NCBI GenBank assembly: GCA_905182335.1
Contig: CAJJBE010000001.1
Coordinates: 124,001 to 188,000 of the forward strand
DNA from: Flavobacteriales bacterium UBA4466
GTDB lineage: Bacteria > Bacteroidota > Bacteroidia > Flavobacteriales_D > Crocinitomicaceae
Direction: 5' to 3'
Length of the DNA stretch: 64,000 bases
In this document: in pieces, positions 1 to 64,000 of the stretch
Numbering within the stretch: position 1 is the first letter of the stretch
How the letters are laid out: each line of letters opens with the position of its first letter
Made by a program: the position numbers and the translations under genes
Notes under the pieces: generated by a model
Database searches by the model: none
What the model saw: only the letters and a program-made list of their open reading frames with translations
Told to the model about the DNA's origin: nothing

Positions 1-995
1 GAATTATTTGAGTTTAGCGCATTACGCATACGATTTACCTGTCCCTGTGTGAACATTTTTGAACAATACGAATAGTCCATATAATTTTCAACATTTGCGC
101 GAGGCCCACAAGAAGATTCATTTAAATTACAAGATGTTACCCCTATCTCATTAGGTGTATCATCAACTCCATCGTCATCATCACAACTTTCACTATTTCC
201 TGGATTATTATTTGGACCCCATACATGAGACAGGTTTAGCCAATGGCCCATTTCATGAGTTAAAGTTCTACTAGAGCTTGTGCCAGAAGTTCCAATTGAA
301 CCAAGGTAAGTGTCTAGAATAAAAATTCCATTGTAAAACATGCTTGCTCCAGACCACCCACTTGGTGTAAATGTATACCCAGCAGCTCCACCTATATCCC
401 CGCATACATAAACATTACAATATTTATTAGGTGGCCACTGACCCTGAAACACATCGTTGCCGTCTACAATAGCATCAACCTGATCCCCTCCATCACTACC
501 ATCATTTGATAATGCGTCTTGAGTTCTAGTAATCCCAGTAAAACATGACCCATCTGGGGCTTTTGTTGCTAAACGAAATTCAATATCTACATCAGCTGGC
601 ATACCTTGGAAATCAGGGTGAACATTGTCTGCATCTATATTTTCTCTTTTAAAGTCTCTATTCAAAATTTCAAGAGCATCCATAATTTGATCATCGGAAA
701 TATTTTCTGAACCCTCATCATGTAAAACGTGAAATACGATTGGAATATACCAAACCGTTGCTTTAGGTGTTGAACTATAATTCTCTAAATCCTCTTGAGC
801 TTGAATGATTGCATCCTGAGTCAACATCTGAACATAAGCAGGGTTTTGCATTAATTCTGCCTGTTTTTTGTGTTGTAAGCAGTATTCAACAGCTTCACCA
901 TCTCTGGTGTTTGATTGATCAATCATTGTGTTTTGAGCTCTTAAAAAAGGTCCAAACACAAAAAGAATAATCATGGAGAGAGTTATTTTTTTCAT
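1..995 (-). CDS. M43 (pappalysin/cytophagalysin-like) secreted zinc metalloprotease, 3' end outside window
   Basis: The frame is open from an ATG at 995 to the window edge, giving about 331 residues of an incomplete protein. The N-terminus has a lysine pair, a hydrophobic stretch and LRAQ, a signal peptide. The zinc-binding motif HEMGHWLNLSH (HExxHxxGxxH class, glycine position occupied by N/L here) starts near residue 247, and a downstream NYMDYSYC segment fits the Met-turn of metzincins. Cysteines around SCDDDD and SCNLNESSC are typical of M43B peptidases. Such enzymes are secreted in Bacteroidota, often through T9SS, and degrade extracellular proteins. The missing C-terminus would show whether a T9SS sorting domain is present. 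Family assignment is confident; substrate is unknown. Confidence 0.85.
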   Translation of the reverse strand, partial: MKKITLSMIILFVFGPFLRAQNTMIDQSNTRDGEAVEYCLQHKKQAELMQNPAYVQMLTQDAIIQAQEDLENYSSTPKATVWYIPIVFHVLHDEGSENISDDQIMDALEILNRDFKRENIDADNVHPDFQGMPADVDIEFRLATKAPDGSCFTGITRTQDALSNDGSDGGDQVDAIVDGNDVFQGQWPPNKYCNVYVCGDIGGAAGYTFTPSGWSGASMFYNGIFILDTYLGSIGTSGTSSSRTLTHEMGHWLNLSHVWGPNNNPGNSESCDDDDGVDDTPNEIGVTSCNLNESSCGPRANVENYMDYSYCSKMFTQGQVNRMRNALNSNN

Positions 996-1116
996 AGTTC
1001 TAGAAATTAAAAGTATATCACTTAATACTGTGAAGTTACAGAAACACTTGCTTTTACACAAATAAAATACACAAAAGGTACCATGGTAAGTTTTATTATA
1101 CTCTCTCTTTTTAACT

Positions 1117-1818
1117 TTAATGCTTAACATCTCTTAAATCAGCTTTAATCTCCTGATTAAAAGGTATTTTAAGTAGAAGCATAAGACGCTCAGCGGCTTC
1201 TTTCGGAGTAAACAATTCATTTTCTTCCTTGAAATTGATGAATTTCTGAATTTCTGAAAAGTTACTTGGGTCCGTATTTCTAATTTGCATTTGCATTTCT
1301 GTGTCAATTATTCCTGGTGAAACTGCGTATGCAACTATATTATTTCCTTTTTCTTTTTCCTCAGTAAAAAATGCCTCCGTAAGTATATTTAATGCCGCTT
1401 TTGAAGCACAATATGCCGCCCATGAAGGAATTGCTCTATTTGCCGCACCGGAACTAATGTTAACTAAACGAAAATCATTTTTTGATTCAAGTGAGTTATA
1501 CACGATATTGGTTAATTCGGCAGGAGCAATAGTGTTTACCAACAATACTTTCGCGATATCCAAGGATTTTTGATCAGAAAGTCGTTTGACGTTTCCAAGG
1601 ATTCCCGCATTATTGATTAAAGTTAATTGTCCTTTTAAAACTGGAAGCTGTATGTTTTTAATCGCATTAATATCAATTAAATCACACTCAATAAAAGAGA
1701 ATTTCGAATGATTAAATTGATGTGACCGTCCAATACCGATGACTTTTTCACCTTGTCCAAGCAATAATTTTACTATCGCTTGCCCGAGGCCTTTTGATAC
1801 ACCGGTAACAATAAACAC
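1117..1818 (-). CDS. Short-chain dehydrogenase/reductase (SDR)
   Basis: A 233-residue classical SDR. The NAD(P)-binding motif TGVSKGLG lies at residues 5-12, NNAG at 69-72, the catalytic serine in ISSG near 122, and the YxxxK pair at Y136/K140. The enzyme should be a cytoplasmic NAD(P)(H)-dependent oxidoreductase of the Rossmann fold. Length and motifs resemble benzil-reductase/sepiapterin-reductase-like SDRs, but the substrate cannot be read from sequence. The start is a GTG whose first base is the last base of the upstream stop (TAGTG), so it is translationally coupled to the KtrA-like gene. That coupling does not by itself show a functional link. Confidence 0.85.
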   Translation of the reverse strand: MFIVTGVSKGLGQAIVKLLLGQGEKVIGIGRSHQFNHSKFSFIECDLIDINAIKNIQLPVLKGQLTLINNAGILGNVKRLSDQKSLDIAKVLLVNTIAPAELTNIVYNSLESKNDFRLVNISSGAANRAIPSWAAYCASKAALNILTEAFFTEEKEKGNNIVAYAVSPGIIDTEMQMQIRNTDPSNFSEIQKFINFKEENELFTPKEAAERLMLLLKIPFNQEIKADLRDVKH

Positions 1819-2519
1819 TAGAGTGATTCGTTAATTTCAATAAAGCGCTCTACACTCTTCGCTGCACCAAAAACAACCAAGGTGTCTTTATTCTTGATCA
1901 CCATATCATTTTTAGGAACACCTATAATATGCTGTTCGGTCTTCTCTTCTCCATTTTTAACAACTTTAAACTCACGTTTAATCGTGATAAGTGTCATTTC
2001 GTATTTGTTTCTAAAACTAACATCCTCAATTGTTCTGCCAACACATCCTTTTGGCGCACGAATTTCTGCAATCTCATGATCGTCTGGTAATTGAAGAAAT
2101 GAAACAATATTTGGGTTTAATAATTTCTCGCGAACCACATAGGCAACCTCATTCTCTGGAGTAAGAATTTCTGTAACTCCAATCTTTTCTAAAATAAGGC
2201 GTTGGTGGTCCCCGCTAGCGCGTGCGATCACCCTCTTAACTCCAATGTCTAATAAGTGAACGCAAGTAAGCACCGTGGCTTCAAAGTTTTCACCGATTGC
2301 TACAACTGCAGCATCCATCTCATCTAAATTTTGAGCCTTTAATGCGCGTATATCTGTTGCATCTAATGTTACCGCAAACGCAACCTCATCCTTGAGGCCT
2401 TCAATTTTTTCTTCATTTGGGTCAAAAGCGAACACCTGCGCTCCTTTTTCTGCCAAACGACGTGCAATTGTAGATCCGTATCGACCTACTCCAATTACTG
2501 CGAACTTACTATAATTCAT
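1818..2519 (-). CDS. KtrA/TrkA-type RCK potassium-transport regulatory protein
   Basis: A 233-residue soluble protein. The N-terminal Rossmann (TrkA-N/RCK_N) domain has GVGRYG at residues 10-15 and an acidic residue (D35) at the end of the second strand. A TrkA-C (RCK_C) domain follows, roughly residues 140-230. Proteins of this layout form an octameric ring on the cytoplasmic face of Trk/Ktr potassium channels and gate them in response to nucleotides. No ktrB/trkH membrane partner is present in the window, so the partner must be elsewhere. It is first in a two-gene unit with the SDR gene (1-nt overlap). The start is ATG, with a TACATTTG -7-like box about 95 bp upstream. Confidence 0.85.
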   Translation of the reverse strand: MNYSKFAVIGVGRYGSTIARRLAEKGAQVFAFDPNEEKIEGLKDEVAFAVTLDATDIRALKAQNLDEMDAAVVAIGENFEATVLTCVHLLDIGVKRVIARASGDHQRLILEKIGVTEILTPENEVAYVVREKLLNPNIVSFLQLPDDHEIAEIRAPKGCVGRTIEDVSFRNKYEMTLITIKREFKVVKNGEEKTEQHIIGVPKNDMVIKNKDTLVVFGAAKSVERFIEINESL

Positions 2520-2613
2520 TTACTTTTTATTAAAATTGATTCGTCATGTTTCGCTACTGTATAAATAGCTTTTATTCCGAGTTTAATAGACTACGATTAT
2601 TAATTGTTCACTA

Positions 2614-2621
2614 CAAATGTA
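2614..2621 (-). promoter_or_regulatory. Possible -7 box (TACATTTG) for the ktrA-SDR unit
   Basis: Read on the minus strand this is TACATTTG, matching the Bacteroidota TAnnTTTG element, about 95 bp upstream of the ktrA-like ATG. No clear TTG -33 element lies 18-20 bp upstream, so the call is weak. A short GC hairpin (CGCAT/ATGCG) with a T-run on the minus strand lies just upstream at about 2638-2662. Confidence 0.3.
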
Positions 2622-2778
2622 ATAACAATTGAAGGGTAAAAAAAACCGCATAAATGCGAGCTTCTTATTTTAAGATAGTTATGGACACCTTATTCCATTA
2701 AAATTAGATCTAAAATTGAAGGATTCGGCTAAACTCGTTGATAAAAACAACTAAAGTCCTCTATATTATTAATCTTTC

Positions 2779-5700
2779 TTGACTACATTTATACCAGTGT
2801 CGAAATCACTCAAAAATAGGATTCAGGAACTACTTTATGAAAGTGTTCAGTTCAATACTAATGATGTGTTGGTTGACATTCATATGGACAACAAACAACT
2901 TATTTTTAGCGGTGGACAATTAATATTTAGCCTAGAAAGTTTTCCGAAACGAATACTTCTCGACGCAAAAAAAAACAAAAAAGACTCTGGAATTAACTCC
3001 TTGTGTGAAACACGTGGAGTAATTAAACATTCGGTTAGCGGCAAGAATGTTGAAACACCAATTTTCATATGCCCTTTGGAATTTTCGACAAACAAACTGA
3101 AGAGTGAGCATTCATTTTTTCGTAGTGAAGACGATGAGTTCATCAATCCGTTTTTACTTAGACACATAAACAAGAATACAGATTCAAACAGGATACACTC
3201 GGCACTGAAAGATGCTGAGCTATTTCAGGAGCTTGATCGTCTGGGCCTTATTCTCGATACGGCAATAACAACTATTGGTAATTTTCATCATCACCGATAT
3301 TATATCGTTAAAGAACTAGAAGAGCTTTTGTCTCTGAAAAATTCATCGGTAAATGTTGAACAGTTCTTTGGGGAAAACTTGGGCTCAAACCAACAAATTG
3401 AAACGCTTACCCGAAAAAAAATAGTTGCCTCAGATATTGATCATGAATTAGTGTTTGAAAAAGCCGCGGAAGGAAATGTTGTAATACAAGGGCCTCCAGG
3501 AACTGGGAAGTCCCAAGTTCTAACAAACCTAATTGCAAAGTTTTTATCCGCTCAAAAAACTGCAATTGTTGTTTCTGAAAAGCGTGTTGCGCTGGAAGTA
3601 ATCCAGAAAAAACTCTCAATCTTCGGGCTGGACAAGTTTGCGTTTATTGCAAGCTCGAATAAGCTCAGCCATAGATTTTTACAAGACTTGAAGCAAACAT
3701 GGGATTTTTTGGAGTCTGCGCAGTCGACAATTCAGTATAACATCTTACTTTCAGATCAATACTTGGATAATCTCCAAATGAGTCTGGACTTATTAAATAA
3801 TGACAAAATAATCGGTGGGGTTTCATATACACAGTTTCAAGAATTGGCTTCAGTACATCATTTAATCAAATATAATTACACGAGTGATGTGCCTTCTATT
3901 AAATCTTTTTTAGAGGTTAAAAATGAGATTCAAGAAGTTTACAAATTATCTCTTTCACCCATCGTCGGGCACCTAAAGTTCAGCACAATTTCAAGTGAAA
4001 AGTTTGATTGCTTTGACGAAAAAATTGAAGCCTGGAAAGTTGTGCTTTCTGAACTTTCTGAAACCTTTGAAATTAATACATGGAGCTCGTTTAGTCAGAT
4101 TCAAAAAGATGCCGTAAATTGCCAAATTTTCGAGAATGAAATTTACAAGAAATATGCATCGATCTTTAAGGTTGGTTCTCGTGTAAATAAGCGCTTTTTA
4201 AGTCTACGTAAAAAATATTTAGCTACAGTAATTGCGTTAGATTCTGTTACTCAAAATCAATCGCACTGGAAAATTATACCCTCTAAAACAGAGACAGCTG
4301 CGTTACTTAAATCCATTGGTAGTTCTCCTGGTTTTTTTAAACGACAAAAGCTCAAGAACCGATGGTCAAAAATTGCCAACACACCATTCGATTCTGCTAT
4401 GACCCTACTTGAAACAAGAAAGGAAGAAATCGTGATTTTTAATCAATACTCAGCTATTCTAGTTGATTTTTGCGATTTAGGTGTAAGCTCTCCTGAAACT
4501 GAAGTTGATTTAATATATTTAACGCTAAATCAATTTAGTCCAAATCAATGGGTTGAATTGAGTGATATTCCAAAAGAAAAACGATTTAAAATCACATCAA
4601 ACCACACCGTAATTCGCAATCTTTACTACGATTTAAACTCGCATTTCAACTTTAGATCAGACCTGAATGTTGTTGAGTACCTTGGACAATTAAGTAGGTA
4701 TATGGGGGACCTTCTTTCAGTGAAGTCGCTTTTATTAAAATTAAACGCCACGGTACTAAGAGGCTTTCAAGAAAACAAGACTTTCACCGCCTATGAAGGG
4801 CAGCTTTTACAAAGTCATTTTGTGCGATTCAAAGAGCAATTCCCGTCATTTTCTTCATTCAAAAGTGAAGACCTAAAGGGGAAAATACTTGATATTGAAA
4901 GATCCTATAAAGAGGAACAAAAATCATTTGCCTTAGAGATAGAAAATGGGATCATTAGCACCTTTAATTCTTATCATAATTTATTGAACACTTCCGCTCG
5001 GAAGCTAACTGAGGAGCAAAAGAAATTAAAGGCAACTTTGCGGAAAGGAAAATCAATTTTAATTAAGGAATTTGCAAAGACAAAAAGTCATCCTTCTTTA
5101 CGTGAACTACAACAATCGGAAGCCAAGATTTGGATTGACTTATTGAAGCCAATTTGGCTGAGTAACCCATCACAAGTTTCAGGCTGTTTTCCGCTAGAAG
5201 AAGGGCTCTTTGACGTCGCTATTTTTGACGAAGCCAGTCAGATTCCAATTCAGAATGCGCTCGGAACAATTCATCGTGCAACAAAAGTTATTATCGCTGG
5301 AGATGAAAACCAAATGGGGCCATCCAACTATTTTAAGTCAGGCGATCAAGAAGACTTAGATATCTTACATCAAGCGAATTACAACTGGCCAAATATTCGC
5401 TTAAAACATCACTATAGAAGTGTTCACCCAGATTTAATTTCATTTTCAAATCAGCATTTTTACACAAATGAATTAACTGCCTACTCACAAAAAAATGCTG
5501 CTATTCCAATACACCACCATTATATAGAAAACGGTAAATTTATAGATCGAAAAAATGAAATTGAAGCTGAATCGGTTGTAAAAAGAATTCGCGAAGTAAT
5601 TAAACTTCCAGGTAGCGTTGGCGTTGTCGCATTTTCAGAAGAACAACTTTCTATGATCTGGAATTTACTTTCTTCCGATGAAAAACAAGCCTTGAATAAC

Positions 5701-6150
5701 AAAATAGAATCAAACGAAGGGTTCTTTAAAGCATTAGAAAATGTACAAGGAGACGAATGTGATTCTTTAATCATCAGCTTTGGGTATGGTAAAAATGAGG
5801 AAGATCAATTTATGATGCGTTTTGGTCCCATGAATAGGGAAAATGGTAGAAAGCGATTAAATGTTCTCTTGACGAGAGCGATTAAAACCATCGACTTCTT
5901 CTGCTCAGTTACTTCCTCAGACTTTAAATTGACAGACAATGAATCCATCAACTTGATTCGCAAATGGATTGCTTTTTCGGAGTCATATAAAAATGAACTC
6001 CGTTATATCTTCCCTATCAATGAACAGCCTTTGATAACAGGCAAAAATCTCGAGTTTAGGTCGATTCATCAATCTATCTCAAGCGCAAAAGAACTTCATA
6101 CATTTGCAACAGTATTATCTGCGCGAGGATGGAATTTAAAATTCAATTAA
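2779..6150 (+). CDS. SF1 DNA/RNA helicase of the UPF1/DNA2-like AAA_11/AAA_12 type
   Basis: A 1,123-residue protein (TTG start; a GTG at 2797 is an alternative). Walker A GPPGTGKS is at residues 238-245. The Walker B/DEAS motif is at 817-820 in FDEASQIP, followed by AGDENQMGPS (motif III). HHYRSVHPDL, ENVQGDECD (about 988-996) and RLNVLLTRA (1026-1034) match motifs IV to VI. About 570 residues between motifs I and II form a long insert rich in helices, as in bacterial DUF4011-type helicases. A C-terminal nuclease (DUF559/Vsr-like), common in relatives, is not visible; the protein ends shortly after motif VI. It is likely an ATP-dependent helicase. No restriction or defence partners flank it. 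Confidence 0.8.
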   Translation: MTTFIPVSKSLKNRIQELLYESVQFNTNDVLVDIHMDNKQLIFSGGQLIFSLESFPKRILLDAKKNKKDSGINSLCETRGVIKHSVSGKNVETPIFICPLEFSTNKLKSEHSFFRSEDDEFINPFLLRHINKNTDSNRIHSALKDAELFQELDRLGLILDTAITTIGNFHHHRYYIVKELEELLSLKNSSVNVEQFFGENLGSNQQIETLTRKKIVASDIDHELVFEKAAEGNVVIQGPPGTGKSQVLTNLIAKFLSAQKTAIVVSEKRVALEVIQKKLSIFGLDKFAFIASSNKLSHRFLQDLKQTWDFLESAQSTIQYNILLSDQYLDNLQMSLDLLNNDKIIGGVSYTQFQELASVHHLIKYNYTSDVPSIKSFLEVKNEIQEVYKLSLSPIVGHLKFSTISSEKFDCFDEKIEAWKVVLSELSETFEINTWSSFSQIQKDAVNCQIFENEIYKKYASIFKVGSRVNKRFLSLRKKYLATVIALDSVTQNQSHWKIIPSKTETAALLKSIGSSPGFFKRQKLKNRWSKIANTPFDSAMTLLETRKEEIVIFNQYSAILVDFCDLGVSSPETEVDLIYLTLNQFSPNQWVELSDIPKEKRFKITSNHTVIRNLYYDLNSHFNFRSDLNVVEYLGQLSRYMGDLLSVKSLLLKLNATVLRGFQENKTFTAYEGQLLQSHFVRFKEQFPSFSSFKSEDLKGKILDIERSYKEEQKSFALEIENGIISTFNSYHNLLNTSARKLTEEQKKLKATLRKGKSILIKEFAKTKSHPSLRELQQSEAKIWIDLLKPIWLSNPSQVSGCFPLEEGLFDVAIFDEASQIPIQNALGTIHRATKVIIAGDENQMGPSNYFKSGDQEDLDILHQANYNWPNIRLKHHYRSVHPDLISFSNQHFYTNELTAYSQKNAAIPIHHHYIENGKFIDRKNEIEAESVVKRIREVIKLPGSVGVVAFSEEQLSMIWNLLSSDEKQALNNKIESNEGFFKALENVQGDECDSLIISFGYGKNEEDQFMMRFGPMNRENGRKRLNVLLTRAIKTIDFFCSVTSSDFKLTDNESINLIRKWIAFSESYKNELRYIFPINEQPLITGKNLEFRSIHQSISSAKELHTFATVLSARGWNLKFN

Positions 6151-6151
6151 G

Positions 6152-7246
6152 CTAATATGCTAAGGACATTAAGGCAAAGCTTGCTAGCCAATGTCCCCCT
6201 TCATAATTTCCGTCTGTAAGTGATGAAAGCGAGTATTTGATGTGATCATTTCCCAATTCGATTAAGTGATTATACTCAGGCAGTGACTCTGCAATTCCTG
6301 ATAAACACCAAGCACGACTGTAATTCAGCCCATCTAGGTGTACCAAATGACCATCTTTCCTATCTGAAACAACCCCCGGTTCCAGTATATAATTGGGGTC
6401 TGCTAATTGAGGTAAAAATTTATTAAACCAGCGTTTAAAATCCGCTTGACTCAAAACTCTTCGCATTAAATCCGCTTCTTCTAAACACGGGGAAAGGAAA
6501 TCATAACCACTTGGCTCCCATGAAAGAAGACAACTCACATCCTTTTCATAATAAAACCTTGCTCTATCCTTAACCATCGCTAATAATTCAATATCATCTA
6601 CAGACTCAGCATAATCATAAATCAGCGTCAAAGCAAAAGCTGTATTTGTATGTGTTCCTACGCGAATTGCATTATTCAATTTTGGTAAAAACTCTTCTAC
6701 TCGATTGGCAATCAATTCAGACAATGGCTTCAAATTTTCTTCTAGTTCTCTGGCTTCAGGTGTATTCCATGTGTGCAGTTCTTCTGAAAGCTTTAGCAGC
6801 CAAGCCCAGCCATACATCCGTTCAAAACCTTGACTTGTTTCTAACTCAAAATACGCTATTTCACCTTCAATATTTTCTTTCGAAAAATGGTTTTTTAACC
6901 CCTTAATAATTGCTGATTTTTCTTCTAAATCAGGAAATGACTTTAATAATCGCACTAAGGACCAATGCCCATGCACCGCAGAATGCCAATCGAAACAGCC
7001 ATAAAAAGCAGGGTGCAATTCTTTAGGGGGAAGTAAATCTTCCTCTGAACTGATCACTTGATTTAGTTTATTTGGATATTCTGTGTTAATACAGTCTAAA
7101 GGTAATTGAACCAAGCGCATTGCCTCTTCTCTAGACAAAACAATTGGATTTACCTTCTTCTTTCGGTCGTTATTTGACGCCTCTTTTGGTTGTTGTTGGC
7201 ATCCGAAGAAAAGGAGTGATAATGAAAAAAATAGTAGCTTTTGCAT
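6152..7246 (-). CDS. DUF2891-family lipoprotein
   Basis: The frame is open from 7306, but the ATG at 7246 gives a clean lipoprotein signal (MQKLLFFSLSLLFFGC) and is the preferred start, for 364 residues. The segment HPAFYGCFDWHSAVHGHWSL is the hallmark of DUF2891, a helical-toroid-like family of unknown activity. WEPSGYDFLSPCLEEADLM and the late NYSRAWCL and EGGHWLASFA segments also match the family. Residues are mostly helical with aromatic and His/Glu-rich pockets, as in glycosidase-like barrels, but no reaction is established. Attachment to the outer membrane is inferred from the lipobox. It converges with the helicase gene, with one base between the stops. Confidence 0.75.
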   Translation of the reverse strand: MQKLLFFSLSLLFFGCQQQPKEASNNDRKKKVNPIVLSREEAMRLVQLPLDCINTEYPNKLNQVISSEEDLLPPKELHPAFYGCFDWHSAVHGHWSLVRLLKSFPDLEEKSAIIKGLKNHFSKENIEGEIAYFELETSQGFERMYGWAWLLKLSEELHTWNTPEARELEENLKPLSELIANRVEEFLPKLNNAIRVGTHTNTAFALTLIYDYAESVDDIELLAMVKDRARFYYEKDVSCLLSWEPSGYDFLSPCLEEADLMRRVLSQADFKRWFNKFLPQLADPNYILEPGVVSDRKDGHLVHLDGLNYSRAWCLSGIAESLPEYNHLIELGNDHIKYSLSSLTDGNYEGGHWLASFALMSLAY

Positions 7247-7327
7247 CGTTAAATATACAAAACAGCGTTTACTGGCAAACTTTTTGTGATTCAAACTGAA
7301 GAACAATACCTTTAGATAAAAAAGAAC

Positions 7328-7834
7328 ATGACTAAAAACTTATTCTCCTTTATAACAATTATCGTTTTAATAGGATCTTGCTCAACTTCTAAGAACAAGA
7401 TAGACGCAGAGACGCAAGATTTCAATGGGCTAACAAACGGAACACATTTATTTTCAACGATAAAACGCAGTTATTGCTACGGAGCTTGTCCCGTGTATGA
7501 ACTAAAAATATACGCAAATGGAGACGCAACTTATCATGCAATCAAAAATGTTGAATTAGAAGGGTTTTACTCCGGCCAAGTATCTCAGAAAAGTCGGGAC
7601 GCTTTATCTCAAAAGGCCAAAGACATAAAGTACATAGAAATGAAGGCTGTTTATGATAATCCTGGGATTTCAGATTTACCTTCAACAACAACATCAATTG
7701 TAATTAACGGGGACCATAAAGAGGTAAGGCGTCGTTATGGATATCCAACTGAGCTTCTCGCTTTTGAAAAATTGTTTGATAAAATCATAGCATCAACACT
7801 GTGGGAGAAGCTGCCTAACGCAGAAAAAGAATAA
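7328..7834 (+). CDS. DUF6438-domain lipoprotein
   Basis: A 168-residue protein with a lipoprotein signal ending in LIGSC (about residues 14-18). The body carries the DUF6438 signature: an RSYCYGACPVYELKIYANG segment near residues 52-70, then GFYSGQVS and a paired beta pattern. The cysteine pair CYGAC probably forms a disulfide. Function of the family is unknown; it is common in Bacteroidota envelopes. The gene diverges from the DUF2891 lipoprotein across an 81-bp gap. A TACCTTTA box about 10-20 bp before the ATG may be part of its promoter. Confidence 0.75.
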   Translation: MTKNLFSFITIIVLIGSCSTSKNKIDAETQDFNGLTNGTHLFSTIKRSYCYGACPVYELKIYANGDATYHAIKNVELEGFYSGQVSQKSRDALSQKAKDIKYIEMKAVYDNPGISDLPSTTTSIVINGDHKEVRRRYGYPTELLAFEKLFDKIIASTLWEKLPNAEKE

Positions 7835-7885
7835 TTGAAGTGACTTTCGTTTTATTGAATGCCGTTTTTTACCGTTTTCAGTCCG

Positions 7886-7915
7886 TTCATTACTAAACAA
7901 ATTAAGTTACTTTTG
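7886..7915 (+). promoter_or_regulatory. Promoter for the DUF5686 gene (TTC-N19-TACTTTTG)
   Basis: TACTTTTG at 7908-7915 fits the Bacteroidota -7 consensus, and TTC at 7886-7888 sits exactly 19 bp upstream in place of TTG. Transcription would start near 7922, about 23 bp before the ATG. Confidence 0.5.
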
Positions 7916-7944
7916 ACTCGTTATCCTTAATATTATAAATATAG

Positions 7945-10353
7945 ATGCGTTGTAGCTTGCTTTTTTTATTTTTTTTTAATTCGCTACTTCGCAATGATTG
8001 CTTTGCTCAAGACCAATATTTTGTTAAGGATTCCCGCACAAAAACTGCCATTCCATTTGTGAAGATTTATCCCTCTGATGGCGTACCTTTTCTAACGGAT
8101 CTTGATGGTATGTTTTTAGTGAAGGATACCATGACCTCGCTCAGATTAAAATATTCTGGATATAGGGATTCTACACTCATACTGGATCAAGCTGAATCTA
8201 TAATCTTTTTAGAAAGAGAGATCCAGGAAATAGATGAGGTGCTCGTTTTGCCAGGGATAAACCCTGCCCATCGCATTATTGAGATGGCGCAAAATAATAA
8301 GAAGAAAAACCATCCTTTAAAAAACGATGCCTTCAGCTACAAGAGTTATAGCAAGTTTATTTTCGATGTAAATCAAGCGCGTCTTATTTCCGATGGAGGG
8401 GAGGATAGTACCTCCATGAAACTTCAAGATTACTTTAAGAACCAGCACTTGTTTGTGATGGAAAATGCATCGAAAAGGACGTTTTATCCGCCCGGCAAGG
8501 ACAAAGAAGAAATACTTGCCTATAAAGTCTCTGGAATCTCAGATCCAATGCTATCTACCTTTGCGCAAGATATGCAGTCCTTTAACTTCTATGATAATGA
8601 ATTTAATATTTTTGGAGAGGACTTCATCAATCCATTGGCTAAAGACGGAATAAGACGGTATCTGTTTATCTTAGAAGATACTTTGGTCAATAAAAGGGAT
8701 ACTACTTTCACTATATTTTTCAGGCCTCGAAGGGGTAAGAATTTCAAAGGCCTTAAAGGCCATCTTTATATCAATACGAATGGCTTTGCGGTAGAGAAAG
8801 TTAATGCCACCGCATGGAGGCCAAATGGAGAGGGGAAATTTGATGTAACCATTCTTCAGGAGTATGCATTCGTTGATCATAAAAAATGGTTCCCTATTAA
8901 GCTGAGTACCGAATTAAAATATGGGAACTCGATAACAGGTAAAGATAGCGTTCCGGCCGTGATATCTGGCTATGGACATACCTATATAGATAGCATTATA
9001 CTTCATCCTACAGAAAAGTCAGATAGGTTTTATGACAATTATGACTTGTCTACTTCAACTGATGCGGGGGATGTGTCAATGGATGAATGGCAGAAACTAA
9101 GACCCTATGACTTGACCGAAAAAGAGCTTCGGACACATATGAAAGCGGACAGTATTTCGAAGGCGAATCAGGTTGTCAAGCGTCTGGCGTTTATAAAAGA
9201 ATTGGCAAAAGGAAAAATTCAATTGGGCAAGTTATCTCTTCCTTTACGGCGCTTATTAGGGTATAACCAATATGAAAAGTTTAGGTTGGGTTTTGGGTTG
9301 GAGACTTCACCGCAAATTTCACGTAGAATTATATTAGGAGGTTATTTTGCTTACGGAACAAATGATAAAGAGTGGAAATATGGACTGTCCTCTAATGTAA
9401 CAATCAGCCAAAAGCGGAATACGCAGTTTGGTTTAAATTTTCAGCAAGACTTGATCGAAAGAGGAGGCCAAGTATTCACGAGTAGTATATTTGACCTGTA
9501 TGATACCGAACGGCTTCGAGAGTTATATGTACAACAAAAGGACCGCCAACGTCTCGCAGAGATTTCTTTTTCTAGCGATATAAAGGCGAACATGAATGTG
9601 CGTTTGTTTACAAATTATCAGCGCATAGGTTTCACAAATGGATATGAATTCTCACCATCAGACACTACGCTCATGAGCAGCGCTATAGAGACTGATGTTG
9701 CTGAGCTGGGAGTCGAGTTGAAATGGAATATTGGCGAAAAATATATGCTGTTGGGTGAAAGTAAGGTTTCTCAAGGCTTGAAATATCCTTCAATTAAATT
9801 TAAGGCAACAAAGGGGTTTAAAGGGATTTGGGAGAGTGATTTTAACTATTGGAGGTTTAACTTATCAATAAGTCAAAAATTAAAAGTACGTGATTATTTC
9901 TCAATGAATATAAGTTTGACAGCCATGAAGACCATAGGAGATGTACCAATTTCCCTAATGCATAATGGTAGGGGAACAAGGATTAATTGGAATATTAATA
10001 CGGCAAATACTTTTCAAACAATGGTTTCAGGAACGTATTATAGTCGTGATCAAATTGCATTGTTTAGCAGTGTGAAGTTTAAAGCTTTTCATACTAAAGC
10101 AAAGTGGAATGAGCCTCGATTAACCCTCTATCATGCAATAGGGTATGGAGGAGCTGTGAATACCACAAATCACAACATTGATTTTAGGACTATGGATGAA
10201 GGGTATTTGGAGGTAGGCTTAACTTTGGATAACTTCTATACTTTTAACCATTTACCTTTAGGCTTAGGGGTGTTCTATAACTATGGACCTACCAGAGATC
10301 AAAACTGGAAAAATAACATTGTTCCAAAGGTATCGCTGAGCTTCGCTTTATAA
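7945..10353 (+). CDS. DUF5686 outer-membrane protein with N-terminal carboxypeptidase-regulatory-like domain
   Basis: An 802-residue protein with a signal peptide ending near CFAQ (residue 22). A CarboxypepD_reg-like beta-sandwich (about 25-100, SRTKTAIPFVKIYPSDG...) is followed by the DUF5686 signature (INPAHRIIEMAQNNKKKN, then YKSYSKF). The C-terminal half alternates aromatic and polar residues and ends in VSLSFAL with terminal leucine, as expected for an outer-membrane beta-barrel. The family is conserved in Bacteroidota and of unknown substrate, sometimes linked to TonB-dependent systems by the shared N-terminal domain. It is a single-gene unit with its own promoter, converging on polA. 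Confidence 0.8.
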   Translation: MRCSLLFLFFFNSLLRNDCFAQDQYFVKDSRTKTAIPFVKIYPSDGVPFLTDLDGMFLVKDTMTSLRLKYSGYRDSTLILDQAESIIFLEREIQEIDEVLVLPGINPAHRIIEMAQNNKKKNHPLKNDAFSYKSYSKFIFDVNQARLISDGGEDSTSMKLQDYFKNQHLFVMENASKRTFYPPGKDKEEILAYKVSGISDPMLSTFAQDMQSFNFYDNEFNIFGEDFINPLAKDGIRRYLFILEDTLVNKRDTTFTIFFRPRRGKNFKGLKGHLYINTNGFAVEKVNATAWRPNGEGKFDVTILQEYAFVDHKKWFPIKLSTELKYGNSITGKDSVPAVISGYGHTYIDSIILHPTEKSDRFYDNYDLSTSTDAGDVSMDEWQKLRPYDLTEKELRTHMKADSISKANQVVKRLAFIKELAKGKIQLGKLSLPLRRLLGYNQYEKFRLGFGLETSPQISRRIILGGYFAYGTNDKEWKYGLSSNVTISQKRNTQFGLNFQQDLIERGGQVFTSSIFDLYDTERLRELYVQQKDRQRLAEISFSSDIKANMNVRLFTNYQRIGFTNGYEFSPSDTTLMSSAIETDVAELGVELKWNIGEKYMLLGESKVSQGLKYPSIKFKATKGFKGIWESDFNYWRFNLSISQKLKVRDYFSMNISLTAMKTIGDVPISLMHNGRGTRINWNINTANTFQTMVSGTYYSRDQIALFSSVKFKAFHTKAKWNEPRLTLYHAIGYGGAVNTTNHNIDFRTMDEGYLEVGLTLDNFYTFNHLPLGLGVFYNYGPTRDQNWKNNIVPKVSLSFAL

Positions 10354-10372
10354 AATAATAGTCTTCGGATGT

Positions 10373-13180
10373 TTAATGTGCATCTAGCCAATTATCTGCA
10401 ACTTCCATTTCAACTTCTATAGGAACAATAAACTCTACGGCAGATTCCATTTCACGTTTCACTAAGTCTTTCATGAGGTTAGTTTCACTTTCGTGTACGT
10501 CAAATACAAGTTCATCATGTACTTGTAGAAGCATCTTCGATTTTAAATTCGCTTCTTTCATTGCGCCATGAACCCCAATCATTGCCAACTTAATTACATC
10601 TGCTGCAGAGCCTTGAATAGGAGCATTTACTGCATTTCTTTCTGCAAACCCCCGAACTACAGCGTTCGCCGAATTAATGTCGCTTAAATACCGTCTGCGT
10701 TTCATGATTGTTTCAACGTAGCCGTTCTCCCTTGCTTTTGCAACAGTTTCATCCATGTATCCTTTAATTGTAGGATATTGCTCGAAGTAGCTATCAATGA
10801 TTTGTTTCGCTTCTTTTCTAGAAATATTTAAGTTTTGCGCTAATCCAAATGCAGATTGTCCATAAATAATTCCAAAGTTAACTGCTTTTGCAGAGCTACG
10901 CTGATCACGTGTTACTTCTTCCAGTGGCACGTTAAATACTTTTGCTGCAGTTGCCTTGTGAATATCAATACCACTTCTGAAAGCTTCAATCATGTTATCA
11001 TCTTCGCTCAGTGCCGCGATGATCCGTAATTCAATTTGTGAGTAATCCGCTGCCATTAATTGAAATCCTTTTCCGCGAGGGATAAACGATTTACGAATCT
11101 CTTTCCCTTTATCCGATCGAATGGGAATGTTTTGTAAGTTCGGGTTGTTCGAACTTAAACGACCAGTTGCAGCTACCGTTTGCATATAACTAGTGTGAAT
11201 CCTTCCATCTACCTCATCCATTAAGGTTGGCAATGGGTCCACGTATGTATTCTTTAATTTTCTGAGCTGACGATAATCCAAAATCATAGGGATTATAGTG
11301 TGTGAATGCTTTAGTTTTTGAAGGATGTCCTCTCCTGTTGCATATTGCCCTGTTTTTGTCTTTTTCGCTTTCGCCGAAATTTTCATGTGGTCAAATAGCA
11401 CCTCGCCCAATTGTTTTGGAGAATCAATGTTAAAATCGATTCCTGCTTCTTTTTTAATTGAAGCATCTAACTCTTCTAATATCGCCCCCAATTCTACCGA
11501 ATAGTTTTTCAACCCTTCAGAATCAATAGTAATACCTTCTTGTTCCATCGATTTCAAGACATCCACCAAAGGCATCTCCATATTATAAAACAGCTCTTTC
11601 AAGTGTTCTTTTTGAATTTCAGGCTCAAATATTTCCATCAACTGAAAAGTAATATCTGCATCTTCACAAGCATATTCATACACTTCCTCTGGATCTAAAT
11701 CAGCCATTGTTTTTTGGTTCTTTCCTTTCTTACCAATCAATGTTTCAATTGAAACAGGCTTGTATTTCAAATAAAACTCAGACAAGAAGTCCATGCTTTG
11801 TTTAGAATCAGCATTAATCAAATAATGCGCAATCATTGTGTCAAATGTAGGCGCTTCCACTGCTACCGCGTAACGGTTGATTACTTTAATATCATATTTA
11901 ATATTATGTGCGATTTTTTCAATCTTAGTCGACTCAAAAAATGGTCGGAACTCTTCAACGATTTTCTTAGCCTCTTCAAAATCTGTAGGTATAGTGACGT
12001 AAAAAGCTTCGTTTGCTTTGTAGCTAAACGCTACTCCAACAATATTTGCATGTAAAGCATCTAATCTATCTGTTTCCGTATCGAAACACACCTTCTTCTG
12101 CTTCATTAATAAGGCTAGTAATTCTTTGCGCTCTTGAGGGGTGCTGATTAAATGGTAACTGTAATTTTCAGAGGCAATTGTTTTATAATCTTCCGGCTCA
12201 GTTGGTTTTATTTCTTCAGCAACAGCTTGTTTTCCGAATAAATCCATCTGTCCGTTGTTATCCATTATTGGAGCAGCCGAAACAACAATTTCTTCTCCCA
12301 AGACTCTACGTGCTAAATTCTTGAATTCAAGTTCAATAAAAACTTCCCTGACTTTTTCTGGATTCAACTCGCACATGATCAACTCATTCTCGTTGAACTC
12401 AACATCAACATCAAGAATAATAGTTGCCAATGATTTTGACATCAGTCCTTGTTCTGTGAAGTTCTCAACATTCTCTCTTTGCTTTCCTTTAAGCTCGTGT
12501 GAATGTTCGATGATTCCTTCTACAGAGCCATACTGCTTCAGTAATTTAGATGCTGTTTTTGGACCAATTCCTGGAATTCCTGGAATGTTGTCGGCAGCAT
12601 CACCTTGCAGTCCAAGAATATCGATAACCTGCCCTACATTCTCTATATCAAATTTCTCAAGAACCTTTGCTGTATCCCAAATTTCAGCTGGATTTCCACT
12701 TCTCCCGGGTCTATACATGAACACATTCTCATTCACCAACTGGGCGAAATCCTTGTCTGGTGTCATCATATATGTTGTGAAACCCGCTTTTTCTGCAATA
12801 ACAGACAGGGTGCCAATGGTGTCGTCTGCCTCAAATCCAGCAACTTGAAGAATTGGAATGTTAAATGCCTTAATGATGTCCTTAATCGGTTGAATCATTG
12901 AGGTGATTCCTTCCGGTGTTTCATCTCGATGCGCTTTGTATTCTGTAAACTCTTCCCTTCTACTTACGGAGCCTCCAGGAGGGTCAAAAACAACCGCTAA
13001 GTGAGTGGGCTTCTCAGTCTTAATAATATCAATAAGCGCATTTGTAAAACCAAAAGCAGCTGAGGTATTTTGTCCTTTAGAATTAATTCGAGGGTTCTTA
13101 GCAAATGCAAAATATGCTCTAAAAATCAGGGCAAATGCATCAACTAAAAAGAGTTTTTTATCATGTTCTGAAGAAATCAT
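10373..13180 (-). CDS. polA: DNA polymerase I
   Basis: A 935-residue, three-domain Pol I. The 5'-nuclease domain occupies about residues 1-300 (LFLVDAFALIFRAYFA, then DADNIPGIPGIGPKTA). The 3'-5' proofreading domain is intact: CFDTETD supplies the DxE pair, and HNIKYD and YEYACEDAD supply the later acidic residues. The polymerase domain has motif A (AADYSQIELR, about residue 700), motif B (RSSAKAVNFGIIYGQS) and motif C (VHDE at 887-890). It fills gaps and removes RNA primers during replication and repair. It lies 12 bp downstream of cysS and is probably cotranscribed with it. Confidence 0.97.
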   Translation of the reverse strand: MISSEHDKKLFLVDAFALIFRAYFAFAKNPRINSKGQNTSAAFGFTNALIDIIKTEKPTHLAVVFDPPGGSVSRREEFTEYKAHRDETPEGITSMIQPIKDIIKAFNIPILQVAGFEADDTIGTLSVIAEKAGFTTYMMTPDKDFAQLVNENVFMYRPGRSGNPAEIWDTAKVLEKFDIENVGQVIDILGLQGDAADNIPGIPGIGPKTASKLLKQYGSVEGIIEHSHELKGKQRENVENFTEQGLMSKSLATIILDVDVEFNENELIMCELNPEKVREVFIELEFKNLARRVLGEEIVVSAAPIMDNNGQMDLFGKQAVAEEIKPTEPEDYKTIASENYSYHLISTPQERKELLALLMKQKKVCFDTETDRLDALHANIVGVAFSYKANEAFYVTIPTDFEEAKKIVEEFRPFFESTKIEKIAHNIKYDIKVINRYAVAVEAPTFDTMIAHYLINADSKQSMDFLSEFYLKYKPVSIETLIGKKGKNQKTMADLDPEEVYEYACEDADITFQLMEIFEPEIQKEHLKELFYNMEMPLVDVLKSMEQEGITIDSEGLKNYSVELGAILEELDASIKKEAGIDFNIDSPKQLGEVLFDHMKISAKAKKTKTGQYATGEDILQKLKHSHTIIPMILDYRQLRKLKNTYVDPLPTLMDEVDGRIHTSYMQTVAATGRLSSNNPNLQNIPIRSDKGKEIRKSFIPRGKGFQLMAADYSQIELRIIAALSEDDNMIEAFRSGIDIHKATAAKVFNVPLEEVTRDQRSSAKAVNFGIIYGQSAFGLAQNLNISRKEAKQIIDSYFEQYPTIKGYMDETVAKARENGYVETIMKRRRYLSDINSANAVVRGFAERNAVNAPIQGSAADVIKLAMIGVHGAMKEANLKSKMLLQVHDELVFDVHESETNLMKDLVKREMESAVEFIVPIEVEMEVADNWLDAH

Positions 13181-13192
13181 AATTCAATATTG

Positions 13193-14659
13193 TTAATTCC
13201 AAGTAGTTCCTTCCTTAGAGTCTTTCACTATAATTCCAGCGTTTGCCAGTCCGTCTCGGATTTTATCTGACGTTGTCCAGTCTTTGTTTGTGCGCGCTTC
13301 TTGACGTAAATCAAGTACTAAATCCATCACTGGCGCTAATTTATCTTCACCACCTGAAACAGATGGAGCCAGCCCCAATACATCAACCACAAATGCGGAC
13401 ATTTCAGTTTGAAGCAACAGTCGATCAGAAGCAGAAATTGTTGCTTTACCATCATTTACAGAATTGATAAACTTAACCGACTCAAACAAATTAGCAACTA
13501 AAATTGGAGCATTAAAATCATCGTTCATAGCGCTGTAGAAGCTTTCAATCATTTCATTGACGCTCGTAGAAGATTCTAAACTCGTATTCAAAGCCTCAAG
13601 AGTAGCCATTGCCTCAGTTAATCGAGCATATCCTTTTTCTGCAGCAGCAAGTGCTTCCGAAGTAAAATCTAATGTTGACCTATAGTGCGCTTGCATCATG
13701 AAAAAACGAACAACCATAGAGTCAAATGGTTTTGTCATAAAGGTATTGACCCCCGAAAACAATTCATGTGGTAAAATTGAATTTCCAGTAGATTTACTCA
13801 TCTTTTTCCCATTCAACGTAAGCATATTTCCATGCATCCAATATTGAACAGGTGCCTTCCCATTTGAGGCCGTTCCTTGTGCAATTTCACATTCGTGATG
13901 CGGGAACTTTAAATCCATTCCGCCGCCATGAATATCAAATTCTTCCCCTAAATATTTCGTACTCATTGCTGAACACTCTAAGTGCCAGCCTGGAAAGCCA
14001 ACTCCCCAAGGCGATGACCATTTCATAATATGATCCGAAGAAGCATTTTTCCATAAAGCGAAATCTAGCGGTGCTCGCTTCTCACTTTGACCATCAAGAT
14101 CTCGCGTATTTGAAATTAAGTCTTCTATTTTTCTTCCCGAAAGCTCACCATAAGGATGGCTCTCATTATATTTTTCAACATCAAAATAAACAGACCCGTT
14201 TGATTCGTACCCAAAGCCATTATCAATAATCGCCTGAATCATTTCAATTTGTTCTATGATATGCCCCGTTGCTGTAGGCTCGATGTTTGGAGCCAAACTA
14301 TTGAAGTTCTCCATTACTTTGTGGAAATCCAATGTGTATTGTTGAACAATTTCCATAGGCTCTAATTGCTCTAAACGTGCCTTTTTAGCTATTTTATCTT
14401 CTCCTTCGTCTGCATCATCTACTAAATGACCAACATCTGTAATGTTTCTCACATATCGCACTTTATATCCTAAATGGACGAGGTAGCGATAAACCATGTC
14501 AAATGAAATAAATGTTCTACAATTACCAAGGTGAACATTACTGTAGACTGTGGGGCCACAAACATAAAGCCCTACAAATCCATCTTTCAATGACTTAAAA
14601 ATGAGCTTCTCTCCTTTCAAGGAGTTATAAATTGACAGTTTTTTTGCGTGAGACTTCAT
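13193..14659 (-). CDS. cysS: Cysteine--tRNA ligase
   Basis: A 488-residue class I aminoacyl-tRNA synthetase. C34 in YVCGPTVY is the first zinc ligand, HLGN at 43-46 is the HIGH motif, and GWHLECSAM and FPHHECEIA supply the remaining zinc ligands and substrate pocket. KMSKS is at residues 286-290. The C-terminal DALR-type helical domain and short tail are complete. It charges tRNA-Cys in the cytoplasm. It is the first gene of a cysS-polA unit, with a good promoter 24-55 bp upstream of the ATG. Confidence 0.97.
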
Positions 14660-14682
14660 TAATATATATTCTAGTGTACAGA

Positions 14683-14714
14683 CAAATATACCTTTAATTC
14701 AAAAAGCACAAAAG
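14683..14714 (-). promoter_or_regulatory. cysS promoter (TTTTG-N18-TATATTTG)
   Basis: On the minus strand TTTTG ends at about 14709, then 18 bp, then TATATTTG (14690-14683). This is a near-perfect Bacteroidota sigma-A type promoter. The ATG of cysS is 24 bp downstream of the -7 element. Confidence 0.6.
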
Positions 14715-14762
14715 AGCATACTGAAATAAGGTATAGAAACGACTTTTTCTACTAAAAATATT

Positions 14763-16048
14763 TTATATATTAACACAAATAATTAGTAAAGTAAAAGGAT
14801 AAAAAAGCCCTCCGATGTGGAAGGCTTTAATGTTTTGTTTCAAGACTACTTTCCTCTCTACTGTACCATCATCATAGATGTATAGAAGAGGTGTGTTTGG
14901 TTTAAATGGTGTTTCTCTACCTAGTAAATCAACAATCTTTATTAGTTGTTTAGTTCTCCTATTCCTGTGAAGTCTACTAACCTGCACTCTGATGTATTAC
15001 TACATCCATTAACAGTAACAATTACTGCATAGTTACCTGTTACGGCAGGAGTGAAAGCTTGATTTACTTCACCTACTATTGGAGCATTGCCATTATCACA
15101 ATCTAACCATTGGTATGCAGCAACAGTTTGAGTGGCTGTTAGCGTTGCACCATTTTGTATTACAGCATTACTAGGGAGTGGGTCAATAGTCAAATCAATT
15201 GAAATAACACTATCACATCCTGCTGCATTTGGGATAGTAGAGCTATAGCTTCCTGTAGAAGTGTAAACCTGACCATCAGGTGCTATATAGAAATCACAAG
15301 CTGTTTCAATAATAGAACTTGTTGATTGAGGAGTAATAGTTAAGTCTAGAGTAATAGTACTATCACAACCTTCAGCATTTATTGTTGTATAAGTTACTGT
15401 ATTATTTGATGATGTGTAGTTATTACCATCTAGCCAAGTCAAAGAATCACACGCTGTAATTATATCTGTTGATGAGGTTGGAGTACAAGAACAAGCATTA
15501 TTACAATCTGTGCTAAAAGAAGTTTGAGGGTCTATATTATTCCAATTAGCCGTTGAATAGTTTACATAAACTACCTCAATACAGGTGAGGTTTGGATTAT
15601 TTAATGAATAAAAACTAAAGCCACCAATAGCTGTATTGTTTCCATTTTTAAAATTTAAGCACTCTAGTTGGTTATCACGACAACTCAAATAAGTTAAAGC
15701 AGTATTATTAGACACATCCAAAGATGTTAGATTGTTATATGGGCAATACTATTCAGTTAAAGCAGTATTATTCGAGACATCCAAAGATGTTAGTTGGTTA
15801 TTACCACAACTCAAACCAAATAAAGCAGTAAACGCTTCAATCCCTGTTAAGTCTGATATAGATAAATTAGCTGCTTCAATATACCCTGTAAAAGAACTTG
15901 CCTCACTAACCTGTATGTCACCATCTCCATTAGTGTTAATAGCACTGTTAATAATTAGATAGTTTTTAAAGTTAGCATCAGGGATATATACATTCTGCCC
16001 AAAGCTTATTATTGGGACTAATAGTAAAATAAGTAGTAGTGTTTTCAT
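14763..16048 (-). pseudogene. Decayed leucine-rich-repeat T9SS surface protein
   Basis: The reading starts at 16048 with a signal peptide (MKTLLLILLLVPIISFGQ). A short LRR array follows with the SLDVSNNTALT pattern. An in-frame TAG occurs after TALTE, exactly where the repeat pattern expects leucine (TTG to TAG is one change); the same frame resumes with YCPYNNLTSLDVSNN. Two ~45-aa CDST-type repeats and an Ig-like segment come next. The frame then stops (TAA) after GIGELNN at 14942. The expected sorting-tail sequence (LIKIVDLLGRETPFKPN) continues in another frame (14987 leftwards), so a 1-nt deletion or 2-nt insertion split it. The shifted frame also runs through the terminator. The two lesions make a non-functional protein likely unless they are sequence errors. 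Confidence 0.75.
14803..14832 (-). terminator. Rho-independent terminator of the LRR pseudogene
   Basis: On the minus strand AAGCCTTCC pairs with GGAGGGCTT around a CACATC loop and is followed by a T-run (14803-14808). It lies inside the frameshifted C-terminal frame, which supports loss of the original stop codon. Confidence 0.75.
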
Positions 16049-16054
16049 AGTTAA

Positions 16055-17800
16055 TTACTGAATTTTAATGCCTAGTTCCTTCATTTGTTCGGCATCCAGT
16101 GGTGAAGGCGCGTCAATCATTACATCACGTCCACTATTGTTTTTTGGGAACGCGATATAGTCACGAATAGATTCAGAACCGCCCATTGTAGCAACCAATC
16201 GATCTAAACCGAAAGCCAAACCACCGTGTGGAGGGGCGCCATATTCAAACGCTGACATTAAGAACCCAAATTGTGCTTCTGCTTCTGCTTTAGTGAATCC
16301 TAATAAATCGAACATTCTTGATTGAATCTCACGATCATGAATACGAATAGACCCTCCGCCAAGCTCAACACCATTCATTGCCAGGTCATAAGCGTTTGCC
16401 CGAACTTTCCCTGGATCAGTATTGATCAAGTGCATGTCTTCTGGTTTCGGAGAAGTAAATGGATGATGCATTGCGTGATAGCGCTCAGACTCTTCGTCCC
16501 ATTCCAATAAAGGAAAATCAACAACCCATAGCGGCTTGAATACATTCGGGTTTCTCAATCCTAATTCATCTCCCATATGTAAGCGAAGCTCACCCATTTG
16601 CTTCCGCGTTTTCTCTAAATCACCACTGATAACTAGTAGTAAGTCCCCGGGTTTAGCACCAGCTGCTTTCGCCCATTCTGCTAAATCATTTTGAGAATAA
16701 AACTTATCTACAGAAGACTTATATGTTCCGTCTTCATTACATTTTAAGTAAACCAATCCTTTACATCCAATTTGCGGTCTGCGCACCCAATCCGTCAGTT
16801 TATCTAATTGTTTTCTTGTATATCCTGCACAATCTTGAGCGTTAATAGCTAATACCTGTTCGGCATCATCAAAAATTGAAAACCCTTTATTCTTAGTAAC
16901 AGTGTTCATATCAACGAATTCTAAACCAAAACGAATATCTGGCTTATCAGAACCATATCGCTCCATTGCTTCAACATAAGTCATTCGAGGAAATTTCGCA
17001 TCTAACTCAACTTTTCTTACCTCTCTAAACAAGTGCTGAATCATTCCTTCGAACGTGTTCAAGATATCTTCTTGTTCAACAAAAGCCATTTCGCAATCAA
17101 TTTGCGTAAACTCCGGTTGACGGTCAGCTCTTAAATCCTCGTCTCTAAAACATTTCACAATTTGGTAGTAACGATCGAAGCCTGAAACCATCAATAGCTG
17201 CTTAAACGTCTGAGGCGATTGTGGTAAAGCATAAAACTGCCCACCGTTCATTCTACTTGGAACAACGAAATCTCTAGCTCCTTCAGGAGTAGATTTAATT
17301 AAAACTGGAGTTTCAACATCTAAGAAATTTTGTGAATCCAAGAATTTTCTTGTTTCCAAAGAAACCTTGTTTCTCAATCTTAATTTATCTTGAACAGGAT
17401 TACGCCGTAAATCTAAGTAACGGTATTTTGCACGTAACTCTTCTCCACCATCCGTATCATCTTCAATTGTAAATGGCGGTGTTTTGGAGCCATTCAAAAC
17501 CGTTAAAGAACTTACTTTAATTTCAATTTCTCCCGTTGGAATCTTTTTGTTTTTACTTGATCTCTCGATTACTTCACCTTCAACTTTTACAACAAATTCA
17601 CGTCCTAACTTACGCGCTTGCTCTGTTAACTCTTTTTCCTCCTCAAGGTTAAACGCTAACTGAGTAATTCCATAGCGGTCTCTCAAGTCTAAGAATGTCA
17701 TTCCACCTAGATCTCTCGATTTCTGAACCCACCCTGAAAGAGTAACTGTTAAACCTATGTGTGAAAGGCGTAATTCGCCGCAAGTATGTGATCTGTACAT
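16055..17800 (-). CDS. aspS: Aspartate--tRNA ligase
   Basis: A 581-residue bacterial-type class IIb synthetase. An N-terminal OB anticodon-binding domain (about 1-105: [26 protein letters not shown]) precedes the catalytic core, with motif 2 in [18 protein letters not shown] and motif 3 in [16 protein letters not shown] insertion domain of the long bacterial form lies between, consistent with the length. It charges tRNA-Asp in the cytoplasm. The stop is 6 bp before the start of the LRR pseudogene, which may be read from the aspS transcript. Confidence 0.97.
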
Positions 17801-17875
17801 GATATAAAATTATTCGATCGTGAAGTTAGTGTATTTAGTCTACTTCACTAATGTCTTTTATTGTTAAGCCTTCTA

Positions 17876-19417
17876 TTATAAAGGAATATTTCCGTGTTTC
17901 TTTTTCGGCAGCGTATCTACTTTGTTTTCCAGCATCTTGAATCCGGCAATTACTTTAGCCCGTGTTTCTTCTGGAAGAATAACATCGTCAATGATACCAC
18001 GTTCTGCTGCTCTATATGGATTGGCAAACATTTCAGCATATTCAGCTTCTTTTTCCAACCATTTAGCCTGAGGGTCTTCCGCTGCTGCAATTTCACGCTT
18101 AAAGATGATTTCTGCCGCTCCTTTAGCTCCCATTACTGCAATTTCTGCGGTTGGCCAAGCGAAATTTAAGTCTGCGCCAATACTCTTAGAATTCATCACA
18201 TCAAACGCTCCGCCATAAGCCTTCCTTGTAATTATAGTAATTCTAGGAACAGTAGCTTCAGCAAATGCATAAAGTAATTTCGCACCATGTGTGATAATGC
18301 CCTTCCACTCTTGATCAGTGCCAGGCAAAAACCCAGGAACATCTTCAAAAACTAATAATGGAATATTAAACGCATCACAAAAACGCACAAAACGTGCGCC
18401 TTTTCTAGACGATTCAATATCTAAAACACCTGCCATTGAGGCTGGCTGATTAGCAATAACACCAACTGTTCTTCCCTCCACACGTGCAAAACCAATTACA
18501 ATGTTCTTAGCGAAATCCTCATGAACTTCTCTAAAACTATTATCATCTATCACTGCGGCGACCACTTTCCGAATATCGTAGGGGAGCGTGTTATTGTCAG
18601 GAAGTATCTTTTTAATCGTTTCTAACTTCGATTTATTAAATTCAAATTTAGTCGGACTTGGCGCTAACTCATTTGCGTTTTGCGGCATAAATGTTATTAA
18701 ATCCCGCACCTTTTGCAATGCCTCAATATCATTCCCAGCAGTAAAGTGGTTCACACCTGATTTTTCAGCATGTACTTTTGCGCCACCTAAATCCTCAGAA
18801 GTTACCTCTTCATGCGTTACTGTTTTAACAACATTGGGGCCTGTAACGAACATATAAGAGGTGTCTTCAACCATAATGGTAAAGTCAGTTAATGCAGGGG
18901 AATACACTGCGCCCCCGGCACAGGGCCCCATAATTACACTAATCTGTGGTATTACACCTGAAGCTCTAGTATTTCGATAGAAAATTTCTGCATAACCAGC
19001 CAAAGAAACTACCCCTTCTTGAATACGTGCACCTCCAGAATCATTTAATCCAATTAAAGGCGCACCATTCTTCATTGCTAAATCCATCACCCGACAAATT
19101 TTAGCAGCGTGCGTTTCAGACAAAGAACCCCCAAGCACGGTGAAATCTTGTGAGAAGACATAAATTAATCTGCCATGAATTGTCCCAAAGCCAGTTACAA
19201 CACCATCGCCAGGGATTTTATTTTTTTCTAAGCCAAAAGAAGTAGAACGATGTTCCACGAATTGACCAATCTCATTAAAAGAGCCTTCATCCATCAATGC
19301 GGTAACACGCTCGCGAGCTGTTAGTTTTCCTTGTGAATGCTGCCGTTCAATTCGACTTTCTCCACCCCCTAATTTGGTGGCTTCTCTTCTATCCTTTAAA
19401 TCTTGGTTTCTATCCAT
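17876..19417 (-). CDS. Acyl-CoA carboxylase carboxyltransferase subunit (propionyl/methylmalonyl-CoA type)
   Basis: A 513-residue carboxyltransferase of the MmdA/PccB family. The N-terminal half has the crotonase-fold [17 protein letters not shown] and [11 protein letters not shown] segments; the C-terminal half has [12 protein letters not shown] and [10 protein letters not shown]. These bind acyl-CoA and carboxybiotin. Proteins of this size are beta subunits of propionyl-CoA carboxylase or alpha subunits of methylmalonyl-CoA decarboxylase. No biotin carrier or biotin carboxylase gene is adjacent, so the two cannot be told apart here. It is a single-gene unit with its own promoter. Confidence 0.92.
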
Positions 19418-19454
19418 TTCACTTGGTTTACTTCAATCCCCCTAAGGCAAAGAA

Positions 19455-19486
19455 CAAAGATAATTTTATTCTCAAACTAACAGAAA
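19455..19486 (-). promoter_or_regulatory. Promoter of the carboxyltransferase gene (TTTCTG-N18-TATCTTTG)
   Basis: TATCTTTG on the minus strand (19462-19455) is a strong -7 element. TTTCTG, one mismatch from TTTTTG, lies 18 bp upstream. The ATG follows 37 bp downstream. Confidence 0.5.
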
Positions 19487-19679
19487 GAGATGTCTTATGA
19501 AATTAACCCTTTCGATTAATTAAAACACTTCAAATCAGAAAAATCAAGATAGTACGATTATACCATTTTGTAGTTATGGCCTACTAGTATGTCACAATTA
19601 AGACATTAATATTTATAAAAGGCTCCCGAACAATCTTAAAATACTTATATTAGATTATTCTCTTAAATAGAACACGATT

Positions 19680-20240
19680 ATGGCATTATGGGTAATATTA
19701 GGAATCGCAGCGTTAGTTGTTATTGGGTACATTTCGGCAAACAACAAATTAGTTGCTTTAAAAAACAATCGTGAAAATGCATTTGCAGACATTGACGTTC
19801 AATTAAAACAACGTCATGATTTGATTCCACAATTAATTGGAGCTGTAAAAGGTTATATGGATCATGAAAGTGGTGTGTTAACAAGAATCACCGAAGCACG
19901 TTCAAATGCTATGAGTGCAAAAACAATTAATGAGAAGGTGTCTACAGAAAATGAATTGGGAGCTGCAATGGGAGCATTTAATATCCAGGTAGAAGCCTAT
20001 CCTGATTTAAAAGCAAGTACCAATTTCTTACAATTACAAGAGGAAATCTCAGATGTTGAGAATAAACTTGCGGCAGTACGTCGTTTCTTCAATTCATCAA
20101 CAAAAGAGCTTAACACAGCAATTGAATCAATTCCAATAAACATAGTCGCAAGTATAAAAAAGATGATATCTCAACCAATGTTTGAACTAGATAGATCACA
20201 GCGCGATTCGATGGAAAAAGCGCCTGAAATTAAATTCTAA
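19680..20240 (+). CDS. LemA family protein
   Basis: A 186-residue protein with one N-terminal membrane helix (residues 2-20) followed by a long antiparallel helical bundle. The segment VALKNNRENAFADIDVQLKQRHDLIPQLI is diagnostic for LemA. The C-terminal bundle contains VENKLAAVRRFFN, also typical. Function is unclear in general; the family is often linked to membrane proteases or stress. The M48 protease begins 9 bp downstream, an arrangement seen widely (lemA-htpX-like), so the two are probably one operon. Confidence 0.9.
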   Translation: MALWVILGIAALVVIGYISANNKLVALKNNRENAFADIDVQLKQRHDLIPQLIGAVKGYMDHESGVLTRITEARSNAMSAKTINEKVSTENELGAAMGAFNIQVEAYPDLKASTNFLQLQEEISDVENKLAAVRRFFNSSTKELNTAIESIPINIVASIKKMISQPMFELDRSQRDSMEKAPEIKF

Positions 20241-20249
20241 GCGATTCCG

Positions 20250-21182
20250 ATGAAATACATAGGTCTTCAAAAACAGATCACAAGAAATAATAAGCGTTCA
20301 ACACTTTTATTGATTGCCTTTCCAACAGTTATCTTGATGGGTGTGTACGCATTCTTTTTCTTCGTTATAGATGATGCCCTAGAAGTTATAAACACAACAT
20401 TTCTATATACACTTCCTTTTGTTTTAGCAATTGTGGGAGTGTGGTTTTTAATAGCCTTCGCATCACACTCAGCAATGATTAAAATGGCTACAAGGTCATC
20501 AACACTTGAACGAAAAAAAAACACGCGTGTTTACAACTTAGTGGAAAACCTTTGCATGAGTGTAGGAATGAAAATGCCCAAGCTTCATGTTATAGAATCA
20601 GATGTTTTGAATGCATTTGCATCTGGAATTAGCGAAAAATCATATACCGTCACTTTAACTACTGGTATAATTGAAAAGTTAAATGACAAAGAATTAGAAG
20701 GAGTGATTGCTCATGAGTTGACGCACATACGAAATAGAGATGTTCGCTTGCTTATTATCTCAATAATCTTTGTTGGAATTCTTGGATTTGTTGTTCAGAT
20801 AATATTTAGATCATTGATATATGGATCTGGAAGACGTAGGAATAGTAAGAATAACAAAATGGATGGCCGTGTAGTATTAATAGCGTTAGTTATAGCAGCT
20901 GTTGTTTATATTTTATCTATCCTATTCAAATTTGCTCTTTCTAGAAAGAGAGAATACATGGCTGATGCAGGTGCAGTTGGCATGACAAAAGATCCGATAG
21001 CGATGGCGTCGGCATTACGTAAAATATCTGGGAATCATGCATTAGATTTGAAAAGTGAAGACATGAAACAAGCCTATATTGAGAATGGTCCAGCTAAGAA
21101 AAGTGCTTTTTCTTCTATTACTGGTTTATTTGCAACACATCCCCCTATAGCGAAGCGTATTGAATTCTTAGAGCAAATGTAG
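20250..21182 (+). CDS. M48-family (HtpX-like) membrane zinc metalloprotease
   Basis: A 310-residue integral membrane protease. Two N-terminal helices (about 15-37 and 45-70) precede the zinc motif HELTH at residues 155-159, and a further membrane pair (about 168-190 and 207-228) follows before the third ligand E235 in KREYMADAGA. The layout is that of HtpX, which degrades misfolded membrane proteins at the cytoplasmic membrane. The late segment FATHPPIAKRIEFLEQM is also typical. It is cotranscribed with lemA (9-bp gap). Confidence 0.92.
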   Translation: MKYIGLQKQITRNNKRSTLLLIAFPTVILMGVYAFFFFVIDDALEVINTTFLYTLPFVLAIVGVWFLIAFASHSAMIKMATRSSTLERKKNTRVYNLVENLCMSVGMKMPKLHVIESDVLNAFASGISEKSYTVTLTTGIIEKLNDKELEGVIAHELTHIRNRDVRLLIISIIFVGILGFVVQIIFRSLIYGSGRRRNSKNNKMDGRVVLIALVIAAVVYILSILFKFALSRKREYMADAGAVGMTKDPIAMASALRKISGNHALDLKSEDMKQAYIENGPAKKSAFSSITGLFATHPPIAKRIEFLEQM

Positions 21183-21218
21183 CCTCTAACTTCAATTATC
21201 ACGCTCCTTAAAAAGATT

Positions 21219-22415
21219 TTACTTCCCCCTAATTGCTTTGATCCCCGGAAGCACCTTCCCCTCTAAATACTCTAACATTGCTCCGCCTCCGGTAGAAACA
21301 TAACTCACCTTATCCGCTAAATTAAACTTATTAATCGCTGCAACAGAGTCGCCCCCTCCGATTAAAGAGAAAGCACCTTTCCCTGTAGCGTCAACAATTG
21401 CATTTGCAACTGCAGCGGTCCCTGCCTGAAAGTTTTCCATTTCAAAAACACCCATAGGTCCATTCCATAAAATTAGGCGAGAATTAGAAATGATATTAGC
21501 GCATTCCACAGCAGTTTTAGGGCCAACATCTAGCCCCATCCAACCATCAGGGATTTCAGTGATGTCGACTTCTTCTATATTTGCATCATTGCTAAACGTG
21601 TCGGCAATAAAAGTATCAACGGGAATATATAGATTCACCCCTTTCGTTTTGGCATCTACTATAATTCGTTTCGCCATGTCTAAATAGTCATCTTCTACTA
21701 AAGAGTTTCCTACTTTACCCCCGCCTGCTTTAACAAAAGTATAAGCCATTCCTCCCCCTACAATAAGATTATCAACTGTGTCTAAAAGACGTTCGATAAT
21801 TGTGATTTTAGAAGACACCTTTGCACCGCCAACAATCGCTGTTAATGGTTTCTCCGTGCTATTCAATACTTTATCAACGCTTTTGATTTCACCTTCAATC
21901 AAGAAACCAAACATTTTATCATTAGGGAAAAACTTTGCAACTACGGTTGTGCTTGCGTGTGCACGGTGCGCGGTTCCAAAAGCATCATTTACATAGGCAT
22001 CCCCATGTTTAGCTAAAAGCTCTGCAAAGCTCTCTTTTCCAGTTGTTTCTTGCTTGTAATAACGGACATTTTCAAGCATCATTACCTCGCCTGGATTCAA
22101 TTCGGTGCTCATTTTAAGTGCATCTGCTCCGATGCAATCACCTGCAAACTTTATGTTTACCCCTAATATCTTTGAAGTATGTTCTAAAATATTTTTTAAT
22201 GAATACTTTACTTCTGATGCATCTTTCGGTCGGCCCAAATGCGACATAATCACAACGCTTCCTCCATTATCCAAAACATGTTTAATAGTAGGAGCTGCGG
22301 CCCTAATTCTAGTGTTATCAGTAACCTCTAATGTTTCTTTATCCATCGGGACGTTAAAATCAACTCTAATTAAAGCTCTTTTTCCTTTAAAGTCGTACGA
22401 GTGTATATGTTGCAT
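21219..22415 (-). CDS. pgk: Phosphoglycerate kinase
   Basis: A 398-residue monomeric glycolytic enzyme that transfers phosphate between 1,3-bisphosphoglycerate and ADP in the cytoplasm. The N-lobe shows [15 protein letters not shown] and LENVRYY; the AHAS segment and [11 protein letters not shown] follow; the C-lobe nucleotide site shows NGPMGVFE and [10 protein letters not shown]. Length and motifs are complete. It is divergent from xseA with an 79-bp intergenic region holding a palindrome that overlaps a TAACTTTG box. Confidence 0.97.
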
Positions 22416-22433
22416 ATAATGAAGTTTAAGGGT

Positions 22434-22452
22434 ACAAAGTTAGCAACTTTGT
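22434..22452. promoter_or_regulatory. Inverted repeat overlapping the pgk -7 box
   Basis: ACAAAGTT-AGC-AACTTTGT, an 8-bp perfect inverted repeat with a 3-bp spacer, in the divergent pgk/xseA intergenic region. The minus-strand TAACTTTG (22442-22435), a candidate pgk -7 element 20 bp from the ATG, lies inside it. It could be an operator or a chance by-product of two back-to-back -7 boxes. Confidence 0.35.
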
Positions 22453-22494
22453 AAAAATCATTTCATCTCTTTCGAATTCCATTAACTTTATACC

Positions 22495-23877
22495 GTGTCT
22501 GACAATCAAAAAATATTCACCCTTAAACAGGTTGTGTCATCAATTCGTAAAACGATTGAAGAACGCTACCACCAACTTTATTGGGTTAAGGTGGAGATGC
22601 ATAAATTGAATCGGTTTGCTAGCGGTCATTGTTTTCCTGAACTTCTGCAAAAAGAAAATGGCCGTATTGTTGCTCAAATAAGTGGAACCATTTGGAGTCA
22701 CAACTATGAACGAATCAACAAACGATTTATAGTAGTTGTTAAGGAGCCTTTGAAGGAAGACACGACATTACTCATGCAGGTTAAAGTAAGCTTTCATGAG
22801 ACCTATGGAATGAGCTTGCAGATTATGGATATCGATCCTAATTATGCCCTTGGGGAACTTCAACGAGAGCGTCAAGAAACACTTAAAAAATTACAAAAAG
22901 AAGGGCTAATAAATGCCAATCAGAATATTGATATTCCTCTTCTTCCTAAGCGTGTCGCTGTCATTTCAGGAGATTCGAGCAAAGGATTATCTGATTTTAT
23001 GAATGTGATAGAATCAAATCCATGGGGCTATCAATTTTTCACAATGCTTTTCCCTGCCTACCTCCAAGGAGATAACGCATCGAGCTCCATTATTAAACAA
23101 CTAAACGCTATAAAACGTGTTCAATCACATTTTGATATCGTGGTAATTGTTCGTGGCGGCGGGGGTGAAGTTGGGCTATCCTGTTATAATGAATATAACC
23201 TTTGTAAGGCAATAGCATCCTTCCCTTTACCGATATTAACTGGAATTGGACACTCAACAAACTTAACCGTTGCAGAAATGATTTCATTCCGAAATGCAAT
23301 TACACCAACCGAATTGGGCGACTTCTTAATTCAAGCATTTCACAATTTTTCAACACCCGTAACTAATGCAATTAAAAGTATCAAGCTGCATTCAAAAAAT
23401 AGACTCTCAGAAGCGCGTGCATTATTTGGGACAAGCTCACAGTCTTTTAAACATTTGACAAAACAATACCTGACAAACACCAATCATATTCTACTAAAAC
23501 AAGGAAGGAGGCTGAAAGCGGAGGTTCGTGAAAACTTATATTACAATCGAAACAAAATTATTCGACTGCAGCAAGAGTCCATGAGCTCAGCTAAATACGA
23601 GCTTAAACAGGAGCAAGAATCCATAGAGCGAATTCGAAAAAATATCCCTACCCTTTTTAAACAAACAATTAGTAAGAACTCGATTGAACTAGGTCAAATG
23701 ATGCATTCAATAAAATTGATGGATCCCTTAAACGTACTTAAACGCGGTTATTCAATAACCACAATAAACAGTAAAACTATTAGTGAAAGTAATTCGGTAA
23801 AGGTTGGAGATGAAATAATAACAAAAACGAGTACCTTTAGATTGATATCAACAATAAAGAAAAAAGAGAATGACTAA
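22495..23877 (+). CDS. xseA: Exodeoxyribonuclease VII large subunit
   Basis: A 460-residue protein with a GTG start (GTGTCTGAC). An N-terminal OB-fold (about 1-105) is followed by the catalytic domain with VAVISGDSSKGLSDF, IVVIVRGGGGEVGL and TGIGHSTNLT, and a long coiled-coil (about 300-400). The C-terminal VLKRGYSITT segment is conserved. With XseB it degrades single-stranded DNA from both ends into oligonucleotides. HST replaces the more common HET in the GIGH motif, which is frequent in Bacteroidota. It overlaps xseB by 8 bp, indicating coupled translation. Confidence 0.95.
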   Translation: MSDNQKIFTLKQVVSSIRKTIEERYHQLYWVKVEMHKLNRFASGHCFPELLQKENGRIVAQISGTIWSHNYERINKRFIVVVKEPLKEDTTLLMQVKVSFHETYGMSLQIMDIDPNYALGELQRERQETLKKLQKEGLINANQNIDIPLLPKRVAVISGDSSKGLSDFMNVIESNPWGYQFFTMLFPAYLQGDNASSSIIKQLNAIKRVQSHFDIVVIVRGGGGEVGLSCYNEYNLCKAIASFPLPILTGIGHSTNLTVAEMISFRNAITPTELGDFLIQAFHNFSTPVTNAIKSIKLHSKNRLSEARALFGTSSQSFKHLTKQYLTNTNHILLKQGRRLKAEVRENLYYNRNKIIRLQQESMSSAKYELKQEQESIERIRKNIPTLFKQTISKNSIELGQMMHSIKLMDPLNVLKRGYSITTINSKTISESNSVKVGDEIITKTSTFRLISTIKKKEND

Positions 23878-24073
23878 GGAAATAAAATATGCCGCAGCTT
23901 TCGAAGAGTTACAACAAATTGTAGCAGACATAGAAGATGGCGAAATTACAGTAGACGAGTTAAGCATTAAGGTAAAACGGGCATCTGGACTTATTAAAGT
24001 CTGTAAATCAAAGTTGACATCAACAGAAGAAGATATAAACGAAATTCTTAAAGAATTAGAATCTGAAGGCTAA
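23870..24073 (+). CDS. xseB: Exodeoxyribonuclease VII small subunit
   Basis: A 67-residue helical protein with the family pattern AAFEELQQIVADIEDGEITVDEL. It binds the XseA coiled-coil and is required for exonuclease VII activity. The ATG lies inside the end of xseA (8-bp overlap), so the two are translated together. The stop is 7 bp from the convergent SCO gene. Confidence 0.93.
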   Translation: MTKEIKYAAAFEELQQIVADIEDGEITVDELSIKVKRASGLIKVCKSKLTSTEEDINEILKELESEG

Positions 24074-24080
24074 TAAAGGT

Positions 24081-24743
24081 CTATTCTTTGAGTAACCGGC
24101 CAATATCATAGATGAGTGAGTCCACGCCGGCTGTAGATGTCCCATCGTAATACCCTCTAATTCTGCGCTCTCTATCAACTAACACAAAGTTATTGGTGTG
24201 AATAAAATCACCCCCTGCATCCCCTAAGTTTTCTGCTTCGGCAGGTTTTAAAACGAAATATGATTTACGAGCTAAGCCGTATAAATCTTCTTTTTTTCCC
24301 GTTAAAAAATACCATTGATCATCATTTGCCTGATGCTGTAATGCGTATCGCTTCATTTGTTCAACGGTATCTATTGCAGGGTTTACCGTGAAGCTTAGTA
24401 TCTTTAAGTCCGGCTCTCTAAGATAGACTTTCTGAATCCGCTGCATTTGTTGATTCATTATTGGACAAATAGACCCGCATGTAGTAAAAAAATACTCTGC
24501 GACATAGACCTTACCATCAACATCTGACTGAGTAATAATTTCTCCATTTTGGTTTTTAAAAGAAAATGCCCCTATCTTATGCCCATAGCCTTTACGTTCG
24601 AGTATAACAGATTCATCGACCATTTCCGGTTGTAGATCCACAGGGTTAATAACCTCTAAGTCTTTTTCCTTTGGTTGAACATAATAGTAGGTAATTGAAA
24701 CTCCGACGACAATAAAAATCACTAAAAACACAACTCTACTCAT
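24081..24743 (-). CDS. SCO1/SenC/PrrC-family copper chaperone or thiol-disulfide protein
   Basis: A 220-residue protein with one N-terminal membrane helix (about 3-21) and a periplasmic thioredoxin-fold domain. The metal site is complete: C89 and C93 in TTCGSICP, and H182 in FIHTNNF. SCO proteins deliver copper to the CuA site of cytochrome c oxidase or reduce its cysteines. No oxidase gene is adjacent. A TAACTTTG box ends only 5 bp before the ATG, so a transcript from it would be almost leaderless. Confidence 0.92.
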   Translation of the reverse strand: MSRVVFLVIFIVVGVSITYYYVQPKEKDLEVINPVDLQPEMVDESVILERKGYGHKIGAFSFKNQNGEIITQSDVDGKVYVAEYFFTTCGSICPIMNQQMQRIQKVYLREPDLKILSFTVNPAIDTVEQMKRYALQHQANDDQWYFLTGKKEDLYGLARKSYFVLKPAEAENLGDAGGDFIHTNNFVLVDRERRIRGYYDGTSTAGVDSLIYDIGRLLKE

Positions 24744-24801
24744 GGTACAAAGTTAATCATCATAAAAGGATTATTAACTTTAGTCACCAAAGAAAAACAA
24801 C

Positions 24802-25851
24802 ATGGCAATTAATACAGAATTATTAAATAAAATATGCACTACTCCAGGCGCACCAGGGTTTGAACAAAAAGTTCGTGAACTTGTTATTAATGAGGTGAAA
24901 GACTTGGTTGATGAAGTTGAAGTAGACAACATGGGGAATGTTTATGCAATTAAAAGAGGAACGGGTGATAAACGCGTGATGATTGGTGCTCATATGGATG
25001 AGATTGGATTTATCGTAACTCACGTTGATGATAGTGGGTTTATTCGTTTTCATACGCTTGGTGGATTCGATCCAAAAACACTAACCGCTCAACGTGTCAT
25101 TATCCATGGAAAAAAGGATTTAATTGGTGTTATGTCATCAAAACCTATTCATGTTATGTCTCCTGAAGAACGTAATAAAGTGGCTAAAATCAAAGACTAT
25201 TTTATTGACACTGGCCTCTCCGCAGAAGAAGTGAAAAATAGTATTACCATAGGTGACTCAATTACTAGAGAACGGGAGTTCATAGAAATGGGGAATTGTG
25301 TAAATGGAAAATCATTAGATAATCGTTTGGCTGTTTTCATCTTAATAGAAACACTTAAAGGACTCAAAGGTAAGCAGGTACCTTATGACGTTTACGGTGT
25401 GTTTACTGTACAAGAAGAAGTTGGAATCCGCGGGGCAAATGTGTCGGCAATGCGTGTTAATCCTGATTTTGGCTTTGGCCTAGATACAACCATTGCTTTT
25501 GATTTGCCAGGTGCAGCGAAACACGAAATGATCACTGAATTAGGTGCTGGTACGGCGATTAAAATTATGGATGCTTCAACTATTTGTGATTACAGAATGG
25601 TTAGGTTCATGAAGCAGACTGCAGATAAGCACAAAATCAAATGGCAACCTGAAATTTTAACTGCCGGTGGAACTGACACTGCGGGGATTCAACGAATGAC
25701 AGAAGGAGGTTCAATTGCGGGCGCAGTTTCCATACCTACACGTCATTTGCATCAGGTAATTGAAATGGCTCACAAAGAAGATATCCAAGGAAGTATAGAC
25801 TTGCTAAGCGCTTGCCTAATAGATATTGCAGATTATGATTGGGCGTTTTAG
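24802..25851 (+). CDS. M42-family glutamyl/deblocking aminopeptidase
   Basis: A 349-residue cytoplasmic binuclear metallopeptidase. H64 and D66 in GAHMDEIGF bind the first metal; the bridging aspartate is in KSLDNRLAV; the catalytic/ligand glutamates are in VQEEVGIRGA; GLDTTIAFD and the late THRL-type PTRHLHQ segment give the remaining ligands. Enzymes of this family form tetrahedral dodecamers and release N-terminal residues from peptides. It is a single-gene unit. Confidence 0.93.
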   Translation: MAINTELLNKICTTPGAPGFEQKVRELVINEVKDLVDEVEVDNMGNVYAIKRGTGDKRVMIGAHMDEIGFIVTHVDDSGFIRFHTLGGFDPKTLTAQRVIIHGKKDLIGVMSSKPIHVMSPEERNKVAKIKDYFIDTGLSAEEVKNSITIGDSITREREFIEMGNCVNGKSLDNRLAVFILIETLKGLKGKQVPYDVYGVFTVQEEVGIRGANVSAMRVNPDFGFGLDTTIAFDLPGAAKHEMITELGAGTAIKIMDASTICDYRMVRFMKQTADKHKIKWQPEILTAGGTDTAGIQRMTEGGSIAGAVSIPTRHLHQVIEMAHKEDIQGSIDLLSACLIDIADYDWAF

Positions 25852-26002
25852 AATTCTTTAAATGCCTCGGATAAGCTAGCGTGTATGCTTTAACTGTAAG
25901 CTAATCCCTGCTCTTTATCCGATATTAACAACAGCTATTATGATTAATATAATTGTAAATAAAACATTAAGCCTTAGTAGTATTATTTTTGCACTGCTTT
26001 AT

Positions 26003-26293
26003 CTATTTCTCTAGTACTTTAGGGATTCTGAAATAGTCAGAATCTTTTTTAGGTGCATTCTTAAGTACTTCTTCTTGACTAAGCGTTACTTTAGATTCGT
26101 CTTCCCGCAAACGATTCACTTCATTTGTCATGTAAATCAATGGTTCTACATTCTCAGTTTCCACCTGCTTAAGCTTGTCTATAAATTCAAGGATGCGCTC
26201 CAAGTCTTCTTTAATCGTCTCCTTCTTCTCTCCTTCAAACTCCAATCTAGCTAAGTGCGCGATATGGTCTACTGTTTCTTCTGATATTTTCAT
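26003..26293 (-). CDS. gatC: Asp-tRNA(Asn)/Glu-tRNA(Gln) amidotransferase subunit C
   Basis: A 96-residue protein with the family pattern VDHIAHLARLEF near the N-terminus, LERILEFIDKLKQVETENVEPL in the middle, and LREDE followed by the DSDYFRIPKVLEK tail. GatC stabilises the GatA-GatB complex that converts misacylated Glu-tRNA(Gln) or Asp-tRNA(Asn). gatA and gatB are not in the window, which is common in this phylum. A TATCTTTG box lies 8 bp upstream of the ATG. Confidence 0.95.
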   Translation of the reverse strand: MKISEETVDHIAHLARLEFEGEKKETIKEDLERILEFIDKLKQVETENVEPLIYMTNEVNRLREDESKVTLSQEEVLKNAPKKDSDYFRIPKVLEK

Positions 26294-26300
26294 GATAATA

Positions 26301-26308
26301 CAAAGATA
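26301..26308 (-). promoter_or_regulatory. -7 box (TATCTTTG) of gatC
   Basis: Minus-strand TATCTTTG directly upstream of the gatC ATG (7-bp gap), matching TAnnTTTG. No good -33 at 18-20 bp; the nearest TTTG is 12 bp upstream. Confidence 0.4.
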
Positions 26309-26332
26309 ATACTAATCCTTCAAATTTGGATA

Positions 26333-27073
26333 TTATGCTTTTATTGGTGCTTTTATAATTTCAAAACACTTGGTCGTCAATTCTAATTGAGTAAGTGATT
26401 TAACCTCATCTGTAGAAATAAACGGGTGAATATAAACATGGCTAACTCCAGGTCTTGCTGGACCGAACGTATTAGATGGATCACTAAACAACTTATGGTT
26501 GTTTGTAAACGTTAGAGGCACAATAGGGACCTGACAACTCCTTGCCAATTTAAAAGCCCCGCCTTTAAATTCTAACATATTAGGAACGTCAAAATCTGGA
26601 ATTCCACCCTCTGGAAAAATAACCAACGACCATCCTTTTTTAACTTCTTTTTTTGCAAGAATCAATGATTTCGCCGCCTTGATAGGGTTTCTACGGAAAA
26701 CAGGGATGTTTAGTCGCTTAAAATACGTTTTGATTAGCGGATACTTTAAAATATCACTCTTTCCTAAAAATAAGAACCGTTCGTTAGGTAAAATAGATGG
26801 CATCAAAAAAATATCTAAGTATGAGATATGGTTGGAAACTATAATATATGGACCTTTCGGAAGTGGACTGTTTAGTTTTTTAATCACGAAATAAAAACAA
26901 AAAACACGAATACACCAACTCCAAGCTATAAAGAATTTGAACGCGTGTTTCTTTGATCTATCTGAAAAAAGGAATGGATAAATGAATGGGTAAAATACAA
27001 TTGCCGTCACAAAAAACACAATTGCAACATACAATTTCCAGAGTAAAGAAAATATAGTTGTGACAATTCTCAT
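26333..27073 (-). CDS. 1-acyl-sn-glycerol-3-phosphate acyltransferase-like (PlsC) protein
   Basis: A 246-residue membrane-associated acyltransferase. A hydrophobic N-terminus (about 8-36) precedes the NHxxxxD motif (N81 H82 to D87 in SNHISYLD). The FPEGGI segment near 155 is the second acceptor-binding motif, and VPIVPLTF follows. Enzymes of this type acylate lysophosphatidic acid or a related lysolipid at the inner membrane. The exact acceptor is not determinable. It lies 39 bp upstream of gatC and may share transcripts with it. Confidence 0.9.
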   Translation of the reverse strand: MRIVTTIFSLLWKLYVAIVFFVTAIVFYPFIYPFLFSDRSKKHAFKFFIAWSWCIRVFCFYFVIKKLNSPLPKGPYIIVSNHISYLDIFLMPSILPNERFLFLGKSDILKYPLIKTYFKRLNIPVFRRNPIKAAKSLILAKKEVKKGWSLVIFPEGGIPDFDVPNMLEFKGGAFKLARSCQVPIVPLTFTNNHKLFSDPSNTFGPARPGVSHVYIHPFISTDEVKSLTQLELTTKCFEIIKAPIKA

Positions 27074-27162
27074 AGGTCAAAAATAAGAAATTCGATCGTT
27101 GGTCGTTACCCTTTATGAATATTCACCTCAAAATGATTAATTTCGTTTGAAATAAAACATTA

Positions 27163-28131
27163 ATGGCACGAATATTAACAGGAATTCAAAGCACAGGAAC
27201 CCCACATCTAGGAAATATTTTAGGCGCAATTGTTCCGGCAATCGAAATGGCCAACAATCCAGGAAATGAATCCTTTCTTTTTATAGCAGATCTTCACTCC
27301 TTAACACAGATTAAGGATGGGGGCTTATTGAGAGCAAATACTCTCTCGACTGCTGCAACGTGGCTTTCCTTTGGGATAAATACTGAAACCACTGTTTTTT
27401 ATAGGCAAAGTGATGTCCCTCAGGTGGCTGAATTATCTTGGTACTTATCTTGTTTTTACCCTTATTCTCGGCTTGGATTAGCTCATAGCTTTAAGGATAA
27501 ATCAGCTCGATTAGAGGATGTAAATGCTGGTCTATTCACTTACCCTATGTTAATGGCCGCTGATATTTTACTTTACGATGCGGAAATCGTTCCTGTCGGT
27601 AAAGATCAACTTCAACATATAGAAATGACTCGTGATGTTGCCGCACGGTTTAATAATAAAATGGGGGGAACATTTGTGATACCAAAAGACAATATTCAAG
27701 AGGAAACAATGTTAATTCCAGGGACAGATGGACACAAGATGAGCAAATCCCGTGAAAACTTCATCAATATTTTTCTTCCAGAAAAGAAGTTGCGTAAACA
27801 AATAATGGGGATTCAAACCGATTCAAAAGAACTGGAGGATTCGAAAGATCCTGACACATGCAACTGCTTTGCGCTGTATCGACTTCTTGCTAACGAAGGG
27901 CAAACTAAAAAAATGCGTGAAAATTATATCAGCGGAGGCTATGGTTATGGCCACGCGAAACAGGCGTTATTTGAATTAATTCTAACTAAATTTCATGATC
28001 AACGTGAAAAGTATATCCACTTAATGGAGCATCCACAAGAAATTGAAGACGCTCTAATGGTTGGCGCTAAAAAAGCAAAAGCAGTTGCAGAAGAAGTGTT
28101 GAAAAGAACTCGTGCTAAGATTGGGTACTAG
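27163..28131 (+). CDS. trpS: Tryptophan--tRNA ligase
   Basis: A 322-residue class I synthetase. The HIGH equivalent is TPHLGN at residues 13-18, KMSKS is at 192-196, and DQLQHIEMTRDVAARFN forms part of the tryptophan site. Length matches the bacterial TrpRS dimer subunit. It charges tRNA-Trp in the cytoplasm. It diverges from the acyltransferase gene across 89 bp. Confidence 0.97.
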   Translation: MARILTGIQSTGTPHLGNILGAIVPAIEMANNPGNESFLFIADLHSLTQIKDGGLLRANTLSTAATWLSFGINTETTVFYRQSDVPQVAELSWYLSCFYPYSRLGLAHSFKDKSARLEDVNAGLFTYPMLMAADILLYDAEIVPVGKDQLQHIEMTRDVAARFNNKMGGTFVIPKDNIQEETMLIPGTDGHKMSKSRENFINIFLPEKKLRKQIMGIQTDSKELEDSKDPDTCNCFALYRLLANEGQTKKMRENYISGGYGYGHAKQALFELILTKFHDQREKYIHLMEHPQEIEDALMVGAKKAKAVAEEVLKRTRAKIGY

Positions 28132-28156
28132 CCAAAACACTATGGTTTGATTTTCT

Positions 28157-28164
28157 TATCTTTG
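28157..28164 (+). promoter_or_regulatory. -7 box (TATCTTTG) upstream of the ABC binding-protein gene
   Basis: TATCTTTG 29 bp before the ATG at 28194. It matches the TAnnTTTG consensus; the -33 region is not well conserved. Confidence 0.4.
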
Positions 28165-28193
28165 TCTGTATTAAAATTAACCCGGATCTAAAT

Positions 28194-29906
28194 ATGAAAT
28201 ACATCCTACTTATTTACATAGTTCTGGCTGGCCTTTTTCTAGTTTCCTGCGGTGAAACAGAGCCAGATGTAGCAAGTTTAGTTGCAATAGGGGGGAAAAA
28301 ATATGGTGGTGAATTTAAATTCATGTCCCCAGAAAAGATTAATTCTCTCATTCCAACGGAATCATCAAATCACTACTCTTCACGAATCGTATCTCAAATT
28401 TTTGACCCGCTACTTCGCTTAAACACCCTTACAATGAAGGCAGTCCCCGCTGTTGCTGAAAGTTTTAGCATTAGTGATGATGCACTGGTCTATACATTTA
28501 AGATTCGTAAAGGTATTTTCTTTCACAAAGATAATTGTTTTGGAGATGAGCCACACGAATTAAACGCATATGATGCAAAGTTCACATTGGATTTAGCTTG
28601 TTCTGGTTTAGACATCAACCACGTAGACTACTTGTTAGTGAATCGCATTAAAGGAGCTAAAGATTTTAATGAAGCTACCGCTACAAAGTTTGATGATAAA
28701 GGTGTTTCTGGAATTGTAGTTATTGACGATTATACTTTACAAGTTCATTTAATATCACCATTTTCAGGATTTGAAAATATCATTACGCATCCCGGCTTAG
28801 GCGTGTTTCCAAAAGAAGCCTATAAAAAATACGGAGATAATTTATATAAGCATGCTGTTGGTTCTGGTCCTTTTACTCTTGAAAAGATGACAGAAGATAA
28901 AATCACGTTAAAGCGAAATGCTAATTACTGGAAAAAAGATGAGCTCGGAAACCAGCTTCCTTTTATGTCAAAGGTAATCGTGACTTATACTAATGATAAA
29001 CGACATGAATTACTAGCCTTTAGAGAGTCGTCAATTGATTTAGTCCTGGAGGTTCCAGTAGAAGAAATTGAACATATTCTTGGCACTCTTTTAGAGGCTC
29101 AAGAAGGCAAGAACGTAAGACATAAAGTTGACTCAGAAAAGTCATTAAGTATGGCTTACATTGCTATGGCCTGTGAAAGTTCTGAGTTTAGTAATCCTGA
29201 TGTGCGAAGAGCTTTTAATTTAGCGATAAATCGTACAGAGATTGTTAACACAAAGCTAGACGGTGAAGGATGGGTTGCAACGAATGGATTTGTCCCGTCT
29301 ATGAGAAATTATCCAAATGAAGAAATTGTTGGTCATGTATACAATGTTCTAGAAGCAAAGGAATTAATGGCGAAGGCAGGGTATGCTAACGGCAAAAACT
29401 TCCCGGCTTTAGACTTCTATGTAAATGCTGTTGAAGGTTCTAGTGCTTATAAGTTATGTAAAGCTGTTTCTGAGCAATTAAAAGCAAATTTAAATGTTGA
29501 CCTGAATATTAAGCTTTGTACTATGGGTGAACGTAAAGCTGCAGTTGCAAGTGGTGAAGCAAAAATATGGCGATCAGGTTGGATTGCGGATTATCCAGAC
29601 CCAGAAAGCTTTTTATCCTTATTCTATGGTGGAAATATTACACGCTTTGGAAGCCTAAACTTATTTAAGTTCCAAAGCGATGAATATGATACGCTTTTTG
29701 AAAGTGCCATTTCTGAAGTAAATCCTAAAAAAAGAACTGAATTATTGGTTAAATGTGATCAGATGGTCATAAAACAAGCAGCGCTGATACCTATGCTTAC
29801 CGAGGATCATATTGTTATGATAAATGTGCGCGTGAGAAACTTTAAATCCAACTCAATGGAAAGCTTAAATCTCACCGAAGTCTATATCAAAGAACCTCGA
29901 AAATAA
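28194..29906 (+). CDS. ABC-transporter substrate-binding lipoprotein, family 5 (oligopeptide type)
   Basis: A 570-residue protein with a lipoprotein signal ending in FLVSC (cysteine 19). The mature protein is an SBP_bac_5 fold: VAESFSISDDALVYTFKIRKG near residue 90, then DVRRAFNLAINR in the middle and a late GWIADYPDPESFL segment. Family members bind oligopeptides, nickel or related small molecules for an ABC importer. No permease or ATPase gene is adjacent. Lipidation may place it in the inner or outer membrane. The gene stands alone between trpS and recO. Confidence 0.92.
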   Translation: MKYILLIYIVLAGLFLVSCGETEPDVASLVAIGGKKYGGEFKFMSPEKINSLIPTESSNHYSSRIVSQIFDPLLRLNTLTMKAVPAVAESFSISDDALVYTFKIRKGIFFHKDNCFGDEPHELNAYDAKFTLDLACSGLDINHVDYLLVNRIKGAKDFNEATATKFDDKGVSGIVVIDDYTLQVHLISPFSGFENIITHPGLGVFPKEAYKKYGDNLYKHAVGSGPFTLEKMTEDKITLKRNANYWKKDELGNQLPFMSKVIVTYTNDKRHELLAFRESSIDLVLEVPVEEIEHILGTLLEAQEGKNVRHKVDSEKSLSMAYIAMACESSEFSNPDVRRAFNLAINRTEIVNTKLDGEGWVATNGFVPSMRNYPNEEIVGHVYNVLEAKELMAKAGYANGKNFPALDFYVNAVEGSSAYKLCKAVSEQLKANLNVDLNIKLCTMGERKAAVASGEAKIWRSGWIADYPDPESFLSLFYGGNITRFGSLNLFKFQSDEYDTLFESAISEVNPKKRTELLVKCDQMVIKQAALIPMLTEDHIVMINVRVRNFKSNSMESLNLTEVYIKEPRK

Positions 29907-29952
29907 TTTATTACTCTTATAGTGATAGGCAAATCTAGATGATTCGGGGTTT

Positions 29953-30648
29953 TTATCCATTCAACACCTCTTTAACAATCTCATATGAATCAAGGTCCTT
30001 AAATCTTGGGACGTGAATCATGAAATAATCCAACATGGCCTCTAAGGCATCCTCTCTTGCGTTTTTTGTTGTGTTTTTCGGTAATTCATCACCAAGCAAT
30101 AGTGCAGTGATAATATCTACTCCTGAGCCCCTTCGGGTTCTTTCAGCAATATTCCCTACCCGTTGAAATGTTCCTGCATCAAGATTAAATATTCCCATCC
30201 CTCTTCCTTCAATAAGTGGTTTAAACCCTAAAACCTCGCTAAAGCCTATTAAAAACGAAACTGGAAATAGCATTAAATCATTCGTGGATTCTAGTTCCTC
30301 TACATACCCCACAATAAAATCAAAGAGCTCTGTGTCAGCATCGCCTTCATGAACACACTTCCGTGTAGTTTCTGCCATAAAAAACGCAATAGCGGACTTG
30401 ACAGGGTCAAACTGAAAAGAGTGTGAAAACGATCCTTCAACATTTGTTAAATTTTGCAACTCAGATTCTGGCCTTCCATAGAATGACAATTCCGAGACGG
30501 CCATTGGAAAAATGTTATGTGCCTTTTTCTTTCCTCCACGAAATAAAAACTTTTGAAGTCCTTTTTCTCGGGTATAAAATGTTGTGATTAAACTCGAATC
30601 TGAGTAGGATATACGATTCAAGAAGACGCCTTGGTCAGTAAATTTCAT
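29953..30648 (-). CDS. recO: DNA repair protein RecO
   Basis: A 231-residue protein. The N-terminal OB fold (about 1-80) shows DQGVFLNRISYSDSSLITTFYTREKG; the helical C-terminal domain carries the region that would hold the zinc site, here without the four-cysteine motif, as is usual in Bacteroidota. RecO helps RecF/RecR load RecA on SSB-covered single-stranded DNA. It is 7 bp downstream of the porZ-like gene and reads in the same direction, so they probably form an operon. Confidence 0.92.
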   Translation of the reverse strand: MKFTDQGVFLNRISYSDSSLITTFYTREKGLQKFLFRGGKKKAHNIFPMAVSELSFYGRPESELQNLTNVEGSFSHSFQFDPVKSAIAFFMAETTRKCVHEGDADTELFDFIVGYVEELESTNDLMLFPVSFLIGFSEVLGFKPLIEGRGMGIFNLDAGTFQRVGNIAERTRRGSGVDIITALLLGDELPKNTTKNAREDALEAMLDYFMIHVPRFKDLDSYEIVKEVLNG

Positions 30649-30655
30649 GCTATTC

Positions 30656-32974
30656 TTAGTTTACAACTAATACTTTTCCCACTTTTCTGCCTTTTCCTAC
30701 ATTAGACGCAGTCCAGATTAAGTAAACTCCGGTTGCTACACGCTCCCCTATTAATGTCTTACCATCCCAAGTGGCCGTGCCACCATTAGATGTTGTTTTA
30801 TAAACTAAGTTCCCAGCAATGTCCGTTATTTTTACATCTGAATCATATTGAATTCCTTGAATAGTTATCGGCCCTGAATATTCTGGTCGTGCTGGGTTCG
30901 GAAAGACAGTCACATTGCTATACTCTGTGTCCTCATACGTCGCATCTGTTCGGTATGACATCATTCCAATATCAGTAATGATAAACATTTCTCCCGTATT
31001 ATGGTCAATCTCTAAATCCAGCACATTGTCGGAGATCAAAGGAGAATTCTCTTTCGTGTGTTGCTCAATGATTTCTAGCCCATCAGCTGACAATAAAATG
31101 ATTCCGCTATTTGATGTTGCAAACCATTTGCGATTTGCTCCATCAACTACAATATCATTGATGTCTGTGTCTCCTAAAACATATTCAACATTTCCTTCAT
31201 ATTCAATTTTAATTCTTTGGGCATTATAATCGCCCGCCAAAGCGTCAAAAGAACCTTCAGAGTTATACAACACAGCAAATCCATTATCTGTTCCTAACCA
31301 AATTTCATTGTCAAAATCAACAGCAATTGCATTAACCTGGTTAGACGGCAAAGCACCTGAGTTTTCTCCGCTATTTAGTAATACAACTTTATCGTCACTT
31401 GGATCAGAAATTGTTCCATTATCATTATACCCATACAATCCAGCACCCCTAATCGAAAGCCATTTATTTCCGTTATAGTCAATTTCCATATTATCTGAAA
31501 ACTTAGATTTTGCAGCAGTTCCTAGATCAAATTCATACCATAATTGGTCCTTTGTTAATACTTTTAACGGAGCATTTGCATAGCCATTAAGTATCCAGAG
31601 ATTTCCGTCTTCATCGTAGATAACATCAGAAATTAAAGTCCAGTCATTCCCTAAGCTTGTTGATTCGAGTAAGGAATTAGAAGGTAGGTAGGTATTTGTT
31701 ACTTGGCCCTCTATACTTCCAATAGAAAGTGGTGTTTCCGAATAAGTCCCTGCTGCAAATTGATCTGTATTGGTAGGGTTAATGGATGCTGTAATAAAAT
31801 CCCAGATATTCTCCTCATTCCAAAGTGTCATGTTCTCCTGGTCCTTTAAGGACCAGGTCTCATCTTCAAAAACATATAAGCCAGCTCGATTAAATGTTAC
31901 AAACAAAGATTGCAGGCCTCCTCCGTTAACAATCAATTTCCCGTCTTCCCAATCCATGCTGTAAAAGTCACTCTTTGGTGGTCCAGGAAACACTATTTTA
32001 CTACTAATTCCTGTTCCGATAGAATTGACCAATCCATGATCATTATCCGCAATCCAATACTCTGAATTACCATAGGCTATAGTATTAGCTTTTACTTGAG
32101 GGCCAAAAGCATAGGTGCCAAAATATTGCTCTACTAGCAAATTGTCATCATAGATCGCTGTCCCTGGAAAGTAGTTTATCGCAAGTTTATTCTGGATTTC
32201 ATTGACTCCATATATCTCAGGATCAAACGACTCCCCTATTTGATGAACCAACGCAGATGAAGCCAGCGTGAAAAGTGTATCTCCTCCATATCCATCTCCT
32301 TTTGCTAAAACAAAAATACGTCCATTTACCCTTTCTATTTCAGCATAATAATCATCTGTTGGTAACCCCGGGACTCTAGAATCAATGTTCCATTGTGATG
32401 GGTCTGCTAGAGCAATGTTATTAACAAGACCTGTATATAGTTTGTCTTCTGTTAGGGCAAAGATCGTGTCATTTCTAAAGGCAACATCAAGAATTGATTG
32501 GTTCCCATTGGTTGGGTAATACGTGTCTCTAACTTCATTCTTTATCGGGTCAATTTTAACAATTGAAAAGCCTGTTGCAACATACATGTGATTGTCGAAC
32601 TCTACGATTTTATTAATTCTCTTTGATCCTTGTACTTGAGCCAACTTAATCGCCGGAATATTCGTAACCGTATTATTCTTAATCTTGTCTAAGTTCCCGT
32701 TTTCATACCCCACAAATACGGCATTGTTTGAAAGACTATTCCCAAGACAAGTCACCGTTATATCCGAGAGGCCACTCACAGCATTCCAAATGCTTAATTC
32801 ATTCGAAGAATATCCGTATTCGCTCAATCCATTTTCATATGCAGCAAACACACGATCGGATTTAGCAACAACATCCACTGCTTTGTTCGCCGGGATATGC
32901 AGCCGCCATTGACCCGTTCCTATTTGAGAAATTGCAGTTGAAGAACAAAAAAGTATCAGTATCAGTAGTCGCAT
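30656..32974 (-). CDS. porZ: PorZ-like T9SS beta-propeller protein with type A sorting domain
   Basis: A 772-residue secreted protein (signal peptide ending STAISQ). The start QIGTGQWRLHIPANKAVDVVAKSDRVFAAYENGLSEY is the PorZ hallmark, followed by two-component-regulator-propeller repeats (WNAVSGLSDI, SNQVNAIAVDFDNEIWLGTDNGFA and others) across about residues 30-660. A type A CTD ends the protein (VFPNPARPEYSG, AGNLVYKT, GVYLIW). In Porphyromonas gingivalis PorZ is part of the T9SS attachment complex and delivers A-LPS to PorU. The direct recO neighbour matches the arrangement I know from other Bacteroidota. Orthology is inferred from the N-terminus and layout. Confidence 0.75.
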   Translation of the reverse strand: MRLLILILFCSSTAISQIGTGQWRLHIPANKAVDVVAKSDRVFAAYENGLSEYGYSSNELSIWNAVSGLSDITVTCLGNSLSNNAVFVGYENGNLDKIKNNTVTNIPAIKLAQVQGSKRINKIVEFDNHMYVATGFSIVKIDPIKNEVRDTYYPTNGNQSILDVAFRNDTIFALTEDKLYTGLVNNIALADPSQWNIDSRVPGLPTDDYYAEIERVNGRIFVLAKGDGYGGDTLFTLASSALVHQIGESFDPEIYGVNEIQNKLAINYFPGTAIYDDNLLVEQYFGTYAFGPQVKANTIAYGNSEYWIADNDHGLVNSIGTGISSKIVFPGPPKSDFYSMDWEDGKLIVNGGGLQSLFVTFNRAGLYVFEDETWSLKDQENMTLWNEENIWDFITASINPTNTDQFAAGTYSETPLSIGSIEGQVTNTYLPSNSLLESTSLGNDWTLISDVIYDEDGNLWILNGYANAPLKVLTKDQLWYEFDLGTAAKSKFSDNMEIDYNGNKWLSIRGAGLYGYNDNGTISDPSDDKVVLLNSGENSGALPSNQVNAIAVDFDNEIWLGTDNGFAVLYNSEGSFDALAGDYNAQRIKIEYEGNVEYVLGDTDINDIVVDGANRKWFATSNSGIILLSADGLEIIEQHTKENSPLISDNVLDLEIDHNTGEMFIITDIGMMSYRTDATYEDTEYSNVTVFPNPARPEYSGPITIQGIQYDSDVKITDIAGNLVYKTTSNGGTATWDGKTLIGERVATGVYLIWTASNVGKGRKVGKVLVVN

Positions 32975-33056
32975 TATAGTATGTTTCTATGCCTTTAACG
33001 GTAAGCCAACAAAATTATTTTATTTAATCATAAAGACAAACAAATCTAACATATAC

Positions 33057-33086
33057 TTGGTGATTAGAAAAACGGTGTTACTTTTG
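33057..33086 (+). promoter_or_regulatory. Consensus promoter (TTG-N19-TACTTTTG) of the tRNA-Arg unit
   Basis: TTG at 33057-33059, 19 bp, then TACTTTTG at 33079-33086: an exact match to the Bacteroidota vegetative promoter. Transcription would start near 33093 and pass through the tRNA-like remnant at 33124 before the intact tRNA at 33179. Confidence 0.7.
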
Positions 33087-33123
33087 GGGTATGTTTTTTA
33101 CAACAGCTAAAAAGCAGAAAATA

Positions 33124-33177
33124 GTCCCGTGGTACAACTGAAGACTTTAGGGTATGTAGTTGAATCCACTCGGAAAA
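33124..33177 (+). pseudogene. Decayed tRNA-like sequence
   Basis: GTCCCGTGGTACAACTGAA matches the acceptor and D-arm of the tRNA that follows (17 of about 20 positions). TGTAGTTGAATCCAC-TCGG then matches a T-arm and part of the 3' acceptor strand. Roughly 20 nt covering the 5' side of the anticodon arm are missing, and the 3' acceptor is AAAA. It cannot fold as a tRNA. It is either a pseudogene of tRNA-Arg or of a tRNA-Gln-like gene. Confidence 0.55.
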
Positions 33178-33178
33178 T

Positions 33179-33252
33179 GGCCCCGTGGCGCAACTGAATA
33201 GCGCACTGGATTTCGGCTCCAGCGGTTACAAGTTTGAATCTTGTCGGGGTCA
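33179..33252 (+). tRNA. tRNA-Arg (anticodon UCG)
   Basis: A complete 74-nt cloverleaf. The acceptor GGCCCCG pairs with CGGGGTC (one G-U), discriminator A. D-stem GCGC/GCGC; anticodon stem CTGGA/TCCAG with loop TTTCGGC gives anticodon TCG; T-stem ACAAG/CTTGT. CCA is not encoded. Two normally invariant loop bases are changed together: position 19 is A (not G) and position 56 is T (not C), keeping a Watson-Crick tertiary pair. It is followed within 5 bp by a strong terminator and is the integration target of the island. Confidence 0.92.
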
Positions 33253-33256
33253 CTCT

Positions 33257-33298
33257 AGCGGAGAATTGGTTAAAATCAACTGGTTCTCCGCTTTTTAT
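33257..33298 (+). terminator. tRNA-Arg terminator (copy A)
   Basis: AGCGGAGAA (33257-33265) pairs with TTCTCCGCT (33284-33292), extended by a weaker inner stem, then a T-rich tract. The same terminator recurs with two substitutions at 44464-44510. Confidence 0.85.
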
Positions 33299-33304
33299 TT
33301 TTGC

Positions 33305-33557
33305 TAAATCCTCTGATAATAAAGGGATAGCGGAGAAAATAGAATTTACTCTTTTGGTTTGAACTTTGCCTTTTAACTTGTCGTAACCTATTCCGGATGG
33401 AAACACTAAACTTTGTATTTTCTTCTTTTGAGGTAAATCTCCAGAATCCCATAATTCACTCAGGTTAGAAGACAATTTTAATGCCTTATCTATTGCTATT
33501 TGAAGGTTTGAACTCGAAATTGTAGAACTGAATAAATTTGACTCTAACTTCTTTTCT
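33305..33557 (-). pseudogene. C-terminal remnant of a large serine recombinase
   Basis: The frame reads from the IS end leftwards (about 84 residues): helical start ESNLFSSTISSSNLQ, then QKKKIQSLVFPSGIGYDK and TKRVNSIFSAI. This is the characteristic C-terminus of Bacteroidota phage/island-type large serine recombinases. The resolvase domain and zinc ribbon are absent; the IS6 copy at 33558 truncates the gene. The open frame continues to 33107 only by reading through the terminator and antisense to the tRNA, so residues after the recombinase tail are probably not original protein. The position beside the tRNA fits an integrase at the end of its island. Confidence 0.65.
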
Positions 33558-34342
33558 GGTTCTGTCGCATTAACCAAATCTCAATCTAAAATTTACTGAT
33601 TGAGATTGAATTAAGCAGCTAAAGAACAAAATATTTTGAACGTCGTTTTTCTCGAATCAGCTATTTGACCCTTCCTAATTATATTGACAACTTCGATTCC
33701 AGCCAAAGTCCGCTTGGCTGATTCAAACTCCTTGAAACCCGTATCTATCGACATTCGCCTCTTGATGTTGCGGTCGTCTTGTTCCACTATATTGTTCAAG
33801 TATTTGCATTGTCGAATCCTAATTTTTCGCACTGTCAGTAGATCCCGGTTGATCGTCCTAATGCCAGATTTGTTTGCACCACTTTTATCGATATTTACCA
33901 CCCTTGGTTTTCCGTTATTACGAATGGCTTTACGCAGAAATAATTGTGCTGACCCTAGCATTCTGCGTTTGGTCAATAAGAAATCAACGGTGTTTCCAAA
34001 CTTGTCTACAGCCCGATAAAGATAGCGGTACTTACCTCCTACTTTGATATAGGTTTCATCCATTCTCCAACTTGAACAAACCTGTCTTTTTCTTTTGTGC
34101 ATGTTCTTTTCAATCTCAGGAGAGAATTTGAATACCCATCTTTGAACAGTAGAATGATCAACTTGAACTCCCCTCATCGAAAGTAGTTCTTCTACATCTC
34201 TGTAACTTAGGGTAAATCTCAGTTTAAGATAAACAGCATGAAGAATTACAACTCTGGGATACCGATGACGCTTGAACATAGTGCTGGGTTTTGGCTAAAT
34301 CTACGTATTTTGTAAATCAACCGAAGTTAATGCGACAGAACC
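33558..34342 (-). mobile_element. IS6-family insertion sequence, copy 1 (785 bp)
   Basis: Bounded by perfect 17-bp terminal inverted repeats (GGTTCTGTCGCATTAAC). It contains one transposase gene. No 8-bp target duplication is seen (left flank TCTTTTCT, right flank GTAAAAAG), as expected after IS6-mediated adjacent deletion or cointegrate resolution. It truncates the serine recombinase. A second copy in the same orientation is at 40629-41413. Confidence 0.93.
33611..34279 (-). CDS. IS6-family DDE transposase (copy 1)
   Basis: A 222-residue transposase. The N-terminal region (LRFTLSYRDVEELLSMRG) and the DDE core (D in WRMDETYIKV, D in VNIDKSGA, E in NIVEQ) are all present. Copy 2 differs at about 13 of 222 residues. 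The conserved histidine after the catalytic glutamate (EQDHR in most IS6 members and in copy 2) is aspartate here (EQDDR), which may reduce activity. Confidence 0.93.
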   Translation of the reverse strand: MFKRHRYPRVVILHAVYLKLRFTLSYRDVEELLSMRGVQVDHSTVQRWVFKFSPEIEKNMHKRKRQVCSSWRMDETYIKVGGKYRYLYRAVDKFGNTVDFLLTKRRMLGSAQLFLRKAIRNNGKPRVVNIDKSGANKSGIRTINRDLLTVRKIRIRQCKYLNNIVEQDDRNIKRRMSIDTGFKEFESAKRTLAGIEVVNIIRKGQIADSRKTTFKIFCSLAA

Positions 34343-34387
34343 GTAAAAAGTCCAATAGATTCTTTAAATTTAGGTTAAACCTATAGT

Positions 34388-34419
34388 GTGGATAAAGTGC
34401 ACTAGTACACTTTATCCAC
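34388..34419. promoter_or_regulatory. 32-bp near-perfect palindrome before the CotH-like gene
   Basis: Arms GTGGATAAAGTG and CACTTTATCCAC are perfect 12-bp complements, with an 8-bp centre that itself contains the palindrome ACTAGT. Only one base pair of 16 mismatches. It ends 18 bp before the ATG at 34438, so it is an operator or a 5'-UTR hairpin; there is no T-run for a terminator. Confidence 0.55.
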
Positions 34420-34437
34420 TTGCTATAAACTATTAAA

Positions 34438-35592
34438 ATGAAATCAGCACATATTCTTATTGTAACTTTAATATTAGTGATGTTCTCATGTGGGAATGAA
34501 AAACTACCATCACTAAACATAAAAAAAGGTGATGATTTTTCATGGAAAGTAAAAGAACCTTGCACAGTTATTTACTCTAATTCAGATACTCTTTCTGGAA
34601 AAATAAAATGCAGAGGAGGAATGTCAAGTAAATACTATAAACATTCATTTTCTCTTGAATTAAATAATAAATACTCGTTTTTAGGTCTACCTCGTGATGA
34701 CGATTGGATTTTAAATGCCAATTATATTGATAAAACATTTATGAGGCATAAAATTAGTTATGATCTTTTTATGGAAATGAATCCCAAAAATATTGCATCC
34801 CAAAGTACCTATATCAATGTTTATATAAACGATAAATATGAAGGACTATATGTACTAATGGAGAAGATTAACGGCGGAATAGTTGGTTTAAATAAGCATG
34901 ATACTTTAGCTATGTTATTTAAAGATCCTCCCATTTTCACAGAAAAAAAGCTATCATATGTTCAAGATTCGTTGAATTACTATCAGCAAAATTTTCCAAA
35001 AGTAACCGTATCCGACAAAACGTACTACATTGATAAATTCAAAGATTTTCTGTTTAATTCCAGTGATAGTGAATTTGCTCAAAACATTTCAAACTGGGTG
35101 GATATAGAGAATGTAATTGACTGGCATATAATTCTATTATTTTCAAATAACTCAGATGGGATAATGAAAAATTTCTATTTTTATAAACTTGATAAAAACA
35201 CACCATTCAGATTTGCAATTTGGGATTACGACCATTCATTTGGGCGCGATGGAGACAATGAGCACAATTTAATGGAACGAGAACTTGATTGTAATAGGTC
35301 TATATTATTAAAACGACTAGTAAATATACCAAGCATTGGTTACTTAGACAAACTAAAAAAAAGATGGTTTGAGCTTCGAAAAGAGAATATTATTTCTACA
35401 AAAAAATTTAAACGACACATAGATGAAAATGAAAAAATAATTAGAAGCGAAATTGAAAAAAATTTTGAGAAATGGCCAGTTAATGGCAAGTGGTATTATG
35501 ACAATAATAATTACGAACAAGAACTTGATTTAATTCAAGATTTTGTAAAAATTAGGATTCGACAACTTGATGAATACTTCAATAACCGTTAA
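34438..35592 (+). CDS. CotH-kinase-family lipoprotein
   Basis: A 384-residue protein with a lipoprotein signal (VMFSC, cysteine 18). GKIKCRGGMSSKYYKHSFSL matches the CotH RGNSS...K-S-Y nucleotide-binding start. DDDWILNANYIDKTFMRHKISYDLF is the second family block. FAIWDYDHSFGRD (D263, D265) is the catalytic/metal block. CotH proteins are atypical kinases first known from spore coats and also found as surface proteins in other bacteria; the substrate is not known here. Base composition is lower in G+C than the core genes. It follows the IS end and palindrome. Confidence 0.85.
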   Translation: MKSAHILIVTLILVMFSCGNEKLPSLNIKKGDDFSWKVKEPCTVIYSNSDTLSGKIKCRGGMSSKYYKHSFSLELNNKYSFLGLPRDDDWILNANYIDKTFMRHKISYDLFMEMNPKNIASQSTYINVYINDKYEGLYVLMEKINGGIVGLNKHDTLAMLFKDPPIFTEKKLSYVQDSLNYYQQNFPKVTVSDKTYYIDKFKDFLFNSSDSEFAQNISNWVDIENVIDWHIILLFSNNSDGIMKNFYFYKLDKNTPFRFAIWDYDHSFGRDGDNEHNLMERELDCNRSILLKRLVNIPSIGYLDKLKKRWFELRKENIISTKKFKRHIDENEKIIRSEIEKNFEKWPVNGKWYYDNNNYEQELDLIQDFVKIRIRQLDEYFNNR

Positions 35593-35636
35593 TAACATAC
35601 AATTTACCGTCAACACTACATAGCATAAAACATGAT

Positions 35637-35813
35637 ATGATAAAACAAATTTATAGGTTTTTAAACCCAAAATTCCAAAATTTATTTCTTGAGTATAAGG
35701 TGGATTTCAAACCACGATATGGACACGGAAAACCAGCTCATCAGGGTTTATACGAAATTATTGATTCAAATCGTGATAACTACAAATATTTGATTGGAAA
35801 AGCCTTTGGTTAA
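35637..35813 (+). CDS. Short ORF (58 aa), possibly an N-terminal gene remnant
   Basis: ATG at 35637, stop TAA at 35811-35813, 44 bp after the CotH-like gene. The sequence starts MIKQIYRFLNPKFQNLF and contains KPRYGHGKPAH and NYKYLIGKAFG. The RYGHGKP segment is reminiscent of the start of some class I methyltransferase-like proteins, and the abrupt end suggests a truncated gene, but this is a weak impression. I do not assign a function. Confidence 0.4.
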   Translation: MIKQIYRFLNPKFQNLFLEYKVDFKPRYGHGKPAHQGLYEIIDSNRDNYKYLIGKAFG

Positions 35814-35897
35814 ACTGTAAATTAATAGAGTGAGTTTGTAAACATCTTTAAATACAGGTAGATCATAATATAATGCCATAACATGTGTTCTTAATAT

Positions 35898-35928
35898 AAA
35901 ATGGAGGGCAACGCCCTCCATTTTTCAA
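35898..35928. terminator. Bidirectional rho-independent terminator
   Basis: AAATGGAGGGC-AAC-GCCCTCCATTT, an 11-bp perfect stem with A- and T-runs on both sides. It separates the rightward CotH unit from the leftward collagen-like operon. A second small hairpin (ACCGC/GCGGT, 35933-35945) follows on the minus-strand side. Confidence 0.85.
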
Positions 35929-35995
35929 ATTTGACCGCTACGCGGTAAAAAAACCATAACTTAAAAAATAGTTAAATGGATAAATTGATAAATAG

Positions 35996-36979
35996 TTAAA
36001 AAGCCCTGACCGAACGAACGACGTTGTCGTCGTCCTTAAGGTAGTTGCCCTGGGTACCATTGGTGAAACCCTGGTCCCACACATTGTCGTAATCGCTCTC
36101 CGTAGAACTCCAATAGTAGACACTAGCAAAACCGCCAACTGCTAACTGCTGCAAGTACATTTCATTTAATTCGTATTTTGTTGGCAATCGCCAATCTCTG
36201 AATTTTTGTCCATTAACTGAATGATTGGATGGGTTTAAAATCAAGTTTTGAGCTTCATACCATGTGGCGGTTCCTTGATCTTGCGTTTCAGCCACAAGGC
36301 CGTGTTTACCATCTGCAGAAACCCAAAATACGTAGCCACCTAACTCTGGCCATAAGCCGATTGTGTAGGTTGGAGAACCATTCACAACATAAGGGTCACC
36401 AACCGTTCCAGTTCCTGTGATGGTGACGTTCGTACCAGCTGTTGTCACACTACCTTGGCCATCTAAGCCTGTTGCACCAACTGCGCCGTCATTTCCTATT
36501 GGTCCTTGTGGGCCTGTTGCGCCATCGACACCATCAATACCGTCGTTACCTGCTGGTCCTTGCGGTCCTACTCCATTTCCAGAAGTTTTTGCATACAGTG
36601 CGTAAGGAACACTCATTAGTTGACTTGTGCCCATAACTGTGTAACTTGTTCCGCCTGTAACATCTGCAGCAGTTTCTATAAAGTAAGGTCCATTTCCCCA
36701 GTCAATGGTTGTAAAGTCATACGATGTAGTACCTGTTCCTATTTCTAGATTCACCAAACCATAAGCATTCGATGTAACAGAAAAAGTTTCCGAATAAGCA
36801 GCTGTACCTCCAACACTTCCTTGTTGGATGGTCAATTGCATCCCAACAGCTTGGTTGTTCAATATAAGGTTACCTGCATCTCTTACGACCGCTTGGTATT
36901 TAAACCCTTCCGGTGCTTGACCGAAGGAGCTTAGTGAAAGTGTTGCTATCGCAACTAGTGATAATAATATTCTTTTCAT
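35996..36979 (-). CDS. Secreted collagen-like/DUF1566 (Lcl-type) protein
   Basis: A 327-residue protein with a signal peptide (SLSSFG-Q21). Residues 22-130 form a beta-rich domain (PEGFKYQAVVRDAGNLIL) common in Bacteroidota surface proteins. Residues about 136-176 are a collagen-like Gly-X-Y run (GPQGPAGNDG and similar, about 13 triplets). Residues 200-327 are a DUF1566/Lcl C-terminal domain (FRDWRLPTKYELNEMY, YYWSSTESD, NVVRSVRAF). In Legionella, Lcl binds glycans; here a surface adhesive role is an inference. It follows the T9SS gene by 3 bp, so one operon. Confidence 0.85.
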   Translation of the reverse strand: MKRILLSLVAIATLSLSSFGQAPEGFKYQAVVRDAGNLILNNQAVGMQLTIQQGSVGGTAAYSETFSVTSNAYGLVNLEIGTGTTSYDFTTIDWGNGPYFIETAADVTGGTSYTVMGTSQLMSVPYALYAKTSGNGVGPQGPAGNDGIDGVDGATGPQGPIGNDGAVGATGLDGQGSVTTAGTNVTITGTGTVGDPYVVNGSPTYTIGLWPELGGYVFWVSADGKHGLVAETQDQGTATWYEAQNLILNPSNHSVNGQKFRDWRLPTKYELNEMYLQQLAVGGFASVYYWSSTESDYDNVWDQGFTNGTQGNYLKDDDNVVRSVRAF

Positions 36980-36982
36980 GGT

Positions 36983-37471
36983 TTATTGTTGTTTAATAAG
37001 TTTAAATGTTTTTCGTTTCGGCGAGCTCAACGACCCTTTACTTCCTTCTTCGAATATTAATTCAAGTGAATACGCTCCTGGAGCCAATTCACTTACTTGA
37101 ATGGGTGTTTGCTCTGCAGAAAGAATGTCCTGCATTACCAATTTTCCCTGTGCATCATACAGTGTGTAGGTCACATTCTCGAACGTGCTTGTTCTGATAT
37201 TCAATACATCTTCTGTTGGGTTGGGGTAAATAATGGCTTCGTAGTTGGGAGCAAAATCCTCCACACCTAAAAAGTTCCAGTTCGTTTGATGGAAACCTTG
37301 CGTTAGGTCGTTAGTTCCATCGGTTCCTGTAGCTATAATCACTTCGCCAATCGTAAAGTCGATGTTGCCACTTGCGTTGGAATAAGAATCTCCTTGAGTG
37401 GATACGACTTCCTGTGCTGAGACAGATAAGGTAGCAAATAGTGAAAATAGTACGAATGTGATTTTTTTCAT
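36983..37471 (-). CDS. Small T9SS type A cargo protein
   Basis: A 162-residue protein. A signal peptide (LSVSAQ, residue 20) precedes a short N-terminal region (GNIDFTIGEVIIATG) and a full type A sorting domain (IIYPNPTEDVLNI, YTLYDAQGKLVMQ, LAPGAYSLEL, KTFKLIKQQ). Most of the protein is the sorting domain, a class common in Bacteroidota operons where it precedes a collagen-like protein. It may act as a surface accessory to the downstream protein. Its upstream region contains a (TG)11 tract. Confidence 0.85.
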   Translation of the reverse strand: MKKITFVLFSLFATLSVSAQEVVSTQGDSYSNASGNIDFTIGEVIIATGTDGTNDLTQGFHQTNWNFLGVEDFAPNYEAIIYPNPTEDVLNIRTSTFENVTYTLYDAQGKLVMQDILSAEQTPIQVSELAPGAYSLELIFEEGSKGSLSSPKRKTFKLIKQQ

Positions 37472-37515
37472 AAGTATCTAATTTAGAGGGTGAAATTACA
37501 ACAAAAAACCCAAAT

Positions 37516-37537
37516 TGTGTGTGTGTGTGTGTGTGTG
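37516..37537. repeat. (TG)11 dinucleotide repeat
   Basis: Eleven uninterrupted TG units (CA on the coding strand) located 45-66 bp before the start of the T9SS/collagen-like operon. Such tracts change length by slipped-strand mispairing, and this position could alter promoter spacing. Confidence 0.95.
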
Positions 37538-37783
37538 CTTCGACTGGCTCAGCAGAACTGTTTAGAAAAGGAAGAAATGGTTATAACATTGGCTAAAAAC
37601 CATACGGGTTTATGGCTTCGAGAGATTATTTAAAAGTGAAAAAACATATGCGAAAGCTCGTCGCTTTCTTTTATCTTCGAGAAATAAATTTTGGTAAATG
37701 AGCCGCAAGGTTCCTAGCCTGAGCCGTTAGCACAAGAATTCATCGTGATCTAGCTTTTTATGATTTCCAATATCTTTGAAAAA

Positions 37784-37821
37784 TCCTCAAAAAAGTTTGA
37801 ACTCTGTCCTGCCGGGGTCAC
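37784..37821 (+). repeat. 38-bp tRNA-3'-end-like element B (candidate attachment-site scar)
   Basis: Starts TCCTCAAAAAAGTTTGAACT and ends CCGGGGTCAC, the last part identical to the tRNA-Arg acceptor end. Elements C and D have the same 38-bp length. The distance from GTTTGAA to GGTCAC is 5 bp longer than in the tRNA, so it is not a tRNA fragment that folds. Confidence 0.7.
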
Positions 37822-37830
37822 GATTAGCAA

Positions 37831-37858
37831 AAGCCTTTCTTATAGAGAGGCTTTTTTT
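37831..37858 (+). terminator. Terminator following element B
   Basis: AAGCCTTTC / GAGAGGCTT hairpin with loop TTATA and a T7 run. Confidence 0.8.
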
Positions 37859-37956
37859 AATCTGGTTATTCTATATCTTTTTGCCATCAAACAATACATA
37901 GATGTCCAAATATATTTTTTTTCCTCATATTTCGTTTGAATAACTACTATTTTACC

Positions 37957-38508
37957 ATGAAATTTTTAACCAAAATCATTTTAATCTTTTGTTTTATATT
38001 GATTTCTATGAACAATCAAGTATACAGCCAACTTGAAAGTAAGATGCTGGACCCCGAATCTAAAATATCTAACGATGTACCGTGGTCATTAAGTTTGAGT
38101 GCGAATCACATGAATTTTGCTATACCGAAAACAGGGAACTTTTTGAGTTCTTCAGTCAATGCAGGTTACACTATGAAACGAATTTCATTCTCTGGGTGGA
38201 CAGGTATCTCTGTAATGGCAGAGAATGGAAATCTATATCCTTACTTTGGAGTTTCAGCTTCACAACCCTTTATAAAATGGAGTTTAATGAACAGGGAATC
38301 TAAACCATTCTCATTAAGTATGAATGAAGCACTGACCTGTTTCTATCATCCTACATGGGATTACTTTTTAAACATCACACTCAATCCTTCATATTCCTTT
38401 AAGTCCTTTTGTTTTACGTCTTGGATTGGATATGCCAACAACCTAGAGTTATTTAAATCATTCATGACTTTCGGATTTTCAGTGACCAAAACTATATATA
38501 ATTGGTAG
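37957..38508 (+). CDS. Secreted protein of unknown function (possible small beta-barrel)
   Basis: The frame opens at a TTG (37936), but the ATG at 37957 gives a clean signal peptide (MKFLTKIILIFCFILIS...VYSQ) and is preferred, for 183 residues. The mature part has alternating aromatic/polar strands (SLSLSANHMNF, ISFSGWTGISV, LYPYFGVSASQPF, FMTFGFSVTKTIYNW) and ends on tryptophan, compatible with an outer-membrane beta-barrel. No known family is recognised. It is a low-G+C island gene between elements B and C. Confidence 0.6.
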   Translation: MKFLTKIILIFCFILISMNNQVYSQLESKMLDPESKISNDVPWSLSLSANHMNFAIPKTGNFLSSSVNAGYTMKRISFSGWTGISVMAENGNLYPYFGVSASQPFIKWSLMNRESKPFSLSMNEALTCFYHPTWDYFLNITLNPSYSFKSFCFTSWIGYANNLELFKSFMTFGFSVTKTIYNW

Positions 38509-38638
38509 TTGTGAGATAAGGATAAGATATTCTATTTAAATAACTACGGTTCTAATTTTAACCTATTCAACAAAATTTGATAAAATCAGGGCTATTTTTT
38601 CAGTCTTATTTAATAAATTGTCAAACTAAATAATTCTT

Positions 38639-39601
38639 ATGCTCAGAAATTTTTTATTTCTAATAACAACTATAGCTTTCCAAGCTTGTACAAATCAAGA
38701 GCATCAAGAGGAAAGTACGCAAAATGTAAATGAGCCATTGCAAATAAATGGGGATTCAACAGGTGTTGATGGTAAAGCTGATAAGGTGGTAATTAAAACA
38801 TTTAAGCCAGGGCATTTTTATACAGAAGAAGATTTAGAGACATTGTCATTCAGTTGGGATGTATCAGCTTCAGACGAACGGTTTAATTTAGATTGGACAA
38901 ATGGTGTTCAATGGTTCTCACTGGATCAATCTAAAGATGTGGGTTGCGCGTTTGGCGAGGGGACAAGGCCATATATCCATTTGTCAGGAGGAGACAGGCA
39001 TGAGGGAGGGGTAAGTCTTTTTGGGATACTTCAAAATGATTCTACAATTCATGTCTTAGGTTCCTATGTTAATGACGTTTCTGAGGGTGATTTGTTAAGA
39101 GCACATAATTTTAACGGTGTGGATTGTTTGGTCGTTTTAAATGCTGATACAACTTTTAAATCGGTTATTGTGGATGCGAATCTTGATTTAGGTAATGATG
39201 AAGATATTAGTGTGCAAAAGAATTTAGCCGGTAGATGGGGTGATCCGCATTTCGGCAATGAAATAGAGTTTTTCAATAGCGGTAGACGTGTAATTTGGAA
39301 CGGTGAAGAGAAACAGTTTCATTTCGAAAGTGGAGAATACGAACAGCTCTTAGATGTTTTTACGGTAGAAGAAGATTCATACTATTTTAAGAGATCTGAT
39401 GGGGTTCAAACTCAAAGGTTTGGTGTTTACGAAGGTCAGCCTAGTAGGCTGGCACTTTATAAAATAGACAAGGAAAAAGACGATTGGCAAAATCTTGATT
39501 ATGTACCCGAATATTTTGATACTGAGTATTTGTTACAAGAACCATCCAAAGAATTATCATTCGAGATGTTTAAGAATGAGCTTAAGGCTATCTTCAAATA
39601 A
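38639..39601 (+). CDS. Lipoprotein of unknown function
   Basis: A 320-residue protein with a lipoprotein signal (AFQAC, cysteine 17) and a low-complexity linker (EESTQNVNEPLQ). The folded region starts near residue 65 (FSWDVSASDERFNLDWTNG) and is beta-rich with repeated acidic turns; the end is helical (SFEMFKNELKAIFK). I do not recognise a family. It lies 130 bp after the previous island gene and reads in the same direction, ending about 98 bp before element C. Confidence 0.6.
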   Translation: MLRNFLFLITTIAFQACTNQEHQEESTQNVNEPLQINGDSTGVDGKADKVVIKTFKPGHFYTEEDLETLSFSWDVSASDERFNLDWTNGVQWFSLDQSKDVGCAFGEGTRPYIHLSGGDRHEGGVSLFGILQNDSTIHVLGSYVNDVSEGDLLRAHNFNGVDCLVVLNADTTFKSVIVDANLDLGNDEDISVQKNLAGRWGDPHFGNEIEFFNSGRRVIWNGEEKQFHFESGEYEQLLDVFTVEEDSYYFKRSDGVQTQRFGVYEGQPSRLALYKIDKEKDDWQNLDYVPEYFDTEYLLQEPSKELSFEMFKNELKAIFK

Positions 39602-39699
39602 ATTTTACAGATATATGGTGCAAATAGGAAATCATGAACACCGAACTCCTACGAAGGTCTTTAACCATTTTTCAAGGAAGTTACGACAACGCTTTAAGG

Positions 39700-39737
39700 T
39701 CCTCCAAAAAGTTTGAACTGTCGCCTTCTGAGGTCAC
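39700..39737 (+). repeat. 38-bp tRNA-3'-end-like element C
   Basis: Starts TCCTCCAAAAAGTTTGAACT, ends CTGAGGTCAC. Same length and layout as elements B and D. Confidence 0.7.
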
Positions 39738-39744
39738 AAAATAT

Positions 39745-39783
39745 AAAGCCAATCACCTATATAATAGGTGATTGGCTTTTTTA
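39745..39783 (+). terminator. Terminator following element C
   Basis: A perfect 16-bp stem (AAAGCCAATCACCTAT with its complement), a 3-base loop and a T-run. It is one of the strongest terminators in the window. Confidence 0.9.
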
Positions 39784-39842
39784 ATTCCCAACATGTTCCC
39801 GACATCAACTTGAAAAAACTTGATTAATCAGTTTAATAGAGA

Positions 39843-39877
39843 TAAAAAAAGCCCCTCATTACTGAAAGGCTCTTAAT
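39843..39877 (-). terminator. Terminator of the lipoprotein gene at 39891
   Basis: On the minus strand AGCCTTTC pairs with GAGGGGCT (with wobble) around AGTAAT and is followed by T7. Confidence 0.65.
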
Positions 39878-39890
39878 GATAGAACGTTTA

Positions 39891-40505
39891 CTATTCCATT
39901 AAATAAGGCATTTTTTTACTTGCTTTTCTCATCATTTCATCCACTAGTCTTGATGGACTACTTCCCAATCCTCCAGAAAATTTATGGTCATAATTCCAAA
40001 TTAATTTTTTCCCAGAACAATCAGTAATATTTAAAGAAACACGAATTTCGTTGGTAGCACCTGCTCCTCCTAATACTGCAAGAGCAATTGCGGCACCATT
40101 TGACATAGGTTTAGACAAAGCGAAATTAGAGCCTATAATTCCATCAACACCAAGAACTTCACAAAGTTCACTTGGAGTCATTGCTTTTTCTGGATAACCA
40201 GCATTAATTAATTTTGCATTAGTTGTTTGCACATCTAGTATTTCTTGGGTCAATTTACCCTGCGACTTTCTTTTGAGCATCCATGCGTACATTTCTTTTT
40301 GAAAATTTAAAGACTCCGTTTTTTGTTGTTCTTTTATCGCTTCCGCGTCAGTTTTTCTACTCGCAGCAATTGAAACCGAAGGTGGTACTATTGCAATTGT
40401 TTTATGTGAATGAGCAACTGGAATTGAATCTTCGCTGTAGTATATTTTGGCGCAAGAAGAAACTATAAATAATAATGCGAAAATAGATAGTGGTAGTTTT
40501 TTCAT
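39891..40505 (-). CDS. Lipoprotein of unknown function (possible CsgG-like fold)
   Basis: A 204-residue lipoprotein (FIVSSC, cysteine 18). The start of the mature domain, SHKTIAIVPPSVSI, and the later LGVDGIIGSNFAL, NEIRVSLNITD and KKLIWNYDHKF segments recall the beta-alpha-beta layout of CsgG/GNA1162-type periplasmic lipoproteins, but I cannot assign the family. Its first codons and upstream region (61 bp) are duplicated 83 bp away, directly against IS copy 2. Confidence 0.65.
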   Translation of the reverse strand: MKKLPLSIFALLFIVSSCAKIYYSEDSIPVAHSHKTIAIVPPSVSIAASRKTDAEAIKEQQKTESLNFQKEMYAWMLKRKSQGKLTQEILDVQTTNAKLINAGYPEKAMTPSELCEVLGVDGIIGSNFALSKPMSNGAAIALAVLGGAGATNEIRVSLNITDCSGKKLIWNYDHKFSGGLGSSPSRLVDEMMRKASKKMPYLME

Positions 40506-40629
40506 AATAATGTTAGTTTTTAGTCTTTAAGATGCTGAATGTAAGTTATAAATACCATTTAAAAAATTGATAGTGGTAGTTTTTTCATAATAATGCTAGT
40601 TTTTAGTCTTTAAGATGGTGAATGTAAGT
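40486..40629. repeat. 61-bp direct repeat at the IS boundary
   Basis: 40486-40546 and 40569-40629 are identical except for two bases. The repeat includes the start codon region of the lipoprotein at 39891. The second copy ends exactly at the left end of IS copy 2, where the first continues into unrelated sequence. Confidence 0.9.
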
Positions 40630-41413
40630 GCTCTGTCGCATTAACCAAATCTCAATCTAAAATTTACTGATTGAGATTGAATTAAGCAGCTAAAGAACAA
40701 AATGTTTTGAACGTCGTTTTTCTCGAATCAGCTATTTGACCCTTCTTAATTACATAGACAACTTCGATTCCAGCCAAAGTCCGCTTGGCTGATTCAAACT
40801 CCTTGAAGCCAGTGTCTATGGATATTCGCCTCTTGATGTTGCGGTGGTCTTGTTCCACTATATTGTTCAAGTATTTGCATTGTCGAATCTTGATTTTTCG
40901 CACCGTCAGCAGATCCCGGTTGATCGTCCTAATGCCAGATTTGTTTGCACCACTTTTATCGATATTTACCACCCTTGGTTTTCCGTTATTACCAATGGCT
41001 TTGCGCAGAAATAATTGTGCTGACCCTCGCATTCTGCGTTTGGTCAATAGGAAATCAACGGTGTTTCCAAATTTATCCACGGCTCGGTAAAGATACCGGT
41101 CCTTACCTCCTACTTTGATATAGGTTTCATCCATTCTCCAACTTAAACAAACCTGCCTTTTTCTCTTGTGCATGTTTTTTTCTATCTCAGGAGAGAATTT
41201 GAATACCCATCCTTGAACAGTAGAATGATCAACTTGAATTCCCCTCATCGAAAGTAGTTCTTCTACATCTCTGTAACTTAGGGTGAATCTCAGTTTAAGA
41301 TAAACAGCATGAAGAATTACAACTCTGGGATACCGATGACGCTTGAACATAGTGCTGGGTTTTGGCTAAATTTACGTATTTTGTAAATCAACTGAAGTTA
41401 ATGCGACAGAACC
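40629..41413 (-). mobile_element. IS6-family insertion sequence, copy 2
   Basis: About 785 bp. The right inverted repeat is intact (GTTAATGCGACAGAACC, 41397-41413); the left end is eroded at its outer three or four bases (GCTCTGTCGC instead of GGTTCTGTCGC). No target duplication is seen. Same orientation as copy 1, so the pair has the layout of an IS26-type pseudo-compound transposon carrying 6.3 kb. Confidence 0.9.
40682..41350 (-). CDS. IS6-family DDE transposase (copy 2)
   Basis: A 222-residue transposase with an intact DDE triad (D in WRMDETYIKV, D in VNIDKSGA, E in NIVEQDHR). It is about 94% identical to copy 1 and keeps the EQDHR histidine that copy 1 lacks, so this copy is the more likely active enzyme. 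Confidence 0.93.
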   Translation of the reverse strand: MFKRHRYPRVVILHAVYLKLRFTLSYRDVEELLSMRGIQVDHSTVQGWVFKFSPEIEKNMHKRKRQVCLSWRMDETYIKVGGKDRYLYRAVDKFGNTVDFLLTKRRMRGSAQLFLRKAIGNNGKPRVVNIDKSGANKSGIRTINRDLLTVRKIKIRQCKYLNNIVEQDHRNIKRRISIDTGFKEFESAKRTLAGIEVVYVIKKGQIADSRKTTFKTFCSLAA

Positions 41414-41464
41414 GGTATCAGAAATAAACGATTAAAACACTACTGCATTTTATCAGTTGAAATC

Positions 41465-41491
41465 GGTTAAATTTGGTAGATGCGGCAGAAC
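41465..41491 (+). mobile_element. Possible remnant of a related IS end
   Basis: GATGCGGCAGAACC matches the IS inverted repeat core AATGCGACAGAACC at 12 of 14 positions, 70 bp beyond the right end of IS copy 2 and just before the next gene. It suggests an earlier insertion of a related IS. Confidence 0.4.
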
Positions 41492-41506
41492 CCTTAATTG
41501 TTTGAT

Positions 41507-43105
41507 ATGTTTCGAAATAATCCACAAATAATAGCTTTCGGCTTTCTCCTAATAATGATAAATATGTTGGTAGGTTGTACCTTCTTCAAGGTTTCTACTA
41601 ATGAGATAACCTCTGAACAGCTCGAAATTACCAAAGAAGATTACATTATTGTCCATACTCCTCAGGGCGAAGTGTATCATCTAAATGATATAAATATTGA
41701 TACTGAAAAGAATGAAATAACGGGGGTCAAGGAGAAGATTGATGAAAAACATCATTTATTGAAAGATGTTTCTTCTAGGGGGAATAGATACAAACCGAGG
41801 TTGAATCCGCGTCATGATGAGTTACATATATATGCAAAAGTAAATGAAGAAATTTCGACGGGTCATATTAAGATTCTAATTAAACACATATCTAAAGTAG
41901 AGGTCTACAATAAACAAACTGGAGTGTTAATTCTCCAGTATGTAGGTGGAGCTGTGGTTTTCGTTGGTGTCGCCTTTATTATTCTTTTCTTAACTAAATC
42001 GTCCTGTCCATTCATTTATACGTTGGACGAGAATGATTACAATTTTCGTGGTGAAATATATGGTGGTGCCATTGCTCCAAATTTAGAACGTGATGATTAT
42101 ATGCCATTACCTGGGTTCAATTCGATTGACAGTCTATTCAAACTGAAAATAACTAATGAGCTTAAAGAAAGACAGTATACAGATATAGCAGAACTATTAA
42201 TGGTAGAGCATGCAAATGATATGGAGGTACTTATGGATAGTTACGGAGTACCTTATTCATTAAAACACCTTGTATCTCCGAGAACTGCTAATACTGATCT
42301 AGGAAACGACTATCTATCTGAGATTAAAACCCATGATGGTGTTGCGTATCAGTTTTTTGATGAAACGATTCAAAATAAAGACTTCAGCAGTATCGATTTA
42401 AGTTTCATTTCGACTGGTCAAACAAATCAAATGAAACTAATTCTTGACCTAAAAAACACCATTTGGTTGGACCATACTTTCGAACGTTTTGGATCTTTAA
42501 TGGGAGACCAATACGATCGAATATCTTCAAAGCAAAAGCTCGTCCCTGCTGAACAAAAAAATCAATGGTCAAAAGACGAGGGAATCATGCTCGCTGTTAA
42601 ATTGAAAACAGCCAATGGTTGGAGGACAATCGACTATATAAATACCATTGGACCACTTGCATCTCGAAGTATTGTCGTGCCTATTGAAGCTGATTGCCGA
42701 GCGGGAGATGAATTAATTGTTCGTCTAGAGTCTGGCTATCATTTTTGGGAAGTGGATTATGCCGCTATGGATTTTACTAAAAATGATTCATTAGAAATCA
42801 AACGACTTCCTTTGTTAACAGCAGTAGATGAAAACAATATTGATCTAATGTCTGCAATTGCCTGTCAAGATGATACTTATTTGGAACAACCTTACATCGG
42901 AGCAGAAGCAATTTTGACATTTGATGGTCGTCCTACCGTTCAAAGTGAAAAAAAGTCGACTTTCTTCTTACATACGCGCGGATATTATGAATATATTCGT
43001 GATTATACAGGGAAACCTAATATTTCGGAACTGAAAAAATTTAATTTGACCGGTACATTTGCTCGTTTTGCAAAAGCACGGTTTTCACAAATAGCAGGTT
43101 TATAA
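41507..43105 (+). CDS. Membrane-anchored lipoprotein with SCPFIYTLDE domain, partner of radical SAM gene
   Basis: The frame opens at TTG 41498; ATG 41507 is preferred, giving 532 residues. A lipoprotein-like signal (MLVGC) is followed by about 115 residues of extracytoplasmic domain. A hydrophobic segment (about 143-165) precedes SSCPFIYTLDENDYNFRGEIYGGAIAPNLERDDYMPLP, a conserved motif of uncharacterised bacterial surface proteins. The C-terminal half is beta-rich. The radical SAM gene starts 18 bp downstream, so the two form an operon. The function is unknown; the conserved cysteine could be a modification target, but that is speculation. Confidence 0.7.
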   Translation: MFRNNPQIIAFGFLLIMINMLVGCTFFKVSTNEITSEQLEITKEDYIIVHTPQGEVYHLNDINIDTEKNEITGVKEKIDEKHHLLKDVSSRGNRYKPRLNPRHDELHIYAKVNEEISTGHIKILIKHISKVEVYNKQTGVLILQYVGGAVVFVGVAFIILFLTKSSCPFIYTLDENDYNFRGEIYGGAIAPNLERDDYMPLPGFNSIDSLFKLKITNELKERQYTDIAELLMVEHANDMEVLMDSYGVPYSLKHLVSPRTANTDLGNDYLSEIKTHDGVAYQFFDETIQNKDFSSIDLSFISTGQTNQMKLILDLKNTIWLDHTFERFGSLMGDQYDRISSKQKLVPAEQKNQWSKDEGIMLAVKLKTANGWRTIDYINTIGPLASRSIVVPIEADCRAGDELIVRLESGYHFWEVDYAAMDFTKNDSLEIKRLPLLTAVDENNIDLMSAIACQDDTYLEQPYIGAEAILTFDGRPTVQSEKKSTFFLHTRGYYEYIRDYTGKPNISELKKFNLTGTFARFAKARFSQIAGL

Positions 43106-43123
43106 AACAAATTCTTCTAACTA

Positions 43124-44368
43124 ATGTCTTACGCTCAAAAAAATGTCACTTCAGAATTTGCTTTGAGAGATTCTATTAAGCCTATAGATATTGATTACTC
43201 CAAAATTCGAGCTTCGAAAAAACAAAAAATTATCTTTGGAGCTCGTAAGCGAAAATTACATCGTATACGTCTTCTGAAAAATACAATTATCATTGCTAGA
43301 TTGTATCGAACTCCAGGAAGAGTGATACGGATTTTAAACTTAATTCGAAAACGTCGTAACTCCTTAGCAGGAGGGAATAACGTGTACAAGGTTGTTTCAA
43401 TTGCAAACAAGCATTTTTGGCGAATCAATATTCCAGCATGGGAATCTCCACTCTTTTACATGTTTTTGAAAAGTGAACTACATCGACTTGAGCCGCATAA
43501 TTATTCAACACATCGTTTAACCTTGACTTATCTAGCAATCACGAAGAAATGTCCATTAAAGTGCGAGCACTGCTTCGAGTGGGATAATTTGAATAAAAAA
43601 GAAAAAATAAGCACAGCAAATATTGATACTATGATTGAAAATCTTCAATCAATTGGATCAACCAATATTGCCTTTACAGGAGGAGAACCAATGTTACGGG
43701 TTAATGAAATTATTAGTGCAATTAAGAAATACAAGGATAAATCAGCATTTTGGGTTTTAACTTCGGGATTCAATTTTACATCTGAAAATGCTCATGCTTT
43801 AAAATCTGCTGGTCTTACTGGAGTTGTTGTAAGTATTGATCATCATGATTCCTATCAGCATGACATATTTAGAATGTCTGAAGGTTCATTTAGGGATGCT
43901 GTAACTGCTGTAAAATATGGGATTGAAAACGATTTAGTCACCGTAATATCAACTTGTATTACAAAGGTTAATGCCACAAGGGAATATATTGATGAATTTA
44001 TGCGCTTTTCAAAAGATTTAGGCGTTGGATTTGTACAGTTTTTAGAGCCTAAACCTGTTGGACACTATGCTATGAAAAATGTAATGTTGAAGCCTGAGCA
44101 ATTAAAGTTGCTTGAAGAAGTTTTTTTGTCTTACAATAAGGAGGCCGAATATAGAGATTTCCCTATCATTGTCTACCATGGTTTTTACCAAAGACGGGTT
44201 GGCTGTATGGCCTCCGGAAATAGAATGGTATATGTTGACACTAATGGAAACTTCATGAAATGTCCTTTTTGTCAAAATAAAAAAGGTAGTCTTTTAGATG
44301 AAAACTTCGAGTCCATGATTAATGAAATGAATACCGAAAGTTGCTCAGACTTTGGAAGTTTTGTTTGA
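43124..44368 (+). CDS. Radical SAM protein with SPASM-like C-terminal cysteines
   Basis: A 414-residue protein. The first 120 residues are very basic and helical (RKRKLHRIRLLKN). The [4Fe-4S] motif CPLKCEHC is at C143, C147, C150, and GGEP at 186-189 contacts S-adenosylmethionine. The barrel follows to about 330. Four further cysteines, C361, C380, C383 and C407, in a YVDTNGNFMKCPFC context resemble a SPASM/twitch auxiliary cluster, typical of enzymes that modify peptides or proteins. No short precursor-peptide gene is visible nearby. The partner lipoprotein upstream is the obvious candidate substrate or scaffold. The C-terminus ends soon after C407, so mild truncation cannot be excluded. Confidence 0.85.
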   Translation: MSYAQKNVTSEFALRDSIKPIDIDYSKIRASKKQKIIFGARKRKLHRIRLLKNTIIIARLYRTPGRVIRILNLIRKRRNSLAGGNNVYKVVSIANKHFWRINIPAWESPLFYMFLKSELHRLEPHNYSTHRLTLTYLAITKKCPLKCEHCFEWDNLNKKEKISTANIDTMIENLQSIGSTNIAFTGGEPMLRVNEIISAIKKYKDKSAFWVLTSGFNFTSENAHALKSAGLTGVVVSIDHHDSYQHDIFRMSEGSFRDAVTAVKYGIENDLVTVISTCITKVNATREYIDEFMRFSKDLGVGFVQFLEPKPVGHYAMKNVMLKPEQLKLLEEVFLSYNKEAEYRDFPIIVYHGFYQRRVGCMASGNRMVYVDTNGNFMKCPFCQNKKGSLLDENFESMINEMNTESCSDFGSFV

Positions 44369-44422
44369 TTACATTAGTTAAGTCACTTTAATTAAAAAAT
44401 AAATGAATATAAGATATTTATA

Positions 44423-44460
44423 TCCTCCAAAAAGTTTAAACTCTCGTTAGCCGAGGTCAC
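44423..44460 (+). repeat. 38-bp tRNA-3'-end-like element D (candidate attR)
   Basis: Starts TCCTCCAAAAAGTTTAAACT, ends GCCGAGGTCAC. It continues into a copy of the tRNA terminator, and 55 bp from GGTCAC onwards differ from the tRNA locus by two substitutions and one indel. Confidence 0.8.
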
Positions 44461-44463
44461 TCT

Positions 44464-44510
44464 AGCGGAGAATTCGTTAAAATTAACTGGTTCTCCGCTT
44501 TTATTTTTTT
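44464..44510 (+). terminator. Duplicate of the tRNA-Arg terminator
   Basis: AGCGGAGAA (44464-44472) and TTCTCCGCT (44491-44499) with a T-rich tail, matching 33257-33298. It marks the right boundary of the 11.2-kb island. Confidence 0.85.
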
Positions 44511-44527
44511 AAAATAAACCCTTACAA

Positions 44528-44887
44528 ATGAAGAACCTTATAATATTTATATTCTCAGTAATCTTATTTGGGAGTTGCAATAAATACTCCGAGAAAGTTT
44601 CAGGAACTTATATTGGACAAATATCAATTAATGATTCCATCATTTCAAGTAATGCAAATATTTCAATTTCAGAAGTCTCTAAAAAAAGAATCTCTATAAC
44701 AAGTGATTTTTTTACTCGCTATGAATTAGATATTGAAAAGCAAAGATATTTTACATCTGTTACTTACTATAATTCTGATGATTCTGAAAGATTAGAAATT
44801 GGGGAGGCAGCAACAGGTTTATATTTAACGTGTTCTCATTATGACAACTTGAATAATAAATATACTTTTTCAGGAGAAAGAAATTAA
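44528..44887 (+). CDS. Small lipoprotein of unknown function
   Basis: A 119-residue lipoprotein (LFGSC, cysteine 17). The mature part is beta-rich (SGTYIGQISINDSI, ANISISEVSKKRISITS, TGLYLTCSHYDN), the size of a lipocalin-like or small beta-barrel domain. No family is recognised. It lies 12 bp upstream of the Hint-domain lipoprotein and is probably cotranscribed with it. Confidence 0.65.
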   Translation: MKNLIIFIFSVILFGSCNKYSEKVSGTYIGQISINDSIISSNANISISEVSKKRISITSDFFTRYELDIEKQRYFTSVTYYNSDDSERLEIGEAATGLYLTCSHYDNLNNKYTFSGERN

Positions 44888-44899
44888 ATAACAAAAAAC

Positions 44900-46045
44900 A
44901 TGAAAACAATTAATTTAACCCTAATTTCTATAACGGCCCTCTTTATAACAAGCTGTACTGAAGAAGCGTCTATAAATATTTCCGGAAGCGCTCCAGGCCG
45001 AAATGAGATAAACAAACAAATAGAATCTCATAAAGTTGAAACGATGGCAGAAATTATAGATGATGACTTACCAATAATTAAAGCAATTGGAGGAGATGGT
45101 AAAAGTATTGATTGGGAGGAAATAGAAAAGGAAAACCTAGAGGGTGATTATGGTCCTGACTATTTTTACAATGATTGCGCACAAGGGATTGAAGTTCTCC
45201 AAATATCATCTAGACTTTCAAATCAAGGTAATTCTTCCTATGGAAAAGATCAGTTAACTGATGATGACCCCAAAACTGCATGGGTAGAAGGAAAAGCAGA
45301 TTACGGTATTGGCGAATCCTTCACAGTAAAAGGCTTTTGTCCTAATACTATATATAATGGCTATCAAAGTAGCCCGTCTAATTGGAAAAACAACTCAAGG
45401 GTCAAGCGTTTTAAAATATATGTTAATAATAGTCCTTATGCATATTTAGATTTAACCGATGAAATGGGAATTCAGAGATTTGATGGGCCTTATGGAGAGT
45501 ATGAAGGCTCTGATGAATTTAAATTTGAAATAGTTGATGTTTACAAAGGTGTAAAATGGTCTGATGTTGCTATTTCTCATATAGATTATATTGCTTGTTG
45601 TTTTGCGTTAGAAACTGAAATTTTGGCAAGTGATATAAATAAAGGAAATCTGAAAGAAGGTGACAATATTTATACTGTAGATATTTCTACAGGCGAAATA
45701 TCTGAAGGATCTATTCAGAAAATGAGTTCAGAAAAACACGTCAATGTTGTTGATTTACATACAGCAAACCACAACATTAAGATTACCAAAAACCATCCAT
45801 TATTTTTTGAAAATATTGGTTTTATTTCACTAGAGCAATTACAAAAAAATCTAACACTAGATATATATAGTGATCTTTCCAGGTACCCTAGAGTTTTAAC
45901 CATTAATAAAACCACGAAAGAAATTGAATATGAAAAATTGACTAGATTAATAGACTTGAACGATGTTATTAAAACATATACAATTAGAAAAGTTTCTAAT
46001 AACTCTAATTATATCGCAAATGGTTTTATTTGCAAACCTTATTAA
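44900..46045 (+). CDS. Lipoprotein with discoidin-like domain and C-terminal Hint (hedgehog/intein) domain
   Basis: A 381-residue lipoprotein (ITSC, cysteine 19). Residues about 90-230 form an F5/8-type or NADase-glycan-binding-like domain (SSYGKDQLTDDDPKTAWVEG, KRFKIYVNNSPYAYLDL). A Hint domain starts at C234 (CFALETEIL), with KITKNHPLF as block B and a C-terminal NYIANGFICKPY. The usual terminal His-Asn of inteins is absent, so the domain may make the N-S acyl shift and cleave or transfer the N-terminal part, as in hedgehog and bacterial intein-like proteins. This predicts release of the surface domain. The activity is inferred. Confidence 0.75.
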   Translation: MKTINLTLISITALFITSCTEEASINISGSAPGRNEINKQIESHKVETMAEIIDDDLPIIKAIGGDGKSIDWEEIEKENLEGDYGPDYFYNDCAQGIEVLQISSRLSNQGNSSYGKDQLTDDDPKTAWVEGKADYGIGESFTVKGFCPNTIYNGYQSSPSNWKNNSRVKRFKIYVNNSPYAYLDLTDEMGIQRFDGPYGEYEGSDEFKFEIVDVYKGVKWSDVAISHIDYIACCFALETEILASDINKGNLKEGDNIYTVDISTGEISEGSIQKMSSEKHVNVVDLHTANHNIKITKNHPLFFENIGFISLEQLQKNLTLDIYSDLSRYPRVLTINKTTKEIEYEKLTRLIDLNDVIKTYTIRKVSNNSNYIANGFICKPY

Positions 46046-46370
46046 GTAAGATGCTAAGACATCAGATATGAAACGTTAGTCGTAATTAAATGAAAAAATT
46101 GAATGGAACAGTTCAATATAATAATCGGGGAGATTTACATTAAATAAAATCTACAAACTTCCGCATTTTGGATGTATATTAAATTCAATACCTGCCAGAA
46201 ACAATATATTGCTTCTGGCAGGTGTTTTGCGATCGATATAAACCATACGCTGGGTAACAAAACATAAGAAAAACAGATCTGCTCCTGACAAATACAGGAC
46301 TTATGGTCTAAGCGGAATCTACAATATTATGTAGGGCGAAAGAATAATTCCTATTATCTCCATTTTGGAT
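46046..46370. other. Intergenic region, 325 bp
   Basis: No coding or RNA feature is recognised apart from the hairpin at 46191-46222. Confidence 0.6.
46191..46222. other. Strong hairpin without U-run
   Basis: CCTGCCAGAA pairs perfectly with TTCTGGCAGG around a 12-base loop. A TGTTTT follows on the plus strand. It may be a weak terminator or an RNA-stability structure for the Hint gene or the permease gene. Confidence 0.5.
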
Positions 46371-47705
46371 CTATCTCTTTGACCGATAATAGATAACTAT
46401 TCCCGGAACTATAGTGATAAGGCACCATATAATTTTAACTGGATCTTGGCTGATAAAATAATACAGCATCCATAATGATAAAACAATAAACAACAAGGGG
46501 GTGAAAGGATAGCCCAAACACTTTATTCCTAAAACATTTTTAATTCGTTTTTTTCGAATAATAAATACGCCAAAAACCGTTAATAATGAAAATATAGTAA
46601 GCGTTATACCTATGTACTCTATCATTTCCTTAAACGAAGAGAAAATAACAAGAAAACAGGAAATTGAGGCTAAAAAGATTATGGCAGCAACAGGGGTCCC
46701 CTTACTGTTTTGCTTACTAAGTAGTTTGAACAATCGAAAGTCTTTCCCTATCTCTTCTGCAACCCTTGGCCCAGCTATCATCATAGCACTTAAGCCCGAA
46801 AGAAGCGCAAAAGAAAAAGTCCCACTAACAATCACTGCAGCATTTTCTCCAAGCACCTTTTGCATTACTATGTTTCCTACGTCGAGCTGACCTTCGAGCT
46901 CTTCAAAAGTCGCTACGTACATAAAAACAAAATTCAATAGCAGATAAATAACGGTTACAACTAAGGTTCCAAAGATCAATGAAAACGGAAGCGTTTTTTT
47001 TGGGTTCTCTAGGTTCCCTAAAATATACGTACTTGCATTCCATCCGCTGTAAGAAAACATGACCCAAACCAAGGACCCTGCAAAAGCAGAGCTTAAAATT
47101 GTATCCGAAGTTCTCTCCGTTGGGATGAAGCTAATGTTACTAGGTTCATATCCGAAATAAATAAACGGTATGACTATAATTAAGCCAATAAGTATAAGCT
47201 TAAAGGCTGTAATATAATTTTGAAAAACTCCGCCAAATTTAACCCCTTTTATGTGAACTAGTGCTATTATAATTATAGCGCTTAAAGCAACAAGCTTTTG
47301 AATTGGTAATTCAGTCCAAAAAAAAGATACTACGCATGTTCTAGGTAAGCCAATTAACGGAAGGAAATATTCTCCAATGGCTAGACCTAATGCGGCAATA
47401 GCAGCAGAGAATCCGACGACCATCGAAATCCATCCACTTAAAAATCCAAGTAAAGGGTGATATAATTCAGAAAGAAACGAGTATTCACCCCCAGACCGAT
47501 TCACGCAACTTGCAACTTCACTATAGGCAAATGCACCACATAGTGAAAATACTCCTCCAACAAGCCATATTACTAATATCGTAGAAGGATCCGGAATTGC
47601 GTCATTCATCACCTGGTATCCTATGGCTGTAAAAATTCCCGTTCCAATCATGTTTGCAATAACCATATTTGTGGCTACTGCTTTTGAGTACTTTTCGCCT
47701 ATCAC
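46371..47705 (-). CDS. APC-family amino acid permease
   Basis: A 12-helix transporter (MVIANMIGTGIFTAIG, the unwound helix-1 motif of APC proteins, then GGEYSFL). The frame opens at an ATG at 47747, overlapping the upstream gene by 46 bp, but a GTG at 47705 forms a GTGA overlap with the upstream stop and gives 444 residues; I prefer it. It imports amino acids, substrate unknown. The C-terminal half resembles LAT-type permeases without LAT-specific features. Confidence 0.88.
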   Translation of the reverse strand: MIGEKYSKAVATNMVIANMIGTGIFTAIGYQVMNDAIPDPSTILVIWLVGGVFSLCGAFAYSEVASCVNRSGGEYSFLSELYHPLLGFLSGWISMVVGFSAAIAALGLAIGEYFLPLIGLPRTCVVSFFWTELPIQKLVALSAIIIIALVHIKGVKFGGVFQNYITAFKLILIGLIIVIPFIYFGYEPSNISFIPTERTSDTILSSAFAGSLVWVMFSYSGWNASTYILGNLENPKKTLPFSLIFGTLVVTVIYLLLNFVFMYVATFEELEGQLDVGNIVMQKVLGENAAVIVSGTFSFALLSGLSAMMIAGPRVAEEIGKDFRLFKLLSKQNSKGTPVAAIIFLASISCFLVIFSSFKEMIEYIGITLTIFSLLTVFGVFIIRKKRIKNVLGIKCLGYPFTPLLFIVLSLWMLYYFISQDPVKIIWCLITIVPGIVIYYRSKR

Positions 47706-48892
47706 TTTTTGATGTATAACATTTGATTTTGTTCCTTGGAGCCCCAATGATAACCAAGAGAAAATGGTATTTCTCCCTTATATTGAGTCCCTTCTGAATA
47801 GGCATCCTTTAAATCTTGCTGAAACCTCCTTTCACTAAAGTCTTTAATAGGCATAACATAAAGACCAAATAAATTAACATCCCACTCAAGAGTGTTAAAA
47901 TATTTATATGGAATTCCAGTGTCGTCTTCCAGGATTGCATTGCTTTTTTGTTGCACTAGCTCTCTGATTTCACTGAATGAACTATAGTGCATTAAGTATG
48001 ATGCAGATTTCACAAAGCTATTAGATGACCGAATTGAACTCAAATACTCTTTAAACTCGGGGTTTTTGACAAACCCCTTGTTTGAAATATCACAATTAAA
48101 ATATGTCATTGATTTTATCTTCTCACTCCCCCGCTTTCTAAAAACAAATTTAACCCCTTCAATTAAGTCCTCAGAAGTCCCTGAATTGCTTAGGCTTTTC
48201 TTTACCGTTGAAAAAGAATCAACATAAATCCTTGACACATCTATTATTTCATGATCTGTTCTTGCAATAAACCAATAAAATAAAGGCAGCAATCCATTTA
48301 ATTCTGCTCCCTCTTTAGTATCGTTCATCATGGTTTTTGTAATGAAGTAACTTCTTTTATAAATATCCGATAAACTTACATCAATAGCATTAAGGTAGTT
48401 TTTATACTCTCCGTTCTTCAAAGAGGCTATATCCGGTATGCCTCCTATTTTTTCCTGTGCTAAGAGGACATAATCATTTGCTTCCGGGAATAAGTAGTTC
48501 GCATGTAGAAAATCTGCACCCGAAAAAGGATAAAACACTAAGCTAGTATCGTTAACCTTCTCCGATGAAATGTTCATCATCCATTCGCGCATTGGCTCTA
48601 ACCTCTTTTCCTTCATTTTTGAAAATGCACTATTTACGTGACTGCTGTACTCGTTCCAATACAGAGAGTCTATACTGCTCTCGGCATTAAAATAAGAACA
48701 ATCCATCCCAGAAATGAATTGGGCCAAAGCATTATGAAATGTGTCTATCGATACAACAGGGCGACTATCAGTATTTAGTTGAAGGACATCCTCTTCAGGT
48801 TTCTTTTGGTTTGAATCCGAAAATTCGCAGGAATAAAATATACTTACAAGAAAACAAAGGATGCTGTACACACAGCATTTGAATAGCTTCAT
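47702..48892 (-). CDS. Lipoprotein of unknown function coupled to the permease
   Basis: A 396-residue lipoprotein (IFYSC, cysteine 22). Notable conserved-looking segments are FYPFSGADFLHANYLFPEANDYVLLAQEKIG and YFNCDISNKGF, which I recall from other uncharacterised bacterial proteins. No enzyme motif is recognised. The stop overlaps the preferred permease start (GTGA), so translation is coupled. A joint role in uptake or sensing is an inference. Confidence 0.7.
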   Translation of the reverse strand: MKLFKCCVYSILCFLVSIFYSCEFSDSNQKKPEEDVLQLNTDSRPVVSIDTFHNALAQFISGMDCSYFNAESSIDSLYWNEYSSHVNSAFSKMKEKRLEPMREWMMNISSEKVNDTSLVFYPFSGADFLHANYLFPEANDYVLLAQEKIGGIPDIASLKNGEYKNYLNAIDVSLSDIYKRSYFITKTMMNDTKEGAELNGLLPLFYWFIARTDHEIIDVSRIYVDSFSTVKKSLSNSGTSEDLIEGVKFVFRKRGSEKIKSMTYFNCDISNKGFVKNPEFKEYLSSIRSSNSFVKSASYLMHYSSFSEIRELVQQKSNAILEDDTGIPYKYFNTLEWDVNLFGLYVMPIKDFSERRFQQDLKDAYSEGTQYKGEIPFSLGYHWGSKEQNQMLYIKK

Positions 48893-49115
48893 GGTTTTAT
48901 TTATTTAGTTAATAAGCTTTTTTCTATAAATAATATATCAGTCTCGGCGGTGAGAATACCTATACAAAACGAGAAAGCAAATTTATACTTTAATCTGTAA
49001 ATCAGCACATTATAATATATGCTAATTAGCATTGCGCCCGTTTAGAGCTATAAAACAGGTTTTTTACCGAATATTATAAACACACTAGTAGTCTTTTCTC
49101 TCTATTAGGAAACCA

Positions 49116-50420
49116 TTACAGGTCAGTTTCCTTGCTCTTTTCATATTCTTGCCCATACAGATTATATGCATCAAGAATAAACCCATTGTCATAACTCCCC
49201 TCAATGTCAATATCCATTTGTTTGGCCTTTAGTGGTTTCTTTTCATTCAACCATTTTCTGAATAAATTGCCCTCTTGTTCACTTTTAAAAGGCAAGTGAT
49301 TCTTAATAATCTCTACAGAAATTTTTTTATGGTATCTCTCATCGGAGTATAGGACAAAAAAACGAGCATCCTGAGGCACCCACCAACGCGTAAATTTTGA
49401 GCCAAAATCCGAGAGCCTAATACATCCAATGCTGTTTGCAGTACCTAACATTCCCCTGGACAATTCTCTTAAAGCAACCTCGTGTATGCCATTTTGGTGC
49501 ATCGCTTGAGGGTAGTCTTCCGTCGGTTCCATCAAAAGGAAATTCGGCAGTTGCGCTCTCCCCTTGTAATATGTTACTCTCTTGTTTCCTCCTCCCAGCT
49601 TTTTGTCGTGCGCTATGTCTGCTACTTCGTATTTTCTGTCTCCTTCCCAATTTTTGGAAGTAATTCTATATTGAGAGGCATAATAACGCCTTCTTCGTCC
49701 AATTGGGAGGTACTCAATGTGGGATACAGAAACTACTTTCCCAGTACTATCTTTTCTCACCCTCGGCTCTAATCTTTTGGAGGAAGTAGCATATTGTGCA
49801 ATTAAAAGCAAGGTGTCTTCATGTGCCTCACAAAGACAAACGCGCTGCCCCGTTGCATAAACATTACCTCGCATTCGTGAAAATTTACGTACAAAAGGAG
49901 GTGTTTTAAAACGCCACACTTTTTTATAAAAATTAATCAGTTCAGTACTGTCATCGGCATGTTTATTTCGAATATAAGAATAGAGCGTCTCGACATCGAC
50001 AGTAGATCGTTCTGCAGCATCAAACAATTCAAATAATTCTTCATCGTACCCTTTGAAATCGACTAAATCATTAAGGTTAGGATTTTTCTCTTTTATCCCT
50101 CGAGATTCCAACTTCTCGTTCAAGGCCATGAAGTCACCAACCAAATACCTGTTCTTGTACTGGCTTTCTTCGGATAAAGAATTATTGAAAAGTTCGCTCC
50201 ATTGAACCTCCGCTTTTGATCCCTTATAATGCAAAGCAGGATCTTTCAGGAGAGGGAGGTAGCACGAATTTATTTTTGAATAGTGCTCGATCAGCTCTTG
50301 ACTGATCGAGTCAACACGAGGTGAATCATTCGTAACTGAATAATTTTCATGAAGCTGTCCGTCATTAATTTGCGCAAAGGACGATCTAGTTAGCAATATA
50401 AAGGTAAATAATAGTTTCAT
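49116..50420 (-). CDS. L,D-transpeptidase (YkuD-type), paralogue 1
   Basis: A 434-residue secreted protein (signal peptide LLTRSSFAQ). After an uncharacterised N-terminal region comes a YkuD-type catalytic core: H313 in GIHEVALREL and C333 in SIGCIRLSDFG. Preceding blocks (YASQYRITSKNWEGDRKYE, GRAQLPNFLLMEP) are shared with paralogue 2. Such enzymes make 3-3 cross-links in peptidoglycan or attach proteins to it. In the S-x-GC motif, x is isoleucine instead of the more common histidine, in both paralogues. It is 44 bp downstream of the M23 gene. Confidence 0.8.
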   Translation of the reverse strand: MKLLFTFILLTRSSFAQINDGQLHENYSVTNDSPRVDSISQELIEHYSKINSCYLPLLKDPALHYKGSKAEVQWSELFNNSLSEESQYKNRYLVGDFMALNEKLESRGIKEKNPNLNDLVDFKGYDEELFELFDAAERSTVDVETLYSYIRNKHADDSTELINFYKKVWRFKTPPFVRKFSRMRGNVYATGQRVCLCEAHEDTLLLIAQYATSSKRLEPRVRKDSTGKVVSVSHIEYLPIGRRRRYYASQYRITSKNWEGDRKYEVADIAHDKKLGGGNKRVTYYKGRAQLPNFLLMEPTEDYPQAMHQNGIHEVALRELSRGMLGTANSIGCIRLSDFGSKFTRWWVPQDARFFVLYSDERYHKKISVEIIKNHLPFKSEQEGNLFRKWLNEKKPLKAKQMDIDIEGSYDNGFILDAYNLYGQEYEKSKETDL

Positions 50421-50464
50421 AATTGACCTGATTATTGGATGTTAATACGCCATTCATGTACGAA

Positions 50465-51433
50465 TCATTTTACTCTGATTCGTTGTCCAATATTTATTTT
50501 ATTCACATTCCTAATCCCATTAAGCTTTTTTAATTTTGAGACAGTAGTTCTATGTTTTCCTGCAATATGAGACAATGTTTCCCCCGACTTTACTGTATGG
50601 TACTTTTTTTTAGGTTTGGGAATAGCAGGGTCTGTAATGTCTTTTTTTCTTAAAACTATGCGATCAGAGTGCATGCTAAGAGAGTCTTTATCAAATATTT
50701 TTAACGGGTTAAACGATCGGCCTTTATAACGAGTCTCGAAGTGTAAATGTGGGCCGTCGCTTCTTCCTGTTGTTCCTCCAAGACCAATTACGTCAGAAGC
50801 AAACACAAGTTGTCCAGGTACGACAAGAAGTTTGGACAAATGCGCATAAAGCGTTTCCACACCATTAAAATGTCTTATAACAACACAATTCCCATAGCCC
50901 CCCTTGTTAAACTGTGCATACCTAACAATGCCGTTAAAAGTAGACCTGAGTGTATCACCAGTATTCAAACCAAGGTCTATCCCTCGATGAATCCGCCCCC
51001 ACCTAGGACCATATTTCGAATTAAATGTCCCCCAATAATTATAGTAAAACATTTCTTGCCCCTGGAGCAATGTAATGTAAACGCTATCATCTCCTTCGAT
51101 CGGAGATAAATCAGGGAAAACAGATTGTGTAAACCAATGCTCTTTAAATAAAGAATCATTTTTTAATATTTGCTCCGATAGCTCTTGCCGATCAAATGTT
51201 AATTTAGAATACGTCCCTAGAGAATCAACAAGAATTCTAAAATCAGAGTTTTTCCTTATCGTGACAGGAATAGGCTGAGCAGAGATTTCCTTAAGAGGGT
51301 TATAGGAGTATTCGACCCCTTCGTGAATCCATATGGTATCACAATTTTCTTTATTGTTCTCTTGCGCAAAAGTAGATTGTGTGCCTAATGAGCACACCAA
51401 AAAACAGATTAAAACTATGTAGTTATTTTTCAT
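50465..51433 (-). CDS. M23 peptidoglycan endopeptidase with C-terminal LysM
   Basis: A 322-residue secreted protein (signal peptide ending TFAQ, residue 24). The M23 domain has the zinc ligands H149 and D153 in HRGIDLG and H231 in GPHLHFE, with the catalytic H198 in YAHLS. A LysM module (YHTVKSGETLSHIAGKH, about 279-322) binds peptidoglycan. It cleaves peptide cross-links during growth. The ATG overlaps the stop of the upstream L,D-transpeptidase by 4 bp (ATGA), so the two are coupled. Confidence 0.93.
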   Translation of the reverse strand: MKNNYIVLICFLVCSLGTQSTFAQENNKENCDTIWIHEGVEYSYNPLKEISAQPIPVTIRKNSDFRILVDSLGTYSKLTFDRQELSEQILKNDSLFKEHWFTQSVFPDLSPIEGDDSVYITLLQGQEMFYYNYWGTFNSKYGPRWGRIHRGIDLGLNTGDTLRSTFNGIVRYAQFNKGGYGNCVVIRHFNGVETLYAHLSKLLVVPGQLVFASDVIGLGGTTGRSDGPHLHFETRYKGRSFNPLKIFDKDSLSMHSDRIVLRKKDITDPAIPKPKKKYHTVKSGETLSHIAGKHRTTVSKLKKLNGIRNVNKINIGQRIRVK

Positions 51434-52788
51434 TTGATTTGATTGTCATATTCCTTTCCGTAAAGATTGTAAGCATCCAAAATAAACCCATTATCATAGC
51501 TGCCATCGATGTCAATGTCAAGCTGTTTAGCCTTTAAAGGTTTGTTTTCGTTTAACCATTCCCTAAATAAATTTCCTTCTTTTTCATTTTTAAACGGCAA
51601 TTGCCCTTCTATACTCTCTAAAGACATCTCTTTGTGATATCTGTCGTTGGTGTAAAGTACGAAAAACCTAGCAGCTTGTGGGACCCACCACCGGGTAAAT
51701 TTAGATCCAAAATCGGACAATCTAATACACCCAATACTGTTTGCTGTCCCTAACATGCCTCTAGATAACTCCCTCAAAGCCACTTCATGAATGCCGTTCG
51801 AACGCATAGCTTTAGGATAACTTTTCGTTGGCTCCATTAAGAGGAAATTTGGTAATTGTGCTCTCCCTTTATAATAAGTAACTCTGTGGTTACCTCCCCC
51901 CACTTTTTTGTCGTGTATCAGATCTGCCTTTTCATACTTTCTATCACTTTCCCAATTCTTAGACGTTATTCTATATTGAGACGCATAGTACGTCCTTCTT
52001 TCTCCTATGGGTAAATATTGAACATAAGAGGTTGAAATAACATTCCCAGCACTATCCTCAAGGACAGAAGGCGTTAATCTTTTTGAGGAAGTTGCATATT
52101 GTGCAATTAAAAGCAAGGTATCTTCACGCGCCTCGCAAAGGCAAACTCTTTGTCCATTAGCATAGACTTTATCTTTCATCCGCGAGAATTTTCGTTTGTA
52201 AGGAGGCGTTTTAAATCTCCAGACTTTTTCATAAAAATTAATCAGCTCTGTTGTGTCGGCGGAATATTCATTTCGAATATATGCGTAAAGCAACTCCTCG
52301 TCATTGATAGAGGATTCGGCAGCATCAAATAACTCAAACAATTTTTTATCATATTTATTGAAGTCGATAAGTTCGGCCATTTCGGGGTTTTTTTCTTCAA
52401 TACCCCTAGATTCCAAATCTTCGTTCAAAGCCATAAAGTCGCCAACCAAATACCTATTTTTATATTTACTCCCTTCAGATAAGGCATCATTGAAAAGCTC
52501 TAGCCACTGAAACCCCACATCAGACCCTGGATTATACAAAGATGAATCCTTTAAAAGTGGGAGATAGCAGGAATTTGTTTTTGAATAACGCAGAATATCA
52601 TCCTGACTCAGTTGAGTAACGGGCCTTGCTTTGGGTCCTTCCTGTTTTTTGGATGCAGCTTCGTTCTGTTCTTTATTCGCTAAATTGTTCTCTCTAGCTC
52701 CTTTATCTATCGAACAGTTAGCGATAGCAAGTAACATAAGAACTAACCCAAATGTTCTTAAATAAAAAATAACTCTATTCTTTTTCAT
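51430..52788 (-). CDS. L,D-transpeptidase (YkuD-type) lipoprotein, paralogue 2
   Basis: A 452-residue lipoprotein (AIANC, cysteine 26) with a linker rich in Lys, Glu and Asn. H334 in GIHEVALREL and C354 in SIGCIRLSDFG form the catalytic pair. Most of the body is close to paralogue 1, so the two arose by duplication; this one is anchored by lipid and the other is soluble. The stop overlaps the M23 gene start by 4 bp. The pair may act in different envelope layers. Confidence 0.82.
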   Translation of the reverse strand: MKKNRVIFYLRTFGLVLMLLAIANCSIDKGARENNLANKEQNEAASKKQEGPKARPVTQLSQDDILRYSKTNSCYLPLLKDSSLYNPGSDVGFQWLELFNDALSEGSKYKNRYLVGDFMALNEDLESRGIEEKNPEMAELIDFNKYDKKLFELFDAAESSINDEELLYAYIRNEYSADTTELINFYEKVWRFKTPPYKRKFSRMKDKVYANGQRVCLCEAREDTLLLIAQYATSSKRLTPSVLEDSAGNVISTSYVQYLPIGERRTYYASQYRITSKNWESDRKYEKADLIHDKKVGGGNHRVTYYKGRAQLPNFLLMEPTKSYPKAMRSNGIHEVALRELSRGMLGTANSIGCIRLSDFGSKFTRWWVPQAARFFVLYTNDRYHKEMSLESIEGQLPFKNEKEGNLFREWLNENKPLKAKQLDIDIDGSYDNGFILDAYNLYGKEYDNQIK

Positions 52789-52800
52789 AAAATGAATCTA

Positions 52801-53028
52801 TTACTCAGTAAAATCAATGCCTCCATATAGAGCTTTAGTAGTATTCATAAGAACATATGCTTCTTTTGAAGCATACAGCAAGGCTCTTAATTGTATGGTG
52901 TTTTTGGCCTTACATCTAAGAAGACTTTCAATCTTTTCAGAAATTGTATAGAACTTATCATTATTCTGTTGTGAAAACGCTTGGTGTGCGCCAATCAAAA
53001 TTAAAGCAAAAAAAATTATTTCCTTCAA
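52801..53028 (-). CDS. Small secreted protein of unknown function
   Basis: A 75-residue protein with a signal peptide (IGAHQAFSQ) and a short helical mature part (YTISEKIESLLRCKAKNTIQLRALLYASKEAYVLMNT). It is first in the cell-wall cluster, 12 bp before the lipoprotein L,D-transpeptidase. No family is recognised; the single cysteine is notable. Confidence 0.6.
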   Translation of the reverse strand: MKEIIFFALILIGAHQAFSQQNNDKFYTISEKIESLLRCKAKNTIQLRALLYASKEAYVLMNTTKALYGGIDFTE

Positions 53029-53362
53029 TATAGTCTTTTGTTCATTATAGATTCTATAAGCTATATAGCCATAACCAGCCTATCTCTTTATTCTTTTAAA
53101 TTTATCTCACAAAGGTAAATTCTACTACTAATTTAGCTTTTAGAACCAAGAGACTGGGCTTCAGGTATTAAAATGAATATCTTGTCCTTTTTAGTGTTTA
53201 AATCGCTTTTTATGTCGAACATTTAAACTCTTCTTCATGCGAAAACACTTATTTTTAAAAAAGTTTGAGTTGTTTAATTAGAATAAGCGTATTTTTATCT
53301 CAAATTACTTGCAATGATAAACATTTTAATGTCAATTACTTAGGTGGACTTTCAGGCTTAAT
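53029..53362. other. Intergenic region upstream of the giant surface protein gene
   Basis: A 334-bp region with no gene. A TTG-N17-TATTTTTA pair near 53270-53300 is a possible weak promoter for the giant gene. Confidence 0.5.
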
Positions 53363-56300
53363 ATGATAAAAAAAATTAGTTTTTTAACCCTTCTGTTGTT
53401 TGGCATTCAAAGCCTTACTGCTCAGTGTTTAGTGTCAATTACTCCTGGTAATCCTCCAGCGATATGTAGCGGTGACTCGTTAATCCTTGTTGCAGATGGT
53501 TGGCTACAAAATAGCTCTTGGAGCTGGAGCCCTGCCATTGGATTAAATACTACGACTGGGGATACTGTTATAGCTTCGCCTACAGCTACTACAACCTATA
53601 TTGTAACTAGAAGCTGTCATCCAAGTGGATTTTCGACTACTGATAGCGTTACAGTAACAGTAATTCCTATATCCAATGCTGGCCCAAACATTAGCATTTG
53701 TTCAGGAGAAGATGGTCTAATAGGTTCTCCGCCAACAAGTGGAACCACCTATTCTTGGTCGCCAGCTTTTGGTTTAAATGACAGTACTGATTCTAATCCT
53801 ACAATTAATTTAACAAACATAACTTCCAGCCCCGTGGACTATGTTTATGCATTGACCACAACTAATACCGCTACTGGCTGTGTCTCTTCGGATTCTGTAA
53901 CGGTTACTGTGAATCCTTTGCCTACAGCAAGTCCTGGCGCAAACATTAGCGTTTGTTCTGGAGAAGATGGTATAATAGGCGCTTCTTCGGTAAGTGGAAA
54001 CATATATTCTTGGTCGCCAGCTTTTGGTTTAAATGACAGTACTGATTCTGACCCTACAGTTAATTTAACAAACATAACCTCCAGCCCCGTGGACTATGTT
54101 TATGCATTGACCACAACCAATACCGCTACTAGCTGTGTCTCTTCGGATTCTGTAACGGTTACAATTAACCCACAAGCAGTTGCAGACTTTACCTTTAACA
54201 ATGATGTCTGTTCTAGTGTGCCTATACAGTTTACAAATACTTCAAGTAATGCAACTAGTTATTACTGGAATTTTGGTGATGGTCTTTCAGGGCAAAACAA
54301 CTCTTCAACAGATTCAGATCCTACACATAACTATAGTTCAATTGGCTCTTCAACTCAAGCATATAATATATCGCTAGTTGCAACAAATTCATTTGGTTGT
54401 ATTGATTCACTATCACAAAATATTAATTTAAATCAAATCCCAGATGCTGTAATAGCGGATTATAATAGTAGCACCCCATTCACAAATTGTTCAGACGGAA
54501 GCTTTAATTTAAGTGTAACTAACACCTCTTCTACAGCAGCAGGAAATACAAATTATACTATTGATTGGGGAGACGGTTCTCAAGATTTTAATTTAAACAA
54601 CTGGAGCTTTCAAGCAATGGAGAGCCACCTATACCCATCACAGGGTAATTTTACTCTCACACTAACAGTGACAGGTCAAAATGGATGTTCCTCTACAGAA
54701 ACATATAATGTTTATAACGGTAGTAATCCTAGTGGAAACATTGGTAATCCTGGTTCTACAATTCTCTATTGCGCTCCGTATAGTCTTACTTTCCCATTAG
54801 ACAATACATCTGGAAATCCTCCAGGAACCACTTATACTATCACTACAAACACAGGCTCCCCACCAGTAATCTATAATCACCCTCCGCCTTCAAGTTATAC
54901 TCATGTATTTACAACCACATCCTGTGGAGCAACCAGTGGAATTGCCGCTGCTGGAGAAAACGCATTCGTTGTGGAGTTATTAATTGAAAACCCTTGTGGT
55001 TTTTCTGCGTCATTTCATGCCCCCATTACTTCGGGTATGTCTCCAATAGCAGAATTTATAATTTCTCCTGATACAATAACCTGTGTAAATACGACTGTAA
55101 ACTTTACAAATACAACTATTAGCGGTGCTGTTGTGGATGCTTTTGGTACTTGTAGCGACAACACTTTAAATAACTGGGAAATCTCTCCAAATATCGGTTG
55201 GACAGTCGTAAACGGCAACTTAGGCAGCCCAAATCCAAATAACAACCCTTTTACCTGGGGATCTAATACATTGGGGATTCAATTTTCAGCCCCAGGGACA
55301 TATGATATTTCAATGATTGCCAGGACCAATGCGAATGGTTGTGGAAATGACACAGTTACTAAAACTGTTTGTATTCAACCTGTGCCTGAGCCCTCATTCA
55401 CACTAAATAACAACATAGGCTGTAGCTCTTTAAATGTTAATACTACTAACACTTCAAATACTCTTATTGACTACTGCATTCCAGCTGAATATAACTGGAC
55501 AGTGTCATATTCCCCTGATAACTGCGGATTATCATCAGAATGGAGTTTTACCGGTGGAACAAGCGAAGCCTCAACTAACCCTTCTTTTCTTTTTAACAAT
55601 TCAGGCATATATACAATAACACTTGCTGTAACTAATAAATGCGGCACATTTTATTCATCTGAGACAGTTACTGTAAAACAACCCCCCACAGTAAATATAG
55701 CTCCTATAGATGATAGTTGTATTCCTTATACAATTTCTCCAACGGCTACAGTAAATAATTGTGGTGATGATTCCATGACATACTCATGGACAAGTGCGCC
55801 TGCAGGATTAAACTCATTATTACCAAATCCTGCCCAAACGACGCTGTCTTCCTTAGGGCTTAATACTATTTCACTTGCTGTAACTAATGAGTGTGGAACA
55901 ACCTCAGATAATACTTCTTTTACAATTACTCCATTAAATACAATTACCCCAGGTATAGATCAAACAGTTTGTATGAATTCTCCCATTACAGATATTTTGA
56001 TATTTACAACTGGTGCAACGGGAGCGCAAGTTACTGGTTTACCTCAAGGTTTAACAGATAGTTGGTCAGGAGACACATTGACGATCAGTGGTTCACCAAC
56101 AGAGAGTGGCACATTTACTTATACTGTAGAGACAACGGGTGGTTGTCCTTCAGATATAACTACAGGTACACTTGAAGTTACGCCGTTAAATACTATTACC
56201 ACTGGAATAGATCAAACGGTTTGTATGAGTTCTCCCATCACAAATATTTTATTGTTTACAACTGGTGCAACGGGAGTGCAAGTTACAGGTTTACCCCAAG

Positions 56301-59300
56301 GTATAACAGATAGTTGGTCAGGAGACACATTGACAATAAGTGGTATACCGACAGAGATTGGTACATTTACTTATACTGTAGAGACAACGGGGGGTTGTCC
56401 TTCAGCGACAACAACAGGCACACTTGAAGTTACGCCATTAAATACTATTACCACTGGAATAGATCAAACGGTTTGTATGAGTTCTCCCATCACAAATATT
56501 TTATTGTTTACAACTGGTGCAACGGGAGTGCAAGTTACAGGTTTACCCCAAGGTATAACAGATAGTTGGTCAGGAGACACATTGACAATAAGTGGTATAC
56601 CGACAGAGATTGGTACATTTACTTATACTGTAGAGACAACGGGTGGTTGTCCTCCAGCGACAACAACAGGCACACTTGATGTTACACCATTAAATACTAT
56701 CTCTGTCGGTATTGATGAAAATGTTTGTATTGGCTCTTCTATAAATAATATTATCATAGTAACAAGTGGAGCAACAGGTGCTATTTTTTCTAACTTACCT
56801 GCTGGAATAAATGGAACATGGGTCAATAATATTATTACAATCAGTGGTGTACCTACGGAAAGTGGTACATTTATTTATACCGTCGAAACAACGGGGGGCT
56901 GTCCTTCAGGTATAGCTTCAGGTACCATTTCAGTTTCATCTTTAAATACTATCGAGCAAGGTATAAATCAAACTGTCTGTGTTGGCTCTAATATTTTTAT
57001 ATCATTACCTACAACTGGCGCAACTAACGCAAGCTTTTCAGGGTTACCTCCGGGAGTAGAAGGATTATGGCTTAATGATACCGTTATAATATCTGGTAAT
57101 CCTTTAATTAGTGGGGCCTTCAATTATACAGTTGAGACAACAGGAGGTTGTATTCCTGCTATGTCCTCTTCTACAATAACCGTTAACCCAGATCCGATTA
57201 TAGATATTCAACCATTATCAAGCCAATCGATATGTGTAGGCGGAACAATAGATCAGGCATTAGTTGTAAGTTATACAGGAGGAGTAGGAGGAGCAACCTA
57301 CCAATGGCAGTTAGATGGTTTAGGCATAGTAGGCGCGGAAGATTCTACTTATTTACCACCGGTATTTAATACGATAGGTACAAGTTTATATAGTGTAGTA
57401 GTAAGTCTTAGTGGAAGTGGTTGTGATGCGGTAGTATCCGATAGTGCCGAGGTTATTGTTATCTCAGATCCAATCATGTCCTTACAACCTGTGGATGCTT
57501 CTTATTGTCAAGATGCTTCACCAGTTATACCCTTAGTTGTATCAGCTACAGGGGGATTAGGAACATATAATTATCAATGGTATAATAATACAGTAAATTC
57601 AAATAGTGGAGGCACAGTGATTGTAGGAGCAATAGACTCTACATATACACCACCAGTAAATACAGTTGGTGTGATGTATTATTATTGTGTAATCACACAG
57701 AGTGGACCTAATTGTGATGTAGTTTCTCTTCCAGGAGCAATAACAACAACTGAGGGCCCAACATTTGTGATACAACCACTACCTAGTCAAACAGTATGTT
57801 TGGGCGGAGGAGTTACAGCGTTAAATGTAAGTTTTCAAAATGGAACGGGTATACCATCTTACCAGTGGTATATTACGACAAACACAGGTGTATTAGGCAC
57901 AGCAATCGCAGGAGAGATTAACCCTAGTTATACTCCTCCAACCGATTTGGTAGGTACATTTTATTATTATTGTGAAATAACATTCTCAAGTGGTGGATGT
58001 ACATCCATTACATCAGATTTAGGTGCAATAACCGTTAACCCAGATCCGGTTATAGATATTCAACCATTATCAAGCCAATCGATATGTGTAGGCGGAACAA
58101 TAGATCAGGCATTAGTTGTAAGTTATACAGGAGGAGTAGGAGGAGCAACCTACCAATGGCAGTTAGATGGTTTAGGCATAGTAGGCGCGGAAGATTCTAC
58201 TTATTTACCACCGGTATTTAATACGATAGGTACAAGTTTATATAGTGTAGTAGTAAGTCTTAGTGGAAGTGGTTGTGATGCGGTAGTATCCGATAGTGCC
58301 GAGGTTATTGTTATCTCAGATCCAATCATGTCCTTACAACCTGTGGATGCTTCTTATTGTCAAGATGCTTCACCAGTTATACCCTTAGTTGTATCAGCTA
58401 CAGGGGGATTAGGAACATATAATTATCAATGGTATAATAATACAGTAAATTCAAATAGTGGAGGCACAGTGATTGTAGGAGCAATAGACTCTACATATAC
58501 ACCACCAGTAAATACAGTTGGTGTGATGTATTATTATTGTGTAATCACACAGAGTGGACCTAATTGTGATGTAGTTTCTCTTCCAGGAGCAATAACAACA
58601 ACTGAGGGCCCAACATTTGTGATACAACCACTACCTAGTCAAACAGTATGTTTGGGCGGAGGAGTTACAGCGTTAAATGTAAGTTTTCAAAATGGAACGG
58701 GTATACCATCTTACCAGTGGTATATTACGACAAACACAGGTGTATTAGGCACAGCAATCGCAGGAGAGATTAACCCTAGTTATACTCCTCCAACCGATTT
58801 GGTAGGTACATTTTATTATTATTGTGAAATAACATTCTCAAGTGGTGGATGTACATCCATTACATCAGATTTAGGTGCAATAACCGTTAACCCAGATCCG
58901 GTTATAGATATTCAACCATTATCAAGCCAATCGATATGTGTAGGCGGAACAATAGATCAGGCATTAGTTGTAAGTTATACAGGAGGAGTAGGAGGAGCAA
59001 CCTACCAATGGCAGTTAGATGGTTTAGGCATAGTAGGCGCGGAAGATTCTACTTATTTACCACCGGTATTTAATACGATAGGTACAAGTTTATATAGTGT
59101 AGTAGTAAGTCTTAGTGGAAGTGGTTGTGATGCGGTAGTATCCGATAGTGCCGAGGTTATTGTTATCTCAGATCCAATCATGTCCTTACAACCTGTGGAT
59201 GCTTCTTATTGTCAAGATGCTTCACCAGTTATACCCTTAGTTGTATCAGCTACAGGGGGATTAGGAACATATAATTATCAATGGTATAATAATACAGTAA

Positions 59301-62300
59301 ATTCAAATAGTGGAGGCACAGTGATTGTAGGAGCAATAGACTCTACATATACACCACCAGTAAATACAGTTGGTGTGATGTATTATTATTGTGTAATCAC
59401 ACAGAGTGGACCTAATTGTGATGTAGTTTCTCTTCCAGGAGCAATAACAACAACTGAGGGCCCAACATTTGTGATACAACCACTACCTAGTCAAACAGTA
59501 TGTTTGGGCGGAGGAGTTACAGCGTTAAATGTAAGTTTTCAAAATGGAACGGGTATACCATCTTACCAGTGGTATATTACGACAAACACAGGTGTATTAG
59601 GCACAGCAATCGCAGGAGAGATTAACCCTAGTTATACTCCTCCAACCGATTTGGTAGGTACATTTTATTATTATTGTGAAATAACATTCTCAAGTGGTGG
59701 ATGTACATCCATTACATCAGATTTAGGTGCAATAACCGTTAACCCAGATCCGGTTATAGATATTCAACCATTATCAAGCCAATCGATATGTGTAGGCGGA
59801 ACAATAGATCAGGCATTAGTTGTAAGTTATACAGGAGGAGTAGGAGGAGCAACCTACCAATGGCAGTTAGATGGTTTAGGCATAGTAGGCGCGGAAGATT
59901 CTACTTATTTACCACCGGTATTTAATACGATAGGTACAAGTTTATATAGTGTAGTAGTAAGTCTTAGTGGAAGTGGTTGTGATGCGGTAGTATCCGATAG
60001 TGCCGAGGTTATTGTTATCTCAGATCCAATCATGTCCTTACAACCTGTGGATGCTTCTTATTGTCAAGATGCTTCACCAGTTATACCCTTAGTTGTATCA
60101 GCTACAGGGGGATTAGGAACATATAATTATCAATGGTATAATAATACAGTAAATTCAAATAGTGGAGGCACAGTGATTGTAGGAGCAATAGACTCTACAT
60201 ATACACCACCAGTAAATACAGTTGGTGTGATGTATTATTATTGTGTAATCACACAGAGTGGACCTAATTGTGATGTAGTTTCTCTTCCAGGAGCAATAAC
60301 AACAACTGAGGGCCCAACATTTGTGATACAACCACTACCTAGTCAAACAGTATGTTTGGGCGGAGGAGTTACAGCGTTAAATGTAAGTTTTCAAAATGGA
60401 ACGGGTATACCATCTTACCAGTGGTATATTACGACAAACACAGGTGTATTAGGCACAGCAATCGCAGGAGAGATTAACCCTAGTTATACTCCTCCAACCG
60501 ATTTGGTAGGTACATTTTATTATTATTGTGAAATAACATTCTCAAGTGGTGGATGTACATCCATTACATCAGATTTAGGTGCAATAACCGTTAACCCAGA
60601 TCCGGTTATAGATATTCAACCATTATCAAGCCAATCGATATGTGTAGGCGGAACAATAGATCAGGCATTAGTTGTAAGTTATACAGGAGGAGTAGGAGGA
60701 GCAACCTACCAATGGCAGTTAGATGGTTTAGGCATAGTAGGCGCGGAAGATTCTACTTATTTACCACCGGTATTTAATACGATAGGTACAAGTTTATATA
60801 GTGTAGTAGTAAGTCTTAGTGGAAGTGGTTGTGATGCGGTAGTATCCGATAGTGCCGAGGTTATTGTTATCTCAGATCCAATCATGTCCTTACAACCTGT
60901 GGATGCTTCTTATTGTCAAGATGCTTCACCAGTTATACCCTTAGTTGTATCAGCTACAGGGGGATTAGGAACATATAATTATCAATGGTATAATAATACA
61001 GTAAATTCAAATAGTGGAGGCACAGTGATTGTAGGAGCAATAGACTCTACATATACACCACCAGTAAATACAGTTGGTGTGATGTATTATTATTGTGTAA
61101 TCACACAGAGTGGACCTAATTGTGATGTAGTTTCTCTTCCAGGAGAAATAGCTATTATAAATATACCTGTAATAATTACCCAGCCTATTTCTAATCAAAA
61201 TGTTTGTGTAGGTGGAATTCCATCTATATTATCAGTATCATATTTAAATGGAAATAATTCTGCTTCATATCAATGGTATGAAAATAATTCCAATTCTAAT
61301 ATTGGAGGAACACCTATATTAGGAGCAAATTCTAGTTCATATTTACCATTAACAAATGGTATTGGTACAACTTATTATTACTGTGTAATAAATTTTGCAA
61401 TAGGTGGTTGTTCTTCTATTATTTCGAATACTTCTGAATTAAATATTTTTAATAATATTACAATAGATACACAACCTTTATTGTCTCAAATAATTTGCGA
61501 AGGATCTTCGGTTAATCAATCTTTATCTTTTTCATACTCAGGTGGTTCAGGGTCAAGTTCTATTGCTTGGTATCAATTTGGCCCACCAAATATATTAATT
61601 AATGGTGTCTCAGGGACATCTTTTCAGCCATCTAATTTTAATACACCTGGGACATATCAATATTATGCAGAAGTATCAGATAGTGCATTAGGCTGTATAA
61701 CTGCTACAACTATAAATAGTCAAATAATTGTAAATCCAACACCTTATATAAATGAATTAAGTGATACAGTTATATGTAATAATAATTCTTTAAATGTTAA
61801 TATAACAACATCAATCCCATCAAATATTCAATGGTTTGCAAATCAAAATGTTGACGTGTCTGGAGAATTAACCTCAATTCAAACATCATCTATTATAGAT
61901 GATTTATTAATAAATAATACAACAATTCCTCAGTATGTGAATTATAATATTACACCAACATCATTCCCTTTTGGTTGTGTTGGCCCGGATTCAACTTTTA
62001 CAGTGCAAATACAACCGGATATTATTCTTTCGACACCAAGTAACATAGAAATATGTAGTGGTAGCCCTGTTAATGCTATTTTAGCGTCTAATGTTGCGTC
62101 TAATTTTAACTGGTTTGCTTCTGTAGACAATCCAAATGTTATAGGGGAATCATTTATTCAAACAAGTGACAATTTGATAACAGATATTTTAATAAATAAT
62201 ACATCAGTTAATCAAGTTGTAGTTTATTCTATTTTCCCTACTTCAATTTTAGGTGATTGTATTGGTGAAGTTCAAACAGTAACAGTTACTGTCAAACCTC

Positions 62301-64000
62301 CTCTATCACTTTTGAATGAAGATACATTGACAATTTGTAGTGGTAATAGTGTTAATTTGTCTTTAATTGCAAATACTAATGTTATTTTTAATTGGTATGC
62401 AGACCAATCTGTAAATATTTTAAATGAAACAACGAGTATTATATCTTCATCATTGATTAATGATACTTTACAAAATTTAACTAATACTGTCCAAGAGGTA
62501 ACTTATAACGTTATTGGAACGTCAATAGGTAATGGCTGTTCTAGTCCAACAATTCCAATTACTGTTTTTGTAAATCCCCTTCCATCTGTCACTTTGTTTA
62601 ATGATACTATTTTATGTAATGAATCAAATGTTAGTCCAATTGTATTTAATGGCCCAGTATTGGGATCTATTTATGATTGGAATTCTTCTAATTCTCTTGT
62701 TGGGATAACTCAACAATCAGGTCAAACTTTTATTCCCGGGTTTATTGCATCTAATAATTCAAATAATACGCAATCAACAATAATAACAGTTGTTCCTACA
62801 TATGAAAATAATAATGTTCCTTGTATCGGTTCAAATGATACATTTAGCATCTCTGTAATACCAACTCCTAGTGTTAATCAATTATCAAATATTTCAGTAT
62901 GTGATGGTGACCAAGTTCCAGAATTAATTCTTAGTGGTCAAATTATTGGAACAATATTTAATTGGACAAATTCTAATACATCTATTTCCTTAAATTCTAG
63001 TGGAGCAGGGAATTTACCTTCATTTATAGCAGAAAACTCAACAGAAATCCCTTTAATTAGTAATATAACTGTAGTACCTTCAATTCAGTCGGGTAATTTA
63101 CAATGTTTAGGTTTAGAAGAAGACTATTCTATTACTGTTAATCCGTCTCCAAATATTTTAAACTCTGATGTTGAAATTTGTACTGGCGAAAACACAAATA
63201 TACTATTGAATGCAAACATCCCGAGTACTTTTGAGTGGCAAGCAACACCAACCATAACAGTATTTAATGAAACCTCATTCCCGGTTCAATCAAGCGGTCT
63301 AATAAATGATATTCTAACAATAAACTCTAGTTCTGCTCAAACTGTAGACTATAATATAACAGCTACATCACTAATAAATGGTTGTATTGGACCTATCTCA
63401 ATTATTGAAGTTCTCCTTAATCCACTACCAATCGTAGATTTTATCCCTTTAAACACATCGCTATGTGATTTGCAGCCTGTTAATTTCCAGAACAACTCCC
63501 CGGGAATCTTAGATGTAAGCTGGGAGTTTGGAGATGGAAACACCTCTAACCTATACAATCCAAGCCATACTTATAACTCAATAGGAAGTTACACTGTAGA
63601 ATTGACGGCAACTAATCCATTTACCGGATGTACAAATTCAAGCTCTTTACCTGTTGTAGTTTCAGAGACTCCTAATGCCCTTTTTACTTATTCGGATAGT
63701 CTAGGGTGTGGTGTTTTAGACGTGGTGTTTTCTGCAGATGTTATCGATCCAAATTTAACTTATTTGTGGGATTTCGGTAACGGTCAAGGCTCTCAACAAT
63801 TAGGTGTTTCAGGTGAACAATTCACAGAAGCTGGCTGTTATGACATATCTCTAGAAGTAACTTCAAATACAGGATGCGCTTCAACATTTATTGACGTAGA
63901 TGCTATTTGTATTTTCGAGAATCCAATTGCTCAATTTTCTACTGAAAATCAAGTTTTTTCAACATTAGAAGACGTTATTATACAATTTAATAATGAGTCT
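53363..64000 (+). CDS. Giant secreted PKD/Ig-like surface protein, 3' end outside window
   Basis: An open frame from ATG 53363 (signal peptide MIKKISFLTLLLFGIQSLTAQ) to the window end, 3,546 codons with no stop. Residues about 110-290 hold two near-identical ~86-aa modules (SPAFGLNDSTDS). PKD domains follow (SYYWNFGDG). Five ~84-aa modules occupy 55.92-57.17 kb. The 284-aa array spans residues about 1272-2594. Diverse ~100-aa PKD-like modules come next, and at the end (WEFGDGNTSN, LWDFGNGQGS, ENPIAQFSTENQ) PKD domains of the kind that usually precede a T9SS type B (gliding-associated) C-terminal domain. It is probably a long adhesive filament on the cell surface. Confidence 0.88.
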   Translation, partial: MIKKISFLTLLLFGIQSLTAQCLVSITPGNPPAICSGDSLILVADGWLQNSSWSWSPAIGLNTTTGDTVIASPTATTTYIVTRSCHPSGFSTTDSVTVTVIPISNAGPNISICSGEDGLIGSPPTSGTTYSWSPAFGLNDSTDSNPTINLTNITSSPVDYVYALTTTNTATGCVSSDSVTVTVNPLPTASPGANISVCSGEDGIIGASSVSGNIYSWSPAFGLNDSTDSDPTVNLTNITSSPVDYVYALTTTNTATSCVSSDSVTVTINPQAVADFTFNNDVCSSVPIQFTNTSSNATSYYWNFGDGLSGQNNSSTDSDPTHNYSSIGSSTQAYNISLVATNSFGCIDSLSQNINLNQIPDAVIADYNSSTPFTNCSDGSFNLSVTNTSSTAAGNTNYTIDWGDGSQDFNLNNWSFQAMESHLYPSQGNFTLTLTVTGQNGCSSTETYNVYNGSNPSGNIGNPGSTILYCAPYSLTFPLDNTSGNPPGTTYTITTNTGSPPVIYNHPPPSSYTHVFTTTSCGATSGIAAAGENAFVVELLIENPCGFSASFHAPITSGMSPIAEFIISPDTITCVNTTVNFTNTTISGAVVDAFGTCSDNTLNNWEISPNIGWTVVNGNLGSPNPNNNPFTWGSNTLGIQFSAPGTYDISMIARTNANGCGNDTVTKTVCIQPVPEPSFTLNNNIGCSSLNVNTTNTSNTLIDYCIPAEYNWTVSYSPDNCGLSSEWSFTGGTSEASTNPSFLFNNSGIYTITLAVTNKCGTFYSSETVTVKQPPTVNIAPIDDSCIPYTISPTATVNNCGDDSMTYSWTSAPAGLNSLLPNPAQTTLSSLGLNTISLAVTNECGTTSDNTSFTITPLNTITPGIDQTVCMNSPITDILIFTTGATGAQVTGLPQGLTDSWSGDTLTISGSPTESGTFTYTVETTGGCPSDITTGTLEVTPLNTITTGIDQTVCMSSPITNILLFTTGATGVQVTGLPQGITDSWSGDTLTISGIPTEIGTFTYTVETTGGCPSATTTGTLEVTPLNTITTGIDQTVCMSSPITNILLFTTGATGVQVTGLPQGITDSWSGDTLTISGIPTEIGTFTYTVETTGGCPPATTTGTLDVTPLNTISVGIDENVCIGSSINNIIIVTSGATGAIFSNLPAGINGTWVNNIITISGVPTESGTFIYTVETTGGCPSGIASGTISVSSLNTIEQGINQTVCVGSNIFISLPTTGATNASFSGLPPGVEGLWLNDTVIISGNPLISGAFNYTVETTGGCIPAMSSSTITVNPDPIIDIQPLSSQSICVGGTIDQALVVSYTGGVGGATYQWQLDGLGIVGAEDSTYLPPVFNTIGTSLYSVVVSLSGSGCDAVVSDSAEVIVISDPIMSLQPVDASYCQDASPVIPLVVSATGGLGTYNYQWYNNTVNSNSGGTVIVGAIDSTYTPPVNTVGVMYYYCVITQSGPNCDVVSLPGAITTTEGPTFVIQPLPSQTVCLGGGVTALNVSFQNGTGIPSYQWYITTNTGVLGTAIAGEINPSYTPPTDLVGTFYYYCEITFSSGGCTSITSDLGAITVNPDPVIDIQPLSSQSICVGGTIDQALVVSYTGGVGGATYQWQLDGLGIVGAEDSTYLPPVFNTIGTSLYSVVVSLSGSGCDAVVSDSAEVIVISDPIMSLQPVDASYCQDASPVIPLVVSATGGLGTYNYQWYNNTVNSNSGGTVIVGAIDSTYTPPVNTVGVMYYYCVITQSGPNCDVVSLPGAITTTEGPTFVIQPLPSQTVCLGGGVTALNVSFQNGTGIPSYQWYITTNTGVLGTAIAGEINPSYTPPTDLVGTFYYYCEITFSSGGCTSITSDLGAITVNPDPVIDIQPLSSQSICVGGTIDQALVVSYTGGVGGATYQWQLDGLGIVGAEDSTYLPPVFNTIGTSLYSVVVSLSGSGCDAVVSDSAEVIVISDPIMSLQPVDASYCQDASPVIPLVVSATGGLGTYNYQWYNNTVNSNSGGTVIVGAIDSTYTPPVNTVGVMYYYCVITQSGPNCDVVSLPGAITTTEGPTFVIQPLPSQTVCLGGGVTALNVSFQNGTGIPSYQWYITTNTGVLGTAIAGEINPSYTPPTDLVGTFYYYCEITFSSGGCTSITSDLGAITVNPDPVIDIQPLSSQSICVGGTIDQALVVSYTGGVGGATYQWQLDGLGIVGAEDSTYLPPVFNTIGTSLYSVVVSLSGSGCDAVVSDSAEVIVISDPIMSLQPVDASYCQDASPVIPLVVSATGGLGTYNYQWYNNTVNSNSGGTVIVGAIDSTYTPPVNTVGVMYYYCVITQSGPNCDVVSLPGAITTTEGPTFVIQPLPSQTVCLGGGVTALNVSFQNGTGIPSYQWYITTNTGVLGTAIAGEINPSYTPPTDLVGTFYYYCEITFSSGGCTSITSDLGAITVNPDPVIDIQPLSSQSICVGGTIDQALVVSYTGGVGGATYQWQLDGLGIVGAEDSTYLPPVFNTIGTSLYSVVVSLSGSGCDAVVSDSAEVIVISDPIMSLQPVDASYCQDASPVIPLVVSATGGLGTYNYQWYNNTVNSNSGGTVIVGAIDSTYTPPVNTVGVMYYYCVITQSGPNCDVVSLPGEIAIINIPVIITQPISNQNVCVGGIPSILSVSYLNGNNSASYQWYENNSNSNIGGTPILGANSSSYLPLTNGIGTTYYYCVINFAIGGCSSIISNTSELNIFNNITIDTQPLLSQIICEGSSVNQSLSFSYSGGSGSSSIAWYQFGPPNILINGVSGTSFQPSNFNTPGTYQYYAEVSDSALGCITATTINSQIIVNPTPYINELSDTVICNNNSLNVNITTSIPSNIQWFANQNVDVSGELTSIQTSSIIDDLLINNTTIPQYVNYNITPTSFPFGCVGPDSTFTVQIQPDIILSTPSNIEICSGSPVNAILASNVASNFNWFASVDNPNVIGESFIQTSDNLITDILINNTSVNQVVVYSIFPTSILGDCIGEVQTVTVTVKPPLSLLNEDTLTICSGNSVNLSLIANTNVIFNWYADQSVNILNETTSIISSSLINDTLQNLTNTVQEVTYNVIGTSIGNGCSSPTIPITVFVNPLPSVTLFNDTILCNESNVSPIVFNGPVLGSIYDWNSSNSLVGITQQSGQTFIPGFIASNNSNNTQSTIITVVPTYENNNVPCIGSNDTFSISVIPTPSVNQLSNISVCDGDQVPELILSGQIIGTIFNWTNSNTSISLNSSGAGNLPSFIAENSTEIPLISNITVVPSIQSGNLQCLGLEEDYSITVNPSPNILNSDVEICTGENTNILLNANIPSTFEWQATPTITVFNETSFPVQSSGLINDILTINSSSAQTVDYNITATSLINGCIGPISIIEVLLNPLPIVDFIPLNTSLCDLQPVNFQNNSPGILDVSWEFGDGNTSNLYNPSHTYNSIGSYTVELTATNPFTGCTNSSSLPVVVSETPNALFTYSDSLGCGVLDVVFSADVIDPNLTYLWDFGNGQGSQQLGVSGEQFTEAGCYDISLEVTSNTGCASTFIDVDAICIFENPIAQFSTENQVFSTLEDVIIQFNNES
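55917..57173 (+). repeat. Five 84-aa modules (252-bp period)
   Basis: Modules beginning LNTIT-GIDQTVC recur with a 252-bp period (the LEV/LDV codons fall at 56171, 56423 and 56675). Copies two and three are almost identical at the DNA level; the first, fourth and fifth are diverged. They end in TVETTGGCP. Confidence 0.85.
57174..61145 (+). repeat. Array of 4.66 near-identical 852-bp units
   Basis: The unit start GATCC(A/G)(A/G)TTATAGATATTC recurs at 57191, 58043, 58895, 59747 and 60599, exactly 852 bp apart (284 codons, so in frame). The units I compared differ only at the first-copy Ile/Val codon near the start. Each unit has three Ig-like modules of about 95 aa starting with IQPLSSQSIC, LQPVDASYC and IQPLPSQTVC. 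The last unit is partial, diverging at 61146. Confidence 0.95.

Follow-up and report, generated by a model that had tools for sequence, protein, structure and literature searches.

A twitch-type radical SAM enzyme, as judged from its cysteines, and a partner lipoprotein form a co-inherited gene pair in Bacteroidota

Anaerobic sulfatase maturases (anSMEs) are radical SAM enzymes that act on exported sulfatases, and they offer a precedent for the maturation of a lipoprotein proposed below. The sporulation killing factor maturase SkfB, a twitch radical SAM sactisynthase, is described in PMC6231123 as carrying one auxiliary cluster in its twitch domain and as containing an RRE domain for its peptide substrate; the same source assigns two auxiliary clusters to anSME. 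According to PMC9012708, SPASM domains typically carry two auxiliary clusters. Among curated families, TIGR04133 (rSAM_w_lipo) is by name a radical SAM/SPASM protein occurring with a lipoprotein, and TIGR04303 is the radical SAM/SPASM protein of the GeoRSP system. The locus described here lies in a 64,000-nucleotide stretch of DNA, referred to as the window, and consists of a lipoprotein gene followed by a radical SAM gene (Table 1). The first-pass annotation of this DNA placed the two-gene unit and its 18-bp spacing correctly, with both reading frames intact; an in-frame TTG at 41498 lies upstream of the lipoprotein ATG (41507).

Table 1. Features of the gene pair, the lipoprotein and the surrounding island in the window (nucleotide positions unless residues are stated)
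Feature	Position	Strand	Remarks
Large serine recombinase C-terminal remnant ORF	33107..33577	-	aligned part 33174-33520
tRNA-Arg(tcg)	33179..33253	+	3' end is the island boundary
58-nt direct repeat, proximal, att-like	33245..33302	+	overlaps tRNA 3' end and 3' flank
IS copy 1, DDE_Tnp_IS240 transposase	33561..34343	-	ends from alignment; recombinase truncated beside IS
IS copy 2	40632..41414	-	95% identical to copy 1; ends from alignment
Partner lipoprotein gene	41507..43105	+	ATG start, 532 aa, open and intact
Intergenic gap, lipoprotein/radical SAM	43106..43123	+	exactly 18 bp
Twitch-type radical SAM gene (type judged by cysteines)	43124..44368	+	414 aa, open and intact
58-nt direct repeat, distal, att-like	44452..44509	+	83 bp past radical SAM stop codon
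Lipoprotein signal peptide and lipobox C24	helix, residues 6-21, precedes C24		predicted, alignment and model
Lipoprotein N-terminal beta domain	between signal peptide and helix 138-163		model
Lipoprotein internal hydrophobic helix	residues 138-163		
Lipoprotein invariant C167-P168	residues 167-168		after the hydrophobic helix
Lipoprotein C-terminal region	residues about 167-497		includes jelly-roll part 252-427

The window enzyme is assigned to the radical SAM superfamily on the basis of a CX3CX2C motif (C143/C147/C150), invariant in 70 aligned relatives, and a PF04055 score of 68.9 bits against the curated cut-off of 29.5. An additional cysteine, C278, is likewise invariant in these relatives. 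After the radical SAM core, the only cysteines are those of the pattern C361-x13-G-x4-C380-x2-C383-x23-C407, in which C380 and C383 are invariant and C361 and C407 are conserved to at least 90% in the same alignment of 70; C407 is missing in L060, L066 and L075, and C383 in L077 and L078. One of the C-terminal cysteines precedes a predicted hairpin and two just follow it. All seven cysteines named in the first-pass annotation (143, 147, 150, 361, 380, 383 and 407) are present. Its SPASM-like assignment needs a small correction: four C-terminal cysteines fall short of the two clusters of a full SPASM domain and would instead provide the ligands for one auxiliary cluster, as in a twitch-type enzyme. 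The N-terminal part consists in the model chiefly of helices 39-61 and 64-82, and its charge averages +12.8 per 100 aa over 94 sequences. In the window enzyme, the first 130 residues have a net charge of +21, in agreement with the strongly basic N-terminus noted earlier.

The closest solved fold is that of SkfB (Z 25.8, rmsd 3.1, 290 residues aligned, 17% identity), with further matches to SuiB (Z 22.9) and anSME (Z 21.1). Unlike SkfB, the window enzyme has basic helices in its N-terminal part, where no peptide-binding domain was recognised on inspection within the whole model, and its partner is a 532-aa lipoprotein, with no shared precursor seen. anSME resembles the reading preferred here in that a radical SAM enzyme acts on a large exported protein; it differs in binding two auxiliary clusters, compared with four C-terminal cysteines in the window enzyme, and the partner, which matches no Pfam family, is not a sulfatase. 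Membership in TIGR04133 or another curated radical SAM family was considered and rejected, as the window enzyme reaches the cut-off of none of the best 25 NCBIfam models; for the other 69 enzymes, the corresponding scan yielded E-values only, with no cut-off to compare. The top score, obtained with TIGR04303, is 87.4 bits against a cut-off of 400, a comparison that concerns the enzyme only; TIGR04133, from the same superfamily, gives 58.4 bits against 425, and the window lipoprotein matches no NCBIfam model. Literature searches, conducted largely outside subscription papers and judged by titles and the openings of abstracts, gave no description of such a pair, which is consistent, within that scope, with the first-pass annotation, whose reader knew of no described system of this form.

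Viperin-like proteins (Z 22.4) and BlsE (Z 22.2), which are nucleotide or sugar-nucleotide enzymes, tie with SuiB in the fold search. In addition, a PADLOC scan for defence genes covering five window proteins yielded matches of the pVip profiles to the enzyme core (residues 138-294; E 9e-17, 59.4 bits, in output without a cut-off), and the window copy lies on an island. Such observations would suit an island-borne variant of the viperin-like antiviral nucleotide enzymes. However, the match is confined to the shared radical SAM core, non-viperin NCBIfam models score higher (87 versus 59 bits), and both the envelope partner and the four additional cysteines towards the C-terminus set the enzyme apart, making an antiviral role highly improbable.

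The partner shows the hallmark of bacterial lipoproteins, a signal peptide with a lipobox cysteine at its end, lipidation itself being predicted. C24 is invariant in 76 aligned proteins, and the strict lipobox pattern was found in 63 of 83 window-type proteins. The earlier description of the protein as membrane-anchored holds and covers two elements, namely the lipobox cysteine and the internal hydrophobic helix; the motifs SCPFIYTLDE (residue 166) and GGAIAPNLERDDYMPLP (residue 186) are also present. Searches of Pfam and NCBIfam with the window lipoprotein matched no family, 76 members compared with Pfam gave just scattered weak matches, a PDB sequence search returned nothing convincing, and a fold search with the entire model found no whole-protein match. 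Used separately, the jelly-roll part (252-427) best matched a phage baseplate protein (Z 11.6, rmsd 3.3, 134 residues) and also resembled CBM35, CBM6 and Eph ligand-binding domains (Z about 10). The jelly roll is a widespread fold, and this modelled resemblance to carbohydrate-binding modules indicates no function. An attempt to derive the topology of the protein from the charges flanking the hydrophobic helix was dropped, as the positive side differs between lipoprotein subgroups.

The two genes constitute a co-inherited unit in Bacteroidota, as shown by their co-occurrence, adjacency and co-inheritance, and the pairing is far beyond chance. Among 240 genomes of the window's family, the enzyme was found in 28 and the lipoprotein in 29, with both present in all 28 enzyme genomes (Fisher p = 1e-35); the enzyme count uses a strict threshold (E <= 1e-30), on which this asymmetry depends, and the one genome with the lipoprotein but without the enzyme (G200) is a fragmented assembly. 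Across 395 genomes of the phylum (Fisher p = 4e-15), a strong lipoprotein match occurs in nine of the 12 enzyme genomes; in G278 and G497 the match is weak and lies on a different contig, and G259 has none. The enzyme adjoins the lipoprotein in 77 of 80 named loci, which rank highest among 159 confirmed stretches; as the search patterns derived from six paired lipoproteins, this set leans to paired types. This bears out the linkage of the two families, on which the first-pass annotation had made its proposal depend. Two of the same 80 loci (L110 and L173) have the lipoprotein without the enzyme, in genomes holding only remote radical SAM matches, and more distant lipoprotein relatives in the phylum sample also occur without it. 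The pair is found in Flavobacterium, Hymenobacter, Rufibacter and Segetibacter as well as in many uncultured Bacteroidota.

The gene trees of lipoprotein and enzyme correlate with r = 0.84, compared with at most 0.24 in 1000 shuffles, a correlation that shared descent by itself also raises. This comparison took in the 92 of 121 loci in which a simple ORF caller found both ORFs at full length; the caller overlooked the enzyme in L138, L156, L164 and L174, where it was recovered by tblastn. Both gene orders occur, and the change between them maps to one tree split, exactly for the lipoprotein and with two deviating loci for the enzyme. It is very improbable that the two genes are adjacent by descent alone and functionally unrelated: members of each family do exist without the other adjacent, but the two gene orders, the tight spacing and the near-perfect co-occurrence make this explanation, already unlikely, hard to sustain.

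Tight spacing on the same strand (-44 to 22 bp), which leaves no space for an intervening gene, was recorded in 18 of 26 listed pairings, and the only ORFs next to the pair in the window are 21-46 aa long. Apart from the pair itself, every ORF cluster (>= 35 aa) is confined to 24 or fewer of the 121 loci, and no shared precursor was seen, which at that length is in line with the absence of a short precursor reported earlier. As no shared linked precursor was seen and no peptide-binding domain was recognised in the N-terminal part of the whole model, the partner may supply recognition, with the enzyme modifying a different protein or peptide encoded elsewhere and the lipoprotein serving as membrane scaffold, chaperone or product receptor; that no other linked gene cluster is common to more than 24 loci weighs against this arrangement, which we regard as unlikely.

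The preferred reading is that a membrane-bound radical SAM maturase acts on its partner lipoprotein, to which a probability of about 0.42 is given. It is proposed that the enzyme, with one SAM-cleaving [4Fe-4S] site and one auxiliary cluster as suggested by its cysteines, probably sits at the cytoplasmic surface of the inner membrane via its basic N-terminal helices. The 5'-deoxyadenosyl radical would most likely install a modification on the lipoprotein before or during Sec export, while the latter is reachable from the cytoplasm; should the C-terminal domain fold extracellularly, the modification would have to come before export. The matured lipoprotein would then act in the envelope, where a role beside a barrel-like protein or a fatty-acid hydroxylase, whose genes are linked to the pair in some lineages, may be envisaged. 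A broader version, in which a membrane-bound twitch enzyme of widespread occurrence in Bacteroidota uses radical chemistry to modify a full-sized, lipid-anchored envelope protein instead of a peptide or sulfatase, and some lineages add dedicated fatty-acid hydroxylation and outer-membrane barrels, is advanced tentatively.

Several observations were counted in favour of the maturase. In the family genomes, the enzyme always occurs with the lipoprotein (28/28), and the lipoprotein, in one of 29 genomes there and in some loci elsewhere, occurs alone, as expected of an enzyme that needs its substrate, and G041, G065 and G183 each have two lipoprotein matches and a single enzyme. The absence of another common ORF cluster, the tree correlation (r = 0.84) and the tight spacing point in the same direction, as does the fold, since the best match, SkfB, is a peptide modifier and SuiB and anSME come next. 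Counted against it were the three of 12 phylum enzyme genomes without a strong lipoprotein match, the strict enzyme threshold behind the asymmetry, the contribution of shared descent to the tree correlation, the conflicting charges beside the lipoprotein helix, the SuiB-level matches to nucleotide and sugar-nucleotide enzymes, the lipid-type neighbours in several lineages, and the basic N-terminus, which suits a lipid substrate too.

The search for a modified residue also counted against the maturase. Conservation was compared among three sets, namely 80 window-type lipoproteins from loci that include the enzyme, 22 lipoproteins of the other paired type and 10 whose genomes gave no enzyme match, and no compelling target residue emerged. 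Sixteen positions are conserved solely in the two paired sets (e.g. G187, Q223, T225, W320, G410 and F413); they were rejected as modification target, since the same positions also separate subfamilies. C167-P168 is equally conserved in homologues whose genomes gave no enzyme match. Of the first-pass proposal, the linkage of the families is upheld; the suggestion that the enzyme modifies the lipoprotein may hold but gains no nameable target, and the lipid-type neighbours in several lineages fit a lipid or small-molecule substrate equally well.

These neighbours underlie the main alternative, a real possibility that falls short of even odds, in which a membrane lipid or small molecule is the substrate of the enzyme. 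The lipoprotein would then use its jelly roll to bind, present or carry the product in the envelope, as part of one pathway with the barrel-like and hydroxylase neighbours. Of 92 pairs, 22 have a fatty-acid hydroxylase gene (PF04116) no more than 1.5 kb away, in varying layouts, against an expectation of about 0.5 (113 such genes in 27 genomes, about 122 Mb), although these 22 loci share descent and do not represent 22 independent events; at L147, the ORF caller overlooked the hydroxylase. Of the linked hydroxylase cluster, 23 of 25 proteins form one subclade in a tree that comprised this single BLAST cluster and a background of 20 hand-picked sequences from the 113 plus L181. Desaturase, KASIII-like and epimerase/3-beta-HSD-like genes adjoin some pairs, and barrel-like secreted proteins accompany the pair in some lineages. 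The strongly basic N-terminal part and a fold match to the lipid enzyme GDGT-MAS (Z 18.4) are also in keeping with a lipid substrate. On the other hand, about 70 of the 92 pairs, including that of the window, show no nearby hydroxylase, and strict pairing with one lipoprotein is unnecessary for a pathway enzyme. The window genome has three hydroxylase matches: L181 is placed apart from the linked subclade in the tree, whereas neither L182 nor L183 has a match to the linked cluster. With most pairs lacking one and L181 placed elsewhere, the fatty-acid hydroxylase was rejected as a core part of the system.

A radical enzyme closely paired with an envelope lipoprotein offers a testable example of radical chemistry at the cell envelope, and named isolates carry the pair. 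Were the lipoprotein to be the substrate, sulfatases would no longer be the limit of radical maturation among exported proteins; were it a lipid, the pair would point to an envelope lipid of a major phylum that is so far undescribed.

In the window, an 11.2-kb island at a tRNA-Arg gene, with 58-nt repeats and a recombinase remnant, carries the pair as its distal cargo, confirming the island location given previously. The two repeat copies are 91% identical, and the combination of a far-boundary repeat of the tRNA 3' end with a recombinase is, at sequence level, that of a tRNA-targeted island. The same-genus loci L188, L191 and L193 carry a recombinase gene of 534-555 aa at the same tRNA. IS copy 2 stops about 90 bp upstream of the lipoprotein start. 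That an island is the usual home of the pair was considered and rejected, as few scanned loci hold any tRNA: 8 of 58 named loci, within about 1 kb of the pair in three (L128, L131 and L180), and one of 25 in a second set, at more than 2 kb. G123 (L189) was considered as an empty site and set aside; it has the tRNA without a recombinase, but its downstream genes only partly match the window. Another pair from the same genus (L018) likewise ends beside a tRNA 3' end, that of a tRNA-Arg(acg).

The partner lipoprotein and the radical SAM enzyme form a conserved unit, encoded in the window by two intact genes on the same strand with an 18-bp gap, positioned as the first-pass annotation had reported. 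Of 240 genomes from the window's family, 29 match the lipoprotein at E <= 1e-3, and 28 of these 29, with no others, match the enzyme at E <= 1e-30 (Fisher p 1e-35). The sole genome with the lipoprotein and no enzyme, G200, is an 80% complete assembly of about 400 contigs. Dependence in this sample is asymmetric: the enzyme was never seen without the lipoprotein, whereas the lipoprotein does occur without the enzyme. In a phylum sample of 395 genomes (Fisher p 4e-15 for co-occurrence), 12 genomes carry the enzyme (E <= 1e-25) and nine of these have a lipoprotein match at E <= 1e-25; in the other three the match is weaker and on a different contig (G278, G497) or absent (G259). G378 has the lipoprotein without the enzyme at E <= 1e-25, and many weaker lipoprotein relatives without the enzyme appeared in this search.

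A survey of named genomes confirmed 159 lipoprotein loci, of which the best 80 were retained; by title these are Bacteroidota, save L153 (Candidatus Delongbacteria) and L127 (uncultured bacterium). The enzyme adjoins the lipoprotein, downstream and on the same strand, in 77 of them, with an aligned-end gap above 150 bp (at most 265) in five. The exceptions are L150, near a contig edge, and L110 and L173, which lack an adjacent enzyme; searches of the whole genomes of all three, of unstated assembly completeness, yielded remote radical SAM matches only. Gene trees were compared for the 92 of 121 examined loci in which both ORFs are full-length. Between the trees, distances show a correlation of r = 0.84 versus at most 0.24 in 1000 shuffles, with no correction for shared descent. 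Gene order is lipoprotein-first in 75 loci, enzyme-first in 13 and opposed in four. When the remote loci L077 and L078 are left out, the enzyme-first and opposed loci are separated exactly from the rest by one split of the lipoprotein tree, and with a difference of two loci by one of the enzyme tree; their motif is mostly CPHxY, and that of the lipoprotein-first group, which includes the window's pair, mostly CPFxY.

The lipoprotein (532 residues) has an N-terminal helix that runs up to C24, the lipobox cysteine; a second, hydrophobic helix (138-163) stands immediately ahead of the SCPF motif, and an extended C-terminal region follows. Three residues, C24, C167 and P168, do not vary across 76 aligned proteins, and 118 of 119 relatives carry a strongly hydrophobic 19-residue stretch before CP. 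No family was assigned from Pfam, NCBIfam or, by sequence, the PDB. In a fold search with a good structure model (mean pLDDT 90.0, pTM 0.74), residues 252-427 resembled jelly rolls, namely a phage baseplate protein (Z 11.6, rmsd 3.3), CBM35 (Z 10.3) and Eph ligand-binding domains.

The enzyme (414 residues) matches PF04055 at 68.9 bits (Pfam cut-off 29.5). The top fold match of its high-confidence model (mean pLDDT 93.6) is SkfB (Z 25.8, rmsd 3.1, 290 residues), followed by SuiB (Z 22.9), viperin-like enzymes (22.4), BlsE (22.2) and anSME (21.1), matches at most 1 Z apart counting as tied. The cysteines first listed (C143, C147, C150, C361, C380, C383, C407) are correct; a further one, C278, lies in the core and is invariant across 70 aligned relatives. 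A SPASM domain typically binds two auxiliary clusters, a twitch domain a single one (PMC9012708, PMC6231123). Because its C-terminal pattern, C361-x13-G-x4-C380-x2-C383-x23-C407, has four cysteines, the enzyme is predicted from cysteine count to be twitch-type, replacing the earlier SPASM-like label. C407 is absent from the enzymes of L060, L066 and L075, and C383 from those of L077 and L078. No NCBIfam cut-off was reached among the 25 best models listed for the window's enzyme, GeoRSP scoring 87.4 bits against 400 and TIGR04133 (rSAM_w_lipo) 58.4 against 425. The N-terminus is indeed basic (net charge +21 over the first 130 residues); in 94 relatives the mean charge per 100 residues is +12.8 before the core versus -0.4 within it, which suggests that this stretch may mediate membrane attachment.

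As one of two options first proposed, the enzyme would mature its partner lipoprotein. We favour this mechanism tentatively, with a probability of roughly 0.4, because an enzyme tied to its substrate is the simplest account of the asymmetric dependence and because no common linked precursor was seen: no third cluster of ORFs of at least 35 aa recurs in more than 24 of the 121 loci. Against it, a search for lipoprotein residues whose conservation follows the presence of the enzyme gave 16 positions, none compelling, and C167-P168 is conserved with or without the enzyme.

Two kinds of neighbour recur. The first is fatty-acid hydroxylases (PF04116): 22 of 92 pairs have one no more than 1.5 kb away, against about 0.5 expected by chance (about 6 kb per locus; related loci, not independent) from a background of 113 genes in 27 chosen genomes (about 122 Mb). 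Layouts differ: the hydroxylase is often directly downstream of the enzyme, stands with a desaturase between the two genes in L060 and L066, flanks an adjacent pair with a desaturase in L075, and accompanies KASIII-like genes in L105 and L169. L060, L066 and L075 share a further gene that we take to be GNAT-like, without Pfam support. The linkage takes nine changes by Fitch parsimony. A tree was built from the linked hydroxylase cluster (25 proteins) and 21 background sequences. One 29-member clade (support 0.80) unites 23 of the linked proteins with six background sequences, one of which (L214) lies on L147's contig just behind the L147 pair; L181, the hydroxylase of the window genome, falls outside this clade. 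The lipid-type neighbours, together with the basic N-part of the enzyme, speak for a close rival in which the substrate is a lipid or small molecule; this is possible if somewhat less probable than lipoprotein maturation, which accounts most simply for the asymmetric dependence.

In 33 of 92 loci the lipoprotein is flanked by a neighbour of the second kind, secreted proteins that we read as putatively barrel-like from a signal peptide and C-terminal pattern; Pfam matched none of those scanned. In L052, L053, L055, L056 and L062, a conserved block of genes, presumably nucleotidyltransferase-like, PEP-synthase-like and epimerase-like, adjoins the lipoprotein or pair (Pfam was run on an epimerase relative from L057 only).

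Pairing of a radical SAM enzyme with a protein or peptide partner is a known arrangement. For this particular pair, no curated model among the libraries searched matched the lipoprotein, the window's enzyme scores below the listed cut-offs, and the literature searched yielded no paper on the two together; the first-pass annotation likewise knew of none.

Coordinates of the pair, the island and related features
Feature	Sequence	Position	Details
Partner lipoprotein	window	41507-43105 (+)	
Radical SAM enzyme	window	43124-44368 (+)	
Island	window	33179-44509	roughly 11.2 kb; tRNA-Arg(tcg), 58-nt boundary repeats, truncated large serine recombinase, two IS240-type insertion sequences
Proximal repeat copy	window	33245-33302	overlaps tRNA-Arg(tcg) 3' end
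Distal repeat copy	window	44452-44509	83 bp past enzyme stop
CotH-kinase-like protein	window	34438-35592	PF08757, E 6e-51
Tandem 83-nt duplication	window	40464-40629	89% identical; directly before IS copy 2
Two-domain protein	window	44900-46045	just outside island
Separated pair	L060	5367-10551	enzyme and lipoprotein kept apart by presumed GNAT-like gene, fatty-acid hydroxylase, desaturase; likewise L066
Pair end by tRNA-Arg(acg)	L018	3889-3963	same-genus genome G128

The pair is the distal cargo of the island, on which the first-pass annotation had already placed it, and lies between tRNA-Arg(tcg) and the distal repeat copy. The repeat copies are 91% identical, and a 19-mer from them has two matches in the window versus none in 100 shuffles. 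Since the tRNA and its 3' flank are conserved in relatives, the distal copy is probably the duplicate. The ORF by the tRNA matches the C-terminal part of a large serine recombinase and is truncated beside an insertion sequence; this remnant has no significant Pfam match. At the same tRNA, three same-genus genomes carry a recombinase gene of 534-555 residues (Pfam Resolvase E 4e-27 and 9e-27 in the two that were run). The two insertion sequences are 95% identical to each other. The CotH-kinase-like protein is also island cargo, and the two-domain protein combines an NADase-translocation F5/8-type domain (PF25302, E 8e-28) with an intein-splicing-like domain (PF14890, below cut-off). In L018, an enzyme-first pair and its barrel-like neighbour also end by a tRNA, the distance to the 3' end of tRNA-Arg(acg) being about 70 bp, a hint that the pair was perhaps acquired twice at tRNA-Arg sites.
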